NCBI RefSeq assembly: GCF_027923385.1
Contig: NZ_BSEC01000001.1
Location: 4,066,001-4,130,000, forward strand
DNA: 64,000 bases
Direction: 5' to 3'
Source of the DNA: Methylocystis echinoides
GTDB taxonomy: Bacteria > Pseudomonadota > Alphaproteobacteria > Rhizobiales > Beijerinckiaceae
Shown: in pieces, positions 1 to 64,000 of the stretch
Layout of the letters: each line of letters begins with the position of its first letter
How positions within the stretch are numbered: position 1 is the first letter of the stretch
The notes under the pieces: model-generated
The model's database searches: none
What the model was told of the DNA's origin: nothing
The model's input: the letters and a program-made list of their open reading frames with translations, nothing else
Made by a program: the position numbers and the translations under genes

Positions 1-708
1 CCAGCCGGTTCTGCGAATGAAGAGCGACGTCGCAAAGCTCAGCGGAAAAAGCAGCACGAGCGAAAGATCGTTCGGATCTCCAAGAACCGACTGTATATCC
101 CGCCCGATCGTAACGCGCGTGCCTTCGACGAGGCCGATTCCATTCGCCTTGTTGTAGAGCGTGACAGCTGCGATCGCTGCGCCCGCGAAGACAAAGGCGC
201 GGGAGGCGAGGGCGAAATCCCTTGGCGTTCGCGTCAACCACGCAATCGCGACCGTCATGATCGCGATCTTTGAATAAGTCGCCGTCCAGTAAGTGATCGC
301 CGTCGGCCGGCTCGCCGCAAGCGGGAGGCCTAGCGTGACCAATGTGAAGAATACCGCGAAGACGGAAAGTTCACGGCTCCAAAACGTCCTGATGCTTCTC
401 GCCAAAAACACCTGCCAGCAGAGGACCATCAGGGTGGCGAGCGCAAGAAGCTGGGGGATATGCAGCGGATTCAACGCGGGGAAGGCCTCGTGAATGCGAA
501 AGAACGAAAAAATCACGAAAGCAAGGCAAAGAAGAAAGGGATTTGGAAAGGCGAAAACCAACGCAAGCGGCAGCAAGGAGACCGCAATCGGCGCAATGGG
601 CATCGCCACGACGAGGAGCGGCGCAACCGCTAGCGCGCTCCCAATCAGCGCCACCGAAATTTCGCCAATCCGGCTGTCGGTAGCACGCCAAGACGCGGGG
701 GTTGTCAC
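1..708 (-). CDS. Polysaccharide polymerase / O-antigen ligase-like membrane protein (C-terminus outside window)
   Basis: This open frame runs off the left edge of the window; about 236 codons are visible. The start is a GTG at 708 that overlaps the TGA of the flippase gene upstream (GTGA), so the two are translationally coupled. The visible protein is a chain of hydrophobic segments, including a Pro/Ile/Val-rich pair near residues 25-65, broken by short loops. The stretch VLGDPNDLSLVLLFPLSF near residue 210 is the kind of loop seen in Wzy/WaaL-type proteins. Members of that family polymerise lipid-linked repeat units or ligate glycans at the periplasmic face. The position directly after a Wzx-like flippase supports this, but the diagnostic large periplasmic loop lies outside the window, so polymerase and ligase cannot be separated. 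Confidence 0.7.
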   Translation of the reverse strand, partial: MTTPASWRATDSRIGEISVALIGSALAVAPLLVVAMPIAPIAVSLLPLALVFAFPNPFLLCLAFVIFSFFRIHEAFPALNPLHIPQLLALATLMVLCWQVFLARSIRTFWSRELSVFAVFFTLVTLGLPLAASRPTAITYWTATYSKIAIMTVAIAWLTRTPRDFALASRAFVFAGAAIAAVTLYNKANGIGLVEGTRVTIGRDIQSVLGDPNDLSLVLLFPLSFATSLFIRRTGW

Positions 709-2120
709 GCAAACGCCTCTCGCTGGCCGGGCTTGTAGAGAGCGAGCACGGGAGGGAATAAGAGGAGGCTCAGCGCGACGCCGGCAGCGAAGAGATAGAA
801 AATCTGCCACGCGACGCTCGCTGAGCCATGCGCCGCGTAAACCAGCAGAGTATCGATCCCCGTCACAGCCGCGAAGGCGCGCCATGCGTAGGGAATGGGG
901 GCCACACGCCGACCGAAATGAACGAACAGCCCCATACGCACCGATTGTCCGGTGATCGTTGCGGCGATTGCGCCATAGACGCCAAAGGAGGGAACAAACA
1001 ATAAATAACCGACCAGCGCTATCACGGCCCCAAGGCTGTTTATCGTCAGGACGCCGAAGCTGTGCCGTGACGCATAGGCTCCAACGTTTGTGAGGCTGCA
1101 AAGTTCGTTCAGGGACGCAATCAGAGCGAGCCAGGGAAGGTAGGGCAACGCGCCTCTGAACGCAGGCGGCAGAAAGGCGCTTACGAAGATTGGAGCGGCG
1201 CCGCACACAACGGCCACGCCGATTCCCAGTAGAACAACGCCGATCGTGACCAACTGCGCGCTTTTTTCGAGCCCCCCGTCTTCCTGGAGGAGCCCGATAC
1301 GTCGTGCATACCACCATAATCCGAATGGCTGCATGGCGAGCGGCACAATCATCGACAGCTTCGCCGCGAGGCCGTAGAAGCCCAGTTCAGACGCCGGCAC
1401 GGCGCCGGCAAGAAACCATCTGTCGCAGGAGCCCAGGACAAACATGGATAATGAGCCCCCGACAATTGGCAGCCCATAGGCGACTGTTCTCGCGACAGTT
1501 TCGCGATCAAACGAAATCCCCGTCATGCGCGTCTGCTGGATCATCAGCAAAATGGAGAGAAGGAGATCAATCGTGGCATTGCCTGCGAGGATACCCGTAA
1601 CGCCGAAGCCGAGGGACAGGGTCACATAGATCGAGAGCGCCTGCGCAAGTGAGCGACACACGGTGAACAGCATGAACCGGCTGGGACGATTGCGGAGGCG
1701 CAGCCAGGCCAACGGCATTTCGATCAGACCCGATACGGCGGCGCCGAGTAGGCCGAATGCGATTGGCCACATCAGGTGAGAGAGCCCGAGACGAGGCGCC
1801 ATCCAATAGGCCGCGGCTTGGAGAAGCAGGTTCGCTGCAACCGCCAGAATAAGCGATGAGCCAACGAGACCCGCCGCCACGCGCCGCTGCGCATGCTCCG
1901 ATGTGCCCGACGCGAATCTGAAAAGGGTGTCGGCCAGTCCGAAACTGAACACGAGTCCCGATATTTCCACGAAGCTGACAATAAGCTCCAGTTCGCCGTA
2001 ATTTTCTGGCGTCAGACGCCGCGCCACGATGGGAATCGTGAATAGGGCGAGCCCCTTGCTCAGCAGCACGCTGGCCGCGAACGGCCCAAACGAGCGGAGA
2101 ACGTAAAGAAGTTGCGGCAT
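705..2120 (-). CDS. Wzx-type polysaccharide flippase (MOP superfamily)
   Basis: A 471-residue protein with about 12-14 hydrophobic segments and the N-terminal pattern of polysaccharide translocases (SKGLALFTIPIVARRL, then PENYGELELIVSF). Wzx proteins move undecaprenyl-diphosphate-linked repeat units across the inner membrane. The reading frame stays open further upstream to 2537, but that part covers the C-terminus of the neighbouring glycosyltransferase in another frame. The ATG at 2120 overlaps that gene's stop as TGATG, so 2120 is the best start. Its own stop overlaps the next gene's GTG. The gene is therefore the middle of a three-gene minus-strand operon: glycosyltransferase, flippase, polymerase. 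Confidence 0.85.
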   Translation of the reverse strand: MPQLLYVLRSFGPFAASVLLSKGLALFTIPIVARRLTPENYGELELIVSFVEISGLVFSFGLADTLFRFASGTSEHAQRRVAAGLVGSSLILAVAANLLLQAAAYWMAPRLGLSHLMWPIAFGLLGAAVSGLIEMPLAWLRLRNRPSRFMLFTVCRSLAQALSIYVTLSLGFGVTGILAGNATIDLLLSILLMIQQTRMTGISFDRETVARTVAYGLPIVGGSLSMFVLGSCDRWFLAGAVPASELGFYGLAAKLSMIVPLAMQPFGLWWYARRIGLLQEDGGLEKSAQLVTIGVVLLGIGVAVVCGAAPIFVSAFLPPAFRGALPYLPWLALIASLNELCSLTNVGAYASRHSFGVLTINSLGAVIALVGYLLFVPSFGVYGAIAATITGQSVRMGLFVHFGRRVAPIPYAWRAFAAVTGIDTLLVYAAHGSASVAWQIFYLFAAGVALSLLLFPPVLALYKPGQREAFA

Positions 2121-3274
2121 CAGATCGCCTCGAAGACCTGAGACAGGCTTTGTGCCTGAACTTTCAGGGAGAAGCGCTCCATGATGCGCGCCCGGCTGCG
2201 CGCCGCCATTGTCGCCCGATCCGGCGGCGTCAGGTCCAACACCTTTTGAATGGCTGCGGAAAGGGCGACCGGGTCGGCGACCTCGGTGAGGAAGCCGCAG
2301 CCCGGCGTTACGACGTCCTTGTTGCCCATGAACCTTGTCGTCACCACGGGCAAGCCCATCGACATCGCCTCCTTGATGACCATGGGACCGGTGTCCCGGG
2401 ACAGATCGGGTGCGATCTTGAACGGCGCGATCAGCCCGAGATAACGCGGGGCCTCGCGTTCGAGCCACTCGCGCTTGCGGGGTCCAAGAAAGCGGACTCG
2501 GTCGCCCAAGCCGAGTTCGGCGGCGCGCTGACGACATTCCTCGCGCAAGGGACCGTCGCCCACGAGATCGACGCTTGCGGTTCCATGCAGGGAAATTGCA
2601 GAGAGAAGATCATCGATCCCCTTCTGCTCGACGAATCTTCCCACGAATAGAAAACGCGGGATGGGCGCCGAGTCCACGGCAGGTCGAAACCCTGACGGGT
2701 CCACGCCACATGTGATGACTTCTATCTGGGCGTCTGGGGCGATCTGCGCCAGGTCGTGAGCCATATCGGTGCAGGTCGCAATCACCATGTCGGCCGAGAC
2801 CAGCTTCAGTTCGAGATCCTCGGCCTCGGAATAGACGTCATGGCCATGACAAATGAAAGAGACGCCAACACCAAGCCAGCGCGCTGCGACGATAGCGTGC
2901 GCCGTCGCTCCGCCGGCAAAATGCGCATGCAAGTGTTGGCACCCGTTGTCTTTGGCGACTGCGGCAACCTTCAGGCCGTTCCAAAAAAGCGAGCGGCGCG
3001 ACAAGCGTTGCTGAGACCACACGAAGCGCAGGGCAGAGAGGAAATTTTTAGAAGGCGAAAACAGGATTTGCAAAACGCGAAACACGGGCGTCCTGGAGGG
3101 CAATTTCGCCGTTTTCGCCAACTCAATGTCGAGCGTCTGGGCTGGCCCGTCCTTCAGATGCATGACGATCGGAACCACGCGATGCCCCTGCTGCTCCATG
3201 GCGCGCATTTCATTGCCCACGAAGGTTTCGGAAAGGACTGGAAAATCCGCGAGCACGTAACCGACCGTCTTCAT
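2120..3274 (-). CDS. Glycosyltransferase family 4 (GT-B fold)
   Basis: A 384-residue retaining GT4-type enzyme. The N-terminal half carries the acceptor-side motif LHAHFAGGATAHAI and the HGHDVY loop. The C-terminal half carries the nucleotide-sugar part: FLFVGRFVEQKGIDDL, then the E-x7-E region KEAMSMGLPVVTT. I chose the ATG at 3274 (MKTVGYVLADFP) because the family's first beta strand starts there; a frame extending to 3382 would overlap the divergent gene at 3342. It is first in the minus-strand flippase operon, and only about 67 bp separate it from the divergent GT2 gene, so that gap should hold both promoters. Donor and acceptor sugars cannot be read from the sequence. Confidence 0.85.
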   Translation of the reverse strand: MKTVGYVLADFPVLSETFVGNEMRAMEQQGHRVVPIVMHLKDGPAQTLDIELAKTAKLPSRTPVFRVLQILFSPSKNFLSALRFVWSQQRLSRRSLFWNGLKVAAVAKDNGCQHLHAHFAGGATAHAIVAARWLGVGVSFICHGHDVYSEAEDLELKLVSADMVIATCTDMAHDLAQIAPDAQIEVITCGVDPSGFRPAVDSAPIPRFLFVGRFVEQKGIDDLLSAISLHGTASVDLVGDGPLREECRQRAAELGLGDRVRFLGPRKREWLEREAPRYLGLIAPFKIAPDLSRDTGPMVIKEAMSMGLPVVTTRFMGNKDVVTPGCGFLTEVADPVALSAAIQKVLDLTPPDRATMAARSRARIMERFSLKVQAQSLSQVFEAI

Positions 3275-3341
3275 GGTCACTCCATTTGGCAAGACTTGTG
3301 CTAGGGATGGCAGCAAGTCCGGCGCCAGAAGCGATTGCACG

Positions 3342-4268
3342 ATGACCATTCCAAGATGCTCAGTGATCATTCCTACGTACAACTGCGGAAAATATCTCGG
3401 CCGTGCGTTAAACTCGGTCCGTGTTCAGGAAGTCGCAGATATTGAAATATTTGTGGTAGACGATGGTTCGACCGATGGCACGGATCGCTGGCTCGAAGAG
3501 GCGCTCGTGCGTGATGGACGTATTGTTGTGCTACAAGGCGGACATAAGGGGCCAAACGCGGCAAGAAATCTCGCCATATCTCAGGCGCGGGGCGGATTGA
3601 TTGCCTTTCTTGACGCTGACGATTTCTGGTGGCCTGAAAAAATGCTTCCCCAACTCGCTTTTCATGAGCGCAACCCTGACGTTTCTTTCAGCTTCACGGA
3701 CTATCTGCATTTTGATGTGTCAGGTCGAACGCACGGAACCTGCTTTGAATACTGGTCGCCACCCTTCTCGAAAAGCCGCTGTGGGGAGTTTTCGGTCATT
3801 CAAGACGCCGAGCGCGCTATTCTGGCTTCCAATACGGTCGGCACATCGACCGTCGTGGCTACGCGTGCGGCTTTGCAAAACGCGAACGGTTTCGCAACAG
3901 ATTTGCAGTCTGCCGCTGATTGGAAACTCTGGCTCAAGCTTGCCAATAAGGGGCGCGTGGCCGTATCCTGCGCCGTCACGATGAACTACCTCATGCGGAG
4001 TGGCAGTATTTCTGAAAATCACTCTGTTCGCATCGCTGCGATGAAGGAAATTGTCGCCGCGTACGAGAAGTGCAGCGATCCGGAAACGCGTCGGGCGTGG
4101 CGACAAGCTCGCGCACGCATCAAGGTGGCGGAGGCTGAACATCTGCGGCTTTCGGGAAACCACTGGAGCGCAGCCAAGGCCCATCTCGGCGCCTTTCTCA
4201 GCAATCCGGGAAAGCGAATCGCCAGAGCCGGGATGTCTGATATCGCTAACAGCTTATTCGTCAGGTGA
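3342..4268 (+). CDS. Glycosyltransferase family 2
   Basis: A 308-residue inverting GT-A enzyme. It shows the nucleotide-binding start CSVIIPTYNCGKYLGRAL, the DDGSTDGT motif and the metal-binding LIAFLDADDFW. The C-terminus has no transmembrane segments, so it is probably a soluble or peripheral enzyme adding one sugar to the lipid-linked repeat unit. The ATG at 3342 starts directly before the first beta strand; an extension to 3273 would add 23 residues unlike the family. Its TGA overlaps the GTG of the downstream kinase/phosphatase regulator, so the regulator is co-translated with a glycosyltransferase. Sugar specificity is unknown. Confidence 0.85.
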   Translation: MTIPRCSVIIPTYNCGKYLGRALNSVRVQEVADIEIFVVDDGSTDGTDRWLEEALVRDGRIVVLQGGHKGPNAARNLAISQARGGLIAFLDADDFWWPEKMLPQLAFHERNPDVSFSFTDYLHFDVSGRTHGTCFEYWSPPFSKSRCGEFSVIQDAERAILASNTVGTSTVVATRAALQNANGFATDLQSAADWKLWLKLANKGRVAVSCAVTMNYLMRSGSISENHSVRIAAMKEIVAAYEKCSDPETRRAWRQARARIKVAEAEHLRLSGNHWSAAKAHLGAFLSNPGKRIARAGMSDIANSLFVR

Positions 4269-5776
4269 CCTTGCGTATCTTCGAGGCCAACCGCACTGCA
4301 ACCCTGCAAGACGTCTCCTGGCTTCGCAAAGCGATGGGACGCGAGCTTCGAGCATTGCGGTTGCCTGTAGAATCGCTGGACGATCTGCAACTCGCCTTTT
4401 CAGAGCTGGCGACGAACGCCATTATCCATGGCAGCCCGGCGCCTTCTTTTCTGGATTTGGCCGTCGATATCGACGGCAGCCTTCTGATGATTACCCTGTC
4501 CGATGACGGAGGGTGTTTCAACGGATTTCACGCAGCCTGCGCATCCGTCAAAGAGAGTGCGATCAGCCCCGAAGCCACCTCTGGTCGCGGCGTGCACATC
4601 GTACAGCGAGCCTTTGACTCGATGGACTATCGCCCTACTGAGCACGGCAATGTCTTTGTCGGCCGAAGATCATTGCGCTTCTCTCGCGCTAAAATTCTGG
4701 TCGTGGAGGACGTCCAGTGCCTCCTCACGACCTACTGTGAACATCTTAGCCACGATTTTCACCCCATTGGCTGCACCTCTCTTGCCGAGGCGCGCAGTGT
4801 TATCCAGACGCAGAGGATCGACGCGGTCCTGACAGATTTTCATCTGGCGGATGGATCGGGAACGTGTCTGCTTGCTGAATATGACAAGCTCTGGCCGGAG
4901 GCGTCGCCGCCCGTCATCTTGGTCAGCGCAGACAAATCGCCGCAAATCAAAGACGCAGCTCTGCGGTTCGGCGCGGAATTTTTCGTTGAAAAGCCTGTAA
5001 AGCGCGAACAGCTTATCTCCACGATCAGGCTGGCGCTTGATCGGTCCATGATACGAAACGCCCGACTGACACGCTCTTTTGGCCGTCATGTCGACGCGCT
5101 CGTCGCCCTCGCGCCACCCGAGCAGATCGGGGCCTACGGCCTTGGGGTCGTTGCTGCGACAGCGGCGTCTGGCGGCGGCGACATCCTCTTGCATCACAGG
5201 CATGAGGATTTTGAGCGCCTCGTCATCGTTGATGTGATGGGGCATGGCGTTCCGGCAAAAGCCTGGGCCGTCGCTTATGCTGCGATCATCAAGACGCTGC
5301 AGCAGGAGAGAGCCCTCGACGCCGCAGGCTTCCTGAGAAAGCTGTCGGAGATCGCCTGGAACGACCGCTCTCTCGAAAGCGCGCTTGCGACAGTCATGGT
5401 GCTGGACATCAATGATGTCGGCGCGACGATCGCGTCGGCAGGACACCCCCCTCCGCTGGTGTTCGGAAATGAAACGATTCGAATTCCTGTCGGGGGTCCG
5501 TTGCTCGGCGTCATGCCGCCTTGCGACTATGCCTCTACGACCATTGCGCTCAATCCGGGTGACAGGCTGGTGTTCTTCACCGACGGAATTGACCCTATGG
5601 ACGTCGCCGCCGGCGGCGCGCCGCCGCACTGGTTCCTACAGGCATTCGAGACCTCCCGGTCATTTACGCTTGACAGGACACTCGCTTCAGTAAAGCGCGC
5701 CGCCGAACGGGCGCTCGGACCTCAACCCGCCGATGACTGGCTCGTCGCCGTTCTGGAAAAGGCGGCGCCAAGGTGA
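4265..5776 (+). CDS. SypE-like RsbW kinase - REC - PP2C phosphatase regulator
   Basis: A 503-residue three-domain regulator starting at a GTG coupled to the GT2 gene. Residues 1-138 are a GHKL/RsbW-type serine kinase: the N box has Glu47 and Asn51 (SELATNAIIHG), followed by LSDDGG and SGRGVHIV. Residues 142-258 are a receiver with acidic pair E148/D149, phospho-acceptor Asp191 (TDFHLADG) and Lys243. Residues 285-500 are a SpoIIE/PP2C phosphatase with GGD (304-306), Asp323 (DVMGHG), ASAGHPPP and FTDGID. The order kinase-REC-phosphatase matches SypE of Vibrio fischeri, which both phosphorylates and dephosphorylates the STAS protein SypA to gate polysaccharide production. A candidate STAS partner lies at 10032-10316. 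All catalytic motifs look intact. The last 55 bases overlap the convergent gene at 5722. Confidence 0.88.
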   Translation: MTLRIFEANRTATLQDVSWLRKAMGRELRALRLPVESLDDLQLAFSELATNAIIHGSPAPSFLDLAVDIDGSLLMITLSDDGGCFNGFHAACASVKESAISPEATSGRGVHIVQRAFDSMDYRPTEHGNVFVGRRSLRFSRAKILVVEDVQCLLTTYCEHLSHDFHPIGCTSLAEARSVIQTQRIDAVLTDFHLADGSGTCLLAEYDKLWPEASPPVILVSADKSPQIKDAALRFGAEFFVEKPVKREQLISTIRLALDRSMIRNARLTRSFGRHVDALVALAPPEQIGAYGLGVVAATAASGGGDILLHHRHEDFERLVIVDVMGHGVPAKAWAVAYAAIIKTLQQERALDAAGFLRKLSEIAWNDRSLESALATVMVLDINDVGATIASAGHPPPLVFGNETIRIPVGGPLLGVMPPCDYASTTIALNPGDRLVFFTDGIDPMDVAAGGAPPHWFLQAFETSRSFTLDRTLASVKRAAERALGPQPADDWLVAVLEKAAPR

Positions 5777-6798
5777 TAGCCGGCGTCCCGGTACACCGCG
5801 AGCGTCTTATCGACGCCAAGCTGAACACCAAACCTGTCCCGGGCGGTCCGCCAGGCGCAGTCTCGCCAGCGAGCGCCCTCCGTTTCACGCGCTCTAGTCC
5901 ATAGCTTTATGATTTGCTCGAGAGCCTCGGAGTCTTCAGGCTCGAAGAGCCATCCATTCTGCCCGTGGCGGACAACGTCTGGAATCGCGCCGACTGCCGA
6001 CGCTACGACAGGAATTCCCGCCGCCATCGCCTCCAACGCCACCATCGGCAGCCCCTCAGCGCGAGAGCTGATCACCAAGAGACCGAGTTTCTCCCACACC
6101 GGCTTCATATCGGTGACCATACCGTGAAAGAAGACCGAATTCGCATATTGCGCCTCGAGCTCCCGCTGCATCGGACCATCGCCGAAGATCTCCCAGGACG
6201 CAGCAGCGCTCGATTTGGCTGCGACACTGCAAAAAATATCGGGGCCCTTTTCCAGGCTCAGGCGACCGACGAATCCGATTCTTGCTGGCAGTGGCTGAGT
6301 AGGCGCGAGATCAGGCGCGACGACGAAATTCGGGATATGTTCGGACGCAAACGGAAGCCGCTCCGCGATCGGCGCGCTAACCGAGATGCGACTCGCGAGA
6401 CAGCTCGTGATTTCGTCGATGCGCTGATAGAGAGATACCGGGAAGGCGGCGATTTCACCTGCGTGAAAAGTCGAAACGACCGGCACGCCTGAGAGGCGGG
6501 CCGCAAATCTTCCAATGATTCCCGCCTTGTAACCATGGGTATGGAGCAGGCCCGCGCCTGAAGCGCGGACATACGACGCCAGCCCGAGCACGCCACCATC
6601 GAGAAAGCCATAAGGCAGACTCGCGGCCTTGAGTTGCGAAAGCCATTTGTTTGGGCCGTGGTCCTCCAAAAGAAGGATCCGCGCGTCCAGGGCTCGCTCC
6701 CGCAATCCCGCCGCCAGTGTCGCAACATGCCGCTCGATGCCACCGATTCCGCTCGAGTCGACAAGGAGAAAGATCGGGGCGCCTTTAAGTTCGGACAT
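5722..6798 (-). CDS. Glycosyltransferase family 4
   Basis: A 358-residue GT-B enzyme. The N-terminus has the glycine-rich donor loop SSGIGGIERHVATLA typical of GT4, the central HTHGYKAG acts as acceptor-side motif, and the C-terminal half has RIGFVGRLSLEKGPDIF and the E-x7-E region LEAMAAGIPVVASAVG. The start ATG at 6798 lies inside the 3' end of the CpsD-like gene (6785), so the two overlap by 14 bases and are probably co-transcribed in the order lipoprotein, SLBB exporter, CpsD-like, glycosyltransferase. Its 3' end overlaps the convergent kinase/phosphatase gene by 55 bases. Confidence 0.85.
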   Translation of the reverse strand: MSELKGAPIFLLVDSSGIGGIERHVATLAAGLRERALDARILLLEDHGPNKWLSQLKAASLPYGFLDGGVLGLASYVRASGAGLLHTHGYKAGIIGRFAARLSGVPVVSTFHAGEIAAFPVSLYQRIDEITSCLASRISVSAPIAERLPFASEHIPNFVVAPDLAPTQPLPARIGFVGRLSLEKGPDIFCSVAAKSSAAASWEIFGDGPMQRELEAQYANSVFFHGMVTDMKPVWEKLGLLVISSRAEGLPMVALEAMAAGIPVVASAVGAIPDVVRHGQNGWLFEPEDSEALEQIIKLWTRARETEGARWRDCAWRTARDRFGVQLGVDKTLAVYRDAGYHLGAAFSRTATSQSSAG

Positions 6799-7540
6799 CG
6801 AAGATTTTCATTCTTCTTGCTCTGGCCGCGAGGCTTTCCGCGAGCGACGGCGCGAATCGGGCGAATCGCATTGCCTCCCGCGCAAGCTCTTCGCCCAGGG
6901 TCGGCTGATCCCGGCCATTGATGATCACGCCCCGCACAGGAATTCCAGCCAGGACGCGCTTCGCGCGATGAATGGCGAGGCGCGTCACTCTTCCGCCCAT
7001 ACAGACCAAGATGGATGTATCGACGCAGGATGCAGTGATGTAACCTGGCACGGTGTCATTCGGCCGAGCAATCGCTGGCGCGCAATTGACGACAACGGCA
7101 TCGTAGTTCTGGAGCGTCTGTGAAAAGAGCTTCCGCAGGAACTCCTGGGTGCGAAGTCGGTAAAGTTCGCCGGTATCGGGGTGAATTGTCAGAATGTCGT
7201 AACCGTCGTCAGAGACGCGCTTATGCGCCCTCCCATGCTCTCTGTCGTGTGCGCCGCTGACGTCAACGACGATCACGCGCATGTTTGTCAGCGCACAACG
7301 CCTGGCGAGGGCGGCGGCAAGAGTTGTGACGCCATCGCCAGATTCGACGCCGATCAGGCCGACCACTCTTTGACCTTCTCCAAATGTCGCCTGGAACAAA
7401 GCATCAATTTCGTGCGACGATGGGTCGATCGACGCAGGGCGAACCTGAGTGAAATCGGCAGGGCGGGGGCGAAACAATTGTCTCAGCCATTCAAGGCCCA
7501 GGCGTCCGATTTGAGGCGCATTGATTGTGGTGTAACTCAT
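6785..7540 (-). CDS. CpsD/CapB-like polysaccharide ATPase with degenerate nucleotide motifs
   Basis: A 251-residue protein with the fold pattern of the cytoplasmic bacterial tyrosine kinase (BY-kinase) domain, next to an export protein as usual. The three nucleotide motifs are all altered. The Walker A region at 64-73 reads GVESGDGVTT, with Val71 where the P-loop lysine should be. The Walker A' strand at 89-97 (VIVVDVSGA) keeps only one of the usual acidic residues. The Walker B strand at 147-155 (DAVVVNCAP) has Asn152 where Asp is expected. There is no tyrosine cluster at the C-terminus. I infer a non-catalytic, scaffold-like relative of CpsD/Wzc. The start overlaps the SLBB gene's stop (ATGA). 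Confidence 0.75.
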   Translation of the reverse strand: MSYTTINAPQIGRLGLEWLRQLFRPRPADFTQVRPASIDPSSHEIDALFQATFGEGQRVVGLIGVESGDGVTTLAAALARRCALTNMRVIVVDVSGAHDREHGRAHKRVSDDGYDILTIHPDTGELYRLRTQEFLRKLFSQTLQNYDAVVVNCAPAIARPNDTVPGYITASCVDTSILVCMGGRVTRLAIHRAKRVLAGIPVRGVIINGRDQPTLGEELAREAMRFARFAPSLAESLAARARRMKIFDVRT

Positions 7541-9657
7541 CTCACCCCCAAAGCCGACATGATCGAAAACAGTGACGCCGCCTGGATGATATCCTTGGCT
7601 TCATCGCGGAACTGACGCCATTCGTCCTGACTCTTATTTGGCACATAGACAACGTCGCCGGCTCGAACGACCGGAAGCCGATTAATGTCGCCTGTCTTCG
7701 CGAAACCGAGAAGATCAAAGACGCGCGCCTGCGCCTGGCCACTCGACATGTTGATCACGAGAATCTTCTCCTGTAACGCGTCGCCGTTTGGCCCGCCGGC
7801 CTCGGCGAGAAGGTCGAGAAGCGACATATCATCGGAGAACTGATATCGCCCCGGCTTGTTGATCGCCCCCAACATCCGCACCGTCCGCGAGGCCGGCTGG
7901 TCCAGATAATCCTTAGTGCGATCTGGAACATAAATGACGTCGCCAGGCTTTACTCTCGGGAGCAGTTTCTCGTCGCCGGTCTGCAGATAAAGGCTAAGAT
8001 TGACGTTGGTCATCTTGGCGCCCGTCTGCCCACGGTGGGAGACGCGAATATTGCGCAGATCCGCTGTACCGGTGGGTCCGTTCGCCGCAGTGATGATGTC
8101 GAGAAATCCCAAAGTGCTGTTAAAGGCGTAACGGCCAGGGGCGCCAACCTGACCCATGACATAGATCGACTGCTCGGGCGCCTGGCGGGTCCACTGCGAC
8201 TTGTTGTCGTTGGGGTCCTGTGGCAACTCCGGCACCATAATGATGTACCCGGCCCTGATTTTGGGCACATCCTTTACTGAACCGCCACCCTTGAGAAAGC
8301 TTTCAAGATTGAAAAGAATGGGATTGGCGCGATCGTTCTCGTTGCGCAAAATCTGGATATGGGCGATATCGGCGCGGGCTGTCGGACCGCCAGCCTGCGC
8401 AAGTAAATCGAAGAGAGACATTTCGTCCGCCCATTCGAAGCGGCCAGGCTTGTAGAGCGCGCCCATGACCTGCACGGCGCGCGTGGTGGGAATCTTGAGC
8501 CACGAAGGTTCCTGGGTCTCATTCTTTTCAGGAACGAAGATGGCGTCACCCGCGCTGACGGCGGGCGGCTTTCCAGCTTTACCCTCGGTATATTTCGGCA
8601 TATCGAACATCTCGACCTTGCCGGTGCCCCGAATGATCCGTATTTGACGCGTGTCGGCGAAGCGCGTCGGCCCCCCCGCGTTGGCCAGAATGTCGATGAA
8701 GGTGGCGCCTTCCTTCGTCTCGAAGGCGCCGGGTTTCGCGACTTCGCCCATCACATAGACTGTGAGGGCGCCACGCCGAACCTCCTCGACCTGTTTTGGG
8801 ACAAAAATCGTCGCGCCCGGCTCGATTTCGGGCAGCAATTTCTTGTCCCCGCTGTCGAGATAAGCGGCCAGGTTGAAGACCACCGGCGTGCCCTTGTTAA
8901 TGATCCGGATCTGATCAGGCGACGCATAGCGCGTTACGCCGCCAGCGCGCATGATCATATCGATAACCGTCGCACCCTTCTTCCAGGCAAAAATTGCGGG
9001 GGTGTTCACCTCGCCGAACACCTTGATCGCTGAATGTTCCTCGGCGCCGTCGCCGGCCGCAGCCAGTGTCCGGCCATCAAATTCGATTTGGACTTTTCCA
9101 GTGAGCGGCGACGCGGGGACGAAGACCACATCAAGCGGCTCGAGCCGAGGCAACAGCGTCATGTCGCCGGAATCGAGATATTTCTTGTAATCGATCTCCG
9201 TGGTCGTTCCGTTCGGCCGCTTGAGTTGGATCTTGTCGAGCTGCGCGCCCTGAACCAGTCCACCTGCTGCGACGATCGCCATTTGCACGGTCGCGTCCGG
9301 CGCGAGTTCGACGTTGCCGGGATTTTTGACGTAGCCGTGCACACTGACGAGAAGCTTCTGTTCCTTGAGCGACACGGAAAGCTTGTCGAGATCCCGATAG
9401 GCGCGACCCAAGGCCTCACGAATGGCGGCAGAAGCCTCGGCGAGCGTTCGATCCTTCACCATCACACCGCCAACCTCAGGCAGCTGCACCATACCCCTGC
9501 GATCTATCTGGAACGGCCTGCTGAATGCCGCCTCGCCGGGAACATCGATGGTCAGCACGTCGCCGATCTTCAAATTCGGCTCTCCCTCAGCTGCCCATGC
9601 CTGGATCGGAGCCAACAGAAAGAGCATGACAGTCAGAAGAAGTATGCGCAGCGCCAT
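7537..9657 (-). CDS. Polysaccharide export protein with six SLBB repeats (Wza-like)
   Basis: A 706-residue secreted protein. Residues 1-22 are a signal peptide ending QAWA/AEG, without a lipobox cysteine. Residues about 27-105 are the polysaccharide export (PES) domain. Six SLBB modules follow, each starting with a pattern like VMGEVAKPGAF and ending with a strand like DVIYVP, at about 107-182, 212-287, 301-374, 394-473, 498-577 and 592-671. The C-terminus is a short amphipathic segment. Wza of E. coli is roughly half this length with two SLBB-type domains, so this is an enlarged relative. Wza-type proteins form the outer-membrane export channel. The neighbouring lipoprotein and the CpsD-like protein are probable partners. 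Confidence 0.88.
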   Translation of the reverse strand: MALRILLLTVMLFLLAPIQAWAAEGEPNLKIGDVLTIDVPGEAAFSRPFQIDRRGMVQLPEVGGVMVKDRTLAEASAAIREALGRAYRDLDKLSVSLKEQKLLVSVHGYVKNPGNVELAPDATVQMAIVAAGGLVQGAQLDKIQLKRPNGTTTEIDYKKYLDSGDMTLLPRLEPLDVVFVPASPLTGKVQIEFDGRTLAAAGDGAEEHSAIKVFGEVNTPAIFAWKKGATVIDMIMRAGGVTRYASPDQIRIINKGTPVVFNLAAYLDSGDKKLLPEIEPGATIFVPKQVEEVRRGALTVYVMGEVAKPGAFETKEGATFIDILANAGGPTRFADTRQIRIIRGTGKVEMFDMPKYTEGKAGKPPAVSAGDAIFVPEKNETQEPSWLKIPTTRAVQVMGALYKPGRFEWADEMSLFDLLAQAGGPTARADIAHIQILRNENDRANPILFNLESFLKGGGSVKDVPKIRAGYIIMVPELPQDPNDNKSQWTRQAPEQSIYVMGQVGAPGRYAFNSTLGFLDIITAANGPTGTADLRNIRVSHRGQTGAKMTNVNLSLYLQTGDEKLLPRVKPGDVIYVPDRTKDYLDQPASRTVRMLGAINKPGRYQFSDDMSLLDLLAEAGGPNGDALQEKILVINMSSGQAQARVFDLLGFAKTGDINRLPVVRAGDVVYVPNKSQDEWRQFRDEAKDIIQAASLFSIMSALGVR

Positions 9658-10016
9658 CAGGATCGAGCCTTCACACTACGTTTCCCGGAGTTACGCAAGC
9701 GTTGCTCGATCGACGCAATCTTTTCGTCCAGCGCGTCCATGTCGCTCTCTGCATCGATGTTGAGTTCGCCGGCGACCTCCCGTCGGACACGCCTCATGAG
9801 GGTCTCCGCTTCGCAGAAGTCCGACGCCGCATAAATAGTGGCGTTGCGCTCTCTCAGAATTTCAAGTCGCTCGTTGAGCGCGCTTGCTCGTTCGTCGGCG
9901 ATCGGCGACCATTCGGCCATACCGCCGCCGCCGGCCTTCGGCCAAGGATCTGCCTTCATCAAAGCGCATCCCGAGACGGACGTCGCATAAAGGAGAATGA
10001 GAAGAAATCGCTTCAT
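9657..10016 (-). CDS. Small lipoprotein of the export operon
   Basis: A 119-residue protein with a short signal peptide and a clear lipobox (SVSGC; Cys17). After cleavage the rest is a charged, mostly helical domain with coiled-coil-like heptads (ERASALNERLEILRERN, then a second helix near residues 90-115). It is not a family I recognise. The stop overlaps the ATG of the SLBB exporter (TGATG) and the STAS gene lies only 15 bases upstream, so it belongs to one transcription unit with both. An accessory role to the SLBB exporter in the outer membrane is plausible but is inferred only from the lipobox and the position. Confidence 0.7.
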   Translation of the reverse strand: MKRFLLILLYATSVSGCALMKADPWPKAGGGGMAEWSPIADERASALNERLEILRERNATIYAASDFCEAETLMRRVRREVAGELNIDAESDMDALDEKIASIEQRLRNSGKRSVKARS

Positions 10017-10031
10017 CGCTTTTCAAGCGCC

Positions 10032-10316
10032 TCAGGCGAGATCGCCGCCAATATCCTTGATCAGGAACCCGAGACGGAGTTCCTGCATGAGGCGCAGTGG
10101 CTGGCCGTCCACATTGATCAACGAGAGGTCGAGCGAGCGCTCGCGAAGCCGTTTGAAGAGGAAAACAATTCCGCCAACCCCTGATGAATCGATGAATTCG
10201 ACCTTTTCGAGATCAAGGCGAATGCCCTTGGGGCTCGCCGCGAGCACTTCAAATTCACTTTTCATCGACGCCATGGCGGCCGCGTCCATGTCCTGCTTGA
10301 TCTTGACGATTTGCAT
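10032..10316 (-). CDS. STAS-domain anti-sigma factor antagonist (SypA-like)
   Basis: A 94-residue single STAS domain. The phospho-acceptor loop FIDSSGVGG at residues 41-49 keeps the two serines; by comparison with SpoIIAA the target is Ser45. The ATG at 10316 has a GGAGA ribosome binding site eight bases upstream; the longer open frame to 10790 overlaps the divergent glycosyltransferase and lacks STAS character. STAS proteins of this kind are switched by an RsbW-type kinase and a PP2C phosphatase. This locus encodes both activities on one protein (4265-5776), so the two most likely form a SypE/SypA-type pair. It is first in the operon for the lipoprotein, exporter and CpsD-like protein. No sigma factor is seen nearby, so the output may be direct, as for SypA. 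Confidence 0.85.
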   Translation of the reverse strand: MQIVKIKQDMDAAAMASMKSEFEVLAASPKGIRLDLEKVEFIDSSGVGGIVFLFKRLRERSLDLSLINVDGQPLRLMQELRLGFLIKDIGGDLA

Positions 10317-10522
10317 TTGGGATTCTCCGTTTTCACCATGAGGCAGCAACGCACATGCCAACTGCCGCGTCTGACAAGACGGATGAAAAGCCCTGCAATT
10401 CCCTGCAAAAAGCAATCGTCTTCGCGTTTTGCAAAGTTGCGAGAGCGAATTTGAAGCAACTTCGCGAAAAAAATCGCGTTCGCCGCTGGCACGCCGATTG
10501 CCGACGGTCCGGCCCAAGAGAC
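10317..10522. promoter_or_regulatory. Divergent control region between export operon and glycosyltransferase operon
   Basis: About 200 bases without a convincing gene separate the STAS-led minus-strand operon from the plus-strand glycosyltransferase operon, so promoters for both should lie here. I could not pick out clear -35/-10 hexamers. Locally AT-richer pieces occur around 10395-10480. Confidence 0.4.
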
Positions 10523-11611
10523 ATGTCGTCTCGTCGGAATAAACGGATGCCGAGCAGCATACTCCACGTTGTCCAGCGCCTTGCGCCCGGGGGCCTTGAA
10601 GTACTTTCCCTGGAATTGGCGCGCCATCTACCGGGCCAGAATGCGATCGTGAGTCTCGAGGGCGCCATGCCCACGCTCCACCATGATTGGCCGCGCATCG
10701 GCAAAAGTGGCGTAACCATCTTTGGCATGGACAAACAGCCGGGCGTCGAACCGACGCTGATCGGACGTCTGGCTCGGCTGTTCCGCGCACGCAGCGCGAC
10801 GACGATCGTCACGCATCATGCCGGGCCCTTCCTTTACGCGGGACCCGCCGCGCGTTTAGCGGGCGTGAAACGCATCATCCATGTCGAACATGACGTCTGG
10901 CACTACGAGTCGCCGAGACGCCGCCGCGTCATGCGCGCCGTCGCGCAGTTCGTGCGGCCACAGATCATCGCCGTCTCCGACAAGCTCGAGCCGACGCTTG
11001 TGGGCGTCTTTCCCGGACATAAGGTCAAAACAATCGCAAACGGCGTCAACGTCGCCAGCTTTTCGCTTGACCGTCTCGCGGCGAGACGACAGCTCGACCT
11101 GGGTGCGGCTTCAAAGGTAATCGGCGCGGTAGGACGACTCGAAGTGGTGAAGGGACATGACGTACTCATCGAGTCGCTTCTGTTCTTACCGCAGGACGTT
11201 ACTCTCGTCATCATAGGCGATGGTTCGCAGCGAGCCTCTCTCGAGTCGATGGCGCGGGCGATCAGCGTCTCAGACCGCGTTCGCTTCATTGGGCACCGCG
11301 ATGATGTGGCCAATCTATACGCCGCCTTCGATGTTTTCTGCCAGCCCTCCAGGAATGAGGGTCTTCCGCTCGCGGTTCTGGAAGCGCAAGCTTGTGACGT
11401 TCCCGTGATCGCCAGTGCTGTCGGCGACATGGCCTCAGCCGTCTGCCCGCATAGCGGCGCCCTCGTGACACCTGAGGCGCCGCGTGAACTCGCATCAAAA
11501 CTGTGGGAGGCCTTCCTCAGGCCGAAGATGCACAGCCCCATTCAATTCGTGCAGGAACATTTTGGTTGGGACCGAACGCTGGCTGAATATCGCAGCGCGA
11601 TGGAGGTCTGA
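10523..11611 (+). CDS. Glycosyltransferase family 4
   Basis: A GT-B enzyme of about 362 residues. Motifs in order are LHVVQRLAPGGLEVLSLELA (donor loop), HHAGPFLYAG, VIGAVGRLEVVKGHDVLIES, and the E-x7-E region LEAQACDVPVIASAVGDM. The open frame continues upstream to 10355, but the first 56 residues are unlike the family and fall in the divergent control region. I prefer ATG 10523, with ATG 10547 as alternative; neither has a strong ribosome binding site. The gene is followed after five bases by the GT2/phosphoglycosyl transferase fusion, and the two form a plus-strand operon. Confidence 0.82.
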   Translation: MSSRRNKRMPSSILHVVQRLAPGGLEVLSLELARHLPGQNAIVSLEGAMPTLHHDWPRIGKSGVTIFGMDKQPGVEPTLIGRLARLFRARSATTIVTHHAGPFLYAGPAARLAGVKRIIHVEHDVWHYESPRRRRVMRAVAQFVRPQIIAVSDKLEPTLVGVFPGHKVKTIANGVNVASFSLDRLAARRQLDLGAASKVIGAVGRLEVVKGHDVLIESLLFLPQDVTLVIIGDGSQRASLESMARAISVSDRVRFIGHRDDVANLYAAFDVFCQPSRNEGLPLAVLEAQACDVPVIASAVGDMASAVCPHSGALVTPEAPRELASKLWEAFLRPKMHSPIQFVQEHFGWDRTLAEYRSAMEV

Positions 11612-11615
11612 AAAC

Positions 11616-13418
11616 ATGCTGCTCGAAACAATCTGCACAATCAGCAGCGGCCTGATCGTGTATCATCACGCATTATATCCGCCTCTCCTGCGAAAACTTG
11701 CTGGAATATCCCGCGACGAACGAGGCGAGACTGGAATCGTCGAGCGGCCGACAGTGGCGCTTATTGTGCCTGCGTATAACGAGGCGCGGTTCATCGCCGA
11801 CAAAATAGAAAATATCGCAGCGCTCGACTTTCCGAGTGACAGGCTTAAAATTCTCATCGTCTGTGACGGAAGCGTCGACGCAACTGCTATGCTCGCAAAG
11901 CGGAAAATTGCGGAACTTGGCGAAAGAGCGCAGATATTCGAATTGATTGATCACGCCGAAAATCGTGGCAAAGTCGCGGTTCTAAACGAGACAATCTCAA
12001 CCGTCGTCGCAGACCTCGTCGCCTTGACCGACGCATCGGCGTCTCTTCCGAGAAATGCTCTGACACAGGCCTGTCGTCACTTTTCCGAGCACCGCGTCGG
12101 CGTAGTGACAGGTGAATATGTTGTGAATGCAGTGGATTCGCGTGCGCGCGCATACTGGAAATATCAGGTCAGCATCAAGGCCGCGGAGGCAGCGCTCGGC
12201 TCACCCATCGGCATGCATGGAGCCTTTTACGTCTTTCGACGCGCCCTTTGGCAGCCTTTGGAACCGGATACGATTAATGACGACGTCATCCTGCCGATGA
12301 GAATAATCGCCTCCGGCTTGACTGGGATATATGACCGATCGATCCAAGTCCTGGAAAAGGACGTCGACAGCTTTTCCGTCGACATGGCGCGTAGGGAGCG
12401 CCTCGGCGCCGGCGCCGTTCAGCAGATCATCCGCCTTTGGAGACTCGCAGATCCCCGCCACCCCGGCGTGGCATTCAGCTTCCTTTCCGGGAAGGCGTTG
12501 CGCGCATTCATGCCGCTGCTGCTGCTCGTCGCCTTCATCACAAACGCAATACTTGCCGGGACGAAGCTCCTTTGGATGCTGACCTTTCTGGCTCAACTTA
12601 TCCTGCACGGCGTTGCACTGGCCGGTCTTGTCGACACCAGACTCGCTCGCATGCCTATGGTCGGCAAGCTTTCATACTTTTTGGGAGGATACACAATGGC
12701 GATGATTGGCGCGGCGAAGTATCTGGTGGGTGGAAAAAGAGAGGCGTGGAAACGGATCTCAGGCGCGTCCACCGTCAGCCAGGAAGGGGTCTACCTCGAA
12801 AACGGGGCAATAAAAGGCAAGCGTGTCCTCGATTGCGTGATTGCCTCCTACGCCCTCATCGCGTTAGCGATTCTCTATGTCCCGATTGCGGTCGCCATCA
12901 AAATCGAAAGTCGTGGACCAGTCTTCTATCGCCAGCTGAGAGTGGGACTGCGAACCGCAAAGCAGACCAATTTCTTTCATCTCACCAAATTCCGAACGAT
13001 GAGGAGTGATGCAGAAGCGAGAACGGGCGCGGTCTGGGCCTCAACCGACGACCCTCGCGTCACGCGCGTCGGCCGTTTTCTGCGCAAGACGAGGCTCGAC
13101 GAGCTGCCCCAGTGCTTTGACGTCCTGCGAGGCGACATGTCGATCGTCGGGCCCCGCCCGGAGCGACCCCAGTTCTTCCGTTGGCTCGAGGCGGAAATTC
13201 CCTTTTATGCAGAGCGCACATACGGGCTGAAGCCGGGAATCACGGGGCTTGCCCAAGTCAAACTTCCCTACGATAGCTCGATCGAAGACGTCCGGGCCAA
13301 GGTGCTTCACGATCACGCCTACGCTTTACAGCTTGCGGCGCCGGGAAATTGGCTATGGACCGACATATCAATCATGCTGCGCACCTTCTCGGTCATGATC
13401 TTGGGAAAGGGTCGCTAG
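11616..13418 (+). CDS. Bifunctional GT2 glycosyltransferase - phosphoglycosyl transferase fusion
   Basis: A 600-residue protein starting at ATG 11616, with GGAGG ten bases upstream. Residues about 45-280 are a GT-A domain ([27 protein letters not shown]). Hydrophobic segments occupy about 290-370. Residues about 400-600 are a complete bacterial sugar transferase of the WbaP/ExoY type: a membrane hairpin after GKRVLDC, then [25 protein letters not shown] and IVGPRPERP. That second module should start repeat-unit assembly by moving a sugar phosphate onto undecaprenyl phosphate; the first would add a later sugar. Fusing an initiating and an elongating enzyme in one chain suggests substrate channelling. 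Confidence 0.87.
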
Positions 13419-13425
13419 GAAAAGC

Positions 13426-13614
13426 ATGATGAAAGCTGACGACCGGGAAGCGCCTTTTCGCGACCCTCCCGCAGCTCTGCGCAACATCACGCTGCCGAGC
13501 AGCCTCTTCAGCAATCGGAGAGTCCTTATTCCTATTCAGTCTATCGTAGAGCCTGGTTTGGGCAGGCCATCCATCCCGTCGGGGACTGAGCCAGTCATCC
13601 GAATCATGGGGTAA
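13426..13614 (+). CDS. Possible small ORF after the exopolysaccharide operon
   Basis: A 62-codon frame with AGGA eight bases before its ATG; the Shine-Dalgarno sequence overlaps the stop of the fusion gene. The protein is rich in Pro, Arg and Ile and has no recognised motif, signal peptide or membrane segment. It could be a small gene, the worn end of a former exopolysaccharide gene, or chance. Confidence 0.25.
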   Translation: MMKADDREAPFRDPPAALRNITLPSSLFSNRRVLIPIQSIVEPGLGRPSIPSGTEPVIRIMG

Positions 13615-13989
13615 GGCGAGGATACAATGCTGGTGTCGGGAATCGTTGACGTGGTCGCGCTGAATTCAGCAACAAGCACAACTCCCGCCTCATCGCGCAG
13701 TCTCAAATGAAGCGTGTCGCTCGCCTGGCGTTAGTTGACACACTTTTTAGACGTATCAAGCTGATAAGCTAACTTTTTTGCTCCCGCAAGCGATCCGCTG
13801 CACAACAAATCCTCTATTTCTATATGCTTGTTGCTGAGGCGATAACATGCAGATTTCGAAACGCCCTGCTTCTGGCCCGCTTTGTTTGCAAGCCGACTTC
13901 CCCAAGGCGCGTAATTGGTTGCCTGCTGTGGACAAATCGGACTAAATCAGACTGAATTGAACAAACCACGTTACCTTGAGCGAGGCATT
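13615..13989. other. Non-coding stretch upstream of the H-NOX gene
   Basis: About 375 bases with no supportable gene. It becomes AT-richer after 13720. A TTGACA at 13735-13740 could be a -35 element, but no good -10 lies at the right spacing. It should carry the promoter of the H-NOX/kinase operon. Confidence 0.4.
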
Positions 13990-14559
13990 ATGTACGGGAT
14001 CGTGAACAAATCAATTAAGGAATATGTCACGACCACGGATGGCGCTCGCACCTGGGAACGAATCCGCAATCAGGCTGGCGTCGATCTCGACGTATTCATC
14101 AGCAATAAGCCCTACCCAGACGAAATTAGCTATCGCCTCGTCTCCGCCGCTGTGGAAATATTGGGTGTCAGCTCGCGCGACTTTCTCATTGGTCTTGGGG
14201 AGCACTGGATAATCAAGACCGGCCAGAATCACTATGGTCCCCTTCTCGCGGCCGGCGGAGAATCGTTCGCAGACTTTCTCATCAATCTGAACCAGTTCCA
14301 TTTGCGCGTTCGTCTCATTCATCCTGAACTCAACCCGCCGGATTTTATATGCACAGATGTTGAGCCATATAGACTGAAATTGCATTATAGGACTCACAGA
14401 CCCGGGCTGAGTGACTTTGTAGTCGGTCTTCTGCAAGGATTAGGCACATTATTCAGTGACGATGTATTCGTTGAACTGATCGAGTCCAAGAATCAAGGAG
14501 CCGACCACGACGTTTTTGACGTAAGGTGGGCGCCAAAGATATCAGGCGTAACAAGATGA
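13990..14559 (+). CDS. H-NOX (heme NO/O2-binding) sensor protein
   Basis: A 189-residue protein covering one complete HNOB domain. It starts with the canonical MYGIVNKSIKEYV, has the proximal heme ligand His104 in NQFHLRVRL, the conserved proline of NPPDF, and the heme-propionate-binding motif at 133-137. That motif reads YRTHR, so the usual YxSxR has Thr135 for Ser. H-NOX proteins bind NO at a histidine-ligated heme and regulate a partner enzyme. The ATG at 13990 follows GAGCGAGG, and a frame extending to 13915 adds nothing family-like. Its stop overlaps the ATG of the next gene (ATGA), whose N-terminus is the matching HNOBA domain, so the pair is one NO-responsive system. Confidence 0.9.
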   Translation: MYGIVNKSIKEYVTTTDGARTWERIRNQAGVDLDVFISNKPYPDEISYRLVSAAVEILGVSSRDFLIGLGEHWIIKTGQNHYGPLLAAGGESFADFLINLNQFHLRVRLIHPELNPPDFICTDVEPYRLKLHYRTHRPGLSDFVVGLLQGLGTLFSDDVFVELIESKNQGADHDVFDVRWAPKISGVTR

Positions 14560-17500
14560 TAGAGCCGCCGGTCTTTTCCGACGAGTTGCAGGAAGTACTG
14601 CGAGCGTTTCCGTTCTTCATTGCCTGGAACGAAGACGGCCTCATCGTCGCCACGGGCCCTTCTCTCCTCAGGTTCGCGCCAGCCGCGAAACGAGGCGAGA
14701 AGGTGGCGGCGGTCTTCCTTGACCAACGCCAGATCGACGAGACGCCGTTTCTTCTGAACGGCAGGCGACCCCATGAACCTCTCGTCATAACAGATCGAGC
14801 GAGTGGCCGCACACTACGGGGCTCAATATTAATCCTGCCCAGCTCAAAGCTGGCGGTCATGCTGGCGTCGCCGTGGATCGCGACGCCGGAGCAATTGAGG
14901 GAATGCGGCCTCAAGTTGAAGGACTTCGGACCACACGACCAGACACTTGAGATATTGCAGATTGTTCAGTCTCAGCAGATGGGAGCAGACGATCTGGCTG
15001 AGCTCAACAGAGCTTTGAATGCAGAACGGGCGAAATATCGCGCAGAGGCAAATACAACGCGTTCTCTGCTGAGAAACGCCTCTGACGGCATCCACATTCT
15101 TGATAGGGATGGGCATCTTATTTACGCGAGCGATTCTTTCGCGCGGATGCTCGACTATGAACCCCGCGAAGTTATAGGCATGCATGTCTCCCAATGGGAT
15201 GCCTATTTCAAGGCTGACGAATTACAAACGTGGGTCACGCAACTTTTCGCGAGTGAGTCCGTAACGACATTTGAGACGCTCCATCGACGAAAGGACGGCC
15301 AATCCTTCGAAGTCGAAGTGACAGCGCACGCGGTGCTCTCAGATGGCGCGTCGTTGACGCTGTTCTGCTCCTCGCGAGATGTTACGCAGAGAAAAAGACA
15401 GGCCGCGCGCCTGGAAAGCCTGAACGCCAGGCTTGAGGCGACAATTGGCGCTGCAATGGACGCCGTCATTGTCATGGATACGAGAGGGAGAATCATAGAG
15501 TTCAACGCTGCAGGTGAACAGATATTCGGTTATCGCCGCGATGAGGTCATCGGGAGGCAGGTCAGTCAGACGATTGTGCCTGAGCGGCATCGCGAGGCAC
15601 ATGCTCGGGGATTGGCCCACTATCTGAACACCGGTGACGGACCCGTGCTTGGCAATCGCATCGAGGTGGATGCGCTCAGGAAGGATGGGACCGAATTCTC
15701 GGCTGAACTGGAAATGGATGTTGCGCGTACACCAGAGGGGGAGTTTTTCGTCGCATTCTTGCGCGACATCAGCGAACGCAAGAGTAGCGAAGAGGCGCTT
15801 AGACAATATCGAGACACCCTCGAGGAAATGGTTGCTTTGCGCACAGAGGAACTGCAAAGCAAGTCGACGATTCTCGACGCCATCGTCAACACGTCGCCGA
15901 GTGGCCTTCTTCTCGCGGACACGGACGGCCGCATATTCATGACGAATCCGGCGCTCGAAAAAATGTTCGGCTACGGGCCTTCAGAACTTATTGGTCAATA
16001 CGTCGAACAACTTATTCCAGAGTCAATCCGCGCGGAGCACCAACGACATCGTGTTAAATTCGCACTTGATCCGAAGCCCAGAGACATGGGGTACAGGCTG
16101 GACTTGCTCGGACGGCGCGCAGACGGGACAACGTTTCCCTCCCGAATCTCATTGACGTCATTCCACATAAAGGAAAAGCTGTTCATCCAGGCTACAGTGA
16201 TCGACACCACGGAACAGAAACGCCATGAAGAAGAATTGCGTGTGCTGAACGCGAGCCTCGAGATGAAGGTCGCGCTACGCACAGCTGAACTCGGAGAGGC
16301 GAGCGCTGCAAAAAGCACATTCCTCGCTCACATGAGCCATGAAATCCGCACGCCGATGAATGGCATACTCGGCCTCGCCCAGTTACTTGAGCGTTCGCCG
16401 CTCTCATTCGATCAAAGAGACATGGTGCTGCGGATCCAGCAGGCAGGCAAGTCGTTGCTCGCGATCATCAACGATGTTCTCGATTTTTCGAAGATCGAGG
16501 CAGGTGAGTTGAGAATCGAAAATCAACCGTTTCGGCTTGGATCTGTCCTTAGCCAGGTTGACAGCCTCCTTGGGCCTACGGCGCATAGCCGAGGCCTTGA
16601 AATTTTCATCGAAACGCCCACCGGCTTCGATGACGGGATGATTGGAGATGCTTTCAGACTTGAACAGATTCTCATGAATCTCGTTAGCAACGCAATCAAA
16701 TTCTCGGAACAGACCGCTGTCCGTGTCGACGTGAAGGTTCTACCTTCGTCATCTGTTGACGCCCGGCTACGCTTCGAAGTGAAAGACAAGGGAATTGGCA
16801 TATCTGAAGAGAACCAGAAGCGCTTGTTCACTCCATTTACCCAAGCCGACGCCAGCATCACGCGTCAGTTTGGCGGCACGGGGCTCGGGTTGGCGATCTC
16901 GCGTTGTCTGGTCGAACTCATGGGAGGCGAAATAGGTGTTTTCAGCACGCTCGGGATTGGCTCTACCTTCTGGTTCGAAATTCCGTTTCGACGCCAAAAA
17001 GTGCTGACTCCAAGTAACGAAGTTTCTTTGGGGCGGAAAGCCGATAGCGGTCCCAGACTGTCTGGTCTAAGATGCCTGGTGGTGGACGACAGTCGAATGA
17101 ATCGGGACGTCGTCGAGCGGATTCTGACCATTGAAGGCGCGAAGGTCACGACGGCAGTGGATGGCCGGCAGGCGCTCGCAACCCTGGAGACCCAAGCAGA
17201 TCAATTTGACGTTGTGCTCATGGACATCCAAATGCCGTTAATGGACGGCCTGACGGCGACCAGAATTATCCGAGCAAATCCTTTGCTGAGGAGATTGCCG
17301 ATCATCGCCCTGACGGCCGGCGTGTTGCCGGATCAGGTGGAACAAGCGAAAGCGGCAGGTTGCGATGACTTCCTCGCTAAACCCGTGGATTTCGACCAAC
17401 TGGTTGGAACGTTGATGGTAAGAACAGGAGGTCACTCAGTAAACGAAGGAGGTCCGGTTTCGAACATTCCTGGGATTGAACCTCACTGTGCAACAGTTCC

Positions 17501-17801
17501 ATATCGTGACGATCCCAAGTTTTTTGTTCATCTTCTAGAAGAGTTTGTTTGCGAATTTGGCTCAATCACGGATCAGGTGCGCAGCGCCATCTCGAGCGAG
17601 AATTTCGGAGAAGCCGCTCGGCTATTGCACATGCTCCGTGGGTCATGCGGTTATATCGGAGCCGTCAACTTGCAGAGCGCCATAATGAGCTTAGAAAAAG
17701 CATTGCTGGACGAAGTCGGGGATGTGGCGGCCCAGAACTTTTTTTCTGAAGCTGACACATTAATGCGTGATCTACGAGAATTTCTGAATGTCAACGAGTA
17801 A
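14556..17801 (+). CDS. HNOBA - PAS x3 - HisKA - HATPase - REC - Hpt hybrid histidine kinase
   Basis: A 1081-residue soluble hybrid kinase. The first about 165 residues are the heme-NO-binding-associated (HNOBA) domain, with [14 protein letters not shown] and the LASPW...[11 protein letters not shown] region, joined to a coiled linker. Three PAS domains follow (about 175-300, 300-420, 430-570). Then come HisKA with phospho-acceptor in [15 protein letters not shown] (about residue 600), HATPase with [10 protein letters not shown], a receiver with [11 protein letters not shown] and [12 protein letters not shown], and a C-terminal Hpt with [12 protein letters not shown]. All phosphorelay residues are present, so it can carry a phosphoryl group through all steps internally. 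ATG 14556 overlaps the H-NOX stop. The output regulator is not evident in the window. Confidence 0.88.
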
Positions 17802-17817
17802 ACTGATGCGCCCGGCT

Positions 17818-18028
17818 TTACACAGGCGACTTCCGCAAGGGCAGGAGAGTTAGAACCAAATCCTCAAGATTGACTGGTTTGGGAAGGAAATCTTGGCACC
17901 CCGCATCAAGAGTCTTGCCTGCCTCTTTCAGGTGATTGACCATCTCAGCTTGTCGTGGAGACAGCGGCTCATCCTGCAATAGCTGGGCAATACCCAGTAT
18001 TTTGAATTTCAGCCTCCCGTGCCTCTAG
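17818..18028 (-). pseudogene. Remnant of a hybrid histidine kinase: HisKA piece fused to the end of a receiver
   Basis: Read on the minus strand, this unannotated stretch encodes about 60 residues ending in TAA at 17818-17820. The first half is a HisKA helix (ILGIAQLLQDEPLSPRQ, then AGKTL). It continues directly in frame into the end of a receiver (DAGCQDFLPKPVNLEDLV). The HATPase domain and most of the receiver, several hundred residues, are missing between them, so an internal deletion joined the two ends. Toward the IS the sequence preserves LEAREAEIQ, which continues the GAF fragment on the far side of the IS, but the HisKA part is one frame off. So this is a dead gene with at least two lesions besides the IS insertion. 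Confidence 0.8.
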
Positions 18029-19337
18029 CAGGCTGTTGAAAAACCCCTCGCTCCCGGGGCGCTGATGTGATTCCCTTTGTTGTCGGACAAGGGGAGAAGC
18101 GGATGCGGGGCGAGGATGCACGGTCTGGCGCGCTGTTCAGCTATGTAGACCTCGAGGCGCGGGTTCCGTCATCGCATCCCTTGCGGACGATCCGCGATCT
18201 GGCGAACGAGGCTCTGTCTGCTTTGGCCGAGGATTTTTCAGCGCTTTACGCCGCGACGGGGCGGCCTTCCATCCCGCCCGAAAAGCTGCTGCGGGCCATG
18301 CTGCTGCAAGCCTTCTATTCGATCCGCTCGGAGCGCCAGCTTATGGAGCGGCTTGATTTCGACCTGCTGTTTCGCTGGTTCGTGGGGCTCGGTGTGGACG
18401 ATCCCGTGTGGGACCATTCGACCTTCTCGAAGAACCGAGACCGGCTGCTCGACGGCGACGTCGCGGCGAAGTTCCTGTCCGCCGTGTTGGCGCAGCGGCG
18501 CGTGAAGCGGCTCCTGAGCAACGACCATTTCTCGGTGGACGGCACGCTGATCGAAGCCTGGGCGTCCATGAAGAGCTTTGCGCGCAAAGACGCCGGCGAA
18601 GGCCCGGAGAACAAGAGCGACGATCCGCCTTCGGGCGGCGGCGGCTCGCGCAATCGCGAAGCGGATTTCCATGGCGAGAAGCGTTCGAACGAGACGCACG
18701 CCTCGACGAGCGACCCTGAGGCGCGGCTTTACCGCAAGGGCGCCGGCAAGGAGGCGAAGCTGTGTTTCATCGGTCATGCGCTGATGGAGAACCGCAACGC
18801 GCTGTTCGTCGACGCCTGCCTGACGCCCGCGGACGGCCACGCCGAGCGCGTCGCCGCTTTGCACATGATCGAGCCGCGCGCCGACCGCGCGAAGCGGATC
18901 ACCCTCGCGGCCGACAAGGGATATGACGCCGAGGACTTCGTCAACGAGCTGCGCTCGATGCGGGTGACGCCGCATGTGGCGCAGAACGTCAGAGGCCGAT
19001 CGTCGGCGATCGACGGGCGCACGACGCGGCACGCGGGCTACGGGTTCAGCCTACGCATCCGCAAGCGGATCGAGGAGGGCTTCGGCTGGATCAAGACAGT
19101 CGCAGGGCAGGAGAAGACGAAGTTTCGGGGCTGCGAGAGGGTCGGCTTCGCCTTCACCTTCGCGGTCGCCGCATATAATCTGGTCCGGCTGCCGAAGCTG
19201 CTCGCGGCGGCGTAAAGCCGGAGGGTCGACAGGGCGCAGAGCGTCGCGATTTCCGACCCCGATCGAACGCATGAAGACCGCAAAAATGCGCATCGAAGCG
19301 AAGCAACGCCAAAGCGGACCGCTTTTTCAACAGCCTG
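18029..19337 (+). mobile_element. IS5-like insertion sequence, 1309 bp
   Basis: The element is bounded by perfect 15-bp inverted repeats, CAGGCTGTTGAAAAA at 18029-18043 and its complement at 19323-19337. It is flanked on both sides by CTAG (18025-18028 and 19338-19341), which fits the YTAR target duplicated by IS5-group elements. It contains one transposase gene. It is inserted in the former hybrid kinase gene whose halves lie at 17818-18028 and 19327-19842. Confidence 0.9.
18103..19215 (+). CDS. IS5-family DDE transposase
   Basis: A 370-residue transposase. The N-terminal domain (LFSYVDLEARVP, SIRSERQLMERLDFD) is the helix-turn-helix module of this group. The catalytic triad is visible as FSVDGTLIEAWA, LAADKGYDAEDF and the Glu in RIRKRIEEGFGWIK. 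I place the start at ATG 18103, with GGAGA just upstream; a GTG at 18067 would add 12 residues. The frame is intact across the IS, so the element could be active. Confidence 0.88.
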   Translation: MRGEDARSGALFSYVDLEARVPSSHPLRTIRDLANEALSALAEDFSALYAATGRPSIPPEKLLRAMLLQAFYSIRSERQLMERLDFDLLFRWFVGLGVDDPVWDHSTFSKNRDRLLDGDVAAKFLSAVLAQRRVKRLLSNDHFSVDGTLIEAWASMKSFARKDAGEGPENKSDDPPSGGGGSRNREADFHGEKRSNETHASTSDPEARLYRKGAGKEAKLCFIGHALMENRNALFVDACLTPADGHAERVAALHMIEPRADRAKRITLAADKGYDAEDFVNELRSMRVTPHVAQNVRGRSSAIDGRTTRHAGYGFSLRIRKRIEEGFGWIKTVAGQEKTKFRGCERVGFAFTFAVAAYNLVRLPKLLAAA

Positions 19338-19842
19338 CTAGAGCCAAACAGATTGTATTTTCCGCGTTAAGCTCCGACTTAGCAACAAATCTAAGATCGG
19401 AGAGAATCGCGGTCTGCTTGTCGTTCGATTGGCGCGGCTTCATATCAATAGCGCAAAGGGTTCCTATCTTTTGCCCTTGCGAAGCCTTTACAGGGAAACC
19501 GGCATAGAAGCGGATGTGCGGGTTTCCCGTAACGATCGGGTTGTCGTAGAAGCGCGAGTCGCAAGTTGCGTCTGGGACAATGAGGGGCTGATCACTTAAA
19601 ATCGTATACCCACAGAAGGCCGCGTCTCGCGAAGTCTCTGTCACAGGCAGCCCTTGTATGGACTTAAACCATTGTCGGTTTTTGCCCACCAAAGAAGCAG
19701 CCGCGACAGGAATGTCGATAACGCTGCAGACGATTCGCGTGATTCTCTCGAAACGCTCATCGGTAGCTGTGTCAAGTATCTTCAGGTCACGCAAAGATTG
19801 AAGACGTTCTGCTTCATCTTCAGGGAGCGGGGCGCCACTCAT
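19327..19842 (-). pseudogene. GAF domain: N-terminal half of an IS-interrupted hybrid kinase
   Basis: The frame encodes an N-terminal GAF domain of about 160 residues (LQSLRDLKILDTATDERFE, DAAFCGYTIL, FYAGFPVK, GTLCAIDMKPR), then runs into the IS at 19337 and stops 11 bases inside it. Removing the IS and one CTAG joins its last residues to LEAREAEIQ of the remnant at 17818-18028. GAF-HisKA-REC proteins of this type sense small molecules or redox state. The truncated GAF could still be made but lacks its kinase. Confidence 0.8.
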
Positions 19843-20067
19843 TTTCCGTCCTTAACTGGTCATGTCGAACGCGTCCACTTGACCTGGATGAATTGCGTGC
19901 GGATCGACAGTAAATTACTTGCAGGGGGAAGTCCACGCGAGCACCCGCGAATCTCGCGGACTTCTGTGCAGGATGTGAGATCCGCCATAACTACCATCTA
20001 ACGCGTAAGCGGCGCTTCTTATCATACCTGGACGGCCAATTCCGCATTCGCTACGGGTTGAGGCCAT

Positions 20068-20418
20068 TTACCCGACGTCTAGAAAGCGGCGCTGGAGAAG
20101 GGCGACTGATCGCACGCTCGCTTCCAAGAGAACCGCAGCGTGACGCAGGGTTTCGTTGTTTGGCGCCGAACACGTCGACTGGGCGGCTTCCGCCGCCAAT
20201 TTTGCGCCGAATTGCGAAAGAATGCCGCTGAGTTGGTGCGCGATTGTACGCACGGATGCAAGGTCATTACGGGTCATCGCATCTTCCAACTTCTCGACGC
20301 GCGTATTGGCGTCCGTTATGGCGACGCTGATCAACCGCAAAAATACAGTGCGGCCGAAATCCAACTCCATCTGCGAGAGTATCTTCCAATCGAATTCTGT
20401 CGGTTCACGCTTGTGCAT
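20068..20418 (-). CDS. Stand-alone Hpt phosphotransfer protein
   Basis: A protein of about 116 residues with an Hpt four-helix pattern. The phospho-acceptor lies in IAHQLSGILSQFGA (His in the HxLSG position). I chose ATG 20418 because TTGGAGAAAATA precedes it, giving GGAG at ideal spacing. The frame is open to 20541, and the extra 41 residues show no domain. It sits directly downstream of the hybrid kinase at 20569, so it is the probable carrier of phosphate from that kinase's receiver, which lacks its own Hpt. Confidence 0.8.
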   Translation of the reverse strand: MHKREPTEFDWKILSQMELDFGRTVFLRLISVAITDANTRVEKLEDAMTRNDLASVRTIAHQLSGILSQFGAKLAAEAAQSTCSAPNNETLRHAAVLLEASVRSVALLQRRFLDVG

Positions 20419-20568
20419 TATTTTCTCCAAGGAACGAATTTTAGTGGCATCGACCGACACTGTCTTCATCGTTGTCAGACGACTGCACGTCTTCTGAACT
20501 CCCATGAGCGCTTGATGCGCGCTCAACGATTCGTGTGTCATCTCTTGACGAAATTCGCTTCACCGAAA

Positions 20569-22827
20569 TCACTCTGTGTTGGGAGTGGCAACGAAGCGTG
20601 CAAGAGCCAAGACTAATTGCTCGCGATCCACTGGTTTAGGTATGAAATCGTTGCAACCGGCGTCTCTGGCTTGTTGCCGCTGCAAAGGCAATACTCCAGC
20701 GGTCAACGCGATAATGGCAACATGATTCAGGCCAAGTTCCGTTCTTATCGCCCTCGTCGCAGAGATGCCATCCATCACGGGCATCTGTACATCCATTAGG
20801 ATCACGTCGAAGGCGCCCGGCTGCGTGCGAAGGTACTGTAAGGCCTGTCGCCCGTCCACTGCGGTTGTCGCCTGTGCGCCCTCTGCGGAAAGCATTTCCT
20901 CGACAATCAGCCTGTTGAGGCGCGTATCATCCACAACCAGGCATCGCAGTCCGGGCAGTCGAGGTCCCCTTCGAGTTGTCTCGCGCGGTTCTCGTGTAAT
21001 ATTCTGCTCAGCATTCGATATCTGTTGAAATGGCAGCTCGAACCAGAAGGTGCTTCCCATACCAAGGGCGGTTTCGACCCCGATTTTTCCATGCATCAAC
21101 TCAACCAAACGCTTGGTGATGGACAAGCCCAGTCCTGTGCCGCCAAACCTTCGCCCAATGCCAATGTCAGCTTGAGAAAACGCCTCGAAGACAGCCCCTA
21201 CTCTGCTCGACTCGATTCCGATGCCGGTGTCCTGGATCTCGAACCGGATCTGCATAACGCGATCAACGAGCGCTGTTTGCACGACCCTGAACCGGATCTG
21301 CCCTTCCTCAGTGAATTTGACCGCATTCCCGAGCAGATTGATCAGGATTTGCTCCAGCCGGAGGGAGTCTCCCATCATCCAGAGCCGTCGAAGATCGGGC
21401 TCGCAGTCGACAAATAGGTTCAAGCCCTTGCGTCTGGCGGCGTTCTCAAAAAGACGGATCGTGTGAGTCAGGGGGGAATTGAGTTGAAATTCATGTTGAT
21501 CGATCTGAAGTTGGCCAGCCTCAATGCGGGAGAAGTCCAGAACATCATTGAGGATCCCCATCATCGTCCGGCTCGTATCAAGCAACTGACCAACCAGATT
21601 ATGTTGATGAGGAGAAAGCGGCTGCTTCTCCAACAGTTGAGATACGCCTATGACTCCGTTCATCGGAGTCCGGATTTCATGGCTCATGTTGGCCAGAAAT
21701 TCGCTCTTAGCTTGATTGGCGGCCTCTGCTGAGCGCTTCGCGGTTTCGAGTGCTTGGAGCGAAAGCTCCAAGCGATGCTTTTCCTGCTCCAGCCTCAACT
21801 CCAAGCTTTTTCGCTCAGTTAAGTCAACATACTGAACGAGCAGGCTATTCTTGCCAGCATATTCGAAAGGAGTCAGGCGCACATCCAACCAAATGTCTTC
21901 TCCCGTCGGCGATTGCATCAGAATTTCTCGGCGCGACCCCTTCTGTGACTTCAAAGCTTCCAGGCAATTCTCTGTAAGTCCACAAGATTCCCATATCGCG
22001 AAGTCGGTGATGTTTCTTCCCAAAAGGAATTCCTGAGGGATGCCTGTGTGATCTGCATACGCTTCGTTGACCTTGATGCACTCCCCTTCCTGATCCAGGA
22101 CGAGCATGGGCAGCGGAGAACGCAGGATGATCGTATCCGCAAAGTTAATGGCGGAAGACAACATGCCTTGAAGTTCGAGTTCACGCTGGAAATCAATTTG
22201 ATAGTTTCGAATCAACGATGATGCGAGGATTGCGCTGAATATCAGATTTGTCAGAAATACGAGCAACCAGAAATCGGGGGTTCTCAGGGGCGCTTGTAAT
22301 TGCCACCAACCTACTCGCTCGACAAACCATATTGCGCAGAGCGCGACGACAAAGATCATAGAAATGATCATCATTGCTCGGCGCCCCAGCAACCAGCCAG
22401 AAAGAGTGATTAGAAACGGGATGCTCGCGAGAATTGGCGTGCGGATTCCATTTATGAAGAATGGAGCAACGATCACCATCAGCGTAGGCGGCGCTATAAG
22501 AAGCCAACGAGCGATGGGCTTTTTCCCGCGATAAAAGACATAGCGGGCCGCAGCGCCACAGAGGATCATCACCGTGGGCGCATAAAGCTGAAAACGCGTG
22601 AAAAACCATGCATAAAGAAAGACAGGGATGGTTGAGACCAGCCACAAATTTAGGAACGTGCATAGGAACGAATCGCTCGTTTCGATGACTCGGCGACGCG
22701 CGCTGACCCCAAAGCTATCCGAGCCGTCCCAAGCCGCGGTATCGGGCAGCAGCCGAAGCAATTTACGGATGAAATAGGCGGTAACCTCGAGTCTCATCTT
22801 TCGTCGCTGCTCCCACAGCCATTTCAT
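20569..22827 (-). CDS. Membrane hybrid histidine kinase (6 TM - PAS - HisKA - HATPase - REC)
   Basis: A 752-residue sensor. About six hydrophobic helices lie between residues 55 and 215. A PAS domain follows (about 235-355, [19 protein letters not shown]), then a coiled linker, HisKA with [16 protein letters not shown], HATPase with [12 protein letters not shown], and a receiver with [24 protein letters not shown] and the [10 protein letters not shown] lysine. It closely resembles the C-terminal half of the HNOBA kinase at 14556, so the two look like paralogues. It ends at the receiver and relies on a separate Hpt protein, encoded just downstream. The ligand is unknown. Confidence 0.87.
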
Positions 22828-23600
22828 CTAACCGGCGTCGGGCTAAGCTGTTTTTCTACCACTCAAGGCGACTTTTCAGACTATTCACCGGATTCTCGAG
22901 CTGCTTTCAACCATCCCAAATGCGGTGCGACGTTTTATCACAGAATGTCACATGTTGTGATGCGCTGTCTTCTTAACCGCCTTCATCGGCTCTTCCACGA
23001 AACAGATGCCAGGGACTGCAATCCTAACCAGCTCAGGCACAAGGGACTTCTTGATCCGAAGCAGTCGGATAGCCGATCTTCTCTCAACGATCCTAGGAAA
23101 TTAGCAACTCTTTCCTTTCCTGAATTAGGGGGCCGTTACGCGTACCGGGAAACCGATTCAGGAAAGCGCTCCTGAAATAGCCTTAGCGTCGGTCGCTTCG
23201 ACAGCGCCACGCTCAGATCACTGCTCCCGCTGGCCATACTGGGATTCCATTGCTAAGTTTGTGCTTAGGTGCAAGAGGGGGGCTATGCCCAACTTCACCC
23301 AGACCATCACCATCAATGTTCAACAGACAAGACTCCTCACAACCGCTTCCTCGTCGGGTTTGTATGACAGGTCACCACCAGCTGCAGGCAGCTAGCAAGC
23401 TCGATCGCCGGCCTCTGATTGTTGAGACCTCTACTTAGGCCTGGCTCCGTGAGAAAGCGAAAGAGTTCCGAATTAGCGCTACGCAATCCTCCGAGGCGCC
23501 TCATTTTGCAATTCGCAAAGCACGACCAACCATGCACAGGCATAATTGCTTGATTTTTAGAATAAACCGACCTGGTACGGGGTCTGCTTGAAAGGTGGGC
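22828..23600. other. Gene-poor stretch upstream of the acyl-decoration cassette
   Basis: About 770 bases with no convincing full gene. The only candidate is a 36-codon frame at 23285-23395, listed separately. The stretch must contain the promoters of the hybrid kinase (minus) and of the acyltransferase cassette (plus). No repeat or RNA gene was recognised. Confidence 0.4.
23285..23395 (+). CDS. Possible 36-residue ORF or gene remnant
   Basis: ATG 23285 is preceded by AAGAGGGGGGC, a strong Shine-Dalgarno match. The peptide begins MPNFTQTITINVQQ and ends after 36 residues. The start looks like the beginning of a beta-rich secreted protein that then lost its frame, so this may be a remnant. No family is recognised. 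Confidence 0.3.
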   Translation: MPNFTQTITINVQQTRLLTTASSSGLYDRSPPAAGS

Positions 23601-24428
23601 ATGGACGAATGCATGTATGACAAAAAGGACCTTAGCAGGATGGAGCACGCCCAGAGCCGCGAAAAACTGAATAATCAGCCTGACGAATCACGAAAGCTGA
23701 CTTTTCGCGCTTGGGTCAAGGAGCGCGAACATCCTGTCGCTCGCTTCATATACGCCGCGGCCAAAAGCTTCCGGCGCCTGCACATTCCCGTCATGAAGCC
23801 GTTTCATCGAACGCTCTTTTACGCCTTTGTAGCGCTGCAAAGCGCGTGGAACTCGCTTTGGCGCATCTTCTGGTACACTCCTTTGTTTCAAGGTCGATTG
23901 CTGCGTCCAGCGCCGAACCTTTATGTTTTCGGTGGAATGCCGCTCGTATTGGGCACGTTGGATATTGAGGTGGGGAGAGATTCACGCATCTCAGGTCAGA
24001 CGACATTTAGTGGCCGGACCGCCAGCCTCGACCGACCACGTCTCTCCATTGGCTCCAATGTCGAGATTGGTTGGCAAACGACGATCGCCGTTGGCCGTCG
24101 CGTCCACATCGGTGACAACGTTTTGATTGCGGGAAAGTGCTTCTTGGCGGGGTATCCGGGTCATCCACTTGATCCAGTGCTGCGGGCATCGGGCCAACCG
24201 GATTCGGAAGATCAGGTTGGTGACATTATCCTTGAGGACGACGTCTGGCTTGCGACTGGCGTGACGGTCTTGGCTGGCGTACGCATCGGTAGAGGATCGA
24301 TTGTCACCGCAGGAAGTGTGGTTTTTCGAGACATTCCTGCAGGCTTTATCGCTACGGGGAATCCGGCCAAGGCGATCATGCCCATTCCCATGTCCACATC
24401 CGCGAATGCACATAGCAAGCGTCAGTGA
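23601..24428 (+). CDS. Hexapeptide-repeat acyltransferase (WcaF/LpxA-like left-handed beta helix)
   Basis: A 275-residue enzyme. Its C-terminal 160 residues carry hexapeptide turns (IGSNVEIGWQTTIAVG, VHIGDNVLIAGKC, VTVLAGVRIGRGSIV, GSVVFRDIPAGFIATGNPAK), the fold of acetyl- and acyl-transferases that decorate sugars. The N-terminal about 115 residues are basic and contain a hydrophobic patch, possibly for membrane association. ATG 23601 has AAAGG upstream; GTG 23595 is an alternative. It precedes an acyl carrier protein, reductase and acyl ligase, so its donor may be an acyl-ACP rather than acetyl-CoA (inference). Confidence 0.78.
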   Translation: MDECMYDKKDLSRMEHAQSREKLNNQPDESRKLTFRAWVKEREHPVARFIYAAAKSFRRLHIPVMKPFHRTLFYAFVALQSAWNSLWRIFWYTPLFQGRLLRPAPNLYVFGGMPLVLGTLDIEVGRDSRISGQTTFSGRTASLDRPRLSIGSNVEIGWQTTIAVGRRVHIGDNVLIAGKCFLAGYPGHPLDPVLRASGQPDSEDQVGDIILEDDVWLATGVTVLAGVRIGRGSIVTAGSVVFRDIPAGFIATGNPAKAIMPIPMSTSANAHSKRQ

Positions 24429-24503
24429 GCACACCCAGATCCAACTGACTGGCGGCTGTTGAGTTGACACGCACAGATCAGTCCAACTTAGAAGGGGCGT
24501 CCA

Positions 24504-24785
24504 ATGCACGATGAAAAAATCTATCAATCCCTCATTCGAAACATCGCCGAACTAAGCGGCATGCCAGCAAATGAACTTACTCCTGAAACCGGCTTGATTG
24601 GCAATGAGTCAGTCCTGGACTCACGCGGGCTCGTTGAGTTGATGCTTGCGATCGAGGAATTCCTCGAGGATGATTTTGGGACGAAATTTGATTGGGTTTC
24701 GGATAGTGCGATGTCGAGTAGTCGAAGCAATTTCCGGAGCATCGGGACGCTGTACGACATGGTGCGGGAACAGGTTGGCAAATGA
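24504..24785 (+). CDS. Acyl carrier protein
   Basis: A 93-residue ACP/PCP-type carrier. The phosphopantetheine site is Ser40 in VLDSRGLVELM; most ACPs have DSL, so Arg41 is unusual. The helices around it (IEEFLEDDFG) and the acidic character fit a carrier. The C-terminus (WVSDSAMSSSRSNFRSIGTL) keeps the helix that follows in dedicated carriers of biosynthetic clusters. The stop overlaps the ATG of the reductase gene (ATGA), so the two are co-translated. It is not the housekeeping fatty-acid ACP, judged from its divergent motif and context. Confidence 0.85.
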   Translation: MHDEKIYQSLIRNIAELSGMPANELTPETGLIGNESVLDSRGLVELMLAIEEFLEDDFGTKFDWVSDSAMSSSRSNFRSIGTLYDMVREQVGK

Positions 24786-25492
24786 CCGAATCGATATTGC
24801 CGGGCACAGGCAAGACTGTTGTCGTCACGGGCGCCTCAAGAGGTTTAGGACGACATATCTGCCAGCGTGCGTTGGACGCCGGTTACGGCGTTATTGGCGT
24901 CTCTCGTAATGTAGAGCCGATGAGCGGCGCACGCATGCTCTCCTGTGATGTTAGCGATGCGGACCAAATCGCAAATCTTTTCGGTGAACTTCGAAAGGAG
25001 ACCGACCTGTGGGGCTTTATAAACGCTGCCGGTGTCGCCTCCATGAATCTGGTGCTCACAACGCCGCCCGAAACAATTGAGCGGATCATCCGTGTCAATT
25101 TAGTTGGCACAATTTTTTGCAATCAGCACGCCGGACGTTTGCTCGTGCGACGCCGGGCGGGGCGAATCATAAATTTCTCGACCATAGCAGTTTCTCTCGC
25201 GCTGAAGGGAGAAGCCACCTATGCGGGATCGAAGGCAGGCGTGGAAGCATTCAGTCGATCCTTCGCACGCGAGATGGGCGATCACAACATTACTGTCAAC
25301 TGCATTGCCCCCGGCCCGATTGATACTGCTCTCATCTCTAAGGTCCCATCGGAGAAGATTGAGGGGATCGTCGAGCGTCAGATCATCGCCAGAAAGGGGA
25401 CGGCGGAAGACGTGTGGAATGTCGCCTCGCTTCTGTTGAGTTCGTCCGCGGACATGATCACTGGCGAAGTCATTCATATTGGAGGCGCATAA
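24782..25492 (+). CDS. SDR-family 3-oxoacyl-ACP reductase-like protein (FabG-like)
   Basis: A 236-residue classical short-chain dehydrogenase. It shows the cofactor loop VVTGASRGLGRHI, the NAAG motif, the catalytic Ser (NFSTIAVSLA) and Tyr/Lys (YAGSKAGVEAF), and a C-terminal GEVIHIGGA. FabG-like enzymes reduce 3-oxoacyl groups on a carrier protein with NADPH. Overlap with the ACP gene and with the ligase gene (TAATG) makes an ACP substrate likely. An alternative role as a sugar-modifying dehydrogenase cannot be excluded. Confidence 0.85.
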   Translation: MTESILPGTGKTVVVTGASRGLGRHICQRALDAGYGVIGVSRNVEPMSGARMLSCDVSDADQIANLFGELRKETDLWGFINAAGVASMNLVLTTPPETIERIIRVNLVGTIFCNQHAGRLLVRRRAGRIINFSTIAVSLALKGEATYAGSKAGVEAFSRSFAREMGDHNITVNCIAPGPIDTALISKVPSEKIEGIVERQIIARKGTAEDVWNVASLLLSSSADMITGEVIHIGGA

Positions 25493-26793
25493 TGCTGCTT
25501 GAAGAGCTTGCTGCGAAGCATGAGCGAAATCCCATTCCATTCCTCGTCTCCTCGACCGAATCATTGACCTTCAACGATGTGCTGGCCGCCTCGGAGATCG
25601 ATCTGTCGCAAGTTCGTAGTGGAGATGTGGTCGCATTGGTCGGCGACTTCTCTCCATCAGTCATCAATGCGCTTTTACGATTGATCGATGGGAAAGCCAT
25701 TATCGTGCCGCTTAGCGCCGATACACGAGCGAGCTTTCCCTATTTTTTCGAAAGCGCGGGTGTCGACGTTTTGATCGAGGATGGCGTCGCTCGACGTGTT
25801 CGCGGCGTACGCCTCGATCATCCGATGCTCGACGAGCTACGCTGTGGCGGAAGCTCCGGGTTGGTTCTGTTCTCTTCTGGAACGACCGGCAAACCAAAAG
25901 CAATCCTTCACAACTTCGACAGTTTCCTCGTTCGATTTCGTACGCCGCGCCCTGCTCTCAAGACCCTGAATTTTCTTCTCTTCGATCATATAGGCGGCAT
26001 CAACACGCTTCTTCATACAATCTTCAATTGCGGAACCGTTGTGATTCCGTCAGCACGCCAGCCGGAGCAGGTGGCGAACGACCTGGAGCGTCATCAAGTC
26101 GAGCTCCTTCCTACCACCCCAACGTTTTTGCGAATGCTCTTGTTCAGTGGCCTGATCGAAAGCCGCAGGAAAGCTTTCGCTTCCTTGCGTGTCGTGACCT
26201 ACGGAACTGAAGCCATGGATCAAAATACCCTGGACCGACTGTGTGCTGCGCTACCACACGTCGACTTCAGGCAAACCTATGGCATGAGTGAACTCGGAAT
26301 TTTGCGCATCAAATCGCGCGCAAGAGATAGTCTCTACCTGGCAGTAGGCGGGGAAGGAATCGAAACGCAGATTGATGACCGAGGGGTATTGCTCATTCGC
26401 GCGCGGTTCAGAATGCTCGGCTATCTAAACGCTCCGCAGCCGTTCAGGAATGGCTGGTATGACACTGGCGACATTGTTGAAAGTGACGGGTCCTGGATCC
26501 GCATCACTGGGCGATCAAACCAGATTATCAATGTTGGCGGCATCAAAATACTCCCAACTGAAGTCGAGCGGATCGCACTGCTCCACCCGGATGTCGTGCG
26601 TTGCAGCGCGCGGAGCGCGCCAAATCCGATAACCGGGCAGCATGTGGAGGTTGTGTGTGAGCCGCGCACAGGCGTTGATCTCAACCGTGCCGCATTGAAA
26701 TTTCATTTTGCCGCTCACATGCAGGAATCTGTGCGTCCCCATCGCATCCGTATCGGCGCGGTCGATTACAACCATCGGTTCAAAAAAGCCTAA
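25492..26793 (+). CDS. Acyl-adenylate-forming ligase (AMP-dependent synthetase)
   Basis: A 433-residue ANL-superfamily enzyme, shorter than the usual 500-550 residues mainly because the N-terminal domain is trimmed. It has the P-loop-like LFSSGTTGKPKAI, the YGMSELG motif, the YDTGDIV motif and the hinge GRSNQIINVGG; the C-terminal lysine position is covered by FKKA at the end. Such enzymes activate an acid as acyl-AMP and load it on CoA or a carrier protein. The start overlaps the reductase stop and GGAGG precedes it. With the neighbouring ACP, the likely job is loading an acid onto that ACP. Confidence 0.85.
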   Translation: MLLEELAAKHERNPIPFLVSSTESLTFNDVLAASEIDLSQVRSGDVVALVGDFSPSVINALLRLIDGKAIIVPLSADTRASFPYFFESAGVDVLIEDGVARRVRGVRLDHPMLDELRCGGSSGLVLFSSGTTGKPKAILHNFDSFLVRFRTPRPALKTLNFLLFDHIGGINTLLHTIFNCGTVVIPSARQPEQVANDLERHQVELLPTTPTFLRMLLFSGLIESRRKAFASLRVVTYGTEAMDQNTLDRLCAALPHVDFRQTYGMSELGILRIKSRARDSLYLAVGGEGIETQIDDRGVLLIRARFRMLGYLNAPQPFRNGWYDTGDIVESDGSWIRITGRSNQIINVGGIKILPTEVERIALLHPDVVRCSARSAPNPITGQHVEVVCEPRTGVDLNRAALKFHFAAHMQESVRPHRIRIGAVDYNHRFKKA

Positions 26794-26868
26794 GACGACA
26801 GTTGTTTCATGGCTCGGATGGAAGATTGCCGACGCAAGGCGCTGCGAGACACTGCGGAAGGACTGCGA

Positions 26869-28089
26869 ATGAATAGAGTTGAGGTGACGTCGCAGCTATC
26901 GGCGGACATACGGTCTTCAACCGGCAAGAGCGCGCTCGTATGGGTTTTTGGGGAGCTCGACAAGCGCGGTTCTTTCGAGGACTATTTGGTGCGCTTGGCC
27001 GAGCGGAGTCATGAGGTCGGGATTGAATTGCATATCGTGGCAGGGCCGCGATGCGTCGCTGGCTTGAAAGATGAGCTCGCATCACACAGAGCGCGCTTGT
27101 CCTGTGTCTCCATTGCAGAGAGAGACAGCCTGCGGCATTTCATTCGAGAAATGAGACGTGTGCGTCCAGTGCTGGTTCATTGTCACTTCGGCTCACCTTC
27201 CTCGGTGTTTGCGCCTTTTGCACGGCTCTTGGGCGCAAATCGATTCGTGATGACTGATCATGGCTCGCGCACGGTCGTGGAACAGCAGGAGGGCGTCCTT
27301 CAAGCGCTGCGAAAATTAAGAAGGCGGGCACAGGCTGCCTACATTGATTTGTGGCTACCGGTTTCAGGCTTTGTACGCGAGATGTTGATCAACGAAGTGG
27401 CCGCTCCACGAGAACGGGTTCGGGTTTTGTTGAATGGAATCGACCTCACTCGCGTCCAGCAGGTTGCGATACAAGGGCAAGGGACGATCAGAGATCGACT
27501 GGGTCTTCCCCAGGATGCACGGATTGCCTTGTTCGTTGGCAATCTCGTGGAAGAAAAGGGCGTTTTCGATCTGATCGAGATGCAGCACCAGATTCTTGCT
27601 CATGACGAAAGATGGATGATTCTTTGGGTAGGTGATGGCCCTCTCCGCAAGGAAGTTGAGGCGCATGCAAACGATCGGATTCGCGTCCTCGGTCGACGGA
27701 GCGATGTTCCGGATTTGGTGCGGGCGTCGGATGTCCTTCTGGCGCCTTCCCGCTGGCAGGAAGCTTTTTCGCTCGCATTGGCAGAGGCGGCTGCGGGCGG
27801 CATCCCGGCGGTCGCAACACGAGTTGGCGCGATTCCCGAGGTGGTTCTGGACGGCGAGACTGGGCTGTTGGCGCCGCTTGGAGATCGCAACGCCTTCATC
27901 AACGCCGCCATCCGGCTCATGTCCGATCCTTCGTTCTCCAAATGTCTTGGGCATAATGGCCAGCGCCGCGCGGAGGTTGTGTTCAGCCTCGACCGCATGA
28001 TTTCGCAGACGCTCGAAGAATATCGTCGCCTGCTCGCTGGCGGCGCGAAGGCAAAGATATTGGAACATGTGGCGCAGCGCGTCACCTGA
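26869..28089 (+). CDS. Glycosyltransferase family 4
   Basis: A 406-residue GT-B enzyme with HCHFGSPSSVFAPFA, ALFVGNLVEEKGVFDLIEM and the E-x7-E region LAEAAAGGIPAVATRVG. The ATG at 26869 has AAGGA seven bases upstream; a longer frame from 26809 lacks a binding site. It is the last gene of the acyltransferase/ACP/reductase/ligase cassette, 75 bases after the ligase, and probably supplies the sugar that is then acylated, or extends an acylated acceptor. Confidence 0.83.
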   Translation: MNRVEVTSQLSADIRSSTGKSALVWVFGELDKRGSFEDYLVRLAERSHEVGIELHIVAGPRCVAGLKDELASHRARLSCVSIAERDSLRHFIREMRRVRPVLVHCHFGSPSSVFAPFARLLGANRFVMTDHGSRTVVEQQEGVLQALRKLRRRAQAAYIDLWLPVSGFVREMLINEVAAPRERVRVLLNGIDLTRVQQVAIQGQGTIRDRLGLPQDARIALFVGNLVEEKGVFDLIEMQHQILAHDERWMILWVGDGPLRKEVEAHANDRIRVLGRRSDVPDLVRASDVLLAPSRWQEAFSLALAEAAAGGIPAVATRVGAIPEVVLDGETGLLAPLGDRNAFINAAIRLMSDPSFSKCLGHNGQRRAEVVFSLDRMISQTLEEYRRLLAGGAKAKILEHVAQRVT

Positions 28090-28094
28090 CGCCG

Positions 28095-28316
28095 CTAGCG
28101 TACGTAAGGGCGACCTACGTGGGAGGGGCTAGCCGGCGATAAGGCACCCACGCAAATCTCGCCAGTCAGTAGGTTTTTGCTTGTGTTCCGACGCAACTGA
28201 TAAATCCGGAAGAGCGCATTTTTCACGAGATGCAGCAAATCAGTGGCGTGCGGCTCATGCTCGCTTTTGGCGAGTTCCGCAATGCTTGACGCCAGTTCTT
28301 GACCATGTAGCGACAT
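28095..28316 (-). CDS. Small hypothetical protein
   Basis: A 73-residue frame starting MSLHGQEL with AAGGA about 11 bases before the ATG. The middle is a likely amphipathic helix (DLLHLVKNALFRIYQLRR). It is convergent with the glycosyltransferase gene, leaving a five-base gap, and divergent from the secreted protein gene at 28366. No family recognised. An extension of the frame to 28454 would overlap the divergent gene and is rejected. Confidence 0.4.
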   Translation of the reverse strand: MSLHGQELASSIAELAKSEHEPHATDLLHLVKNALFRIYQLRRNTSKNLLTGEICVGALSPASPSHVGRPYVR

Positions 28317-28365
28317 AGTTTGATTATCCTTCTCCAGGAAAATTCCCTTTCTTTCGGAGGCGGCA

Positions 28366-28632
28366 ATGGCCAAGGTTCGTGAATTTATCATTGCCCTTAT
28401 TGTTGCGGCGGAGATCTCGGGCGCCGCTCCGGTGAAGGCTGGCGAGAGCCCCACCTATCTGAATATCAGCCCGAGCGCGACGACAGCCACCTCGCCTTCG
28501 CCGCCCGCAAGCACAGCCCCTGCCTTGACCAACAGGGGCAGCGGCAATAACGGAAGTGGCTCGTCGTTCTGTCAGCAACCAATTTACGATAACTGGGGAA
28601 ATGTTACAGGCTACCGGCAGGGCGGCTGCTGA
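28366..28632 (+). CDS. Small secreted Ser/Thr/Pro/Gly-rich protein
   Basis: An 88-residue protein with a strong ribosome binding site (CGGAGG), a signal peptide of about 26 residues ending near PVKA/GES, and a low-complexity middle rich in Thr, Ser, Pro and Asn. The C-terminus has two cysteines (SFCQQP and GGC) that could form a disulphide. No enzyme motif. It is probably periplasmic or surface-linked; nothing more can be said. Confidence 0.6.
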   Translation: MAKVREFIIALIVAAEISGAAPVKAGESPTYLNISPSATTATSPSPPASTAPALTNRGSGNNGSGSSFCQQPIYDNWGNVTGYRQGGC

Positions 28633-28718
28633 AGACCTCTCGGAGAGCGGAGCAACTGATATTTTCTGCCAGATGGCGGTTCGAAAATCTCTCGAGCGGC
28701 AAAATCCTAGCGCGCGAG

Positions 28719-29633
28719 ATGCGCAGGCCCCTAACGTCCTTCCCAACGCGCACGACGACCTCAGACGAAAACAAACACACTGGGCTCCGACAACTTGCCG
28801 GAATGACCGCTGCAATTTTTTCGACCTTCGCTCTGGCGTTTCTCGCAGGTCTCGCAGTCCTTGGACTACCTCTAAAAGACGAACCTCCAATCCGTTACGC
28901 GGATCGCGTCTGTCGCCTTGCAAAGGCGACGATGGATCGTCACCTTCCGTGCCTCGGCGACACCGACAACGGGTCCGGCAAACCGAACGATCGCCAAGCC
29001 TTATTGAGTGTAATCAGAACGGTGTGTGTTCCCGCAAGTTACTTTGGCTTGACCTTTCCCTGCGCGCAGGTAAATCGGGAGAGAGGCTATGCCGTCATAA
29101 AATCTCCGGCGCCGTATGGTCTCAGCTTTATCGTGACGCCGACCGTTCCCGTGGCTGGGATTGAGAGCCTCGCAACAACTACCGGGGATACGAACAGGCT
29201 CTGGCTAGCGGCCTGGGAGGAGAGAAACCTTCTTGAGCGGGCGGCAAAACACAAAATCAATTGGAACGAGGTCGTTCTCGCCGTTAATTCGAAATCCACC
29301 AGAAGCCAGGACCAGCTTCACATTCATCTAGGATGCATCAAAAGTTCCATACGAGATTTCCTTGCTGTTGAGCCCTCTTCCACTGGAGAAAATTGGCGAT
29401 CCGCTCACCCAAGCTCCATCAATGTGAGCTTCTTCGTCAAACTACTTCCCGAAGAGTACATCAAAAAAGACCTCTTCAAGCTGGTTTTTGACGAGATTCC
29501 CGGCGGTAGATTGCTCGCTGAAAAACAGACCATTGCCCTCGCCGGGGTAACGCGAGGTTCCTGGCGGGGCTTTGCGTTGATCGTGACTCTCGAGACGGTT
29601 TCGGCCGAAGAGTTCATTGCTCGCGACTGCTGA
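28719..29633 (+). CDS. CDP-diacylglycerol pyrophosphatase (Cdh family)
   Basis: A 304-residue protein with one N-terminal hydrophobic segment (about residues 30-50, an uncleaved signal anchor) and a periplasmic HIT-like domain. The family motif QDQLHIHLGC lies near residue 200. Cdh cleaves CDP-diacylglycerol into CMP and phosphatidic acid at the membrane. Conserved features include the Cys pair around VCRLA and HLPCLG and the late SWRGFALIV. ATG 28803, directly before the hydrophobic segment, is an alternative start. It stands alone between small genes. Confidence 0.8.
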   Translation: MRRPLTSFPTRTTTSDENKHTGLRQLAGMTAAIFSTFALAFLAGLAVLGLPLKDEPPIRYADRVCRLAKATMDRHLPCLGDTDNGSGKPNDRQALLSVIRTVCVPASYFGLTFPCAQVNRERGYAVIKSPAPYGLSFIVTPTVPVAGIESLATTTGDTNRLWLAAWEERNLLERAAKHKINWNEVVLAVNSKSTRSQDQLHIHLGCIKSSIRDFLAVEPSSTGENWRSAHPSSINVSFFVKLLPEEYIKKDLFKLVFDEIPGGRLLAEKQTIALAGVTRGSWRGFALIVTLETVSAEEFIARDC

Positions 29634-29661
29634 TCAGGCGAGATTGCTTGCGGGCAGGCCT

Positions 29662-29994
29662 TTACTTTCGTAACGCCCGCGCGAAATCGCGCTTCGCCTT
29701 GGTTAACATCTCTTCTGCTCTTTCAACCGCGTCCATTGCCTCTGCCAGCGCGATACCCGCCGCCTCGACATCGGTGCCCATGATCATTTCAGAAATCTCT
29801 TCTACCTCATGCGCATTATCACTGACAACGATGCTTTGATTGCCTTCGATCAGCGCAAATCTGTGTTTGCAATAGCTGCCTGCACGTCCGTCCGGACACG
29901 TGCAAAATGCATTCAAATTATTTCCTTCCCTCTCGAAAGTGCAGGTGTATAGGTCCCCCTTCGTACCTCTGACCGTGAATTCAACTCTCCGCAT
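29662..29994 (-). CDS. SWIM-type zinc-finger-like protein
   Basis: A 110-residue protein. Residues about 25-45 carry CTCPDGRAGSYCKH, a CxC...CxH pattern typical of SWIM zinc fingers, which bind DNA or proteins. The C-terminal half is a long charged helix (AGIALAEAMDAVERAEEM). ATG 29994 has GGGGTGG upstream; a GTG at 30003 is also possible. It stands alone and convergent to the CDP-diacylglycerol pyrophosphatase. The role is unknown. Confidence 0.65.
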   Translation of the reverse strand: MRRVEFTVRGTKGDLYTCTFEREGNNLNAFCTCPDGRAGSYCKHRFALIEGNQSIVVSDNAHEVEEISEMIMGTDVEAAGIALAEAMDAVERAEEMLTKAKRDFARALRK

Positions 29995-30003
29995 TTTTTC
30001 CAC

Positions 30004-30317
30004 CCCGAATACTTACGCTTGCGCTTTGCAGCAGTCTCAGCAGCTGCGCCCTCAATGCAAATCACGCGACAGCGCCGCGGTCCAAGTTGCCGGGTCCGTC
30101 GCCATAATCCGCTACATGACCGCATATGGATAAGATCCACGACGCTCGGCCGTCAACAACATGTCGATCGCGCTCCCGACCCTCGGAATTTGACTTACTA
30201 TTCACGCAGGGTGTCACATCCTCCTGCCCGCGCGCATAAGTTCAACCTTGCCAAATTAATGGGGCCGAGGGAAACTTTCTCTTCGTCGGGCGAAACCATT
30301 ATCTAACCGAGCCAATT
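30004..30317. other. Non-coding gap upstream of the large redox/cNMP protein
   Basis: About 310 bases without a supportable gene, holding the divergent promoters of the SWIM-like gene and the 1238-residue gene. The Shine-Dalgarno for the latter is weak (CCGAG nine bases upstream). Confidence 0.35.
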
Positions 30318-33300
30318 ATGCGTAACACTCTGCTTCTCAATGAATATGCCGATCAGCTGCGGCGGGTGGATTTCCTCGCGGGTCTCTCGCAGGAATTGAT
30401 TGAGCTCCTGGCCGCTTCCGCTACACAGTTTTCGCTGTGGCCGGGCGAGACCCTATTCGCCGAAGGCGATCCCGGCGACGCCGTCTACGCGGTCGTCGAA
30501 GGCGCGGTCCAGATTTTCGTTCGCTCCCCGACAGGGAAAGAACTGGTGTTGGCCGCGCTTCGCAAAGGCGAGCTGATCGGCGAGCATTATCTTTTTCAAG
30601 GAGAAGACGCCCGCCGCCGTGACGCCTCGGCCCGCGCTGCCGAGCGGACTGTCTTGTTACGTATCGAAGGATCCGCTTTCCTTGACGCGCTGGCCGGGGA
30701 TCCCGCGCTCTCGAGGCGACTGCGCGCGCGACGAGACCAGCGCGAAGTCGATAACCTTGGAAGGCGTTCGGACATGTTCCGGTTGCTGAGATCTCTCGGC
30801 GCCGTTGATCCGCAGGCCAGTGAAAGGTTCGAGGCCGGAGAGATCATCTTCCACGAAGGCGACGAGGCGGACGCCGCATGGTTGATCACCGCCGGCGACG
30901 TCACCATTTACAACGAGGCGCGACCCGAGGCGCCGCTTGCGCGTCTCGGCGTTGGCCAATGTTTTGGCGAGCGGGCGTGCATCACCGATGCGCCGCGCGC
31001 CGCGACTGTTCGCGCTCTGACGCCGGTCGAAGCTATCCGCATCTCGCGCGAGCACTTCGTCCGCTTGCATGAGCTGTCGCCTCAGCTCAGAGAGATCGTT
31101 GCGGGGCTCGACTTCGTCTATCACCTGCCGCAACGCGGCGTCGCCTTGCAGTATCTCGGCAGCCGGGGTGGCGAAGGTACGGTCGAACGTCTTTACCGGC
31201 TCGCGGACGGAAGATGCTTCCTGGCCTCATGGGTTCCGGCGTTGAAAGCCTTTCGCCTCGAGCGCGTCGATCCGCCCGATCACCCTTCCGACTCCTTGAG
31301 CGAAGTCGTCTGGGCCGAGGACGCGATTGGCGCGGCGGGCCGGCGACGGAGCGTCAGATTTTCTGCTGATGGCCTGATCGAACATTTCTCCGCCATTGGC
31401 GACTGGCCGGAGATGCCGCGGATCATAGAGGCTGCGATTGACGCAGAGCCCTTCAGCGCCGAAACGATACAGGCCTTCGCGCGAACAGGCCGTCTTGGCG
31501 GCGCTACAGCAGGAGAGAAAGAGCAATTTGCTTGCTTCTGCATGCAAATTACCTCGGAGGCGCTCGAAGCCCTGATCAAGGCCGGTTACGACAGCTTCGA
31601 GAGCCTGCGACAAAAGACAGGTTGCGGCACGATCTGCGGCGGATGTGAACCGCAGATACAGTCCATGCTCGGACACGCAGAGTGGATTCCGGTGGTTGCG
31701 AGTGTACAGGAGCAGACCGCCGATGTCCGGAGCATTGTTCTGAAGACGATCGGCACGGCGTCGATCGAATGGCGCGCCGGTCAATATGTCGTCGTCTCGG
31801 GACGCATGGGCCCGCATTGGGTCAACAGAAGTTACACAATCATCTCTGCAGCCGGGCCGGGACAGGACATCGAGATCGCGGTCAAACGCGAGCCCCTGGG
31901 TCTGTTCTCGCGCTGGCTTTTTGACGGCGAACTCGCGGACAAGGAGCTACGAATCTCACCGCCGCGCGGCGATTGCGTCTGGAAGCCGGGCCCACGCCCG
32001 ACCGTCTGTCTTGTTGCAGGGATCGGCGTCACGCCGGCGCTCGCAATCGTCAGGTCCCGGCGGCTTCACGGCGCGGAGGATGCCTTGCATATCGACTATT
32101 CGGGCCGCGCCGCGGCGTCGATGGCCTTCCTGGCCGAGCTTCATTCGGCAGTGGCGGCAGACGCAAACATCAGCTTGCGTCCTCGCTTCACCTCCGCAGG
32201 CGACCGCCTCGACTCTGCAGCCGTCCTCGACATCGTGCGAAGAATGCCGGAAGCCGACTTCTTCGTCTGTGGTCCACAGGCCTATATGGATCAGATTGTC
32301 TCTGTGCTCCACGCCGCCAATGTTCCACCCGAGCGCATCCACGAAGAGCGCTTCGCGCATGCCGGCGCCCCGCCCAAAGCTGACGATGAGCAGCGCCGCC
32401 CATCAGCCGCCATGCTTAACCCAGGCCCGGCGTCTGGGGCCAAGGCGACTGGGGTTGATCAATACGACGTCACAGCTCTTCGTACATTGATCCACCGTGC
32501 AACGAATGCGCTTCCGCCGGCGTGGCGCGAGAGGGTGGCCGAACGCTATTTGCGTCGCGCCGAAGCGCCCGGCCCCGCCGCGGAACATGCCGTTCAGTAT
32601 CTGCTGAGCGCCGCATCGGAGCAGGCGCCAGGAGAGGCCACGATCGCGGAGCGGGCAGATAATTTCTATTCGCGTCAGTACAGGCAGTTTTTCAACCCTG
32701 TCATGGGGGCCTTTGCGATGACCGCGCCGCGCGTTCTTCTGGCGAGCGGCAGTCCGCCGCAAGGCCATTTATGGCGACGGCGCCGCGAGACCTGCGCCGC
32801 GATGATCGAGGAGACTCATGGCGCGGCGCCGGTCATGGTGATTGATCGCGAAACAGCGGCCGTGCCGCTTCTGCTGCCGCGACTGGACGATGCCGAGGCG
32901 CAATCCATGATGGACTGGCTCGACGATCACGGCGCGATGCCGACGGCGTATCGCAAGCTCGTTGAAGGCGAGGAGGTTCATTGCGCGACGCCCCACGCCG
33001 CCGCCCGCGAGCGCAGTCGCGACGGGGCGCTTCTCGAGGTGATCGATTGCGCAATCCGCTCCGAACGGCTGGCGTTACTGGCGCTGCATCCGCATGACCC
33101 GGATGCAATGGGGCTCCACATCACTTTGTTTGCTGTGGAAGTGGTTACGCCGCAGCGTCTCGAGACGGAGTATGACCTTCCGCCGGGCGCGCTGGCCTCA
33201 TGGCGGCAGGCAGCCTTGCAAAATGACCGCCAGCTGCGGTTCTGCGTGGGCGTCACCGAAGAGGTCTTCACGCAGTGCTCGCAAAATCTTTTCGTCAAAC

Positions 33301-34034
33301 GTCCGGCGCCCGCCTCCGTCCGACACGCGCGCGCGGCCTGGCCGAACGCCTGGACCCCCGCAATACCTCTCGGCCACCTGCTCGCCGCGCAGTTTGAAAC
33401 ATTGCAGGTCACGGTCTCCGCGGGCGGCGTTCCCGGCGCCTCGCCGCGCAATGGCGACCTCGGCAAGGCTGCATTTTTCGAGACGCGCGGCCGCAGGTCA
33501 TACCTGCTCATTCCCTATTATCCTGGCAACGCAGTGCATGGGCACGCCGCCAAATTATGGTCTAACGGTTACAGCACGGTGGTGATCTGTGACGATCACA
33601 GCGCACTCACTCTGGTGACGGTCTCGGGGCCCTCCCGCGTCGTCACCAACGAGAATGTCAGGCGCGCTTTCCCCGGCGTCGCCGGCAAACTCAATCAGCG
33701 GGCGGCGTCCAACCCGACATATTGGTTCGTACAGGAAGTTTCGGAAATCATTCAGCAACGCGAATCTCTCGCCGCCAATTCGCTCGATCCGGCAAGGCCG
33801 ACCTGCAGCATCAATGCGGGCGGCGAGGGTCGCCACGACAAGAAGGTCGCCTATTTCGCGACCAACACCCTTCCAGAATATGATCAGGGCTTACAGCACA
33901 AGCGGGAAAGCGCCGGGCGATCGACCGATCCTGCAGGCGCAAGGCGTCACGAGTGGAGCATGGAGGTCCAAAGCGCCCTCGACTCCCGGCGGTCTCATCT
34001 CAGGCGCATCGTTGAGAAGGAACCCGCCTCCTGA
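30318..34034 (+). CDS. 1238-residue fusion: two cNMP-binding domains, BFD [2Fe-2S], ferredoxin-NADP reductase, and a large unknown C-terminus
   Basis: Residues about 13-130 and 150-260 are two cyclic-nucleotide-binding beta-rolls (GDPGDAVYAVVEGAVQIF; GDEADAAWLITAGDVTIY and RLGVGQCFGERA). Residues about 400-450 are a BFD-like [2Fe-2S] site (FACFCMQ, then TGCGTICGGC). Residues about 455-675 are a flavin/NAD(P)H reductase of the FNR type (NRSYTIISA for FAD, VCLVAGIGVTPAL for the nucleotide, FFVCGPQAYMDQ). The remaining about 550 residues show no domain I recognise; they carry a histidine-containing YYPGNAVHGHAAK and many conserved-looking tryptophans. The whole could be a cytosolic redox device gated by a cyclic nucleotide. 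There is no DNA-binding helix-turn-helix. It is one uninterrupted frame, with codon use like the neighbours. Confidence 0.75.
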   Translation: MRNTLLLNEYADQLRRVDFLAGLSQELIELLAASATQFSLWPGETLFAEGDPGDAVYAVVEGAVQIFVRSPTGKELVLAALRKGELIGEHYLFQGEDARRRDASARAAERTVLLRIEGSAFLDALAGDPALSRRLRARRDQREVDNLGRRSDMFRLLRSLGAVDPQASERFEAGEIIFHEGDEADAAWLITAGDVTIYNEARPEAPLARLGVGQCFGERACITDAPRAATVRALTPVEAIRISREHFVRLHELSPQLREIVAGLDFVYHLPQRGVALQYLGSRGGEGTVERLYRLADGRCFLASWVPALKAFRLERVDPPDHPSDSLSEVVWAEDAIGAAGRRRSVRFSADGLIEHFSAIGDWPEMPRIIEAAIDAEPFSAETIQAFARTGRLGGATAGEKEQFACFCMQITSEALEALIKAGYDSFESLRQKTGCGTICGGCEPQIQSMLGHAEWIPVVASVQEQTADVRSIVLKTIGTASIEWRAGQYVVVSGRMGPHWVNRSYTIISAAGPGQDIEIAVKREPLGLFSRWLFDGELADKELRISPPRGDCVWKPGPRPTVCLVAGIGVTPALAIVRSRRLHGAEDALHIDYSGRAAASMAFLAELHSAVAADANISLRPRFTSAGDRLDSAAVLDIVRRMPEADFFVCGPQAYMDQIVSVLHAANVPPERIHEERFAHAGAPPKADDEQRRPSAAMLNPGPASGAKATGVDQYDVTALRTLIHRATNALPPAWRERVAERYLRRAEAPGPAAEHAVQYLLSAASEQAPGEATIAERADNFYSRQYRQFFNPVMGAFAMTAPRVLLASGSPPQGHLWRRRRETCAAMIEETHGAAPVMVIDRETAAVPLLLPRLDDAEAQSMMDWLDDHGAMPTAYRKLVEGEEVHCATPHAAARERSRDGALLEVIDCAIRSERLALLALHPHDPDAMGLHITLFAVEVVTPQRLETEYDLPPGALASWRQAALQNDRQLRFCVGVTEEVFTQCSQNLFVKRPAPASVRHARAAWPNAWTPAIPLGHLLAAQFETLQVTVSAGGVPGASPRNGDLGKAAFFETRGRRSYLLIPYYPGNAVHGHAAKLWSNGYSTVVICDDHSALTLVTVSGPSRVVTNENVRRAFPGVAGKLNQRAASNPTYWFVQEVSEIIQQRESLAANSLDPARPTCSINAGGEGRHDKKVAYFATNTLPEYDQGLQHKRESAGRSTDPAGARRHEWSMEVQSALDSRRSHLRRIVEKEPAS

Positions 34035-34150
34035 GAACGCCCCATCCTGCGATCGGCCCAGAACGTGATTTCGGATATTCTCACCCGGCTCCTTTTGTTG
34101 CTAAGCTCAAATCCTCAAACGAATCATGCCATCGTCCGAAGGATTGAGCC

Positions 34151-34729
34151 ATGCCGACAACCCTGGAAATCTTTACCGCTGAAGCGCCCGACATTCTGGC
34201 GGTGCATTGGGGCTGGGTCATTGCGCTCGGCGTCGGTATTGGCGTGCTCGGCATTCTGGCCATCATGCGGGCGAGGATCGCGACCACGATTGCAGTCGGA
34301 TTGCTTGGCGTCCTGCTCTCCGTCAGTGGCGTCGCGATCCTGCTCTTTGCTTTCATAACCCACGGCTTCTGGACAGAGTTTTTCATCCATGTGCTGTGGG
34401 CTGTGCTCATTACGCTCACCGGCTTCGTGCTGATAACGCGACCGACAATCGGAGCCGAGGCCATTACAGTCCTCATCGCCTTCTATTTCATCGCAGAAGG
34501 CATCACAATCATAGGTTTCGCATTTGCCTCACACATTGGAGGGTTGTGGTTTTATATCGTGCAAGGCCTCATGGCCCTGCTTCTTGGTTGCTTATTGGCC
34601 GTCGGCTGGCCTTTGACGGGCCTGTGGGCAATCGGGACCTTCATTGGCATCGACCTGCTTTTCAAGAGCTGGCTCCTCATCTCCCTTGGCCTGGGACTCC
34701 GCGCCATTTCCGAAGGCCCTCTCTTCTAG
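34151..34729 (+). CDS. HdeD/DUF308-like membrane protein
   Basis: A 192-residue protein with six predicted transmembrane helices in three hairpins, the DUF308 layout (WGWVIALGVGIGVLGILA near the start, ALLLGCLLAVGWPLTG near the end). HdeD-type proteins are linked to acid resistance in enterobacteria; in other groups the role is unclear. AAGGA lies about 10 bases upstream of the ATG. Confidence 0.75.
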   Translation: MPTTLEIFTAEAPDILAVHWGWVIALGVGIGVLGILAIMRARIATTIAVGLLGVLLSVSGVAILLFAFITHGFWTEFFIHVLWAVLITLTGFVLITRPTIGAEAITVLIAFYFIAEGITIIGFAFASHIGGLWFYIVQGLMALLLGCLLAVGWPLTGLWAIGTFIGIDLLFKSWLLISLGLGLRAISEGPLF

Positions 34730-34852
34730 GAGTCTGTTGGAGAATTCAGTGAGCGATCCTTCTCGGGAGTAGGCTGCCTCATTCCAGCTTGGAAAAAACA
34801 ACGGCCGTGGTAACCTGTCCCGCACGTCGTCTTCTCACGAGGAGCGATCGCC

Positions 34853-35161
34853 ATGAGACTTGCGGTCATTTGCACAACCAGTGCTGCGCTGTTGATGGTT
34901 TTCGCATCTGACGTCCAGGCGTCGAGCCAGAAAATTTGCTCCCCCGTCGAGCCTGACAAGTGGCGCACAATCGCTCCCGTTCCCAAAGAATGGATAGCAG
35001 GCGACTGCCGTAGGCTCTCCGAGTCTGTCGGCGCCACCTCTTATAAGCTCGGCTGCATCTTCAGCGAAGCTATTGGTGAGAAATATTCGTGGAGCGTAGA
35101 GGTGAAGCTGGTCACTGACGAAGCAACCCCTCTGCCCCCTCCTCGAAATTGCGGCTGGTGA
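34853..35161 (+). CDS. Small exported protein
   Basis: A 102-residue protein with a clear signal peptide (about 24 residues, ending DVQA/SSQ) and an ACGAGGAG binding site. The mature part contains four cysteines (KICSP, GDCRR, LGCIF, RNCGW), enough for two disulphides, so a small periplasmic fold is likely. No family recognised. Confidence 0.65.
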   Translation: MRLAVICTTSAALLMVFASDVQASSQKICSPVEPDKWRTIAPVPKEWIAGDCRRLSESVGATSYKLGCIFSEAIGEKYSWSVEVKLVTDEATPLPPPRNCGW

Positions 35162-35270
35162 ACGGGTCGGAGCAGTAGCGCTGCAAGACTATTTGCAAAC
35201 TCCATCGCATGTCGGTTTCAGCTTCAACTAAACGTCTCGTTTTTTAAATCGAAGTCATAGGAGCGCGGGA

Positions 35271-36176
35271 TTGAGAAAAATCGGTCTCCTCATCGCCCTG
35301 GCGTTCTGCGCGTCCATCGCCACGATTTCGGCGGCAATCTCAGCTCCGAACTGGACCGTCTATAGCAACGTTCAATATGGCCTGACCTCGGAGGAAACCG
35401 CTGACCTTTTTTTGCTCAACCGAGGAGTCAATCCCGTCGTTGTGTTCATTCATGGCGGCGGGTGGCAGGCAGGCGACAAATCCTATGTCGGCGACTATGC
35501 GAGATTGTACGGCCTGGCTGGTTTCCATGTCATCGCGATCAACTATCGGTTAGCGAGTTATAGCGATCCCGGCAAGCAATGGAACGCACAATTGCAGGAT
35601 ACGCAATTGTTCATTCGATGGCTTCGCCAGGTGGCGGCCATCATCCGCGTTGATCCAACAAGAATTGGCGTCGCGGGAGAATCCGCGGGTGGCCATCTCG
35701 CCCTGTTTCTAGGCTCCTTGAACACGTCCGTGTCACCCGCGCCAGGCGTCAGTGGACGATCGAACTATTACGCGTCCCAGTCACCGAAAGCTTCCGCTGT
35801 GTTGGACATGTTTGGACCGACGGACCTAACCAGACCGGAGATGTATGCATCTCTGGGCAGTTTGGCTCTATTTGGCGCGCGAACCTATGCTCAGGCTCCA
35901 AGCCTGTATCGTGATGCCTCGCCTCTTTTCAGGGTGAACTCACAGACGGCCCCGACTTGTGTGGTTCAGGGGATGTATGACACGACGGTTCCTCCCTCAC
36001 AATCGATCGCGTTGATCAATGCCCTGTATGCACGAGGGGCGCCCTACAAATGGCTTCCGTTTAATGGCGGTCATGGATTCTCGGGACTCTCACCGCTTCA
36101 GCGCGCAGATATCGATAATCGAGCGCTACAATGCATGATTGGATACTTACATCCGAATCCCCTGAATGCTTGGTGA
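35271..36176 (+). CDS. Exported alpha/beta-hydrolase esterase (HSL/carboxylesterase-like)
   Basis: A 301-residue protein starting at TTG with AGGAG seven bases upstream. A signal peptide covers about residues 1-25. The enzyme core shows the oxyanion HGGGWQAGDKS, the nucleophile motif GESAGGHLALF, an acid in GMYDTTVPP and the catalytic His in NGGHGFSG. This is the hormone-sensitive-lipase/kynurenine-formamidase-like branch, which hydrolyses small esters. With a signal peptide it should act in the periplasm; removal of acyl groups from glycans or from environmental esters is possible. Confidence 0.82.
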   Translation: MRKIGLLIALAFCASIATISAAISAPNWTVYSNVQYGLTSEETADLFLLNRGVNPVVVFIHGGGWQAGDKSYVGDYARLYGLAGFHVIAINYRLASYSDPGKQWNAQLQDTQLFIRWLRQVAAIIRVDPTRIGVAGESAGGHLALFLGSLNTSVSPAPGVSGRSNYYASQSPKASAVLDMFGPTDLTRPEMYASLGSLALFGARTYAQAPSLYRDASPLFRVNSQTAPTCVVQGMYDTTVPPSQSIALINALYARGAPYKWLPFNGGHGFSGLSPLQRADIDNRALQCMIGYLHPNPLNAW

Positions 36177-36246
36177 GCCGTGGCGAAACCGCTGCTGAGG
36201 TTCTGAATTTCCGAGAGGAACAGCGTCGCTTGACCGAGAGGGTGAA

Positions 36247-36711
36247 ATGATGCCGCGAACCAGCTTCTTGAGCGTCCCTGTCGCGAAAGCTCTGCTCGCC
36301 GTTCTCTGCGGGATACTGGTGAGCTTCTGGACGCTCGGATCGTCTGTGGCGGCCGCGCGCGTCGAGACGACCCTTACCGGTCTGCAAATCGTCGATAATA
36401 GAGTTGGAGCAGGCCCATCACCTGCGACAGGTAAAAAGGTCATCATCCACTACACGGGCTGGCTTTACGTCAACGGCACAAAAGGTCGAAAGTTCGACAG
36501 CTCACTGGATCGTGGAGAGCCATTCGCCTTCATCATCGGCAAGGGCCAGGTTATCAAGGGTTGGGATGAAGGCATAGCAACGATGCATGCAGGCGGGAAT
36601 CGGACGCTTATTGTCCCCCCTGACTTGGGGTATGGAGCAACCGGCCTTGCGGGGACAGTCCCGCCTAACGCATGGCTGATTTTCGATGTTGACTTGCTGG
36701 GGGTGAAGTAG
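36247..36711 (+). CDS. FKBP-type peptidyl-prolyl cis-trans isomerase, exported
   Basis: A 154-residue protein. The N-terminal about 38 residues form a signal peptide; residues about 45-154 are one FKBP domain (KKVIIHYTGWLY, KFDSSLDRGEPF, GKGQVIKGWDEGI, LIFDVDLLGVK). The active-site aromatic and Asp residues are present. It should catalyse prolyl isomerisation in the periplasm. It stands just before the split dioxygenase gene. Confidence 0.85.
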   Translation: MMPRTSFLSVPVAKALLAVLCGILVSFWTLGSSVAAARVETTLTGLQIVDNRVGAGPSPATGKKVIIHYTGWLYVNGTKGRKFDSSLDRGEPFAFIIGKGQVIKGWDEGIATMHAGGNRTLIVPPDLGYGATGLAGTVPPNAWLIFDVDLLGVK

Positions 36712-36777
36712 AAGTCGGCCCGATCATCTTTCGGCTGGCAGGCTGGGCCTAACTCCGCTCGCGCGTCAGCAGGCTCC

Positions 36778-37019
36778 TCAGCCACTGGCGAATCTGTAGC
36801 TCGACGCGGTAACGCCGCCGAACAGTCCCTTGTCGTGATAGACGCGCACGGCCCTCTCGTCTTCGGCGGCGCCGAGCGCAACGAAAAGCGGCGCAAGATG
36901 GTCTGCATTCGGATGGCAGACGCGGGCAAAGGGCGCTGTCTCCCAGGCGATAACAGCAGAGGTCCGGCGATCCGGCAGGCTCGCCAAGACGTCGGCAAGC
37001 CACTGGTCGAACGCCTCCG
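36778..37019 (-). pseudogene. DODA-type dioxygenase, C-terminal part (split by IS21 element)
   Basis: The minus strand encodes the last about 78 residues of an extradiol ring-cleavage dioxygenase of the 4,5-DOPA-dioxygenase (YgiD) type: EAFDQWLADVLASLP, then HPNADHLAPLFVALGAA and the end SYRFASG. The N-terminal part is at 42562-43122. Removing the insertion and one copy of CGCCTCCG restores PSEAFDQWLAD in frame, giving a protein of about 264 residues, the family's usual length. Confidence 0.85.
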
Positions 37020-37169
37020 TGTCAATCGGCACTGAAGTGGGACCCCTGATCGGCGCCGAAAAGGGACCCCCTCGAGACGCGGATTTTCCGCACTTGGCAC
37101 GACGGAGGGAGGGCGTAGCCCGAGTGGAGTTGCGCCAAGTGCGGCGGCGGCTTGTTGGGTGAGAGGAAC

Positions 37170-37901
37170 TCAGGCGCGGTTTTTGAAGCGCCAGCTTTCG
37201 TTGCCGGTTTCGATGATGTCACAGTGATGAGTGAGCCGGTCTAGGAGCGCGGTCGTCATTTTGGGGTCGACGAAAACGCTTGGCCATTCGCCGAAGGCGA
37301 GATTGGTGGTGACGATCACCGAGGTCCGCTCGTAGAGCCGGCTGATGAGATGGAAAAGCAGTTGTCCGCCGGCCTGAGCGAAAGGGAGATAGCCAAGCTC
37401 GTCGAGAACGACAAAATCCATCCGTGTGAGATAATCCGCCATGCGGCCCTGGCGCCCGGCGCGGGTTTCCGCCTCGAGGCGATTGACGAGATCGACGGTG
37501 TTGAAGAAGCGCCCGCGCAGGCTGGCGCGAATGCAGCTTCTGGCAATGGCGATGGCGAGATGCGTCTTGCCGGTCCCCGTGCCGCCCACGAGAACGATGT
37601 TGCGTTGTTGGGCGACGAAGTCGCCGCTGGCAAGATCGCGCACCAGAGCTTCGTTGACCGTCGCGCCGTCGAAGACAAAATCGTCGATATCCTTCGCCAG
37701 TGGCAGTTTGGCGATGGTCATCTGATATTTGATGGAGCGAGCGTGCTTTTCGTCGATTTCGGCTTTGAGGAGATCGCCAATGATCTGCGGCGGTTCATGT
37801 TGCCGCTTGATGCCCGTCGTCATCACGTCGTCGTAAGCGCTTCTCATGCCGAAGAGCTTGAGTTCTCCCATGAGATCGAAGATTTGCGTGCGTTCCATCA
37901 T
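37170..37901 (-). CDS. istB: IstB, transposition helper ATPase of IS21
   Basis: A 243-residue AAA+ ATPase. It has Walker [14 protein letters not shown], Walker [14 protein letters not shown] and a sensor region [13 protein letters not shown]. IstB loads onto DNA and stimulates the IstA transposase in IS21 elements. ATG 37901 overlaps the stop of istA (TGATG). The gene is intact, but its partner istA is broken. Confidence 0.92.
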
Positions 37902-38287
37902 CAGCCTGAACTCCTCAGTTGGTCGTATTTTGCGCAATCGGCGAGAGGGGCATGCCGGAGCTTCAGGGCGTCCGGCGTGAGGATGGTCAGCGGCGGGCCG
38001 GGATCGCGGCGGCGCGCAAGAATGTTAAGAATGACGTCGGCGGAGTGCACGCCTTGGCACAAGGCTTCGGCGCAGGCGGCCTCGACCGTGGGCAGCCCGT
38101 CTTCGAGAACCGCGGCGAGAACCTTCACCATCTGACGGTCGCCGTCTGCGGAGCCAGAGAGTTTGCGCCGGATCCTTTCCATGGCGGCGGGCAAGACCCA
38201 GTCCTTGAACGGCGCGCCATTCCTCAAGGCGCCAGGCTTTCGCGCCAGGACCGGCACGTAATGCCAAGGGTCGTAAGCCGTCTCATC
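37901..38287 (-). pseudogene. istA: istA, C-terminal part (split by IS66)
   Basis: This is the end of IstA (AYDPWHYVPVLARKPGALR to the stop overlapping istB). It continues from the N-terminal part at 41329-42482. Removing the IS66 element and one GTCTCATC copy restores GRDETAYDPWHY in frame. Confidence 0.88.
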
Positions 38288-38392
38288 GTAAGCGGTGCGA
38301 CTGGGACACGTCGATCGGTTGTGGATGGCGTTACCTGTACAGTTGACCTGGGATGAGAGGAGTGGCGTTGTGCCTCATGAGGAGCGCCGCCG

Positions 38393-38831
38393 ATGATGAT
38401 CGAGGACCAGCTTCGCGAGCGACTAAAGAAAGTCGAAGCGCTGTATTTTGGCTCGACGAGCGCGAGCGAGCGCGAGGCGGCCGGCGCAGCGGCCGATCGG
38501 TTGAGGGCAAAGCTCGATGAGGCGGCGCGCAGCGATCCTCCCGTCGAGATGAAGTTCACCCTGCCCGGACGAATGGTCGGTGCGTTTGTTCGTCGCTCTG
38601 TGCCGACGCTACGGCGTGCGTCCCTTCCGCTATCCGCGGCAACGCCGCACAACGATCATGGTGAGAGCGCCGCGGCGCTTTTTCGACACCGTCGTATGGC
38701 GGCAATTTTCCGACCTGCACACGGACCTTTGGATCTATTTCGAGCAGACGACGGAGCGGCTGATCAAAGAGTCAATCTGCTCGGACACGCGGGACGCGGA
38801 AACGGCGAGCGAGCCGAACCTGTTGCGTTGA
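38393..38831 (+). pseudogene. IS66 passenger gene with one-base frameshift
   Basis: The N-terminal frame (MMIEDQLRERLKKVEALYFG to PVEMKFTLP) continues in the next frame as RLFVALCRRYGVRPFRYP and on to about 38831. The shift lies in CCCGGACGAATGG near 38567; removing one G gives an unbroken protein of about 145 residues. Similar passenger proteins of unknown function occur in alphaproteobacterial IS66 elements. A sequencing error would look the same. Confidence 0.65.
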
Positions 38832-38838
38832 CGGCGGA

Positions 38839-40401
38839 TCAAGCCGCCGATTTGCCTTGTTCACGCGCAGCTTTCCAGTTCCACGCCAGAAGCTCGGCGA
38901 GTTGGTTGTTGGTCGTCGCGCCGGAGACCATGCGCTCCAGCACATCTGCGAGCCACGTCTCCGGATCGACGCCATTGAGCTTCGCCGTCTGAATCAGCGA
39001 AGAGAGGATCGCCCATGTTTCTGCGCCGCCATTGTCGCCGGCGAAAAGTGAGTTGCGTTTGCCGATGGCGATCGAGCGAATAGGGCGCTCAACGATGTTG
39101 GTGTCCGGCTCGATGCGGCCGTCACCGAGAAAGCGCGTCAGTCCGCTCCAATGAGCGAGCGTGTAGTTGATCGCCTTGGTCAGCGGCGAGATTTGCGACA
39201 GTCCATCGCGCACGACGACCAAGCGGGCGTGTAGCGCCTCCATGATCGGCTTTGTCTCCACGTGCCGGATAGCGTGCCGCTCGTCGGCGCTTTTGCCGCG
39301 AATGCGCTTCTCGATCGCATAGACCATTGCGATCGTCTCGATGACCTCTTTGGCGAATGGCGAGTTCGTCGTCTTGAACACCGCGACGAACTTGCGACGT
39401 GCGTGAGTGAGGCAGAAGGCGAGCGTGATGCGGCTCTCGGCGCGCTCGTCTTTAACCAGAGCCTTGTAGGCGGCGTAGCCGTCAACCTGCAAGATCCCTG
39501 TAAAGCCGGAAAGCTGCGATGCGATCTCCTTCTTGCTGCGGCCTCCAGCGAACACATAGGCGACGGCAGGCGGAGCAGGTCCCGCCCACGGGCGGTCGTC
39601 GGTCGCATGCGCCCAGAACTGTCGGAGCTTCACATGCCCGGGCGCCAGCACAGGCATCGGCGTCTCGTCGCAGAAGAGCCGCGGACAGCGATGCATCACC
39701 GCCAATTGCAGATCATAGAGCCCCTTCAGCATCCAGGCCGTCCGCTTCATCCAGCGCGCCAGCGTCTGCCGATCGACGACGGCGCCCTGGCCGGCAAGGA
39801 TGGCGGTCTGACGGTAGAGGGTCGACAACCAGCCGTATTTGGCGACGGCAATATGGGCGACGAGCGCCGTCGAGACCATGCCGCCTTCGATCAATTGCGC
39901 CGGCGCTGGCGCCTGCACGACTGCGCTTTCACAAGCCCGGCACGCATATTTGGGCCGAATCGTGCGCAAGACACGCAGCACGGCCGGAACGCGGTCGAGC
40001 GCCTCGCTCACATCCTCTCCGATGCGATGCATTTTTCCTTTGCAGCAGGGACACAGCGTCGTCGCCGGCTCGATCACGCGCTCGCAGCGGGGAAGATGCT
40101 CGGGCAGCTTCCCAATGTTGCGCTCGGCCTTTTTGCGTGGTGTGTTTCTGGCTGGCTCGCCTGGCGGAACGTCGTCGTTCCCCGCCGCCGTCTTCCGCGT
40201 CTCCTCGGCGCGATCATCCAAAAGGTCGAGCGCGAGTTGCTCTGAGCCCAGCCCGGCAAAGCGCTCGGAGCGCGCGCCAAAAATCAGCGCTTTCAGCGTC
40301 ACGATCGTTGTCCGCAGCGTCTCGTTTTCCGCTTCGAGCGCGAGCGCCAGCTCCGTCAGCAGAGCCGGATCCGATGGAAGGGGCGTGGAGCGAAGCGCCA
40401 T
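38839..40401 (-). CDS. tnpC: IS66 transposase TnpC
   Basis: A 520-residue DDE transposase. The N-terminal helical region (LALEAENETLRTTIVTLKAL) is followed by a zinc-binding stretch (CPCCKGKMHRIG), then the DDE core with CDETPMPVLAPG, QVDGYAAYKAL and the Glu in the GDGRIEPDTNIVERPIR region. It ends with the IS66 C-terminal domain. The frame is intact. Confidence 0.93.
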   Translation of the reverse strand: MALRSTPLPSDPALLTELALALEAENETLRTTIVTLKALIFGARSERFAGLGSEQLALDLLDDRAEETRKTAAGNDDVPPGEPARNTPRKKAERNIGKLPEHLPRCERVIEPATTLCPCCKGKMHRIGEDVSEALDRVPAVLRVLRTIRPKYACRACESAVVQAPAPAQLIEGGMVSTALVAHIAVAKYGWLSTLYRQTAILAGQGAVVDRQTLARWMKRTAWMLKGLYDLQLAVMHRCPRLFCDETPMPVLAPGHVKLRQFWAHATDDRPWAGPAPPAVAYVFAGGRSKKEIASQLSGFTGILQVDGYAAYKALVKDERAESRITLAFCLTHARRKFVAVFKTTNSPFAKEVIETIAMVYAIEKRIRGKSADERHAIRHVETKPIMEALHARLVVVRDGLSQISPLTKAINYTLAHWSGLTRFLGDGRIEPDTNIVERPIRSIAIGKRNSLFAGDNGGAETWAILSSLIQTAKLNGVDPETWLADVLERMVSGATTNNQLAELLAWNWKAAREQGKSAA

Positions 40402-40451
40402 GATGTGAATGTACCACCGCGCCCGCGGGAGCTCCAGCGAATGCAGCTATG

Positions 40452-40808
40452 TCACGCCGTTTTATTCGGCTTCGTCACCGCCTTCGGCACGATCCGCGCC
40501 CATTCCGACAAGCCATCGAACAACATCGCGAACTGCGTCGGTGTCAGAGCGATCACGCCGTCCTGTACCGGCGGCCAAGCGAAGTCGCTGTTCTCCAGCC
40601 ACTTGGTCGCCAGCACTGTTCCCGAGCCGTCGAAGAGGAGGAGCTTCAGACGATCCTTGCGCTTGGCGCGGAACACATAGACATCGCCGCAGTAAGGATT
40701 GCACTTCAAATCTTCCGCCACGAGCGCGACGAGACCGTGTACACCCTTACGGAAATCGACTGGCCGCGTCGATACAAACACGCGTCGCTGCGCGCCGATG
40801 GAGATCAT
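40452..40808 (-). CDS. tnpB: IS66 accessory protein TnpB
   Basis: A 118-residue IS66 Orf2 protein (RRVFVSTRPVDFRKGVHGL, FRAKRKDRLKLLLFDGSG). It is required for IS66 transposition with TnpA. Its start overlaps the stop of tnpA (ATGA). Confidence 0.93.
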   Translation of the reverse strand: MISIGAQRRVFVSTRPVDFRKGVHGLVALVAEDLKCNPYCGDVYVFRAKRKDRLKLLLFDGSGTVLATKWLENSDFAWPPVQDGVIALTPTQFAMLFDGLSEWARIVPKAVTKPNKTA

Positions 40809-41245
40809 CGCGAGCGACGCAGCGCCGAAATCACTGCATCGACCGTCGCGCCGTCCGCGCCCTTCGGGACACGGATCGTCGCATCCCCCATCGAAATCTC
40901 GATCGCGCAGGACGCGACTGAGGCCGCCTCGTTCTCCTCGTCAATCGCGGCGGCGTTGCCCCGCCGTTCCTCGTCACCTCTCAACCGCACCGCTGCGAAC
41001 AGCGATACATGGTCGGGCGTCTTTAGCGCCTCCCGGGTCTGTCGGCGCCAGACCGTCAATAGTCCACGGCTCACGCCGTTGCGTCGAGCGACATCCGATA
41101 TGTTCGCGTTCGGCGCCAGGCTCTCGGCGACGATCCGGGCCTTCTCTGCCGACGCCCAACTGCGCCGACGCCGGCTCCCGGTGATCACCTCCACCCGCTG
41201 ATACGTTCTGCCTTCATGCATGGCTTCAAGCATGGAATGATCCAT
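40805..41245 (-). CDS. tnpA: IS66 accessory protein TnpA
   Basis: A 146-residue protein with a helix-turn-helix of the IS3/IS66 Orf1 type (RRRSWASAEKARIVAESL, SDVARRNGVSRGLLTVWRR). It is the first gene of the IS66 operon and binds the element ends. Confidence 0.9.
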   Translation of the reverse strand: MDHSMLEAMHEGRTYQRVEVITGSRRRRSWASAEKARIVAESLAPNANISDVARRNGVSRGLLTVWRRQTREALKTPDHVSLFAAVRLRGDEERRGNAAAIDEENEAASVASCAIEISMGDATIRVPKGADGATVDAVISALRRSR

Positions 41246-41328
41246 CCAATCCTCCTCACCCCCAAATCATGCGAAGAGGATCGCCCGCCGATTAGAATTT
41301 TACGAGGTGTACCGCTCGCACCGCTTAC

Positions 41329-42482
41329 GTCTCATCACGGCCAAAGCGTCGACGATGTTCGCCGACGACGCCCCCATCCTGCCGAATGACGATGCGATCG
41401 GCATAGGCCTGGACTTCGACAGGCCGGCCCACGGCATTGGCCATCACCGAGTATTTGTTGCTGTCGAAGCGAACCAGGCAGGTCTTCGACACCGCGGCGC
41501 TCACCGCATGGAAGCCGTCGAAGCAACCGCGCAACGGCACGAGTTTTTGTCGCTCGTCCTCGAAGACCTCCCAAATCGTTCTATCGCCCATCTCCGGGTG
41601 GCGATGCGCCTTGGCGTAGGCGATACATTTGTCCAGGAGCCAGGCGTTCAACTCGTCATAGCTCTTGAACCGCAGGCGGGGTGTGAAGAAGCGTTCGCGA
41701 ATGACGCCGACCTGGTTCTCGACCTGGCCTTTCTCCCAGCCCGACGCCGGCGTGCAGGCTACGGGCTCGACGAGATAATGCCCGCACATCTGTAGAAAGC
41801 GGCGGTTGTATTGCCGCTCCTTGCCGACGAAGATCGTCTCCACCGCGGTCTTCATGTTGTCGTAGATGCCGCGGGCGCAGGCGCCCTTGAAAAAGCCGAA
41901 GGCGCGGTCGTGCGCGTCGAACACCATCTCTTGCGTCTCACGCGGATAGGCGCGGACAAACGGCATGCGGCTGTGACAAAGCCGCATGTGGGCTGCCTTC
42001 ACGGTCACCGTCGCGCCGTTCAGAATGACGACTTCATGGCTCCAATCGAACTGGTAGGCGTCACCAGGGGAAAAACTCAGCGGCACATAGGCCTGGGCCA
42101 GCACGGTTCCGCGTTCCTTGCGCCAGTTCTTGGCGTAACGGCGGACGGCGTCATAACTGCCTTCATAGCCAAGTTCTCGCAGCTCTTCATAAAGGCGGAT
42201 AAGCGTCAACCGCTCGCGGGCCGGCTTCCCATCATTCCCCAGAAGCAAAGCGTCGAGCTGCTCCCGCCAGGGGCCTATTTTGGGGAGCGGCTGCCTTTCC
42301 CGCTCGTAATGGAACTCCGTCGCATCAGAACGGATGACCTTCCGCACCACCTTCCGTGACACACGAAGGTCCCGGCAGATCTCCTTGATCGGCTTCTTGT
42401 GTCGGAAATAGGCGAGACGAATCTTTGCAATCGTTTCCACAATCAGCATCCCAACCCCGGCCTCCCTCGAAAAGGAGGCCAT
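41329..42482 (-). pseudogene. istA: istA, N-terminal part (split by IS66)
   Basis: About 385 residues of the IS21 transposase: an N-terminal helix-turn-helix (KPIKEICRDLRVSRKVVRKV), then the DDE core (YQFDWSHEVV, GIYDNMKTAVE, EKGQVENQVG). It runs into the IS66 element at 41328 and stops at once. ATG 42449 (MLIVETIAK) is an alternative start that fits the family better than 42482. Confidence 0.88.
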
Positions 42483-42561
42483 TGTGGACCCTTCGCCAAA
42501 GGGGTCCCGATTGGACGCCGATCACCCCAAAAGCGGGGTCCTTATTCCATGCCGATCAACA

Positions 42562-43122
42562 CGCCTCCGACGGCTCTCGCGCGCCGGGGCCGAACAGCTC
42601 GAGATTATGGTAGCTCAGCCCGGAGCCGATGATGAGGACGCCTTGCGCTCGCAAAGGCGCGAGAGCGCGACCAAGCTCGATATGCCTGAGCGGATCGTAG
42701 CCCGATTGAAGCGAGAGCTGGAAAACAGGCGTCTCCGCCTCCGGATACATGACGAAGAGCGGGACGAAGGCGCCGTGATCGAATCCGCGCCTGTCATCGA
42801 GTCGCGCCGGCAGGCCGGCCTGGCGAATGAGCTCCGCTGTTTGCGCGGCGATCGCAGGCGCGCCGGGCGCGGGATAGAGAATGCGATAGGTTTCCGCAGG
42901 GAAGCCATGATAGTCGTAGAGCATCCCCGGCCGGCGCGCGGACATGACGGCGAATTCAGGTTCCGCCCAGTGCCCGGAGACGACCAGCACCGCGCTTGGT
43001 CTTTGCGCGATATCCTGCGGAATTCGCGCGAGCGACGCTTCAAGGTTTTTGAACTGGCTGCGCCAGGCGGGGACCCACGGCCACGGCCCGCCGCCATGTG
43101 AGATGAAGTAGGTTGGCAGCAT
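42562..43122 (-). pseudogene. DODA-type dioxygenase, N-terminal part (split by IS21 element)
   Basis: About 185 residues of a class III extradiol dioxygenase. It starts MLPTYFISHGGGPWPWV (metal-binding His9), has VVSGHWAEPEFAVM, and FDHGAFVPLFVMYPEA carrying another metal ligand. It reads into the IS at 42561. The missing end lies at 36778-37019. In plants and bacteria this fold cleaves catechol-type rings; YgiD acts on DOPA. The start ATG at 43122 has AGGAGG upstream, so the gene was normally expressed before the insertion. Confidence 0.85.
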
Positions 43123-43253
43123 AGGAGGTTTCCTTTCTCAACGTTCAGAACAGCAGATTCAGCTTCGCCTCGAAAAGGCCGCCGATATCGGGTTACTTCA
43201 ACCGGTCGAGCAGGCCGTTTCGAATTGCCTCCCGCGGCAAAGGAGCAAGTCTT

Positions 43254-43622
43254 ATGAACCCGACTGGCACATACCTCGCGATATTCCTCGGTGACAAGGA
43301 AAGCGCCAAAATGGCGGCCTGGAAAGCGTTGCCCGAGGCCGATCGTCGAAAGCTCGAAACAGAAGGCATGTTCGCCTGGCATGCCTGGGCGGAACGACAC
43401 AAGGCCGACATCGTCACGATGGGCGGCCCGCTTGGCAAGACAAAGAAGATTTCTACGACGGGCGTCGAGGACATCAGCAACGCTCTCGGCGCGTTCACGG
43501 TCGTGCGTGCGGCGTCTCCGGAAGCGGCAGCCAAAATGTTCGAAAATCACCCCCACTTCTCGATCTTTCCCGGTGACAGCGTTGAGGTCATGCCGGTCTT
43601 GTCGATTCCTGAAGCGTCGTAA
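43254..43622 (+). CDS. YCII-like domain protein
   Basis: A 122-residue small protein of the YCII/DGPF dimeric alpha-beta barrel type (YLAIFLGDKESAKMAAW, GMFAWHAWAERH, IVTMGGPLGKTKKI). AAGGAG lies nine bases before the ATG. Members are found beside ring-cleavage and stress genes with unclear function. It is divergent from the split dioxygenase. Confidence 0.75.
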   Translation: MNPTGTYLAIFLGDKESAKMAAWKALPEADRRKLETEGMFAWHAWAERHKADIVTMGGPLGKTKKISTTGVEDISNALGAFTVVRAASPEAAAKMFENHPHFSIFPGDSVEVMPVLSIPEAS

Positions 43623-43651
43623 TTTCACAGGAAAGGATCGGAGGGAAAGCG

Positions 43652-44065
43652 ATGAAAATCACGGTTGAAGCAAACGTGAATGCGCCCATTACCGACGTCT
43701 GGCGCATATACACGACGCCCGAAGACATCATGCAATGGAATGCGGCGTCGGACGATTGGCACACCACCAAGGCGTCCGTCGACCTGCGCGAAGGGGGCGC
43801 GTTCTCGTCGCGTATGGAAGCCAAGGACGGGAGCATGGGCTTCGATTTCGCGGGCGTCTACACGAAGATCGTTCCGCAAAAGCGCATCGAATATTCGTTT
43901 GGCGACCGCACGGCTCAAGTCGAATTCGAGTCCCATGATCAAGGCGTCAATGTGCGCGTGGTCTTCGATGCAGAAGAGTCGCACCCCATCGAGATGCAGC
44001 GCGGTGGCTGGCAGGCAATTTTGAACAACTTCGCCCGCTATGCGGAGCATATGGCAAGAACCTGA
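43652..44065 (+). CDS. SRPBCC/AHSA1-family protein
   Basis: A 137-residue START-like fold protein (VEANVNAPITDVWRIYTTPE at the start, WNAASDDWHT, GWQAILNNFARYAE near the end). The family binds small hydrophobic ligands or acts as a co-chaperone-like module. GGAGG precedes the start, and it follows the YCII-like gene after 29 bases, so the two form a small operon. Confidence 0.82.
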   Translation: MKITVEANVNAPITDVWRIYTTPEDIMQWNAASDDWHTTKASVDLREGGAFSSRMEAKDGSMGFDFAGVYTKIVPQKRIEYSFGDRTAQVEFESHDQGVNVRVVFDAEESHPIEMQRGGWQAILNNFARYAEHMART

Positions 44066-44082
44066 CTTGGTGGGTTTGATCC

Positions 44083-44328
44083 TCAGTCTCCCGCAATGAT
44101 TAATGCGATCAGTGGGACAAGGTTCAGCAGAAGCACGCCGACCTTATAAATTGCCATGGCCGAATAATGGATCCTGTCAAAGTCCGGCGGAGACAATCTG
44201 AACCACCTCGTATGGAGACGGTATAGCGCCTCGTGGGCATAGATAAACACCAGGAACCAAACCGTGACGATTGCGTAGTTTATGAGTGTGCTGATCAAGA
44301 GCAAGTGTTTCAAGACGGCGGGTTCCAT
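44083..44328 (-). CDS. DUF6868-like small membrane protein
   Basis: An 81-residue protein with two transmembrane helices (LLLISTLINYAIVTVWFLVF and VGVLLLNLVPLIALIIAG) joined by a conserved-looking loop (HEALYRLHTRWFRLSP). It resembles the small DUF6868 family. No function is known. Convergent with the SRPBCC gene. Confidence 0.65.
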   Translation of the reverse strand: MEPAVLKHLLLISTLINYAIVTVWFLVFIYAHEALYRLHTRWFRLSPPDFDRIHYSAMAIYKVGVLLLNLVPLIALIIAGD

Positions 44329-44439
44329 CTCATGAACCTTACACTGCCTGAAAGAATGTCAAGACTGAAGATGCGGCGAATCTACCCATCTTGGCCTGCT
44401 TGATCTCCACACGAGACCGGTCGCGCAATCGCGCCCCTG

Positions 44440-45402
44440 GGGGGCACGCGGGCGCGACGACTGAAGCGATGGCCTGCGTGGCCGCCCGCCAATCGAGACC
44501 GGAACCTGTCATTGCCGCCTGAGTTGAAGGCCGGAAAGCCCTTCTTTGCTCGGTGGAACGGCACGCGCATGCATTTCCGCACCCATGTGAAGGGGGACCA
44601 TCGCGGCCTTTCCGGTCAGGACGAATATTCGGACGGCATGGTCGAGCACGATCTGCATGTCGGTGAGCTTTTGGAACTCATCGACGATCTCGGTCTCGCC
44701 GACGACACCATCGTCTATTATTCGACCGACAATGGCCCGCACTACAACACCTGGCCGGACGCCGGCACGACGATCTTCCGCAGCGAGAAGAATTCGAACT
44801 GGGAAGGCGCCTATCGCGTGCCGGCCTATGTGCGCTGGCCCAGGCATTTCCCCGCCGGGGAAACGCTCAACGGCATCGTCTCGCATGAAGACTGGCTGCC
44901 GACCTTCGCGGCGGTCGCGGGCGACGAGAAGATCAAGGACAAGCTCGCCGCCGGCGTGAAGCTCGAAGGCCGCAAATATCACAACAAGATCGACGGCGAG
45001 AATCAGCTCGATTACCTCTCCGGCAAGGCCAAGGAATCGCCGCGCAAGGAGTTCATCTATGTGAACGACGACGGGCAGATCGTGGCTATTCGTTATCAGG
45101 ACTGGAAGGTCGTTTTCCTGGAGAATCGCGGCGAGGCGTTCGGCGTTTGGCGCGAGCCCTTCACCGAATTGCGCGTGCCGCTGCTCTTCAACCTGCGGCG
45201 TGATCCGCTGGAGCGGGCGCAGCACAATTCCAACACCTATAACGACTGGTTCCTCGAACGACCCTTCGTCGTCGCGCCGATGCAAAAGCTCGCGGCGGAT
45301 TTCCTGCTGTCGATGAAGCAATATCCGCCGAGCCAGACGCCTGGCTCGTTCAATCTGGAAAAGGTTCAGAAGGAGATCGAGGCGGTCGGCGCCGGCCGTT
45401 AA
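44440..45402 (+). pseudogene. Arylsulfatase, C-terminal half only
   Basis: The frame keeps the second half of a sulfatase (KPFFARWNGTRMHFRTHV, VYYSTDNGPHYNTWPDAG, RYQDWKVVFLEN, LFNLRRDPLERAQHNSNTY). The N-terminal half with the CxPSR motif, whose Cys becomes formylglycine, is missing, so the product cannot be active. In-frame similarity fades above about 44460. The nearest start is a TTG at 44512. Full-length relatives have about 530-560 residues; here about 300 remain. It lies just before the integrated element, but the truncation point does not coincide with its att site. Confidence 0.75.
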
Positions 45403-45484
45403 GACGCGCTTCGAGCCGCCGCCCTCAATCGGGGCGGCGGAGCCTGATTGCCAGACAGAGAAATCAGAGACGTGCAGGAAAAGC

Positions 45485-45501
45485 TGGCTGGGGCGGGAGG
45501 A
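45485..45501. repeat. attL: 17-bp copy of the tRNA-Gln 3' end
   Basis: TGGCTGGGGCGGGAGGA, identical to the 3' end of tRNA-Gln at 53916-53932 and in the same orientation. It marks the left boundary of the integrated element. Confidence 0.88.
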
Positions 45502-45555
45502 GTTTAACCTGTTTCATAAGACATTGAGTTGCTTGACATAGATGTTCAGGGAGGT

Positions 45556-45593
45556 CAAAAACAGGGCAAGAAAATAGTGAAAAACAGGGCAAG
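45556..45593 (+). promoter_or_regulatory. Left pair of arm-type repeats (CAGGGCAA x2, 23 bp apart)
   Basis: AAAAACAGGGCAAG occurs twice; the CAGGGCAA cores are at 45562-45569 and 45585-45592, 23 bp start to start. The second copy lies just before the integrase TTG start and may overlap its ribosome binding site. The same motif and spacing occur at the right end. Confidence 0.75.
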
Positions 45594-45599
45594 CCTCGC

Positions 45600-47021
45600 T
45601 TGAAACTTCCGCCTTACATTCAGCGGTCTCCCAAGACAGGCGCACTTAGCTTTCGCCTCAGCGTTCCTCCTGATTGCAGAGGGGCGTATGGCCCCCGTGA
45701 GATACGCAAGAGCCTCAAGACGAAAGACTCCAAGCGGGCAGCAATCCTAGCCGTGAAGCTCTGTGAGGAAGCTCAGGAAAGGTTTGCAGCCATCAGAGCG
45801 GGAAAGCCTGTAGGTCAGCAAGAACCCACAGACCTTGAGGCGTATCACCAAGCAATCTCTTGGTTGAAGAAGATGGGTCTCAGCACAAACCCACTGCCCC
45901 ACCCTGAGAGTAGCCCACAGGCACTACAGGAATGGAACATCCGGGACGTAATGGCTGATGAGATACTCGATAAGTATCGGGACCATAGCGACCCTGAGGA
46001 AGAAACCTTTCCAAACATCAGTAAGCTTGAAAGCTACAAAGTGGCTGCCCTTCAAGGAAGCCTTAAGCGTCCTCATCCCCGCATATCAGATGCCCTTACT
46101 CTTTATCTTGCTGAGCGCAACCCGCAGGGCAAGAGAACGCCTGAGAAGGCTCACAAATTCAAACTTGAGGCGGAACGCAATATCGCTCACTTAATATCGG
46201 CCATAGACGACAAAAGGCTGACCGATATAAACAGAGTGGATGCGAGGGTTTACAGGGATCACCTGTTAGATATACCGACTCTCAGTCCTACCTCAGTGAA
46301 TAAGGCTCTTGAAGTCGTAAGGAAGGTCATCAATCACTCCATCGTTGAAAATGACCTCAACATCCAAAACCCCTTCCGCAAGCTGGCCGTGGAGGAAGAA
46401 GTTGCCGGGAGAGACAAGAGGCTTCCGTTCACGGTTGAGCAGTTCAAGGCTTACCTGTCAGCAATGCGAGAACACTCGAATGCTGATGCATACGGGGTTA
46501 GCGTGTTGATGGCGTATTATGGTTGCCGAACTGAGGAAGTCACAGGGATCGAACTCGCTGACATTGACCTAACAGGTAAGACACCCTTCTTCCACATTCG
46601 AGGTAATTCAACTAGGCCATCCCTGAAGACAAACACAAGTCAGAGAAAATTGCCGCTGTTAGGCAAGGCTCTTGAGGTTGTGCGTGAGAGTTACAAAGCG
46701 GCACAGGATAAAGGTAGCAAAACACTTTTCCCTCGCTACTCAGAAGGTAAAGGTGCAACCACGGTTAGCGCAGTGCAATGCAAGGTCGTTAGGCGATACG
46801 TCTCACAGGATAAGAAATTGGTCCCTTACTCAGCCAGACACTTGATGATGGACGCTTTGAAGAACAGCGGAGCTAACGAAACGATACGCAATGAGATACT
46901 GGGGCATTCGTCAGGGAAAGTGTCAGAGGTCTACGGGGCTGGCTACGCCCTTGAGAAACTGAGCGAGGCGCTGAAGAAGGTGAACGCCACACTCGACCAT
47001 GATCAGCAGGAAGACATGTAG
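45600..47021 (+). CDS. Tyrosine-family integrase
   Basis: A 473-residue tyrosine recombinase starting at TTG 45600; no ATG or GTG lies between the upstream stop and this codon. The N-terminal region (FRLSVPPDCRGAYGPREIRK) is an arm-binding type domain, followed by a core-binding helical domain (about 155-265). The catalytic domain has the first Arg in YYGCRTEEVTGIELADID, the His-x-x-Arg equivalent PYSARHLMMDAL, the GHSSG His, and the nucleophile in VSEVYGAGYALEKL. It should recombine the 17-bp att core in tRNA-Gln. Confidence 0.9.
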   Translation: MKLPPYIQRSPKTGALSFRLSVPPDCRGAYGPREIRKSLKTKDSKRAAILAVKLCEEAQERFAAIRAGKPVGQQEPTDLEAYHQAISWLKKMGLSTNPLPHPESSPQALQEWNIRDVMADEILDKYRDHSDPEEETFPNISKLESYKVAALQGSLKRPHPRISDALTLYLAERNPQGKRTPEKAHKFKLEAERNIAHLISAIDDKRLTDINRVDARVYRDHLLDIPTLSPTSVNKALEVVRKVINHSIVENDLNIQNPFRKLAVEEEVAGRDKRLPFTVEQFKAYLSAMREHSNADAYGVSVLMAYYGCRTEEVTGIELADIDLTGKTPFFHIRGNSTRPSLKTNTSQRKLPLLGKALEVVRESYKAAQDKGSKTLFPRYSEGKGATTVSAVQCKVVRRYVSQDKKLVPYSARHLMMDALKNSGANETIRNEILGHSSGKVSEVYGAGYALEKLSEALKKVNATLDHDQQEDM

Positions 47022-47180
47022 CATGTCCCACTTGTAACTTCTACGCATTCGCAACTATATTTACTACATTAACGTAACGATTATTTTAAGTTGACTTGTG
47101 TGTTGCTTGGAACTATCACGCCTTTGTTGTAAGGTGCGTATCGCTGTTCGATCTAAACAAAAATTCGGAAGAGGCTAACA

Positions 47181-47381
47181 GTGTCAAACGGTTGTCTGAC
47201 GGTGGAAGATTATATCAACGCTTACGAACCTCAGTATGCTGATGAGGTTGAGATACAAGCTGCTGAACTTGAGCCTTGGATCGAGGAACGTGAAAGGCAG
47301 TTGGACCTTCACCCAATGTTCAATGATGTTGGCCAGAGGGTTTACCAGAAGGGTTTGGTGGCGTGGGCGTTCAGTAGGTAA
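47181..47381 (+). CDS. Small acidic protein of the element
   Basis: A 66-residue frame starting at GTG with GAAGAGG nine bases upstream. The protein is acidic (EDYINAYEPQYADEVEIQ) and predicted helical. No family recognised. A strong terminator follows. Confidence 0.5.
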   Translation: MSNGCLTVEDYINAYEPQYADEVEIQAAELEPWIEERERQLDLHPMFNDVGQRVYQKGLVAWAFSR

Positions 47382-47393
47382 CCGCGTAAGGCT

Positions 47394-47428
47394 TAAAAAA
47401 GAGGGGGCTACCGGGTTGGTGGCCCCCT
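47394..47428 (-). terminator. Rho-independent terminator of the secreted-protein gene
   Basis: AGGGGGC (47402-47408) pairs with GCCCCCT (47422-47428) around a 13-base loop. On the minus strand the stem is followed by C then a run of six T, so it terminates the gene at 47459-48073. It may also slow transcription from the plus-strand side. Confidence 0.8.
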
Positions 47429-47458
47429 CGCTCATTGTCAGGACACTTCTATTCGTTG

Positions 47459-48073
47459 CTAGACCCTGCGTAACAAAATCGTAAAAGCAGGTAGGTTCAC
47501 GGACAGAGAGGACTCGCCAAGTGTGATGGTTGAGCCGTCTCCGCTCACTGTGATGATCCACTGCACAGGCGTTTGCGGGAGCGTGGAGCCATCTATGGTT
47601 GTGGTCCCTGTGCCAGAAATAATACCCACACAAGTTATCGTACTAAAAGAGTTCACCGGCGGGGGAAACGGCTGCGGCGAAGTCGTGCTGACTATGAAGC
47701 TAGTTACCGATCCGCTGGAGAATATCGTGTGATAGTTGATAGGATGCCAGTTTTGAAAAGTAATGCTACCGGCCTTTGGACCCGCCATAGCTAAACCATA
47801 TTCAGGAACCGGGATGTTGTCCGCTTTGCCGATGGACAAGAAGGTGCCGCCGGTATTACCCGACGTATCGATGGTGAATGTGAAAGACCAAGAGATATTG
47901 GCGAAGTTAATACCGGGCCCGACGCCAACACCTGAAACGTCGGGTTGAATAGCCTGTCCAGCAGCGTTGCCTACATATGTGCCAACGGGAACCGTGCAAG
48001 CAGCTTGTGATGCCGAAGTAAAGCTTGCGCCCGCAAGAATAAGCGCAATACCAATCGCGTTACCGATCTTCAT
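47459..48073 (-). CDS. Secreted protein, element cargo
   Basis: A 204-residue protein with a clear signal peptide (about 24 residues, ending SQA/ACT). The mature part is rich in Ser, Thr, Gly, Val and Ile in beta-strand-like alternation (FTFTIDTSGNTGGTFLSIG, VTSFIVSTTSPQPF), with one Cys near the N-terminus and one central. There is no PEP-CTERM tail, catalytic motif or membrane anchor. It may be an extracellular or surface protein that benefits the host. It has its own terminator. Confidence 0.7.
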   Translation of the reverse strand: MKIGNAIGIALILAGASFTSASQAACTVPVGTYVGNAAGQAIQPDVSGVGVGPGINFANISWSFTFTIDTSGNTGGTFLSIGKADNIPVPEYGLAMAGPKAGSITFQNWHPINYHTIFSSGSVTSFIVSTTSPQPFPPPVNSFSTITCVGIISGTGTTTIDGSTLPQTPVQWIITVSGDGSTITLGESSLSVNLPAFTILLRRV

Positions 48074-48387
48074 CTAAAACCCCTTTTTCGTGTGGTATGA
48101 CAGAAAGCTTTGGTAGAGCCAGAGTTACGTCTGGCAAAGGTTATGCGTAATGAGCTTTGACACCGCCGTAAAGCAACGAAACCGACCATTTACAATCCGT
48201 TAATATTCTTGCGCCGGCTGTCCTATGACCGCAAGGCTGATACCCTCTTGAAAAATCACACAAACATCTGAGAGCCTATCCGCTATCGCTGAAAGCGGCG
48301 ATTACCCCCGTCTACCCGGCCCCGTCCTATTCAATGCGGGCGGGGATTGGTATTGCAATCTCGTTAGCGCCTGCGGCCTGCGGAGAG
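48074..48387. other. Non-coding gap between secreted-protein and resolvase genes
   Basis: About 310 bases with no supportable gene. The AT-rich part near 48180-48270 should carry the minus-strand promoter of the secreted protein. A GC-rich imperfect hairpin near 48320-48345 may end the resolvase transcript. Confidence 0.4.
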
Positions 48388-49071
48388 TTAAGCGGGTTGC
48401 GCAAGCCTCCTCAGAACGTTCCTCACGCTTGTTGCTGTCCACCTTCCGCCACGCGCCGACGGTATGCCTCTCTGGTCCAACTCCCTTGCGATTGCGTTCA
48501 GAGAGAGGCCACGCCCTTGAAGCTCGCCTATGAGTTTCGAGAGACGCTCGGCCCGCTCATCTGCTTCCCTGACGATAGCTTCATTGCCCTTCACCCTGCC
48601 AGCAATGGCCACCTCTTGGAACGTCCCTCTATCACCTCCGAGCTTCACGCCTCTGGCCTTTGCTGATTGCAGAGCGGCCTTGGTTCTCTCGCTGATTAGC
48701 TCACGCTCCTTCTGCGCTAGCTGAGCCATTATGCCGACCATGAAGCTGTCTGCCTGAGGCATATCGCAACAGACGAATTTGACGCCCGACTTTAGCAGAC
48801 CAAGCAGGAAGTGAGCGTCTCGGCTCAGGCGATCTAGACGGGCAATAACGAGAGTAGCGCCATACAGCTTGCAAGCTTCCAGCGCCTCTTGGAGCTTCGG
48901 CCTATCGTCACGCTTGCCGGACTCGATTTCCACGAAGGTTGCAACGAGAGACCAATCGCCGCCGTTTAGGTAGCTCTCGACCGCTCGCTGCTGAGCGTCA
49001 AGGCCAAGTCCGCTCTGGCCCTGCTTTGCGGTGGAGACCCTGAGATAGGCTACGAAGTTCCCCTGCGCCAT
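48388..49071 (-). CDS. Serine recombinase (resolvase family)
   Basis: A 227-residue short serine recombinase. The N-terminal catalytic domain starts AYLRVSTAKQGQSGLGLDAQ (nucleophile Ser in RVS), with ARLDRLSRDAHFLLGLL and the helix FMVGIMAQLAQKERELISER. The C-terminal part contains a helix-turn-helix (LSLNAIARELDQRGIP, TATSVRNVLRR). In mobile elements such proteins resolve dimers or invert segments. A fossil of a second copy seems to lie at 49933-50058. Confidence 0.9.
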   Translation of the reverse strand: MAQGNFVAYLRVSTAKQGQSGLGLDAQQRAVESYLNGGDWSLVATFVEIESGKRDDRPKLQEALEACKLYGATLVIARLDRLSRDAHFLLGLLKSGVKFVCCDMPQADSFMVGIMAQLAQKERELISERTKAALQSAKARGVKLGGDRGTFQEVAIAGRVKGNEAIVREADERAERLSKLIGELQGRGLSLNAIARELDQRGIPSARGGRWTATSVRNVLRRLAQPA

Positions 49072-49222
49072 TTTGTGTAAATCCTACCTACGAACGTTGT
49101 TAGATTTTACACAGCGCAACTCGCTCGGTCAGCTCAGTAATGTGGATGACCTCATTAAACTTCGATAGCGCCTTTGGAAGCCTTGCACCGTAGACTCAAG
49201 GTCAGTGACGAACGGGCCGATC

Positions 49223-49660
49223 TCATCTGCCGAACAGGCCCATCACCTGTTCCAGCACAGTCTTCTTCTTCTTTCGGAGATACAAGTGTAAGCCTCCGGG
49301 CGGCAACTTGGAGTTCCTTCGATAAGCAAGGAAATCCTCCCCACCTTTTTGAAGGCCATCCCGAAAATCTCTTTCAGTCTGTTTATTCAGAGCAAGACCT
49401 ACTAGCGAAGACCCCAACTCCAAGTCGCCACTTCCACCAAGCAGCTTGTCGAAGGTCACGGTCATCAACAGCAACCCATCTGTATATTGATCCATTCCCA
49501 TCCGTTGGATAATAGCGTCAACAAACCCGAAGCAATATCCAAGGCACCACCTATCTGATTTGAGAACTGAGGAGGTCCTCGACGCCGTGACGAGTTGGAA
49601 GCTTACGAATCTGTTCGTCAGATCGGACAGTGTGTGGATAGTCTCATTGTCAACGCCCAT
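49223..49660 (-). CDS. Hypothetical protein of the element
   Basis: A 145-residue protein without a recognised domain. Residues 38-60 (CLGYCFGFVDAIIQRMG) could be a short hydrophobic helix with two Cys; the C-terminus is very basic (LRKKKKTVLEQ). Codon use fits the element. Confidence 0.5.
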   Translation of the reverse strand: MGVDNETIHTLSDLTNRFVSFQLVTASRTSSVLKSDRWCLGYCFGFVDAIIQRMGMDQYTDGLLLMTVTFDKLLGGSGDLELGSSLVGLALNKQTERDFRDGLQKGGEDFLAYRRNSKLPPGGLHLYLRKKKKTVLEQVMGLFGR

Positions 49661-50247
49661 GTCGAGAAATCCTTAGAGAAGCAATCAAGTGTTTCGCTCG
49701 GACAGAGGTTGGGAGAGGTGGAAGCTCCCGGTAACTTGACACCTTGCGCACGCGCAGCAGGGCAGCGGTCATCCTCTGTCCTTGCCAAGAGGTTATATAC
49801 TCGATCCCAATCCACAAGGTGTTGAGCGCCTCGGCTATCTTGCGAAGCAGAAGAGGCGGCACTTTCGCTGAGATTGCAAAAGTCGGCTGTGGGAAGAGCT
49901 ATGGTCTACAAGTGCTTGCAAAGGAGGCGTAGCCTCTACAGCGGAAACTAGCGCCGATCCTGAGCGAGCGGGGCATTAGCTCGCCAAGAGGTTCGCAATG
50001 TTCGGCAATGAGCGTCAGGCGGGAAGTTCTTAGAGCCGGTCTCCTGCCGGTGACCTAAGAGCGAAAGTCGAACCATAGGTTGCAGACAAACATGGATATA
50101 CTATCTATCCATTTCGAGATGGAAGGGCGGATTATTTCGACAGTTAAACCATGAGTTGCAGATATACATCTGTTTAAATTATTCACCGTTCGCCATGTGA
50201 AGACTAACAGGCTGGCAACCAAACATACAAAGGATCAGCGATAAGAG
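49661..50247. other. Degenerate stretch between hypothetical and RHH-like genes
   Basis: About 590 bases with no intact gene. It contains decayed recombinase-like pieces on the plus strand (49850-50058). The last 150 bases are AT-rich and carry two CATGGATATACT/CAGATATACATCTG-like stretches, probably promoter of the 50248 operon. Confidence 0.4.
49933..50058 (+). pseudogene. Fossil C-terminus of a serine recombinase
   Basis: Translation gives LAPILSERGISSPRG, then SAMSVRREVLRAGLLP to a stop. This resembles the end of the resolvase at 48388 (ARELDQRGIPSARGG, SVRNVLRRLA). Just upstream, in another frame, GGTFAEIAKVGCGKS resembles a resolvase helix-turn-helix. A frameshift separates the two pieces. 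Confidence 0.45.
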
Positions 50248-50466
50248 ATGAATGATACTACTAATACTACTACAACTACTCATACTACCAACAAACGACA
50301 TAAGCGTAAGCATAGTAAGACGGGGCGTAGGGTAATGGTTGGCGTGAAGCTGACACCTGAGGAATTAGATAAGCTTGAAGCGTTGATAAAGTCTCACACT
50401 GAGAAGACAGGTGTGCCAGCGACCAAGTCAAGCGTTCTCTCTCAGCTTATCAGTGAGGCTGCATAA
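50248..50466 (+). CDS. Small ribbon-helix-helix-like DNA-binding protein
   Basis: A 72-residue protein. The first about 28 residues are low-complexity Thr, Asn, His, Lys and Arg, encoded by a run of ACT/AAT codons. The rest (RRVMVGVKLTPEELDKLEAL, then helix ending SSVLSQLISEAA) fits a ribbon-helix-helix fold. It is directly upstream of the gp14-like gene, two bases apart, and may act as operon repressor. Confidence 0.65.
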   Translation: MNDTTNTTTTTHTTNKRHKRKHSKTGRRVMVGVKLTPEELDKLEALIKSHTEKTGVPATKSSVLSQLISEAA

Positions 50467-50467
50467 G

Positions 50468-51040
50468 GTGTGCGGTCCTATTCAGTCGGCTATGCCCTTA
50501 CTATCACTGGGAGCTAATGTTGGGCTCTCCGCATTAGGCTCAACCAATGCTTACAATGCTGAGCGGGATGCTACGAACCAACACAACTATAACGTCCTAT
50601 TGAACGCTCAGTCTGCCGGTATAGCTGCATCTAATCAATTCGCTGATCTTGGTCGGGGGTTCACCTATGAGGCGAGAGCGGCTCAGCAAGAGGCTCAACA
50701 GGCTGTAGAGGCTGGTAGACAAGCTGAAGGCACTGAGCTGGCGTCGGCGGGCTCTTCGGGCTTCACAGGCTCGTCTTTGACCGTTGGCGCTCTCATGGCT
50801 GACGAAGCTCGCCGGGCGGCTGAGAACCAAGAGAACTATGCCCTCAAGGTGGATGACCTCAAGGGAGCTTACATCTCGAAAGGGAAGATGGTTCAAGCTC
50901 AAGCTCAGGATCGGATTAACTCGATTCAGTATCAGACTCAGCCCTCTGGGTCGGCACTGGGGTTGAACATTGCTAGTGCAGTTTCTGAGGCTGGCGCTAA
51001 GTATTTCAAGAGTAAGAATAGTGAATATTCAATTGGATAA
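50468..51040 (+). CDS. T7 gp14-like virion ejection / internal virion protein
   Basis: A 190-residue protein. I place the start at GTG 50468, which gives the N-terminus MCGPIQSAMPLLSLGANVG; GAGG lies about 10 bases upstream. Proteins of the gp14-like internal virion family typically begin MCxP, have a small hydrophobic stretch and then a long Ala/Gln/Glu-rich helix with a Gly-rich break. Here that layout is seen: AARAAQQEAQQAVEAGRQ-like helices, then ASAGSSGFTGSSL, then a further helix with DEARRAAENQ. In podoviruses such proteins leave the virion to form part of the DNA ejection channel. This is a pattern match made by eye. Confidence 0.55.
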   Translation: MCGPIQSAMPLLSLGANVGLSALGSTNAYNAERDATNQHNYNVLLNAQSAGIAASNQFADLGRGFTYEARAAQQEAQQAVEAGRQAEGTELASAGSSGFTGSSLTVGALMADEARRAAENQENYALKVDDLKGAYISKGKMVQAQAQDRINSIQYQTQPSGSALGLNIASAVSEAGAKYFKSKNSEYSIG

Positions 51041-51182
51041 AATGTATATGTAGCCTTAATAATAAAATGGAGCGCAAGCCGAGTTTATGCTTTTATCTAT
51101 CAATTTTGTTTTAAATGATAAACAGGATTGAATTTAGGCATACTCATAATAAATAAACAACATAATGGAATAATAAATAATC

Positions 51183-52502
51183 GTGACTAAACAAAATACT
51201 ATTATTGGTGAGACGATTAAGACTGAGATTGACGCCAAAGCATTTGCGAAGACTCTTGCAGACGCTAGACAGGAAGTTAAGGGTGTTAAGGATGCTGTGC
51301 CGTTTCTTGGCACTGATGCTGACCTTGTGGCAGCCTATTATCAGCATAAGGAAGTAATTCGGAAGGCGCAGCTTGAGAATGAACGCTGCGGCATTGCTGA
51401 GCCGTTTAATAAGAAGCAACTCAGGCTGGTCAGTGCTGGCGATCTGTTAGACGCCGATGCTCCATCCCGCAAGCTGATGCTTGGACCTTGGTTCAAGGTC
51501 GGGGATGCGGCGATGATCTATGCGCCCGCCGGTCTCGGTAAAAGCTTCCTGACATTGACGATTGCAATGGCGGTTGCTGGCGGAGGGACCATCAAGGGGC
51601 TGAACTGGAAAGCGGAAGAGGCGACGAAGGTTCTCTACGTTGATGGCGAGATGCCGACGCCTGACCTCACAGAGAGGATGAAAATGATCCTTGCCGGCGA
51701 GTGGATTGAAGGGTTGGACCTTGAGTTGATGAGGGAGAACCTGTCGCTGTTCCCTCGCCTTGGTCAGCATGATGATGACGGGTTTATCGATCTTGCTGAC
51801 GAGAAGCATCATAAGATTGTCGGAAACCATGCGGTGAAAGCGGGAAGCAAGCTTGTCGTGTTCGACAACTTGTCAACGCTGACCGACAGCATGGAAGACG
51901 AGAACAACTCAGTGCAATTTAGAAAGATCAATGCCTTCATATCGAAGCTCAAGAGGCGGGATATTTCGTGCCTTGTTGTGCATCATGCGAACAAGGAAGG
52001 CTTTGCGTATCGAGGGTCGTCAGCGATTGCGGTAATCTACGACAGCATTATTCAGCTTGGTAGAGTCGAAGACTCCTTTGGTAAGCCTGATGCTGACAAG
52101 GGTGAGCGGGGTGCTGAGCCTGACGGTGAGGTCACTAAGTTCAGGATCAGCTTCGAGAAGAGTCGAGCTAAGAAGACTCCTGAGACGGCGAGTCGAGTCG
52201 TCACTATGGGAGACTTCGGGTATGCGATTGCTGACGGTGTTGAGCATGATGCTAACCTGGCTAAGGTTGTTGAGGTTGTGAAAGCGGGTGAGCATAGGGG
52301 CTTAAGTAAGCGAAACGCTCAGTCTGCCTTTGGTCTTAATCCCGAGACGATCTGGAAGAAAGTTGTCATTGGGTTGGACAGGGGGTTGGTCAGGGCTGAC
52401 GAGGTGGAAGCGATGTTTAGCTGCCCGCCAGCGGATGTTAAGGCTGCGATCCTGAGGCAAATGAGCGAAGCCCTAGAGACGGATGAGGGACTAGAGTTTT
52501 AA
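51183..52502 (+). CDS. RepA-like AAA ATPase (hexameric helicase type)
   Basis: A 439-residue protein starting at GTG 51183. It contains the RecA/DnaB-like core of the AAA_25 group: Walker A APAGLGKSFLT (about residue 115), VLYVDGEMPT and Walker B KLVVFDNLSTL, followed by SCLVVHHANKEG. Such proteins in plasmids and phages act in initiation of DNA replication. A C-terminal winged-helix-like part (about 355-420) may bind DNA. This would allow the element to replicate after excision. Confidence 0.82.
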   Translation: MTKQNTIIGETIKTEIDAKAFAKTLADARQEVKGVKDAVPFLGTDADLVAAYYQHKEVIRKAQLENERCGIAEPFNKKQLRLVSAGDLLDADAPSRKLMLGPWFKVGDAAMIYAPAGLGKSFLTLTIAMAVAGGGTIKGLNWKAEEATKVLYVDGEMPTPDLTERMKMILAGEWIEGLDLELMRENLSLFPRLGQHDDDGFIDLADEKHHKIVGNHAVKAGSKLVVFDNLSTLTDSMEDENNSVQFRKINAFISKLKRRDISCLVVHHANKEGFAYRGSSAIAVIYDSIIQLGRVEDSFGKPDADKGERGAEPDGEVTKFRISFEKSRAKKTPETASRVVTMGDFGYAIADGVEHDANLAKVVEVVKAGEHRGLSKRNAQSAFGLNPETIWKKVVIGLDRGLVRADEVEAMFSCPPADVKAAILRQMSEALETDEGLEF

Positions 52503-52746
52503 TATTGGTGGGCATTGCAAGCGGTGTGAAGGCGGATGTGCAGCGGGTGGGGGAAGAAGCGTTAGCTTCCCCTCACACGTTAGCGGATAGAGCCAAGAAT
52601 ATAGGCTTGTGGGCCGGTGGGTGGGCGGTTGCCCCTTGTCCTCTAGGGGGGCGACCACCGACCACTTCTCTAAGATTGGCAGTTTTCGAGAGGCGCTAGC
52701 TTTCGCCCGCCCTGTCCTCCACCGCACTATCACGGATTGAGGAAAA

Positions 52747-53532
52747 TTGATTAGTTTTACAGTTGAGTCCGAGGCCTCCAGAGCGAAGGCAAGGCAAAAC
52801 ATCAAAGCGCAACGGGCTGCCAACGAAGCCCTCAAATGCAGCGTTCCCGCCTGCGAAGAACATAGGCGAAGCATTTCAGCGTTCTGTAAAGTTCACGCTC
52901 ACTTTCACCAAGACAGAGGTCATCCGCTTCTGAGGATGCCGAGGGGCGATGAGCGGCGTTGGATGCTCGCAGAGGGCGACAAGATGCTTTCGTGGCTTGC
53001 AGAGAAGCATGGCAGGGAGCGGGTAGACGCTTGGCTTAAGTCCGCAGCAAGACGGATCAGCGCCCCTCCCAGCTCGGCTATCCCACCCCGCAAGGTCCAA
53101 AAGGAGATGACTCAGCGGTCAAGGGCTGAGGTTGTGCTCGCTTGGTTCCTACATAAACGGGCTGGCGAACCCGTTGATATTGTGAAGCTGTATCTGGCGG
53201 TGGAACTCTATACTTGGCGTAAGGATCAGGTGTTCGGGCCAAGAATCAGAAATGGCTTTACGAACAGGGTGGTTGGCCAGATTGTTGCCGGTTGGGCTAA
53301 GGTTGAGCAAGAGCGGGAGGTCTACAAGGTTCGCATTGAGGAACAACCATCGTGGGCTAATGAAAGGTATAGGAGGTATGAGGAAGTTGTTAAGGTGGTT
53401 GATAAGTATGAACCTCAGAAATCTATCTTCAAGATGCTAGGCAAGATGGTGAGGGAGATACTGACTGAGGAAGGATTAATGTTGAGCGTGAAGACTTATT
53501 ACGAACATCTGTTAGCTAATGGAGAAGCATAA
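52747..53532 (+). CDS. Hypothetical protein with zinc-finger-like N-terminus
   Basis: A 261-residue protein starting at TTG with GAGGAAAA upstream. Residues about 30-52 hold CSVPACEEHRRSISAFCKVH, a Cys/His arrangement that could bind one zinc ion. The rest is basic and helical. No family recognised. A replication or regulatory role next to the RepA-like gene is possible. Confidence 0.55.
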   Translation: MISFTVESEASRAKARQNIKAQRAANEALKCSVPACEEHRRSISAFCKVHAHFHQDRGHPLLRMPRGDERRWMLAEGDKMLSWLAEKHGRERVDAWLKSAARRISAPPSSAIPPRKVQKEMTQRSRAEVVLAWFLHKRAGEPVDIVKLYLAVELYTWRKDQVFGPRIRNGFTNRVVGQIVAGWAKVEQEREVYKVRIEEQPSWANERYRRYEEVVKVVDKYEPQKSIFKMLGKMVREILTEEGLMLSVKTYYEHLLANGEA

Positions 53533-53535
53533 GAT

Positions 53536-53820
53536 ATGGTTACTAAGACCAATTCTAAGGTATCGTCTATGGGTGAGTTGATCGCTGTTGCTGAGATTAA
53601 GGATATGCTTGGTAGGCTTGAGACTAATGTAGACCTGTTGCTCAGTTGGCGTAGCCAATTTCTTGCCTCGTCTAAACAGGCTGGCTCTGACAACCATCCC
53701 CTAAACACTGAAGACGACGATACGGATTGGATGGACGGGTTAGATCGTATGACCCTGTTCAACTTGGAGAAGGGTTGGACGACAAAGGAGGAAGTGAAGA
53801 AGGGATTGCGGGATGGCTGA
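53536..53820 (+). CDS. Small hypothetical protein, last gene of the element
   Basis: A 94-residue acidic protein, three bases after the previous gene, with GGAGAAG upstream. The N-terminal half is a helix (ELIAVAEIKDMLGRLETNV), the C-terminus DDTDWMDGLDRMTLFNLEKG. No family recognised. Its stop lies 10 bases from the right arm-type repeats. Confidence 0.5.
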   Translation: MVTKTNSKVSSMGELIAVAEIKDMLGRLETNVDLLLSWRSQFLASSKQAGSDNHPLNTEDDDTDWMDGLDRMTLFNLEKGWTTKEEVKKGLRDG

Positions 53821-53829
53821 GTGAAAATT

Positions 53830-53860
53830 CAGGGCAAGGAAAGCTGTAAATTCAGGGCAA
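53830..53860 (+). promoter_or_regulatory. Right pair of arm-type repeats (CAGGGCAA x2, 23 bp apart)
   Basis: CAGGGCAA at 53830-53837 and 53853-53860, each preceded by AAATT, again 23 bp start to start and in the same orientation as the left pair. They sit 55 bp inside the right att core. Confidence 0.75.
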
Positions 53861-53915
53861 ATCTTTCTCGTTTGATTTTATAAGTTCTTGAATTTATTAT
53901 GCTTCTATAGGCGCA

Positions 53916-53990
53916 TGGCTGGGGCGGGAGGATTCGAACCTCCGTATGGCGGAATCAAAATCCGCTGCCTTACCACTTGGCGACGCCCCA
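53916..53990 (-). tRNA. tRNA-Gln (anticodon UUG), integration site
   Basis: On the minus strand a 75-nt cloverleaf starts TGGGGCG at 53990 and ends CGCCCCAGCCA at 53916, with CCA encoded. The anticodon loop TTTTGAT gives UUG. The T loop GGTTCGAATCC is canonical. The last 17 bases are the right att copy, so integration left the tRNA intact. Confidence 0.93.
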
Positions 53991-54135
53991 AAGCGCATGC
54001 CTTCCATAATGCCGCGGGGACGGCTTCGCAACCCTGGCCCGGCGCGCGCCTGTGAACAGGCCTGGTCGAACGCGAGAAAAAGAGGTCGCGCCGACCCTCG
54101 AAGAAAGATCGCGCAACTTCAATGCTATAGATGTC

Positions 54136-55737
54136 CTAGCGTCCGTTCGGGCGCTCGCCCGAGAGACGCCGCAGGCGCGCTTCTTCGAGGTCCAGCTCTG
54201 CTTCGACGGCGTGCAGCGTCGAATCGTGGACGCAGCCGAGACGGTGCAGGCGAAGGAGTTCCTCGCGCGCGGTCGAGACGGCGGCGAGCGCCATCTCGAA
54301 ATGCGCCCGTCGCACATCGACAAGCGCCTCCCGCTCCTCGTGATTCTTGCGGTAGACGAAGACGCGGCGGCGATATTCCTCCATCAGCTGGGGATGAAGA
54401 CGTTCGCCATCCTCGCCGACCTCCGCCGAAATGCGCTCCAGCGCCGCCAGATAGATTTTCTCTTTCGCTTCGTGTTCGCCAAGGGGCGGCTGTGAGCCGA
54501 TCGCCGGCGCGGTCGGCTTCAGCCATGTCACCAGCGGCCCGAGCGTCGCGCCCTGAATCAGAACCGTTACGGCGATCACGACGAAGGTGGTCAGAATGAT
54601 GAAATCCCGGGCGGGAAAGCCGATCGGCAGGGCCAGCGCGGCGGCAAGGCTCACGACCCCGCGCATCCCCGCCCAGCCGACGATGATGGGAATGGACGGC
54701 GGCGGGTAGGGGTCGCGCGCGCGGATCGAGGGGATCAGCAGGCGCGGCAGGTAGGTGGCGGGAAAGACCCAGAAGAAGCGGGCGGCGACCATCGCAGCCG
54801 TCACGATCAGCGCCTGAGGAAGCGTCGAGGTCAGCGCGGGACCGAAGCCGCCGAGTTCCTCGACGACCTTGCGCAGCGCGAGGCCGATCAGGATGAAGAC
54901 GGCCGCCTCCATCAGAAAGACAGCGGAGCGCCAGACGGCCTGCGCCTCCAGCCGGCTCTCGGCGTCGAGGATGGCGTGCTGGCCCCAGCCCATGATGAGG
55001 CCGGCAGTCACAACCGCCAGGACGCCAGATGTGTGCAGCGCCTCGGCGCCGAGATAGGCGCCCCATGCCGACAGAAAGCTCGTGATGATGATGAGTTGCG
55101 TGTCGCGCAGCCGCGCCATGACGAAATTGACGAAAAAGCCGGCGGCGACGCCGACGGCGAGCCCGCCCGCCGTCAGTTGGGCGAACATCGTCGCGGCGTC
55201 CGACCAGTCGAAGAGGCCCGTCAGCGCCGCCGCCGTGGCGACGCGATAGAGCATCAGCCCGGAGGCGTCATTGACGAGGCTCTCGCCTTCCAGGACCGTG
55301 ACCACCCTTTCCGGGACCGGCAGGCGCGCCAGCACCGCCTTGGCGGCGACGGCGTCGGGCGGCGAGACGATCGCGCCGAGGCAGAAGCCGGCGGCGAGCG
55401 GCATCGCCGGCAATAGCCAATGCGCGACCAGGCCGACGACCAGCGTGGTGAAGATCACCGCGCCGATGGCGAGCATCAGGATGGGCCTGAGATTGGCCTT
55501 GAAGTCGCGCCAGACGGTGAAATAGGCGCTCGCCTGCAGCAGGGGCGGCAGGAACAGCACCATGATGAACTCGGGATCGAGCTCGAAGGGCAGCTTTTGC
55601 GGCGCAAAGGAGAGCGCCATGCCGCCGATGACATAGGCGGCGGCCGGGGGCATGCCCAGCCGCCTGGCGAGGATCGAGAGGATGACAGCCGCGACAAGCA
55701 GCGCGAGCACGATGACAAAGGGGGCGTGGGCGGTCAT
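54136..55737 (-). CDS. CPA1-family Na+/H+ (cation/proton) antiporter
   Basis: A 533-residue membrane protein with about 12 transmembrane helices in the first 410 residues and a cytoplasmic helical tail. It shows the CPA1 pattern: LGAIVSPPDAVAAKAVL (the PDAVA core), GESLVNDASGLMLYRVA (the ND motif for cation binding) and GWAGMRGVVSLAAALALP. It exchanges Na+ or K+ for H+ across the inner membrane. The tail (about 430-533) is charged and may be regulatory. Confidence 0.9.
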   Translation of the reverse strand: MTAHAPFVIVLALLVAAVILSILARRLGMPPAAAYVIGGMALSFAPQKLPFELDPEFIMVLFLPPLLQASAYFTVWRDFKANLRPILMLAIGAVIFTTLVVGLVAHWLLPAMPLAAGFCLGAIVSPPDAVAAKAVLARLPVPERVVTVLEGESLVNDASGLMLYRVATAAALTGLFDWSDAATMFAQLTAGGLAVGVAAGFFVNFVMARLRDTQLIIITSFLSAWGAYLGAEALHTSGVLAVVTAGLIMGWGQHAILDAESRLEAQAVWRSAVFLMEAAVFILIGLALRKVVEELGGFGPALTSTLPQALIVTAAMVAARFFWVFPATYLPRLLIPSIRARDPYPPPSIPIIVGWAGMRGVVSLAAALALPIGFPARDFIILTTFVVIAVTVLIQGATLGPLVTWLKPTAPAIGSQPPLGEHEAKEKIYLAALERISAEVGEDGERLHPQLMEEYRRRVFVYRKNHEEREALVDVRRAHFEMALAAVSTAREELLRLHRLGCVHDSTLHAVEAELDLEEARLRRLSGERPNGR

Positions 55738-55801
55738 ATCTGCATCAGCTCGCGGGAAGGCCTGGCCAGCCTAAAGCAAATGCGTCGCCAATTGAACGGC
55801 T

Positions 55802-56482
55802 TCAGACCGGAATCGCTCCCGCCTGCGCCGCCGCCGCGCGCAGCGCCGCGACATTGGCGGCATAGTGCGACGCGCCGCCCCGGAACGCCGCCGAGCCGGC
55901 GACCAGCGCGTCGGCGCCGGCCTCGACGATCGCAGCCGCCGTCTCGGGCGTCACGCCGCCGTCCACCTGGAGACGGATATCGCGCCGGCCGATCATCTCG
56001 CGGATGGCGCGGATCTTGTCGAGCTGGGCGGGAATGAAGCTCTGGCCGCCAAAGCCCGGATTGACGCTCATCACCAGCACGAGGTCGATGTCGTCGATGA
56101 CATATTGCAGCGCGCGCTCATGCGTCGCCGGATTGAGCGACACGCCCGCCTTCTTGCCGCGCGCGCGGATGGCCTGAAGCGAGCGGTGCAGATGCGCGCC
56201 GGCTTCGGCGTGGACGGTGATGATGTCCGCGCCGGCGTCGGCGAAGGCGCCGATATAGGGGTCGACCGGCGCAATCATCAGATGCACGTCGAGCGGCAGA
56301 AGCGTATGCGGCCGCAGCGCCGCGACGACGCCGGGGCCGAAGGTGATGTTGGGCACGAAATGCCCGTCCATCACGTCGAGATGAATCCAGTCGGCGCCGG
56401 CGGCCTCCATGGCGCGCGTTTCCTCGCCGAGGCGGGCGAAGTCGGCCGAGAGGATGGAGGGAGCGATGATGACGTCGGACAT
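55802..56482 (-). CDS. rpe: Ribulose-phosphate 3-epimerase
   Basis: A 226-residue TIM-barrel enzyme that interconverts ribulose 5-phosphate and xylulose 5-phosphate. It has the start [15 protein letters not shown], the metal ligands in [13 protein letters not shown] and [18 protein letters not shown] and [11 protein letters not shown]. The length is as usual. It is the last gene of a minus-strand group with fba, tkt and prk, which together run the regenerative part of the pentose phosphate/Calvin pathway. Confidence 0.93.
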
Positions 56483-56511
56483 GGGTTTCCCGGGGAGGTG
56501 AGGGAAGCGGC

Positions 56512-56664
56512 TGTGCCCCCTCCCTGTCCCTCCCCCGCCATAGGGCGTCTTAGACGCCCGTCTCTCGGCGAGCTATGGCGGGAGAGGGAACGCTCACGAT
56601 GCGCCTCGATGAAGGCGCCAATCTGCTCCCTCTCCCGCGAAGCGGGGGAGGGTTGGGGAGGGGG
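56512..56664. repeat. Palindromic intergenic repeat cluster (REP-like)
   Basis: CCTCCCCCGCCATAG pairs with CTATGGCGGGAGAGG, and between them GGCGTC-TTA-GACGCC forms a further perfect hairpin. A third hairpin CCCTCTCCCGC-GAA-GCGGGGGAGGG follows before fba. The layout fits a dispersed REP-like sequence and may also end or stabilise the fba transcript. Confidence 0.7.
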
Positions 56665-57747
56665 TTACTCCGCCGCCCTCTTCGTCGCGAACTGCGGATC
56701 CAGCGCGCCGCTGGCGTAGCGCTTGGCCATCTCCGCCATGGGGACAGGCTTGATCTTCGACGCCTGCCCCGCCGTGCCGAATTCCTCGTAGCGCTGGCGA
56801 CAGACCTTCACCATCGCCTCCTGCGCGGGCTTGAGATATTTGCGCGGATCGAACTCGCCCTTGTTCTTGCCGAGCGTGGCGCGGATCGCCGCCGTCATGG
56901 CGATGCGGCAGTCGGTGTCGATGTTGATCTTGCGCACGCCGAACTTGATGCCACGCTGGATCTCTTCCACCGGCACGCCCCATGTCTGGGGCATTTCGCC
57001 GCCCGCCGCATTGAAGGCGTCCTGAAGGTCCTGCGGCACGGAGGACGAGCCGTGCATCACAAGATGCGTGTTCGGCAGGCGCTGGTGAATCTGCTCGATC
57101 ACATTCATCGCGAGAATGGCGCCGTCCGGCTTGCGCGAGAACTTATAGGCGCCATGCGACGTGCCCATGGCGATGGCGAGCGCGTCGACCTTGGTTCGGG
57201 CGACGAAATCCTCGGCCTGCGCCGGATCGGTCAGGAGCTGGTCGTGGGAGAGCTTGCCTTCGGCGCCGTGGCCGTCCTCCTTCTCGCCTTCGCCGGTTTC
57301 GAGCGAGCCGAGCACGCCGAGTTCGCCCTCGACCGAGGCGCCCACCCAATGGGCGAGGTCGACCACGCGGCGCGTGACGTCGACATTGTATTGATAATCG
57401 GCGGGGGTCTTGCCGTCGGCCTTGAGCGAGCCGTCCATCATCACGGAGGAGAAGCCGAAGCGGATGGCGCTGGCGCAGGTGGCTTCGCTATTGCCGTGGT
57501 CCTGATGCATCACGATCGGAATATCGGGATACATGGCGATGAGCGCCTCGATCATCTTGGCAAGCATGATGTCGTTGGCGTAGCTGCGCGCGCCGCGCGA
57601 AGCCTGGATGATGACCGGCGCGTCGACCGAGGAGGCCGCCTCGAGCACGGCCAGGCCCTGCTCCATATTGTTGATATTGAAGGCGGGCACGCCATAGTCG
57701 TGCTCGGCGGCGTGATCGAGAAGCTGGCGCAGGGTGACGAGGGCCAT
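56665..57747 (-). CDS. fba: Fructose-bisphosphate aldolase, class II
   Basis: A 360-residue class II (zinc-dependent) aldolase that condenses dihydroxyacetone phosphate with glyceraldehyde 3-phosphate, and in the Calvin-type variant also with erythrose 4-phosphate. Zinc ligands lie in [12 protein letters not shown] and the [10 protein letters not shown] and HGSSSVP motifs; [11 protein letters not shown] binds the phosphate. The start is ATG 57747 with GGGGAG upstream; the frame is open to 58074 but the extra part is not aldolase. The 360-residue form is the one found in cbb operons. Confidence 0.92.
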
Positions 57748-57895
57748 TGGGATAATTCTCCCCTTCAGAGGCGGTTGCCGAATGGAATAGCGGGACCTTG
57801 CGCGGTTATCTACATCGGGCAAGGGGAAAGGGCCAGTGGCGGCCCGATCGGCCGAAGTTCGGACAAAGCCGCGCCCCTGGCGCCGACGGCGTCGC

Positions 57896-58249
57896 TCAGT
57901 GCGTCTCGGGCGTGAGGCCGACATGCCGCTCGACGCGACGCAGGCGCTCCTCCATCTCACTGAGCAGCACGCCATGGCCGACGGCCGAAGAGTGATATTC
58001 GACCACCGCCCGGCGCAGCCCGACGATCTGATCGGAGAGCCGCTTTTCGAGGGTGAGCATGTCCGACGCCACATCTGCCCGCAGTGAACGCATTTCCGAG
58101 CGCAGTTCGGCTTTCGTCTCGGCCATTTCGGCGCGCAGCTGATCTCGGACGGCGTCGATCTTCTCGTCGACGGCGTCCACCTTCCGGTCGATCTTGCGCA
58201 GCAGCGCCAAGGTCAGATTTTCGGGCTCGTCGCTCAATGCATCGTCCAT
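57896..58249 (-). CDS. Small coiled-coil protein
   Basis: A 117-residue protein almost entirely made of charged heptads ([17 protein letters not shown], then [15 protein letters not shown]). It resembles the many uncharacterised coiled-coil proteins found next to metabolic genes in alphaproteobacteria. The upstream open part to 58300 lacks a start signal. It lies between tkt and fba on the same strand. Confidence 0.55.
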
Positions 58250-58336
58250 TGCTCTCGGCGCGCCTCGGCTCCGAGGCGCGGCTTGCGCAGTGTAGCACAA
58301 TTCCGCACCTCGGGGACTCCTTGTGAAGCCTGCGCT

Positions 58337-60328
58337 TCAGCGCGCGCCGATGAGCCCCGTCGCCGCCTCCGCCACAGCCTCGGCGGTAATGCCGAAATGC
58401 TTGTAGAGCGCCGCCGCCGGCGCGCTGGCGCCGAAGCCCGACATGCCGATGAAGGCGCTGTTGTCGCCGAGCCAGCGGTCCCAGCCGAGCCGCACCGCCG
58501 CCTCGACGCCGACGCGCGGGGCGGTTCCGAGCACCTGCGAACGGTAGCTCGCGGGCTGCGCCTCGAACAGCTCCCAGCAGGGCATGGAGACGACCGCCGC
58601 CTTCACGCCCTTGGCGGCTAGCAGGTCGGCGCCGGCGAGCGCGATCTCGACCTCCGAGCCCGTCGCGAGGATGGTCACGTCGCGGCCACCCGCCGGCTCG
58701 CGCAGCACATAGGCGCCCCTGGCCGAGAGGTTTTCCGTGACGGGCCGCTCCAGCGTCGGCAGATTCTGGCGCGACAGCGAGAGCATGGAGGGCGTCGCGC
58801 TCTGCGCCAGCGCCAGCTCCCAGCACTCCGCCGTCTCGATAGCGTCCGCCGGGCGGAACACGAGCAGATTGGGCAAGGCGCGCAGCGAGGCGAGATGCTC
58901 CACCGGCTGATGCGTGGGACCGTCCTCGCCCAGACCGATGGAGTCGTGGGTGAGCACGTAGACGACGCGCAGGCCCATCAGCGCCGACAGGCGAATGGCG
59001 CCGCGCGCATAATCGGAGAAGACGAGGAAAGTGCCGCCATAGGGCGCGAAGCCGCCATGCAGGGCGATGCCGTTCATCGCCGCCGCCATGCCGAATTCGC
59101 GCACGCCGTAATGGATGTAGCGGCCCGAGAAATCGCCGGGCCGCACCGAGCCCATGCCCTTGGTGATGGTGAAATTGGAATGCGTCAGATCGGCGGAGCC
59201 GCCGATGGTCGCGCCGGTCGCCTCATTGATGACGCCGAGCGCCATTTCCGAGGATTTGCGCGTGGCGATCTTGGGCTTTTCCGCAGCCATCTTCACGCGG
59301 AACTCGGCCAGTGGGCCGGCGACTTCCGCGGCGACGTCACCCTTCAGGAAGGTCTCGAAGGCGCGCGCCTTTGGCGATGCGGCGCGGCGCTTCTCCCAGT
59401 CCTCGCGGGCCGAGGCGCCGCGACGGCCGGCGGAGCGCCAGGTCGCGAGAATGGCCTCCGGCACGTCGAAGGGCGTATGCGGCCAGTCGAGCGCCGCGCG
59501 GGCGGCGACGATCTCGGCCTCGCCGAGCGGCGCGCCATGCACGGATTCCTTGCCCTGCTTGCCCGGCGACCCATAGCCGATCACCGTGCGGCAGGCGATC
59601 ATCGAGGGGCGCGGATCGGCCTTGGCCGCCGCAATGGCCGCCGTGACCGCCTCGGGGTCATGACCGTCGACGCGCTGCGTATGCCAGCCGGCGGCGGCGA
59701 AGCGGGCGCATTGATCCATGGAGGTGGCGAGATCGGTCGGGCCGTCGATGGAGATCGAATTATCGTCCCACAGCACGATCAGCCGCGAGAGTTTCAGATG
59801 GCCGGCGAGGTCGATCGCCTCATGGCTGAGGCCCTCCATCAGGCAGCCGTCGCCCGCGATGACGTAAGTGTTGTGGTCGACGAGATCGTCGCCGAACCGC
59901 GCCGCCGTGAGGCGCTCTGCGATCGCCATGCCGACCGCCGTCGCGAGCCCCTGCCCCAGCGGCCCGGTCGTGGTCTCGACGCCGGGCGCATGGCCATATT
60001 CGGGATGGCCGGCGGTGGGCGCGCCGAACTGGCGGAAGTTCTCGAGATCGGCGCGGCTCATGCCCGGATAGCCGAGGAGATAATGCAGCGCATAGAGCAG
60101 CATCGAGCCATGGCCCGCCGACAGCACGAAGCGGTCGCGATCCGGCCAGGTCGGCTCGGCGGCGTCGAATTTCATGAAGCGCTGGAACAGCACGGTCGCG
60201 ACGTCGGCCATGCCCATCGGCATGCCGGGATGGCCGGATTTGGCCTTCTCCACGGCGTCCATGGCGAGCGCGCGGATGGCGTTGGCGCAGTTGCGCGTGT
60301 CGGCGGCGGCTTCAGTCAATTCAAACAT
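58337..60328 (-). CDS. tkt: Transketolase
   Basis: A 663-residue thiamine-diphosphate enzyme. The N-terminal domain has [27 protein letters not shown] and the cofactor motif [13 protein letters not shown]; the pyrimidine domain has the catalytic Glu region [13 protein letters not shown] and [15 protein letters not shown]. It moves two-carbon units between sugar phosphates in the non-oxidative pentose phosphate and Calvin pathways. The gene is 11 bases from prk upstream, so they are co-transcribed. Confidence 0.94.
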
Positions 60329-60339
60329 TCCCTATAGTT

Positions 60340-61215
60340 TCACGTCGCGCTCTTGCGGCGCTTCACGAGTTCGAGAATCCTCGGCGTGAGGATGAGTTGC
60401 ATCGCAAGATCGAGCTTGTTGCCCGGAATGACGATGGAATTGGCGCGGGACATCCAGCTTCCCGCGATCATGGCCACGAGATAGGGGAAATCAACCCCGC
60501 GCGGCTCGCGAAAGCGGATGACGACGATGGATTCGTCGGGCGTCGGGATGGAGCGCGCGACGAAGGGGTTCGATGTGTCGACCGTCGGCGCGCGCTGGAA
60601 GTTGATGTCGGTCTCGGAGAACTGCGGGCAGATGTAGTGCACGTAATCGTGCATGCGGCGCAGGATCGTCTCGGTGACGGCCTCTGTGGTGTATCCGCGC
60701 GAGTGCCGGTCACGATGAAGCTTCTGCGTCCATTCGAGGTTGATGACCGGCACGACGCCGATCTTGAGGTCGGCGTAGCGGGCGACGTTCACCTCGTCGG
60801 TCACCACCGCGCCATGCAGCCCCTCGTAGAAGAGAATGTCGGTATTGGCCGGCAGCTCCTCCCAGTCGGTGAAGCGGCCCGGCGGCACGCCGAGCACGGC
60901 GGCCTCGTTCTCGTCATGAGCATAATGGCGATAGCGGCCCGAGCCGGTCTCGCCATATTCGCGGAAGAGGTTTTCGAGCTCGGAGAGGAGATTGGCCCCT
61001 GGGCCGAAATGACTGAAGTTATAATTGTCGCTGGCCTGCGCCTCGGCCATGCGGACCTTCATCTCCTCGCGGTCGAAACGGTGGAAACTGTCGCCCTCGA
61101 CATAGGCGACCTCGATGCGCTCGCGCCGGAAAATCTGCTCGAACGTGGCCTTGACGGAACTCGTGCCCGCGCCGGACGAGCCCGTGATCGAGATGATGGG
61201 ATGTTTCACCGACAT
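60340..61215 (-). CDS. prk: Phosphoribulokinase
   Basis: A 291-residue enzyme of the bacterial PRK type, which makes ribulose 1,5-bisphosphate from ribulose 5-phosphate and ATP. The P-loop is ITGSSGAGTSSVK, followed by EGDSFHRFDR, SHFGPGAN, ILFYEGLHG and LEWTQKLHRDR. The ATG at 61215 is preferred; the frame extends to 61353 without family support. PRK defines the Calvin cycle, but some serine-cycle methylotrophs use it to make RuBP as a regulatory signal. No RuBisCO gene is in the window, so both readings are open. Confidence 0.94.
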   Translation of the reverse strand: MSVKHPIISITGSSGAGTSSVKATFEQIFRRERIEVAYVEGDSFHRFDREEMKVRMAEAQASDNYNFSHFGPGANLLSELENLFREYGETGSGRYRHYAHDENEAAVLGVPPGRFTDWEELPANTDILFYEGLHGAVVTDEVNVARYADLKIGVVPVINLEWTQKLHRDRHSRGYTTEAVTETILRRMHDYVHYICPQFSETDINFQRAPTVDTSNPFVARSIPTPDESIVVIRFREPRGVDFPYLVAMIAGSWMSRANSIVIPGNKLDLAMQLILTPRILELVKRRKSAT

Positions 61216-61460
61216 GGGCGCGCTACCCAGTGAGTTCCTGTCGAGCCAGCGGCTGGACGCGCCCGCAGGCGCGCCGCGCCCGGCTTGTCGCATGCCGGAC
61301 CGGCAAAGAAAAGGCTCTTGAGCGGGCGGCGCCCCGCCTGCCCGGACCATCACGCGGCGCCGCCCCTGGTTCGGGTCGCGCCAAACCTCTACCTCTGCGC
61401 GAAACGGGGAGATAGATTGCGCCGCCCCGGCCCGGCCGGCGGCGCTACCGGAGCCAGCTC

Positions 61461-62249
61461 GTGAACCCCCTCTCCATCAGCATTCTCTCTTTCATCGTCT
61501 TCATGGCCTCGTCGGTGGGCGGCCTGTGGCTGGCGCATCGGCTGCCGGAGACCGAGATGACGGACCGCAACCGCGATCTGATCAAGGAAGCGCGCCGCAT
61601 GCTGGTGGCGCTGGCGTCGCTGACGCTGGGGCTGATCATCGCCTCGGCGACGACCTCCTTCGAACAGCGCAGCAACGAGGTCGACGACAGCGCCTCGAAG
61701 ATCATCGCCCTCGACTCGACGCTCGCAAAATACGGCCCGGAGGCGCTGGAGAGCCGGGATTTGTTGCGCGAGATCGTCCGGCGCGGCATCGAGCGGATCG
61801 AGGTGGCGGCGGTCGAGGGATTCAATACGGAAAAGACGCGCAGCGGCATTGGAATCAATCGCCTGCAACTCAAGCTCTTGCAGCTTGCGCCCCGGGACGA
61901 GCGCCAGACATGGCTGCGGTCGAACGCGCTTGGCCTGGCCAACGACCTCGGCGCCTATCGCTGGCTGCACTATTCCGGCTCGGACGGGCGCATCCAATGG
62001 CCCTTTCTGGCCATCCTGATTTTCTGGCTGTGCGGCGTTTTCGTCAGCTACGGGGCGGTCGCGCCCAGAAACGCCACAGCGGTGGGGACCATGACCGTGG
62101 TGGCGCTGTGCATGGCCATGGCCATTCATCTGACCCTCGACCTCGACACGCCCAACCGCGGCCTGATCCGCATGTCGGCGTCGCCCCTGCGCTTGGCGCT
62201 CGATCAGGTCGGTCCGCTGGAGCCCGTCCAAGCCCCGTCCCCCCGCTGA
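61461..62249 (+). CDS. DUF4239-like membrane protein
   Basis: A 262-residue protein starting at GTG 61461 with GGAG upstream. Two transmembrane helices near the N-terminus (about 5-25 and 48-68), a soluble middle with helices (VDDSASKIIALDSTL), and two more near 185-235. The layout fits the DUF4239/bestrophin-like family of unknown function. It is divergent from prk. Confidence 0.7.
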   Translation: MNPLSISILSFIVFMASSVGGLWLAHRLPETEMTDRNRDLIKEARRMLVALASLTLGLIIASATTSFEQRSNEVDDSASKIIALDSTLAKYGPEALESRDLLREIVRRGIERIEVAAVEGFNTEKTRSGIGINRLQLKLLQLAPRDERQTWLRSNALGLANDLGAYRWLHYSGSDGRIQWPFLAILIFWLCGVFVSYGAVAPRNATAVGTMTVVALCMAMAIHLTLDLDTPNRGLIRMSASPLRLALDQVGPLEPVQAPSPR

Positions 62250-62349
62250 CGTCGCGATTTCGCGCAAAAGCGCGCCATGAGTCGCTTGACTTGCCACAGC
62301 GCCGCGACCTATATCGCTCGCGTCTCAAGGCCGCGCCAAGACGGTCCGG

Positions 62350-62426
62350 GGCGGAGTAGCTCAGTTGGCTAGAGCAGAGGAATCATAATCCTTGTGTCGG
62401 GGGTTCGAATCCCTCCTCCGCTACCA
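62350..62426 (+). tRNA. tRNA-Met (elongator, anticodon CAU)
   Basis: A 77-nt cloverleaf with CCA encoded. Acceptor GGCGGAG pairs with CTCCGCT (first pair G-U), D arm GCTCAGTTGGCTAGAGC, anticodon stem AGGAA/TTCCT-like around CATAA, T loop GGTTCGAATCC. The body matches the alphaproteobacterial elongator tRNA-Met rather than initiator or tRNA-Ile2. Confidence 0.88.
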
Positions 62427-62947
62427 CCTAAACGCCCTGTCCTTTGACCGACTGTCGCGGCAGACACGGCAAGAGACGGGTTCGCTTCCGATCCATGGAG
62501 CCACCTGCCCCCGCAGGCGCGCGGCTGCCCCATGACAGCGCGCTGGCTGATCGCGGACGCTGAGGCTCCCGCAGGCTTTCATTCACGACGCCACTGCTTT
62601 CGGGACGAAATCCGTGACGCTTGAAGACGGGGCGTCGCCGTCGCGCGGCCGCGGCTGTTTCGGCCCGGGAGATCTGCGTGGCCTCGAATCGAGACCTCCG
62701 CCCAATAAGCTGAAGGTCTAGAAAGCGGCGGACATTCGAATGAAAATAAACGCCGCTGATTTTTCAGTATAGCGTCCATGAAATTTCGGATTGTGGAAAT
62801 GTCAGCAAATCAGCTACAATGGCGGTGATTTCAGGAGCAAAATCCTTCGATTGGCTGGCTCTTAGCGAATGGCTGGTCGTTGACGGTCGGCTGCTTTCTT
62901 GCATGGTTGAACGGACTGGATTTTCACTTCGTCGGAGGCGCTCTAGA
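62427..62947. other. Non-coding gap after tRNA-Met
   Basis: About 520 bases with no supportable gene. The AT-rich part at 62735-62820 probably carries the promoter of the winged-helix regulator. Confidence 0.4.
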
Positions 62948-63430
62948 ATGCCGGCGACCGTAAACTTTTCTAATCAGAGAGAAAAAATGCCGGACAGGGG
63001 AGTTGTGGTTCCCGAAACCCTCGTCAAAGAAAAATACGCGCTTTTCAAGCACGAGTTCCTCGAGTTTCTCTTTGCGGAACTCGTCGACATGCGGCCCATA
63101 TTCAAAAACGACCTCGACACGATGCTCATCTACACAGCCATATCCCGTTATTATTTGCGGGACGAGCGCGTCGGGCTGTCCCCGGAGGATGAAAACCGCG
63201 GCTTCACCATCAAGCGGATCGCGGAATCGACGACCATTCCCCGGGAGACCGTGCGCCGCAAGCTGCGGGAACTGGAGAGCCGCGGGCTTCTTGAAAAAGG
63301 GCCGCAGGACGAATGGCGAATCGCGGTGAAGGACGGCCTGCCGGTGATCCGGACCGAATATGAACCACAGTGGGCGCGCGAGATGGAGCGGGTCGTGAAA
63401 TTCGTCCGGGCGCTAAAGGACCATGTCTGA
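62948..63430 (+). CDS. Winged helix-turn-helix transcriptional regulator
   Basis: A 160-residue protein. A helical N-terminal part (KYALFKHEFLEFLFAEL) is followed by a winged helix (FTIKRIAESTTIPRETVRRK, then LRELESRGLLEKG) and a short C-terminal helix. MarR/Crp-like DNA-binding fold with no ligand domain I can name. ATG 62948 has GGAGG nine bases upstream; ATG 62987 is possible. The regulated genes are unknown. Confidence 0.7.
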   Translation: MPATVNFSNQREKMPDRGVVVPETLVKEKYALFKHEFLEFLFAELVDMRPIFKNDLDTMLIYTAISRYYLRDERVGLSPEDENRGFTIKRIAESTTIPRETVRRKLRELESRGLLEKGPQDEWRIAVKDGLPVIRTEYEPQWAREMERVVKFVRALKDHV

Positions 63431-63507
63431 GGGGCAGTCACGGTCGCTCTCGCGGCGAAACTTTGTTACGCTTTCCGATGCGGCAAGCGATTTGGAAAGG
63501 CGACGAC

Positions 63508-63780
63508 ATGACTCCGCCCAATGACCGCATCGAAGTCGTGCTGATGGCAGACCAGGCGCGTCCCATGCATCTCTGGCTCCAGTCGACGGCCGAGCTGGCG
63601 CGGCGCTACAGCTTCAACAAGGAGAAGTCCGTTCGCGTCGTCGGTGGCGCGGCCGCGTTGCTTTTCGTGATGTTTCTTCTCTCGCCGGGCGGGACGGTGA
63701 TCTTGCTGCTGCTCAGCCTGATCGTGTTTTTTCCGATGAGCCTCGTCGGGATGGCGGGATTTTTCAGAGGCGGCGTCTGA
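63508..63780 (+). CDS. Small membrane protein
   Basis: A 90-residue protein with a soluble N-terminus of about 40 residues and a strongly hydrophobic hairpin (VVGGAAALLFVMFLL and VILLLLSLIVFFPMSLVG). AAGG precedes the ATG. No family recognised. Confidence 0.6.
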   Translation: MTPPNDRIEVVLMADQARPMHLWLQSTAELARRYSFNKEKSVRVVGGAAALLFVMFLLSPGGTVILLLLSLIVFFPMSLVGMAGFFRGGV

Positions 63781-63792
63781 GCCATGCGCCTT

Positions 63793-63825
63793 CTTGCGCC
63801 GAAGGGGATGTCCTTTCGGCGCAAG
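63793..63825 (+). terminator. Strong hairpin after the small membrane protein gene
   Basis: CTTGCGCCGAAGG (63793-63805) pairs with CCTTTCGGCGCAAG (63812-63825) with one bulged base. No T run follows, so it may act as a Rho-aided or RNA-stabilising structure. Confidence 0.5.
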
Positions 63826-64000
63826 CGCGAAGAAAAGAAGGACGACGGCGCCCGCCCGGCGCGCCGTCGCGAAAACAGATGATCTTGAACCAGGCTTTTA
63901 TTGCAATTGTTTCTGTCCCGCGCGGTCCCGTCGTAATATGGCGTCGCCCGGTCGAGCGTTTCAGCGATGCGGCCCGCTTCGCCTTACCCCGCCACGACTG

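Follow-up and report, generated by a model that had tools for sequence, protein, structure and literature searches.

A syp-type exopolysaccharide locus of Methylocystis echinoides with a predicted SypE/SypA switch and a candidate H-NOX-linked kinase input

Background

The closest described system is the syp locus of Vibrio fischeri, whose SypE/SypA pair is a STAS switch for which, according to PMC4517449 and PMC10120452, no sigma factor is known as the end point; SypE is given in PMC4517449 as absent from V. vulnificus and V. parahaemolyticus. The V. fischeri H-NOX gene is described as forming an operon with the gene of HahK, a sensor kinase placed upstream of SypG and SypE (PMC12369376). Syp-like loci have already been reported for two genera of the Rhodospirillales, Elstera and Terasakiella (PMC8941931); the orders listed for such loci in that source do not include Hyphomicrobiales, and no earlier description of a syp-like locus in Hyphomicrobiales was found in the literature searched.

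The locus described here lies in a 64-kb stretch of Methylocystis echinoides DNA, analysed in full and called the window. It is quite likely to be a syp-type locus under a SypG/LuxO-type activator and sigma-54, with a SypE/SypA post-translational gate and a probable H-NOX-kinase input. The reference locus is called V. fischeri-type, its SypA having the residues that PMC4517449 lists for SypA of V. fischeri and its SypE an Asn at 52, the position named for V. fischeri SypE (PMC3610818).

Locus organization

The core of the locus comprises the following genes (identities are to V. fischeri-type proteins):

3273..4268, plus strand: GT2 glycosyltransferase, stop overlapping the SypE start (open reading frame)
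4265..5776, plus strand: SypE-type response regulator with RsbW-like serine kinase, receiver and PP2C phosphatase, 503 aa (Pfam, residue alignments, similarity to SypE)
5722..6798, minus strand: GT4 glycosyltransferase closing the STAS operon and converging on the SypE gene (Pfam; stays beside SypE in relatives)
6785..7540, minus strand: SypD-like ParA/BY-kinase-type protein, 251 aa (22% over 228 aa, 1.2e-18; 18-sequence alignment read by eye)
7537..9657, minus strand: SypC-like polysaccharide export protein, Poly_export and SLBB repeats, 706 aa (Pfam; 51% over 704 aa)
9657..10016, minus strand: SypB-like small lipoprotein, 119 aa (24.5% over 106 aa, 1.8e-6, weak; lipoprotein call by eye from the N-terminal sequence)
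10032..10316, minus strand: STAS protein of the SypA type, stand-alone, 94 aa, with Ser44 as candidate phosphoacceptor (Pfam, similarity to SypA, Ser column, tree)
10547..11611, plus strand: GT4 glycosyltransferase (Pfam; start picked by comparison with relatives)
11616..13418, plus strand: GT2 and Bac_transf fusion (Pfam; start chosen by eye)

The sypA-B-C-D order, with homologous products, matches that of the V. fischeri-type locus, SypB being the weak member; the SypB-like protein yielded no Pfam match and has 119 aa, whereas its V. fischeri-type counterpart has 279 aa. The SypD-like protein has no Walker A lysine, as read by eye from the 18-sequence alignment. The gene for SypE does not follow sypD directly on the same strand; it is convergent, with a GT4 gene between, and the arrangement is similar in other Hyphomicrobiales loci. 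The SypE and STAS genes belong to different operons, as the preliminary description had it; the SypE start overlaps the stop of a GT2 gene, and the STAS operon ends in the GT4 gene. Taken together, a syp-type exopolysaccharide locus with a conserved sypA-D core and a convergent SypE is supported, rather than an isolated pair.

The start codon of the SypE-type protein is GTG, at 4265, and shares bases with the TGA (4266-4268) that ends the preceding glycosyltransferase gene. Pfam places HATPase_c_2 at residues 12-130, Response_reg at 144-254 and SpoIIE/PP2C at 318-497, which is the kinase-receiver-PP2C order that a SypE/SypA switch requires in one protein and that had been proposed for these coordinates. 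The kinase residues (N box E47 and N51; D80, G82, G107, G109), the receiver residues (D149, D191, K243) and the PP2C residues (D306, D323, D440, D491) are all present, in agreement with the earlier claim of an intact N box, receiver Asp191 and PP2C metal sites. These residues are unchanged, or almost so, across 23 aligned relatives, and in a wider set of 25 this holds for all except G82; one relative, L201, has Gly in place of D491. The Asn equivalent to SypE N52 is kept in the alignment, and the other residues are the usual catalytic ones of the three domains. The proposed comparison with SypE and SypA bore the assignment out: identity to V. fischeri-type SypE is 29% over 449 aa (2.2e-47) and that of the STAS protein to V. 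fischeri-type SypA is 36% over 81 aa (7.5e-19). No NCBIfam model reached its cut-off for the SypE-type protein among the matches listed (25 of 36), and a PDB sequence search returned receiver domains, one PP2C match and two distant STAS proteins.

The STAS protein is a single-domain match to PF01740 (4.9e-13), and its Ser44 aligns with V. fischeri SypA Ser56. The gene had been described as that of a single STAS protein; it is real and lies on the minus strand, which had not been stated, but it is not the only one of the genome, which has 13 STAS matches, four of them (the syp-locus protein included) fitting a stand-alone protein. Two of the other three stand-alone STAS genes adjoin an RsbW-type kinase match. 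Ser44 and Ser45, previously noted together as intact, are both present; the Ser44 column is Ser in 52/52 aligned STAS rows and the Ser45 column in 44/52, so that Ser44 appears better placed as the phosphoacceptor. Arg27 of SypA, which is required for control by SypE in V. fischeri, corresponds to Ala in the M. echinoides protein; because Arg is found in just four of 25 syp-locus STAS rows, it was not taken as defining the switch. Regarding the STAS tree, the nearest row was a Roseiarcus syp STAS, within a set of five rows (including a second, diverged Roseiarcus STAS) with support 97/93, and the other STAS proteins of the same genome fell in another group, away from the syp-locus STAS. The syp rows overall did not form one clade (7 changes, counted with L058 and with L271 and L273, two duplicates of syp rows, labelled 'other'), and the syp row L201 lay outside.

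Distribution and co-occurrence

Loci with this core occur in Hyphomicrobiales, Chromatiaceae, Pseudoalteromonas and Vibrionaceae. Among 397 genomes of the order, SypC was found in four and SypE in six, and all four SypC genomes also carry SypE (Fisher 1.5e-8); at the level of 141 genera the corresponding figures were three, four and three of three (Fisher 8.7e-6). Of 56 distinct loci with a SypE-type gene, 51 also have a STAS gene; the pair passed the co-occurrence survey suggested for it. A STAS-model scan of 16 SypE-bearing genomes showed that in seven the sole stand-alone STAS sits in the syp-type locus. The distance matrices of SypA and SypE correlate with r 0.92 over 39 loci; since other linked pairs gave 0.88-0.96, this value indicates shared inheritance and not contact. 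The genomic comparisons strongly support a SypE-SypA link. Neither SypE nor SypC was found in the same-genus genome G238, and in the Vibrionaceae sample no three-domain (SypE-type) match was found in the genus carrying the LuxQ marker.

A STAS gene adjoins the gene for SypD in three loci. L040 and L043, with STAS beside SypD, had been considered as cases in which SypC is dispensable for SypA and were discarded, since both genomes carry SypC elsewhere; only genome G043, which keeps the STAS, SypD, SypE, kinase and SypG-type genes and yielded no SypC match, supports such dispensability. G043 and the three STAS-SypD loci may point first to SypD as the target of SypA.

Regulatory elements

The following features flank the core or lie beyond it:

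10345..10360, minus strand: sigma-54 (-24/-12) promoter-like site for the STAS operon, 11/12 positions (promoter scan)
10361..10486, no strand assigned: stretch between the sigma-54 sites, carrying TTGCA/TGCAA pentamers; candidate SypG/LuxO-type enhancer (pentamer count)
10487..10502, plus strand: divergent sigma-54 promoter-like site for the GT4 and GT2-sugar transferase genes, 11/12 positions (promoter scan)
13990..14559, plus strand: H-NOX (HNOB) haem NO/O2 sensor, 189 aa (PF07700, 1.4e-41)
14556..17801, plus strand: hybrid histidine kinase HNOBA-PAS(3)-HisKA-HATPase-REC-Hpt (Pfam; translated from 14553)

The two sigma-54 sites are the only strong matches in the whole window, and the 170 bases upstream of the site at 10345..10360 hold four TTGCA/TGCAA pentamers, a number equalled in only one of 376 windows tiled over the 64 kb (shuffle p 0.024). 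Scans for sigma-70 promoters and terminators gave nothing beyond chance. A SypG/LuxO-type sigma-54 activator gene, which together with the predicted site before sypA agrees with a syp locus, lies 11 kb outside the window, some 15 kb away from SypE. It scores 580 with the LuxO model, under the cut-off of 800, and V. fischeri-type SypG (603) falls short of that cut-off too. As for the statement that no sigma or anti-sigma factor is nearby, none was noticed in the general annotation of the locus, but sigma-54 promoter-like sites and a SypG/LuxO-type activator belong to it.

The genes of the H-NOX protein and the hybrid kinase overlap by 4 bases. H-NOX was found in six of 17 genomes and adjoins syp genes in one, M. 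echinoides. Roseiarcus fermentans, a cultured carrier of the switch, gave no H-NOX match. In four other loci belonging to the order, the next gene after GT2-Bac_transf encodes a hybrid kinase with a C-terminal Hpt domain and is itself followed directly by a SypG-type gene (truncated at the contig end in one case), whereas in M. echinoides the SypG-type gene does not adjoin the hybrid kinase. The kinases at the equivalent place in those four relatives show no HNOBA domain, and L245-L247 show no kinase there. A second hybrid kinase, without Hpt, is encoded at 20569-22827. For the two-component input to capsule output assumed earlier, a candidate is thus available, probably the pair at 13990-17801, judged by position and domains.

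Proposed mechanism and alternatives

A SypG/LuxO-type regulator and sigma-54 RNA polymerase would transcribe the operon for STAS and export and, divergently, the glycosyltransferase genes, with a post-translational gate standing above transcription. By analogy with experiments in V. fischeri, unphosphorylated SypE would act as a kinase on Ser44 of the SypA-type protein, turning polymer output off, whereas phosphorylation of receiver Asp191 would favour the PP2C phosphatase, leaving SypA dephosphorylated and output on. The hybrid kinase of the locus, through its Hpt domain, would be the most likely source of the phosphate, under the control of the neighbouring H-NOX in response to NO (or O2). 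We infer, in a testable form, an NO input to the locus; that the window holds a self-contained relay, from H-NOX through the Hpt-bearing kinase directly to SypE and on to SypA Ser44, is proposed tentatively, at somewhat less than an even chance. If it is true, functions that V. fischeri spreads over HnoX, HahK, SypF/LuxU and SypE are joined in one locus, and NO gating of a syp-type polymer is not an invention of the squid symbiosis.

An alternative of comparable, likewise limited, probability leaves the SypE-SypA pair as it stands and lets the H-NOX/hybrid-kinase pair feed another output, for example c-di-GMP or the SypG branch, SypE being phosphorylated by another kinase of the genome. The single linkage of H-NOX to syp genes among 17 genomes, the second hybrid kinase and the report that HahK works via SypF and LuxU, not directly (PMC12369376), would fit such a division, whereas the recurrence of an Hpt-ended kinase beside a SypG-type gene in four other loci of the order argues for the kinase as part of the system. 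That the STAS protein is instead served by another serine kinase (RsbW-type, contig 3) while SypE acts on a different STAS is improbable: the contig-3 kinase adjoins a PAS-PP2C gene but no STAS match, and no kinase match lies next to the STAS at C1:1373920, which would leave room for such an exchange, but SypE is accompanied by the syp-locus STAS in several classes, the other STAS proteins of the genome belong to a different tree group and seven genomes yielded no other stand-alone STAS.

It is equally improbable that classical partner switching onto a sigma factor, of the HsbR/HsbA or RsbV/RsbW type, merely happens to lie in an exopolysaccharide locus. HsbR, too, is a response regulator that combines kinase and PP2C domains and has a STAS protein as its substrate; its order, as generally known, is receiver-PP2C-kinase, which is not that of the SypE-type protein. 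The STAS fold and the RsbW and PP2C domains are shared, and HsbR-HsbA of Pseudomonas aeruginosa also affects biofilm (PMC6482189); against this, sequence and gene order follow syp, the general annotation of the locus brought no sigma or anti-sigma gene to notice, and sigma-54 promoter-like sites are present. Both identities were rejected on domain order and synteny. Decay of the locus after insertion-sequence activity, with the switch out of use, is the least probable of these explanations. An insertion sequence at 18067-19215, transposase-like open frames within and beside the window, the distance between the SypG-type gene and the kinase, and G238 would agree with it, whereas all listed genes are open, the catalytic residues are intact and both promoter-like sites are there.

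Significance

Because V. vulnificus and V. parahaemolyticus have no SypE and the sampled genus with the LuxQ marker gave no three-domain match, the switch could look like a local invention; its presence with the syp core in Hyphomicrobiales shows an old origin or wide transfer. The Hyphomicrobiales carriers, and the seven genomes in which no other stand-alone STAS was found, are simpler hosts for finding the SypA target.

Comparison with known systems

The locus resembles V. fischeri syp in the order and sequence of sypA-B-C-D, the domain order and residues of SypE, the Ser44 equivalent of SypA Ser56, the SypG/LuxO-type activator and the sigma-54 site before sypA. It differs in the separate SypE operon, in the fusion of GT2 and sugar transferase, which by domain content resembles the ScvN-ScvO (SypQ-SypR) fusions reported in PMC8941931, in the absence of Arg27, and in holding an HNOBA kinase with its H-NOX partner. 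The scv/rbd loci of other Gammaproteobacteria, Elstera and Terasakiella share homologous export and glycosyltransferase genes and a SypG ortholog (PMC8941931), whereas scv of V. parahaemolyticus is without SypE and SypF. HsbR/HsbA differs in acting on a sigma-factor pathway. Compared by domains and arrangement, the M. echinoides pair resembles HnoX-HahK in joining H-NOX and a hybrid kinase in one operon; HahK, however, signals via SypF or LuxU (PMC12369376), whereas the M. echinoides kinase has its own Hpt domain and sits in the locus, and in G797 and G805 H-NOX lies far from the syp genes. The H-NOX gene and the HNOBA/PAS/HisKA/REC/Hpt kinase inside a syp-type locus are a new element and form a compact equivalent of the HnoX-HahK-SypF-SypE relay, whose members are scattered in V. 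fischeri.

Features of the locus

The SypE-type protein, the STAS protein and the elements considered with them lie as follows (C1, contig 1 of the genome).

Main features of the locus and its surroundings
4265-5776 (+): SypE-type product, 503 aa (HATPase_c_2 12-130, Response_reg 144-254, SpoIIE/PP2C 318-497)
10316-10032 (-): STAS protein, 94 aa, heading an apparent export operon
10360-10345 (-): -24/-12 promoter-like site before the STAS gene, 11/12 positions
10487-10502 (+): -24/-12 promoter-like site before the divergent GT4 gene, 11/12 positions
C1:4053535-4054941, 11 kb left of the window: LuxO-type response regulator, best model LuxO

These domains bear out the kinase-receiver-PP2C order claimed in the preliminary description. 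Its claim of intact catalytic residues agrees with the alignments: catalytic residues of all three domains show little or no variation among relatives (24% to 51% identity), and all of them apart from residue G82 are likewise kept in a wider set of 25 sequences. The SypE gene shares bases with the stop codon of a GT2 gene and is convergent with the apparent STAS operon (STAS, small lipoprotein, SLBB export protein, ParA/BY-kinase-like protein, GT4). As proposed, the SypE and STAS genes lie in different operons. The STAS gene has the proposed position at the operon head (10032-10316); its strand, previously unstated, is minus.

The Walker A lysine is absent from all 18 aligned SypD homologues (window 6785-7540 (-) and 17 relatives including the V. 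fischeri-type protein; judged by eye), with Val, Thr, Ala, Ser or Asn in its place. SypD-type proteins are perhaps a pseudo-ATPase family. The STAS gene adjoins SypD in L040, L043 and G043; contact between the two proteins is a guess, and a rather unlikely one.

Elsewhere in the window, an insertion sequence at 18067-19215 (+) (DUF772/DDE transposase, inverted ends) probably interrupts one gene, since a minus-strand GAF-domain frame (19327-19842) flanks it on one side and a receiver-like end (17800-18030, by eye) on the other. The 1238-aa open frame at 30318-34034 (+) combines two cNMP-binding domains with a BFD-like [2Fe-2S] domain and a flavoprotein reductase domain, which is an unusual fusion.

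Distribution of SypE and STAS genes

In Hyphomicrobiales, SypE was matched at 1e-30 in 6 of 397 genomes and SypC at 1e-60 in 4 of 397 (both draws assumed identical), every one of the four being among the six; by genus, 3/3 SypC genera fall within the 4/141 SypE genera. Fisher p for this co-occurrence was 1.5e-8 (genomes) and 8.7e-6 (genera), with the window genome included and related genomes not independent. The Pseudomonadota sample yielded full-length three-domain matches in 3 of 398 genomes; the other 40 genomes matching at 1e-40 mostly aligned over receiver and PP2C. Among 247 Vibrionaceae genomes searched, 74 had matches at 1e-40 (11 of them two-domain receiver-PP2C only), and none of the remaining 63 belongs to the genus bearing the LuxQ marker.

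A total of 57 SypE-type loci (56 distinct, L047 being L120) was examined, namely 27 of at least 80 genome-contig matches, five found by the order search, a G642 locus, the window, and 23 drawn from the 63 Vibrionaceae hits; 53 genome-contig loci, mainly PP2C-part matches, were left out. A STAS gene accompanied SypE in 50 of 56 loci, either in the same locus (within about 22 kb) or, for G148, on another contig. L039 has one on the same contig, 33 kb from SypE, so the co-occurrence survey suggested in the preliminary description found a STAS gene with SypE in 51 of 56. No STAS gene was found for L041, L042 and L055, nor for L046 and L063, which are truncated by contig ends. L055, L056, L063 and L064 encode SypE proteins that do not reach the length of the three-domain form. 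In 39 loci SypE is accompanied by STAS, SLBB and ParA together.

The pair also occurs outside polysaccharide loci, in Rhodospirillaceae-type genomes, Thalassobaculum and G212 (L053, L054, L061, L064, L122), with none of the searched-for export genes beside it. The alphaproteobacterial locus L201:3536-10528 (G642) has two STAS genes, one heading sypA-D, the other between SypG-type and SypE-type genes. In Azorhizobium, the SypE-type gene lies 33 kb from a syp-type operon (L250); Azorhizobium-like SypE (L039:10004-12109; P0020, P0021, P0022, P0024) carries a C-terminal extension resembling an Hpt domain, with a Pfam match in L039 alone (E 0.01, below cut-off). SypC-like open frames are much enlarged (963-1397 aa) in G118, G148 and G388 (L215:5090-9283, L216:12317-15589, L214:5125-8016), perhaps due to more SLBB repeats.

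Probable pairing of SypE with the STAS protein

The STAS-model scan covered 17 genomes, 16 with SypE. In seven of the 16 (G043, G118, G148, G388, G990, G991, G992) the sole short-frame STAS match is that of the syp-type locus; the other nine hold further short STAS frames. The window genome has four, and for two of the three others an RsbW-type kinase match is adjacent. An RsbW-type kinase on contig 3, which no STAS match adjoins, is a possible rival kinase for the STAS protein. In the STAS tree (rows L058, L271 and L273 being syp-linked or duplicates of syp rows) the window protein clusters with the syp STAS of Roseiarcus and related sequences (support 97/93), the genome's three other stand-alone STAS proteins being placed in a different group; the syp rows together are not a single clade.

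Promoter-like sites and regulator

Sites were scored over 12 consensus positions, GG and GC being required, and no third match as good as the two 11/12 sites was found on either strand of the 64 kb. Of 17 alphaproteobacterial syp-type loci, all but L044 and L250 have a site scoring at least 10 before sypA; five of these 15 loci are near copies. Among the Vibrionaceae loci, 13 of 23 show such a site, the V. fischeri-type locus included. A divergent partner site of at least 10 was present in 8 of 12 loci inspected. The search gave no site in Chromatiaceae or Pseudoalteromonas loci, nor by STAS genes without export genes. TTGCA/TGCAA pentamers are dense in the 170 bases upstream (of 376 windows tiled over the 64 kb, a single one has as many). 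Of 14 loci, seven showed enrichment against shuffles at p < 0.05; L040 had no such pentamer.

The LuxO-type regulator scored 580 bits with the LuxO model (below the cut-off of 800) and 405 with NtrC, compared with 603 and 374 for V. fischeri-type SypG. It is 51% identical to the G388 SypG-type protein, and its neighbours resemble polysaccharide genes.

Putative sensory input

Downstream of the GT2-Bac_transf gene lies an H-NOX gene (PF07700, 1.4e-41), overlapped by four bases by a kinase gene with HNOBA, three PAS, HisKA, HATPase, REC and Hpt domains. G043, G118, G148 and G388 have a PAS-HisKA-HATPase-REC-Hpt kinase at the equivalent place, lacking an HNOBA match; the next gene is of SypG type, truncated in G148 where the contig ends. 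Roseiarcus has a kinase of this type about 3.4 kb away, and none was found in the locus DNA examined for L245-L247. H-NOX was found in 6 of 17 genomes, adjoining syp genes only in the window genome. A second H-NOX gene of that genome (G000:C1:2055132-2055614, L253) likewise shares a few bases with a histidine-kinase gene.

Passages of PMC12369376 describe V. fischeri HahK as inhibited by NO-HnoX and as working through SypF and LuxU on SypG; SypE as a further HahK output is there the authors' speculation. By analogy with HnoX-HahK, NO would reduce SypE phosphorylation and polymer output in the window organism.

Comparison with V. fischeri-type loci

Syp-like loci are given for 28 genera in PMC8941931 (26 gammaproteobacterial, Elstera and Terasakiella). 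In the open-access literature, searched mostly at listing level, neither SypE/SypA nor a syp locus linked to H-NOX was found described for Hyphomicrobiales. The closest named relatives among the matches listed were Roseiarcus and other Hyphomicrobiales records.

L181 and L182 were assigned as V. fischeri-type loci because their STAS bears residues (positions counted by eye) given for V. fischeri SypA in a passage of PMC4517449, which include G25, R27, D55, S56, Y64, K67, R68, K90, R93 and P99. Position 52 of L181 SypE is Asn, reported as needed in a passage of PMC3610818. Compared with L181, the window proteins showed identities of 35.8% over 81 aa (SypA, 7.5e-19), 24.5% over 106 (SypB, 1.8e-6), 51.1% over 704 (SypC, E 0.0), 21.9% over 228 (SypD, 1.2e-18) and 29.0% over 449 (SypE, 2.2e-47), and the proposed likeness to SypE and SypA is thereby upheld. 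Ser44, described as intact, aligns with SypA Ser56 in a column holding Ser in 52/52 STAS rows, many of them close relatives. According to passages of PMC4517449 and PMC3610818, V. fischeri SypA is phosphorylated and inactivated by unphosphorylated SypE and reactivated by phosphorylated SypE; passages of PMC4517449 and PMC10120452 state that no SypA target is known. The STAS-lipoprotein-SLBB-ParA order of the V. fischeri-type locus is identical in the window.
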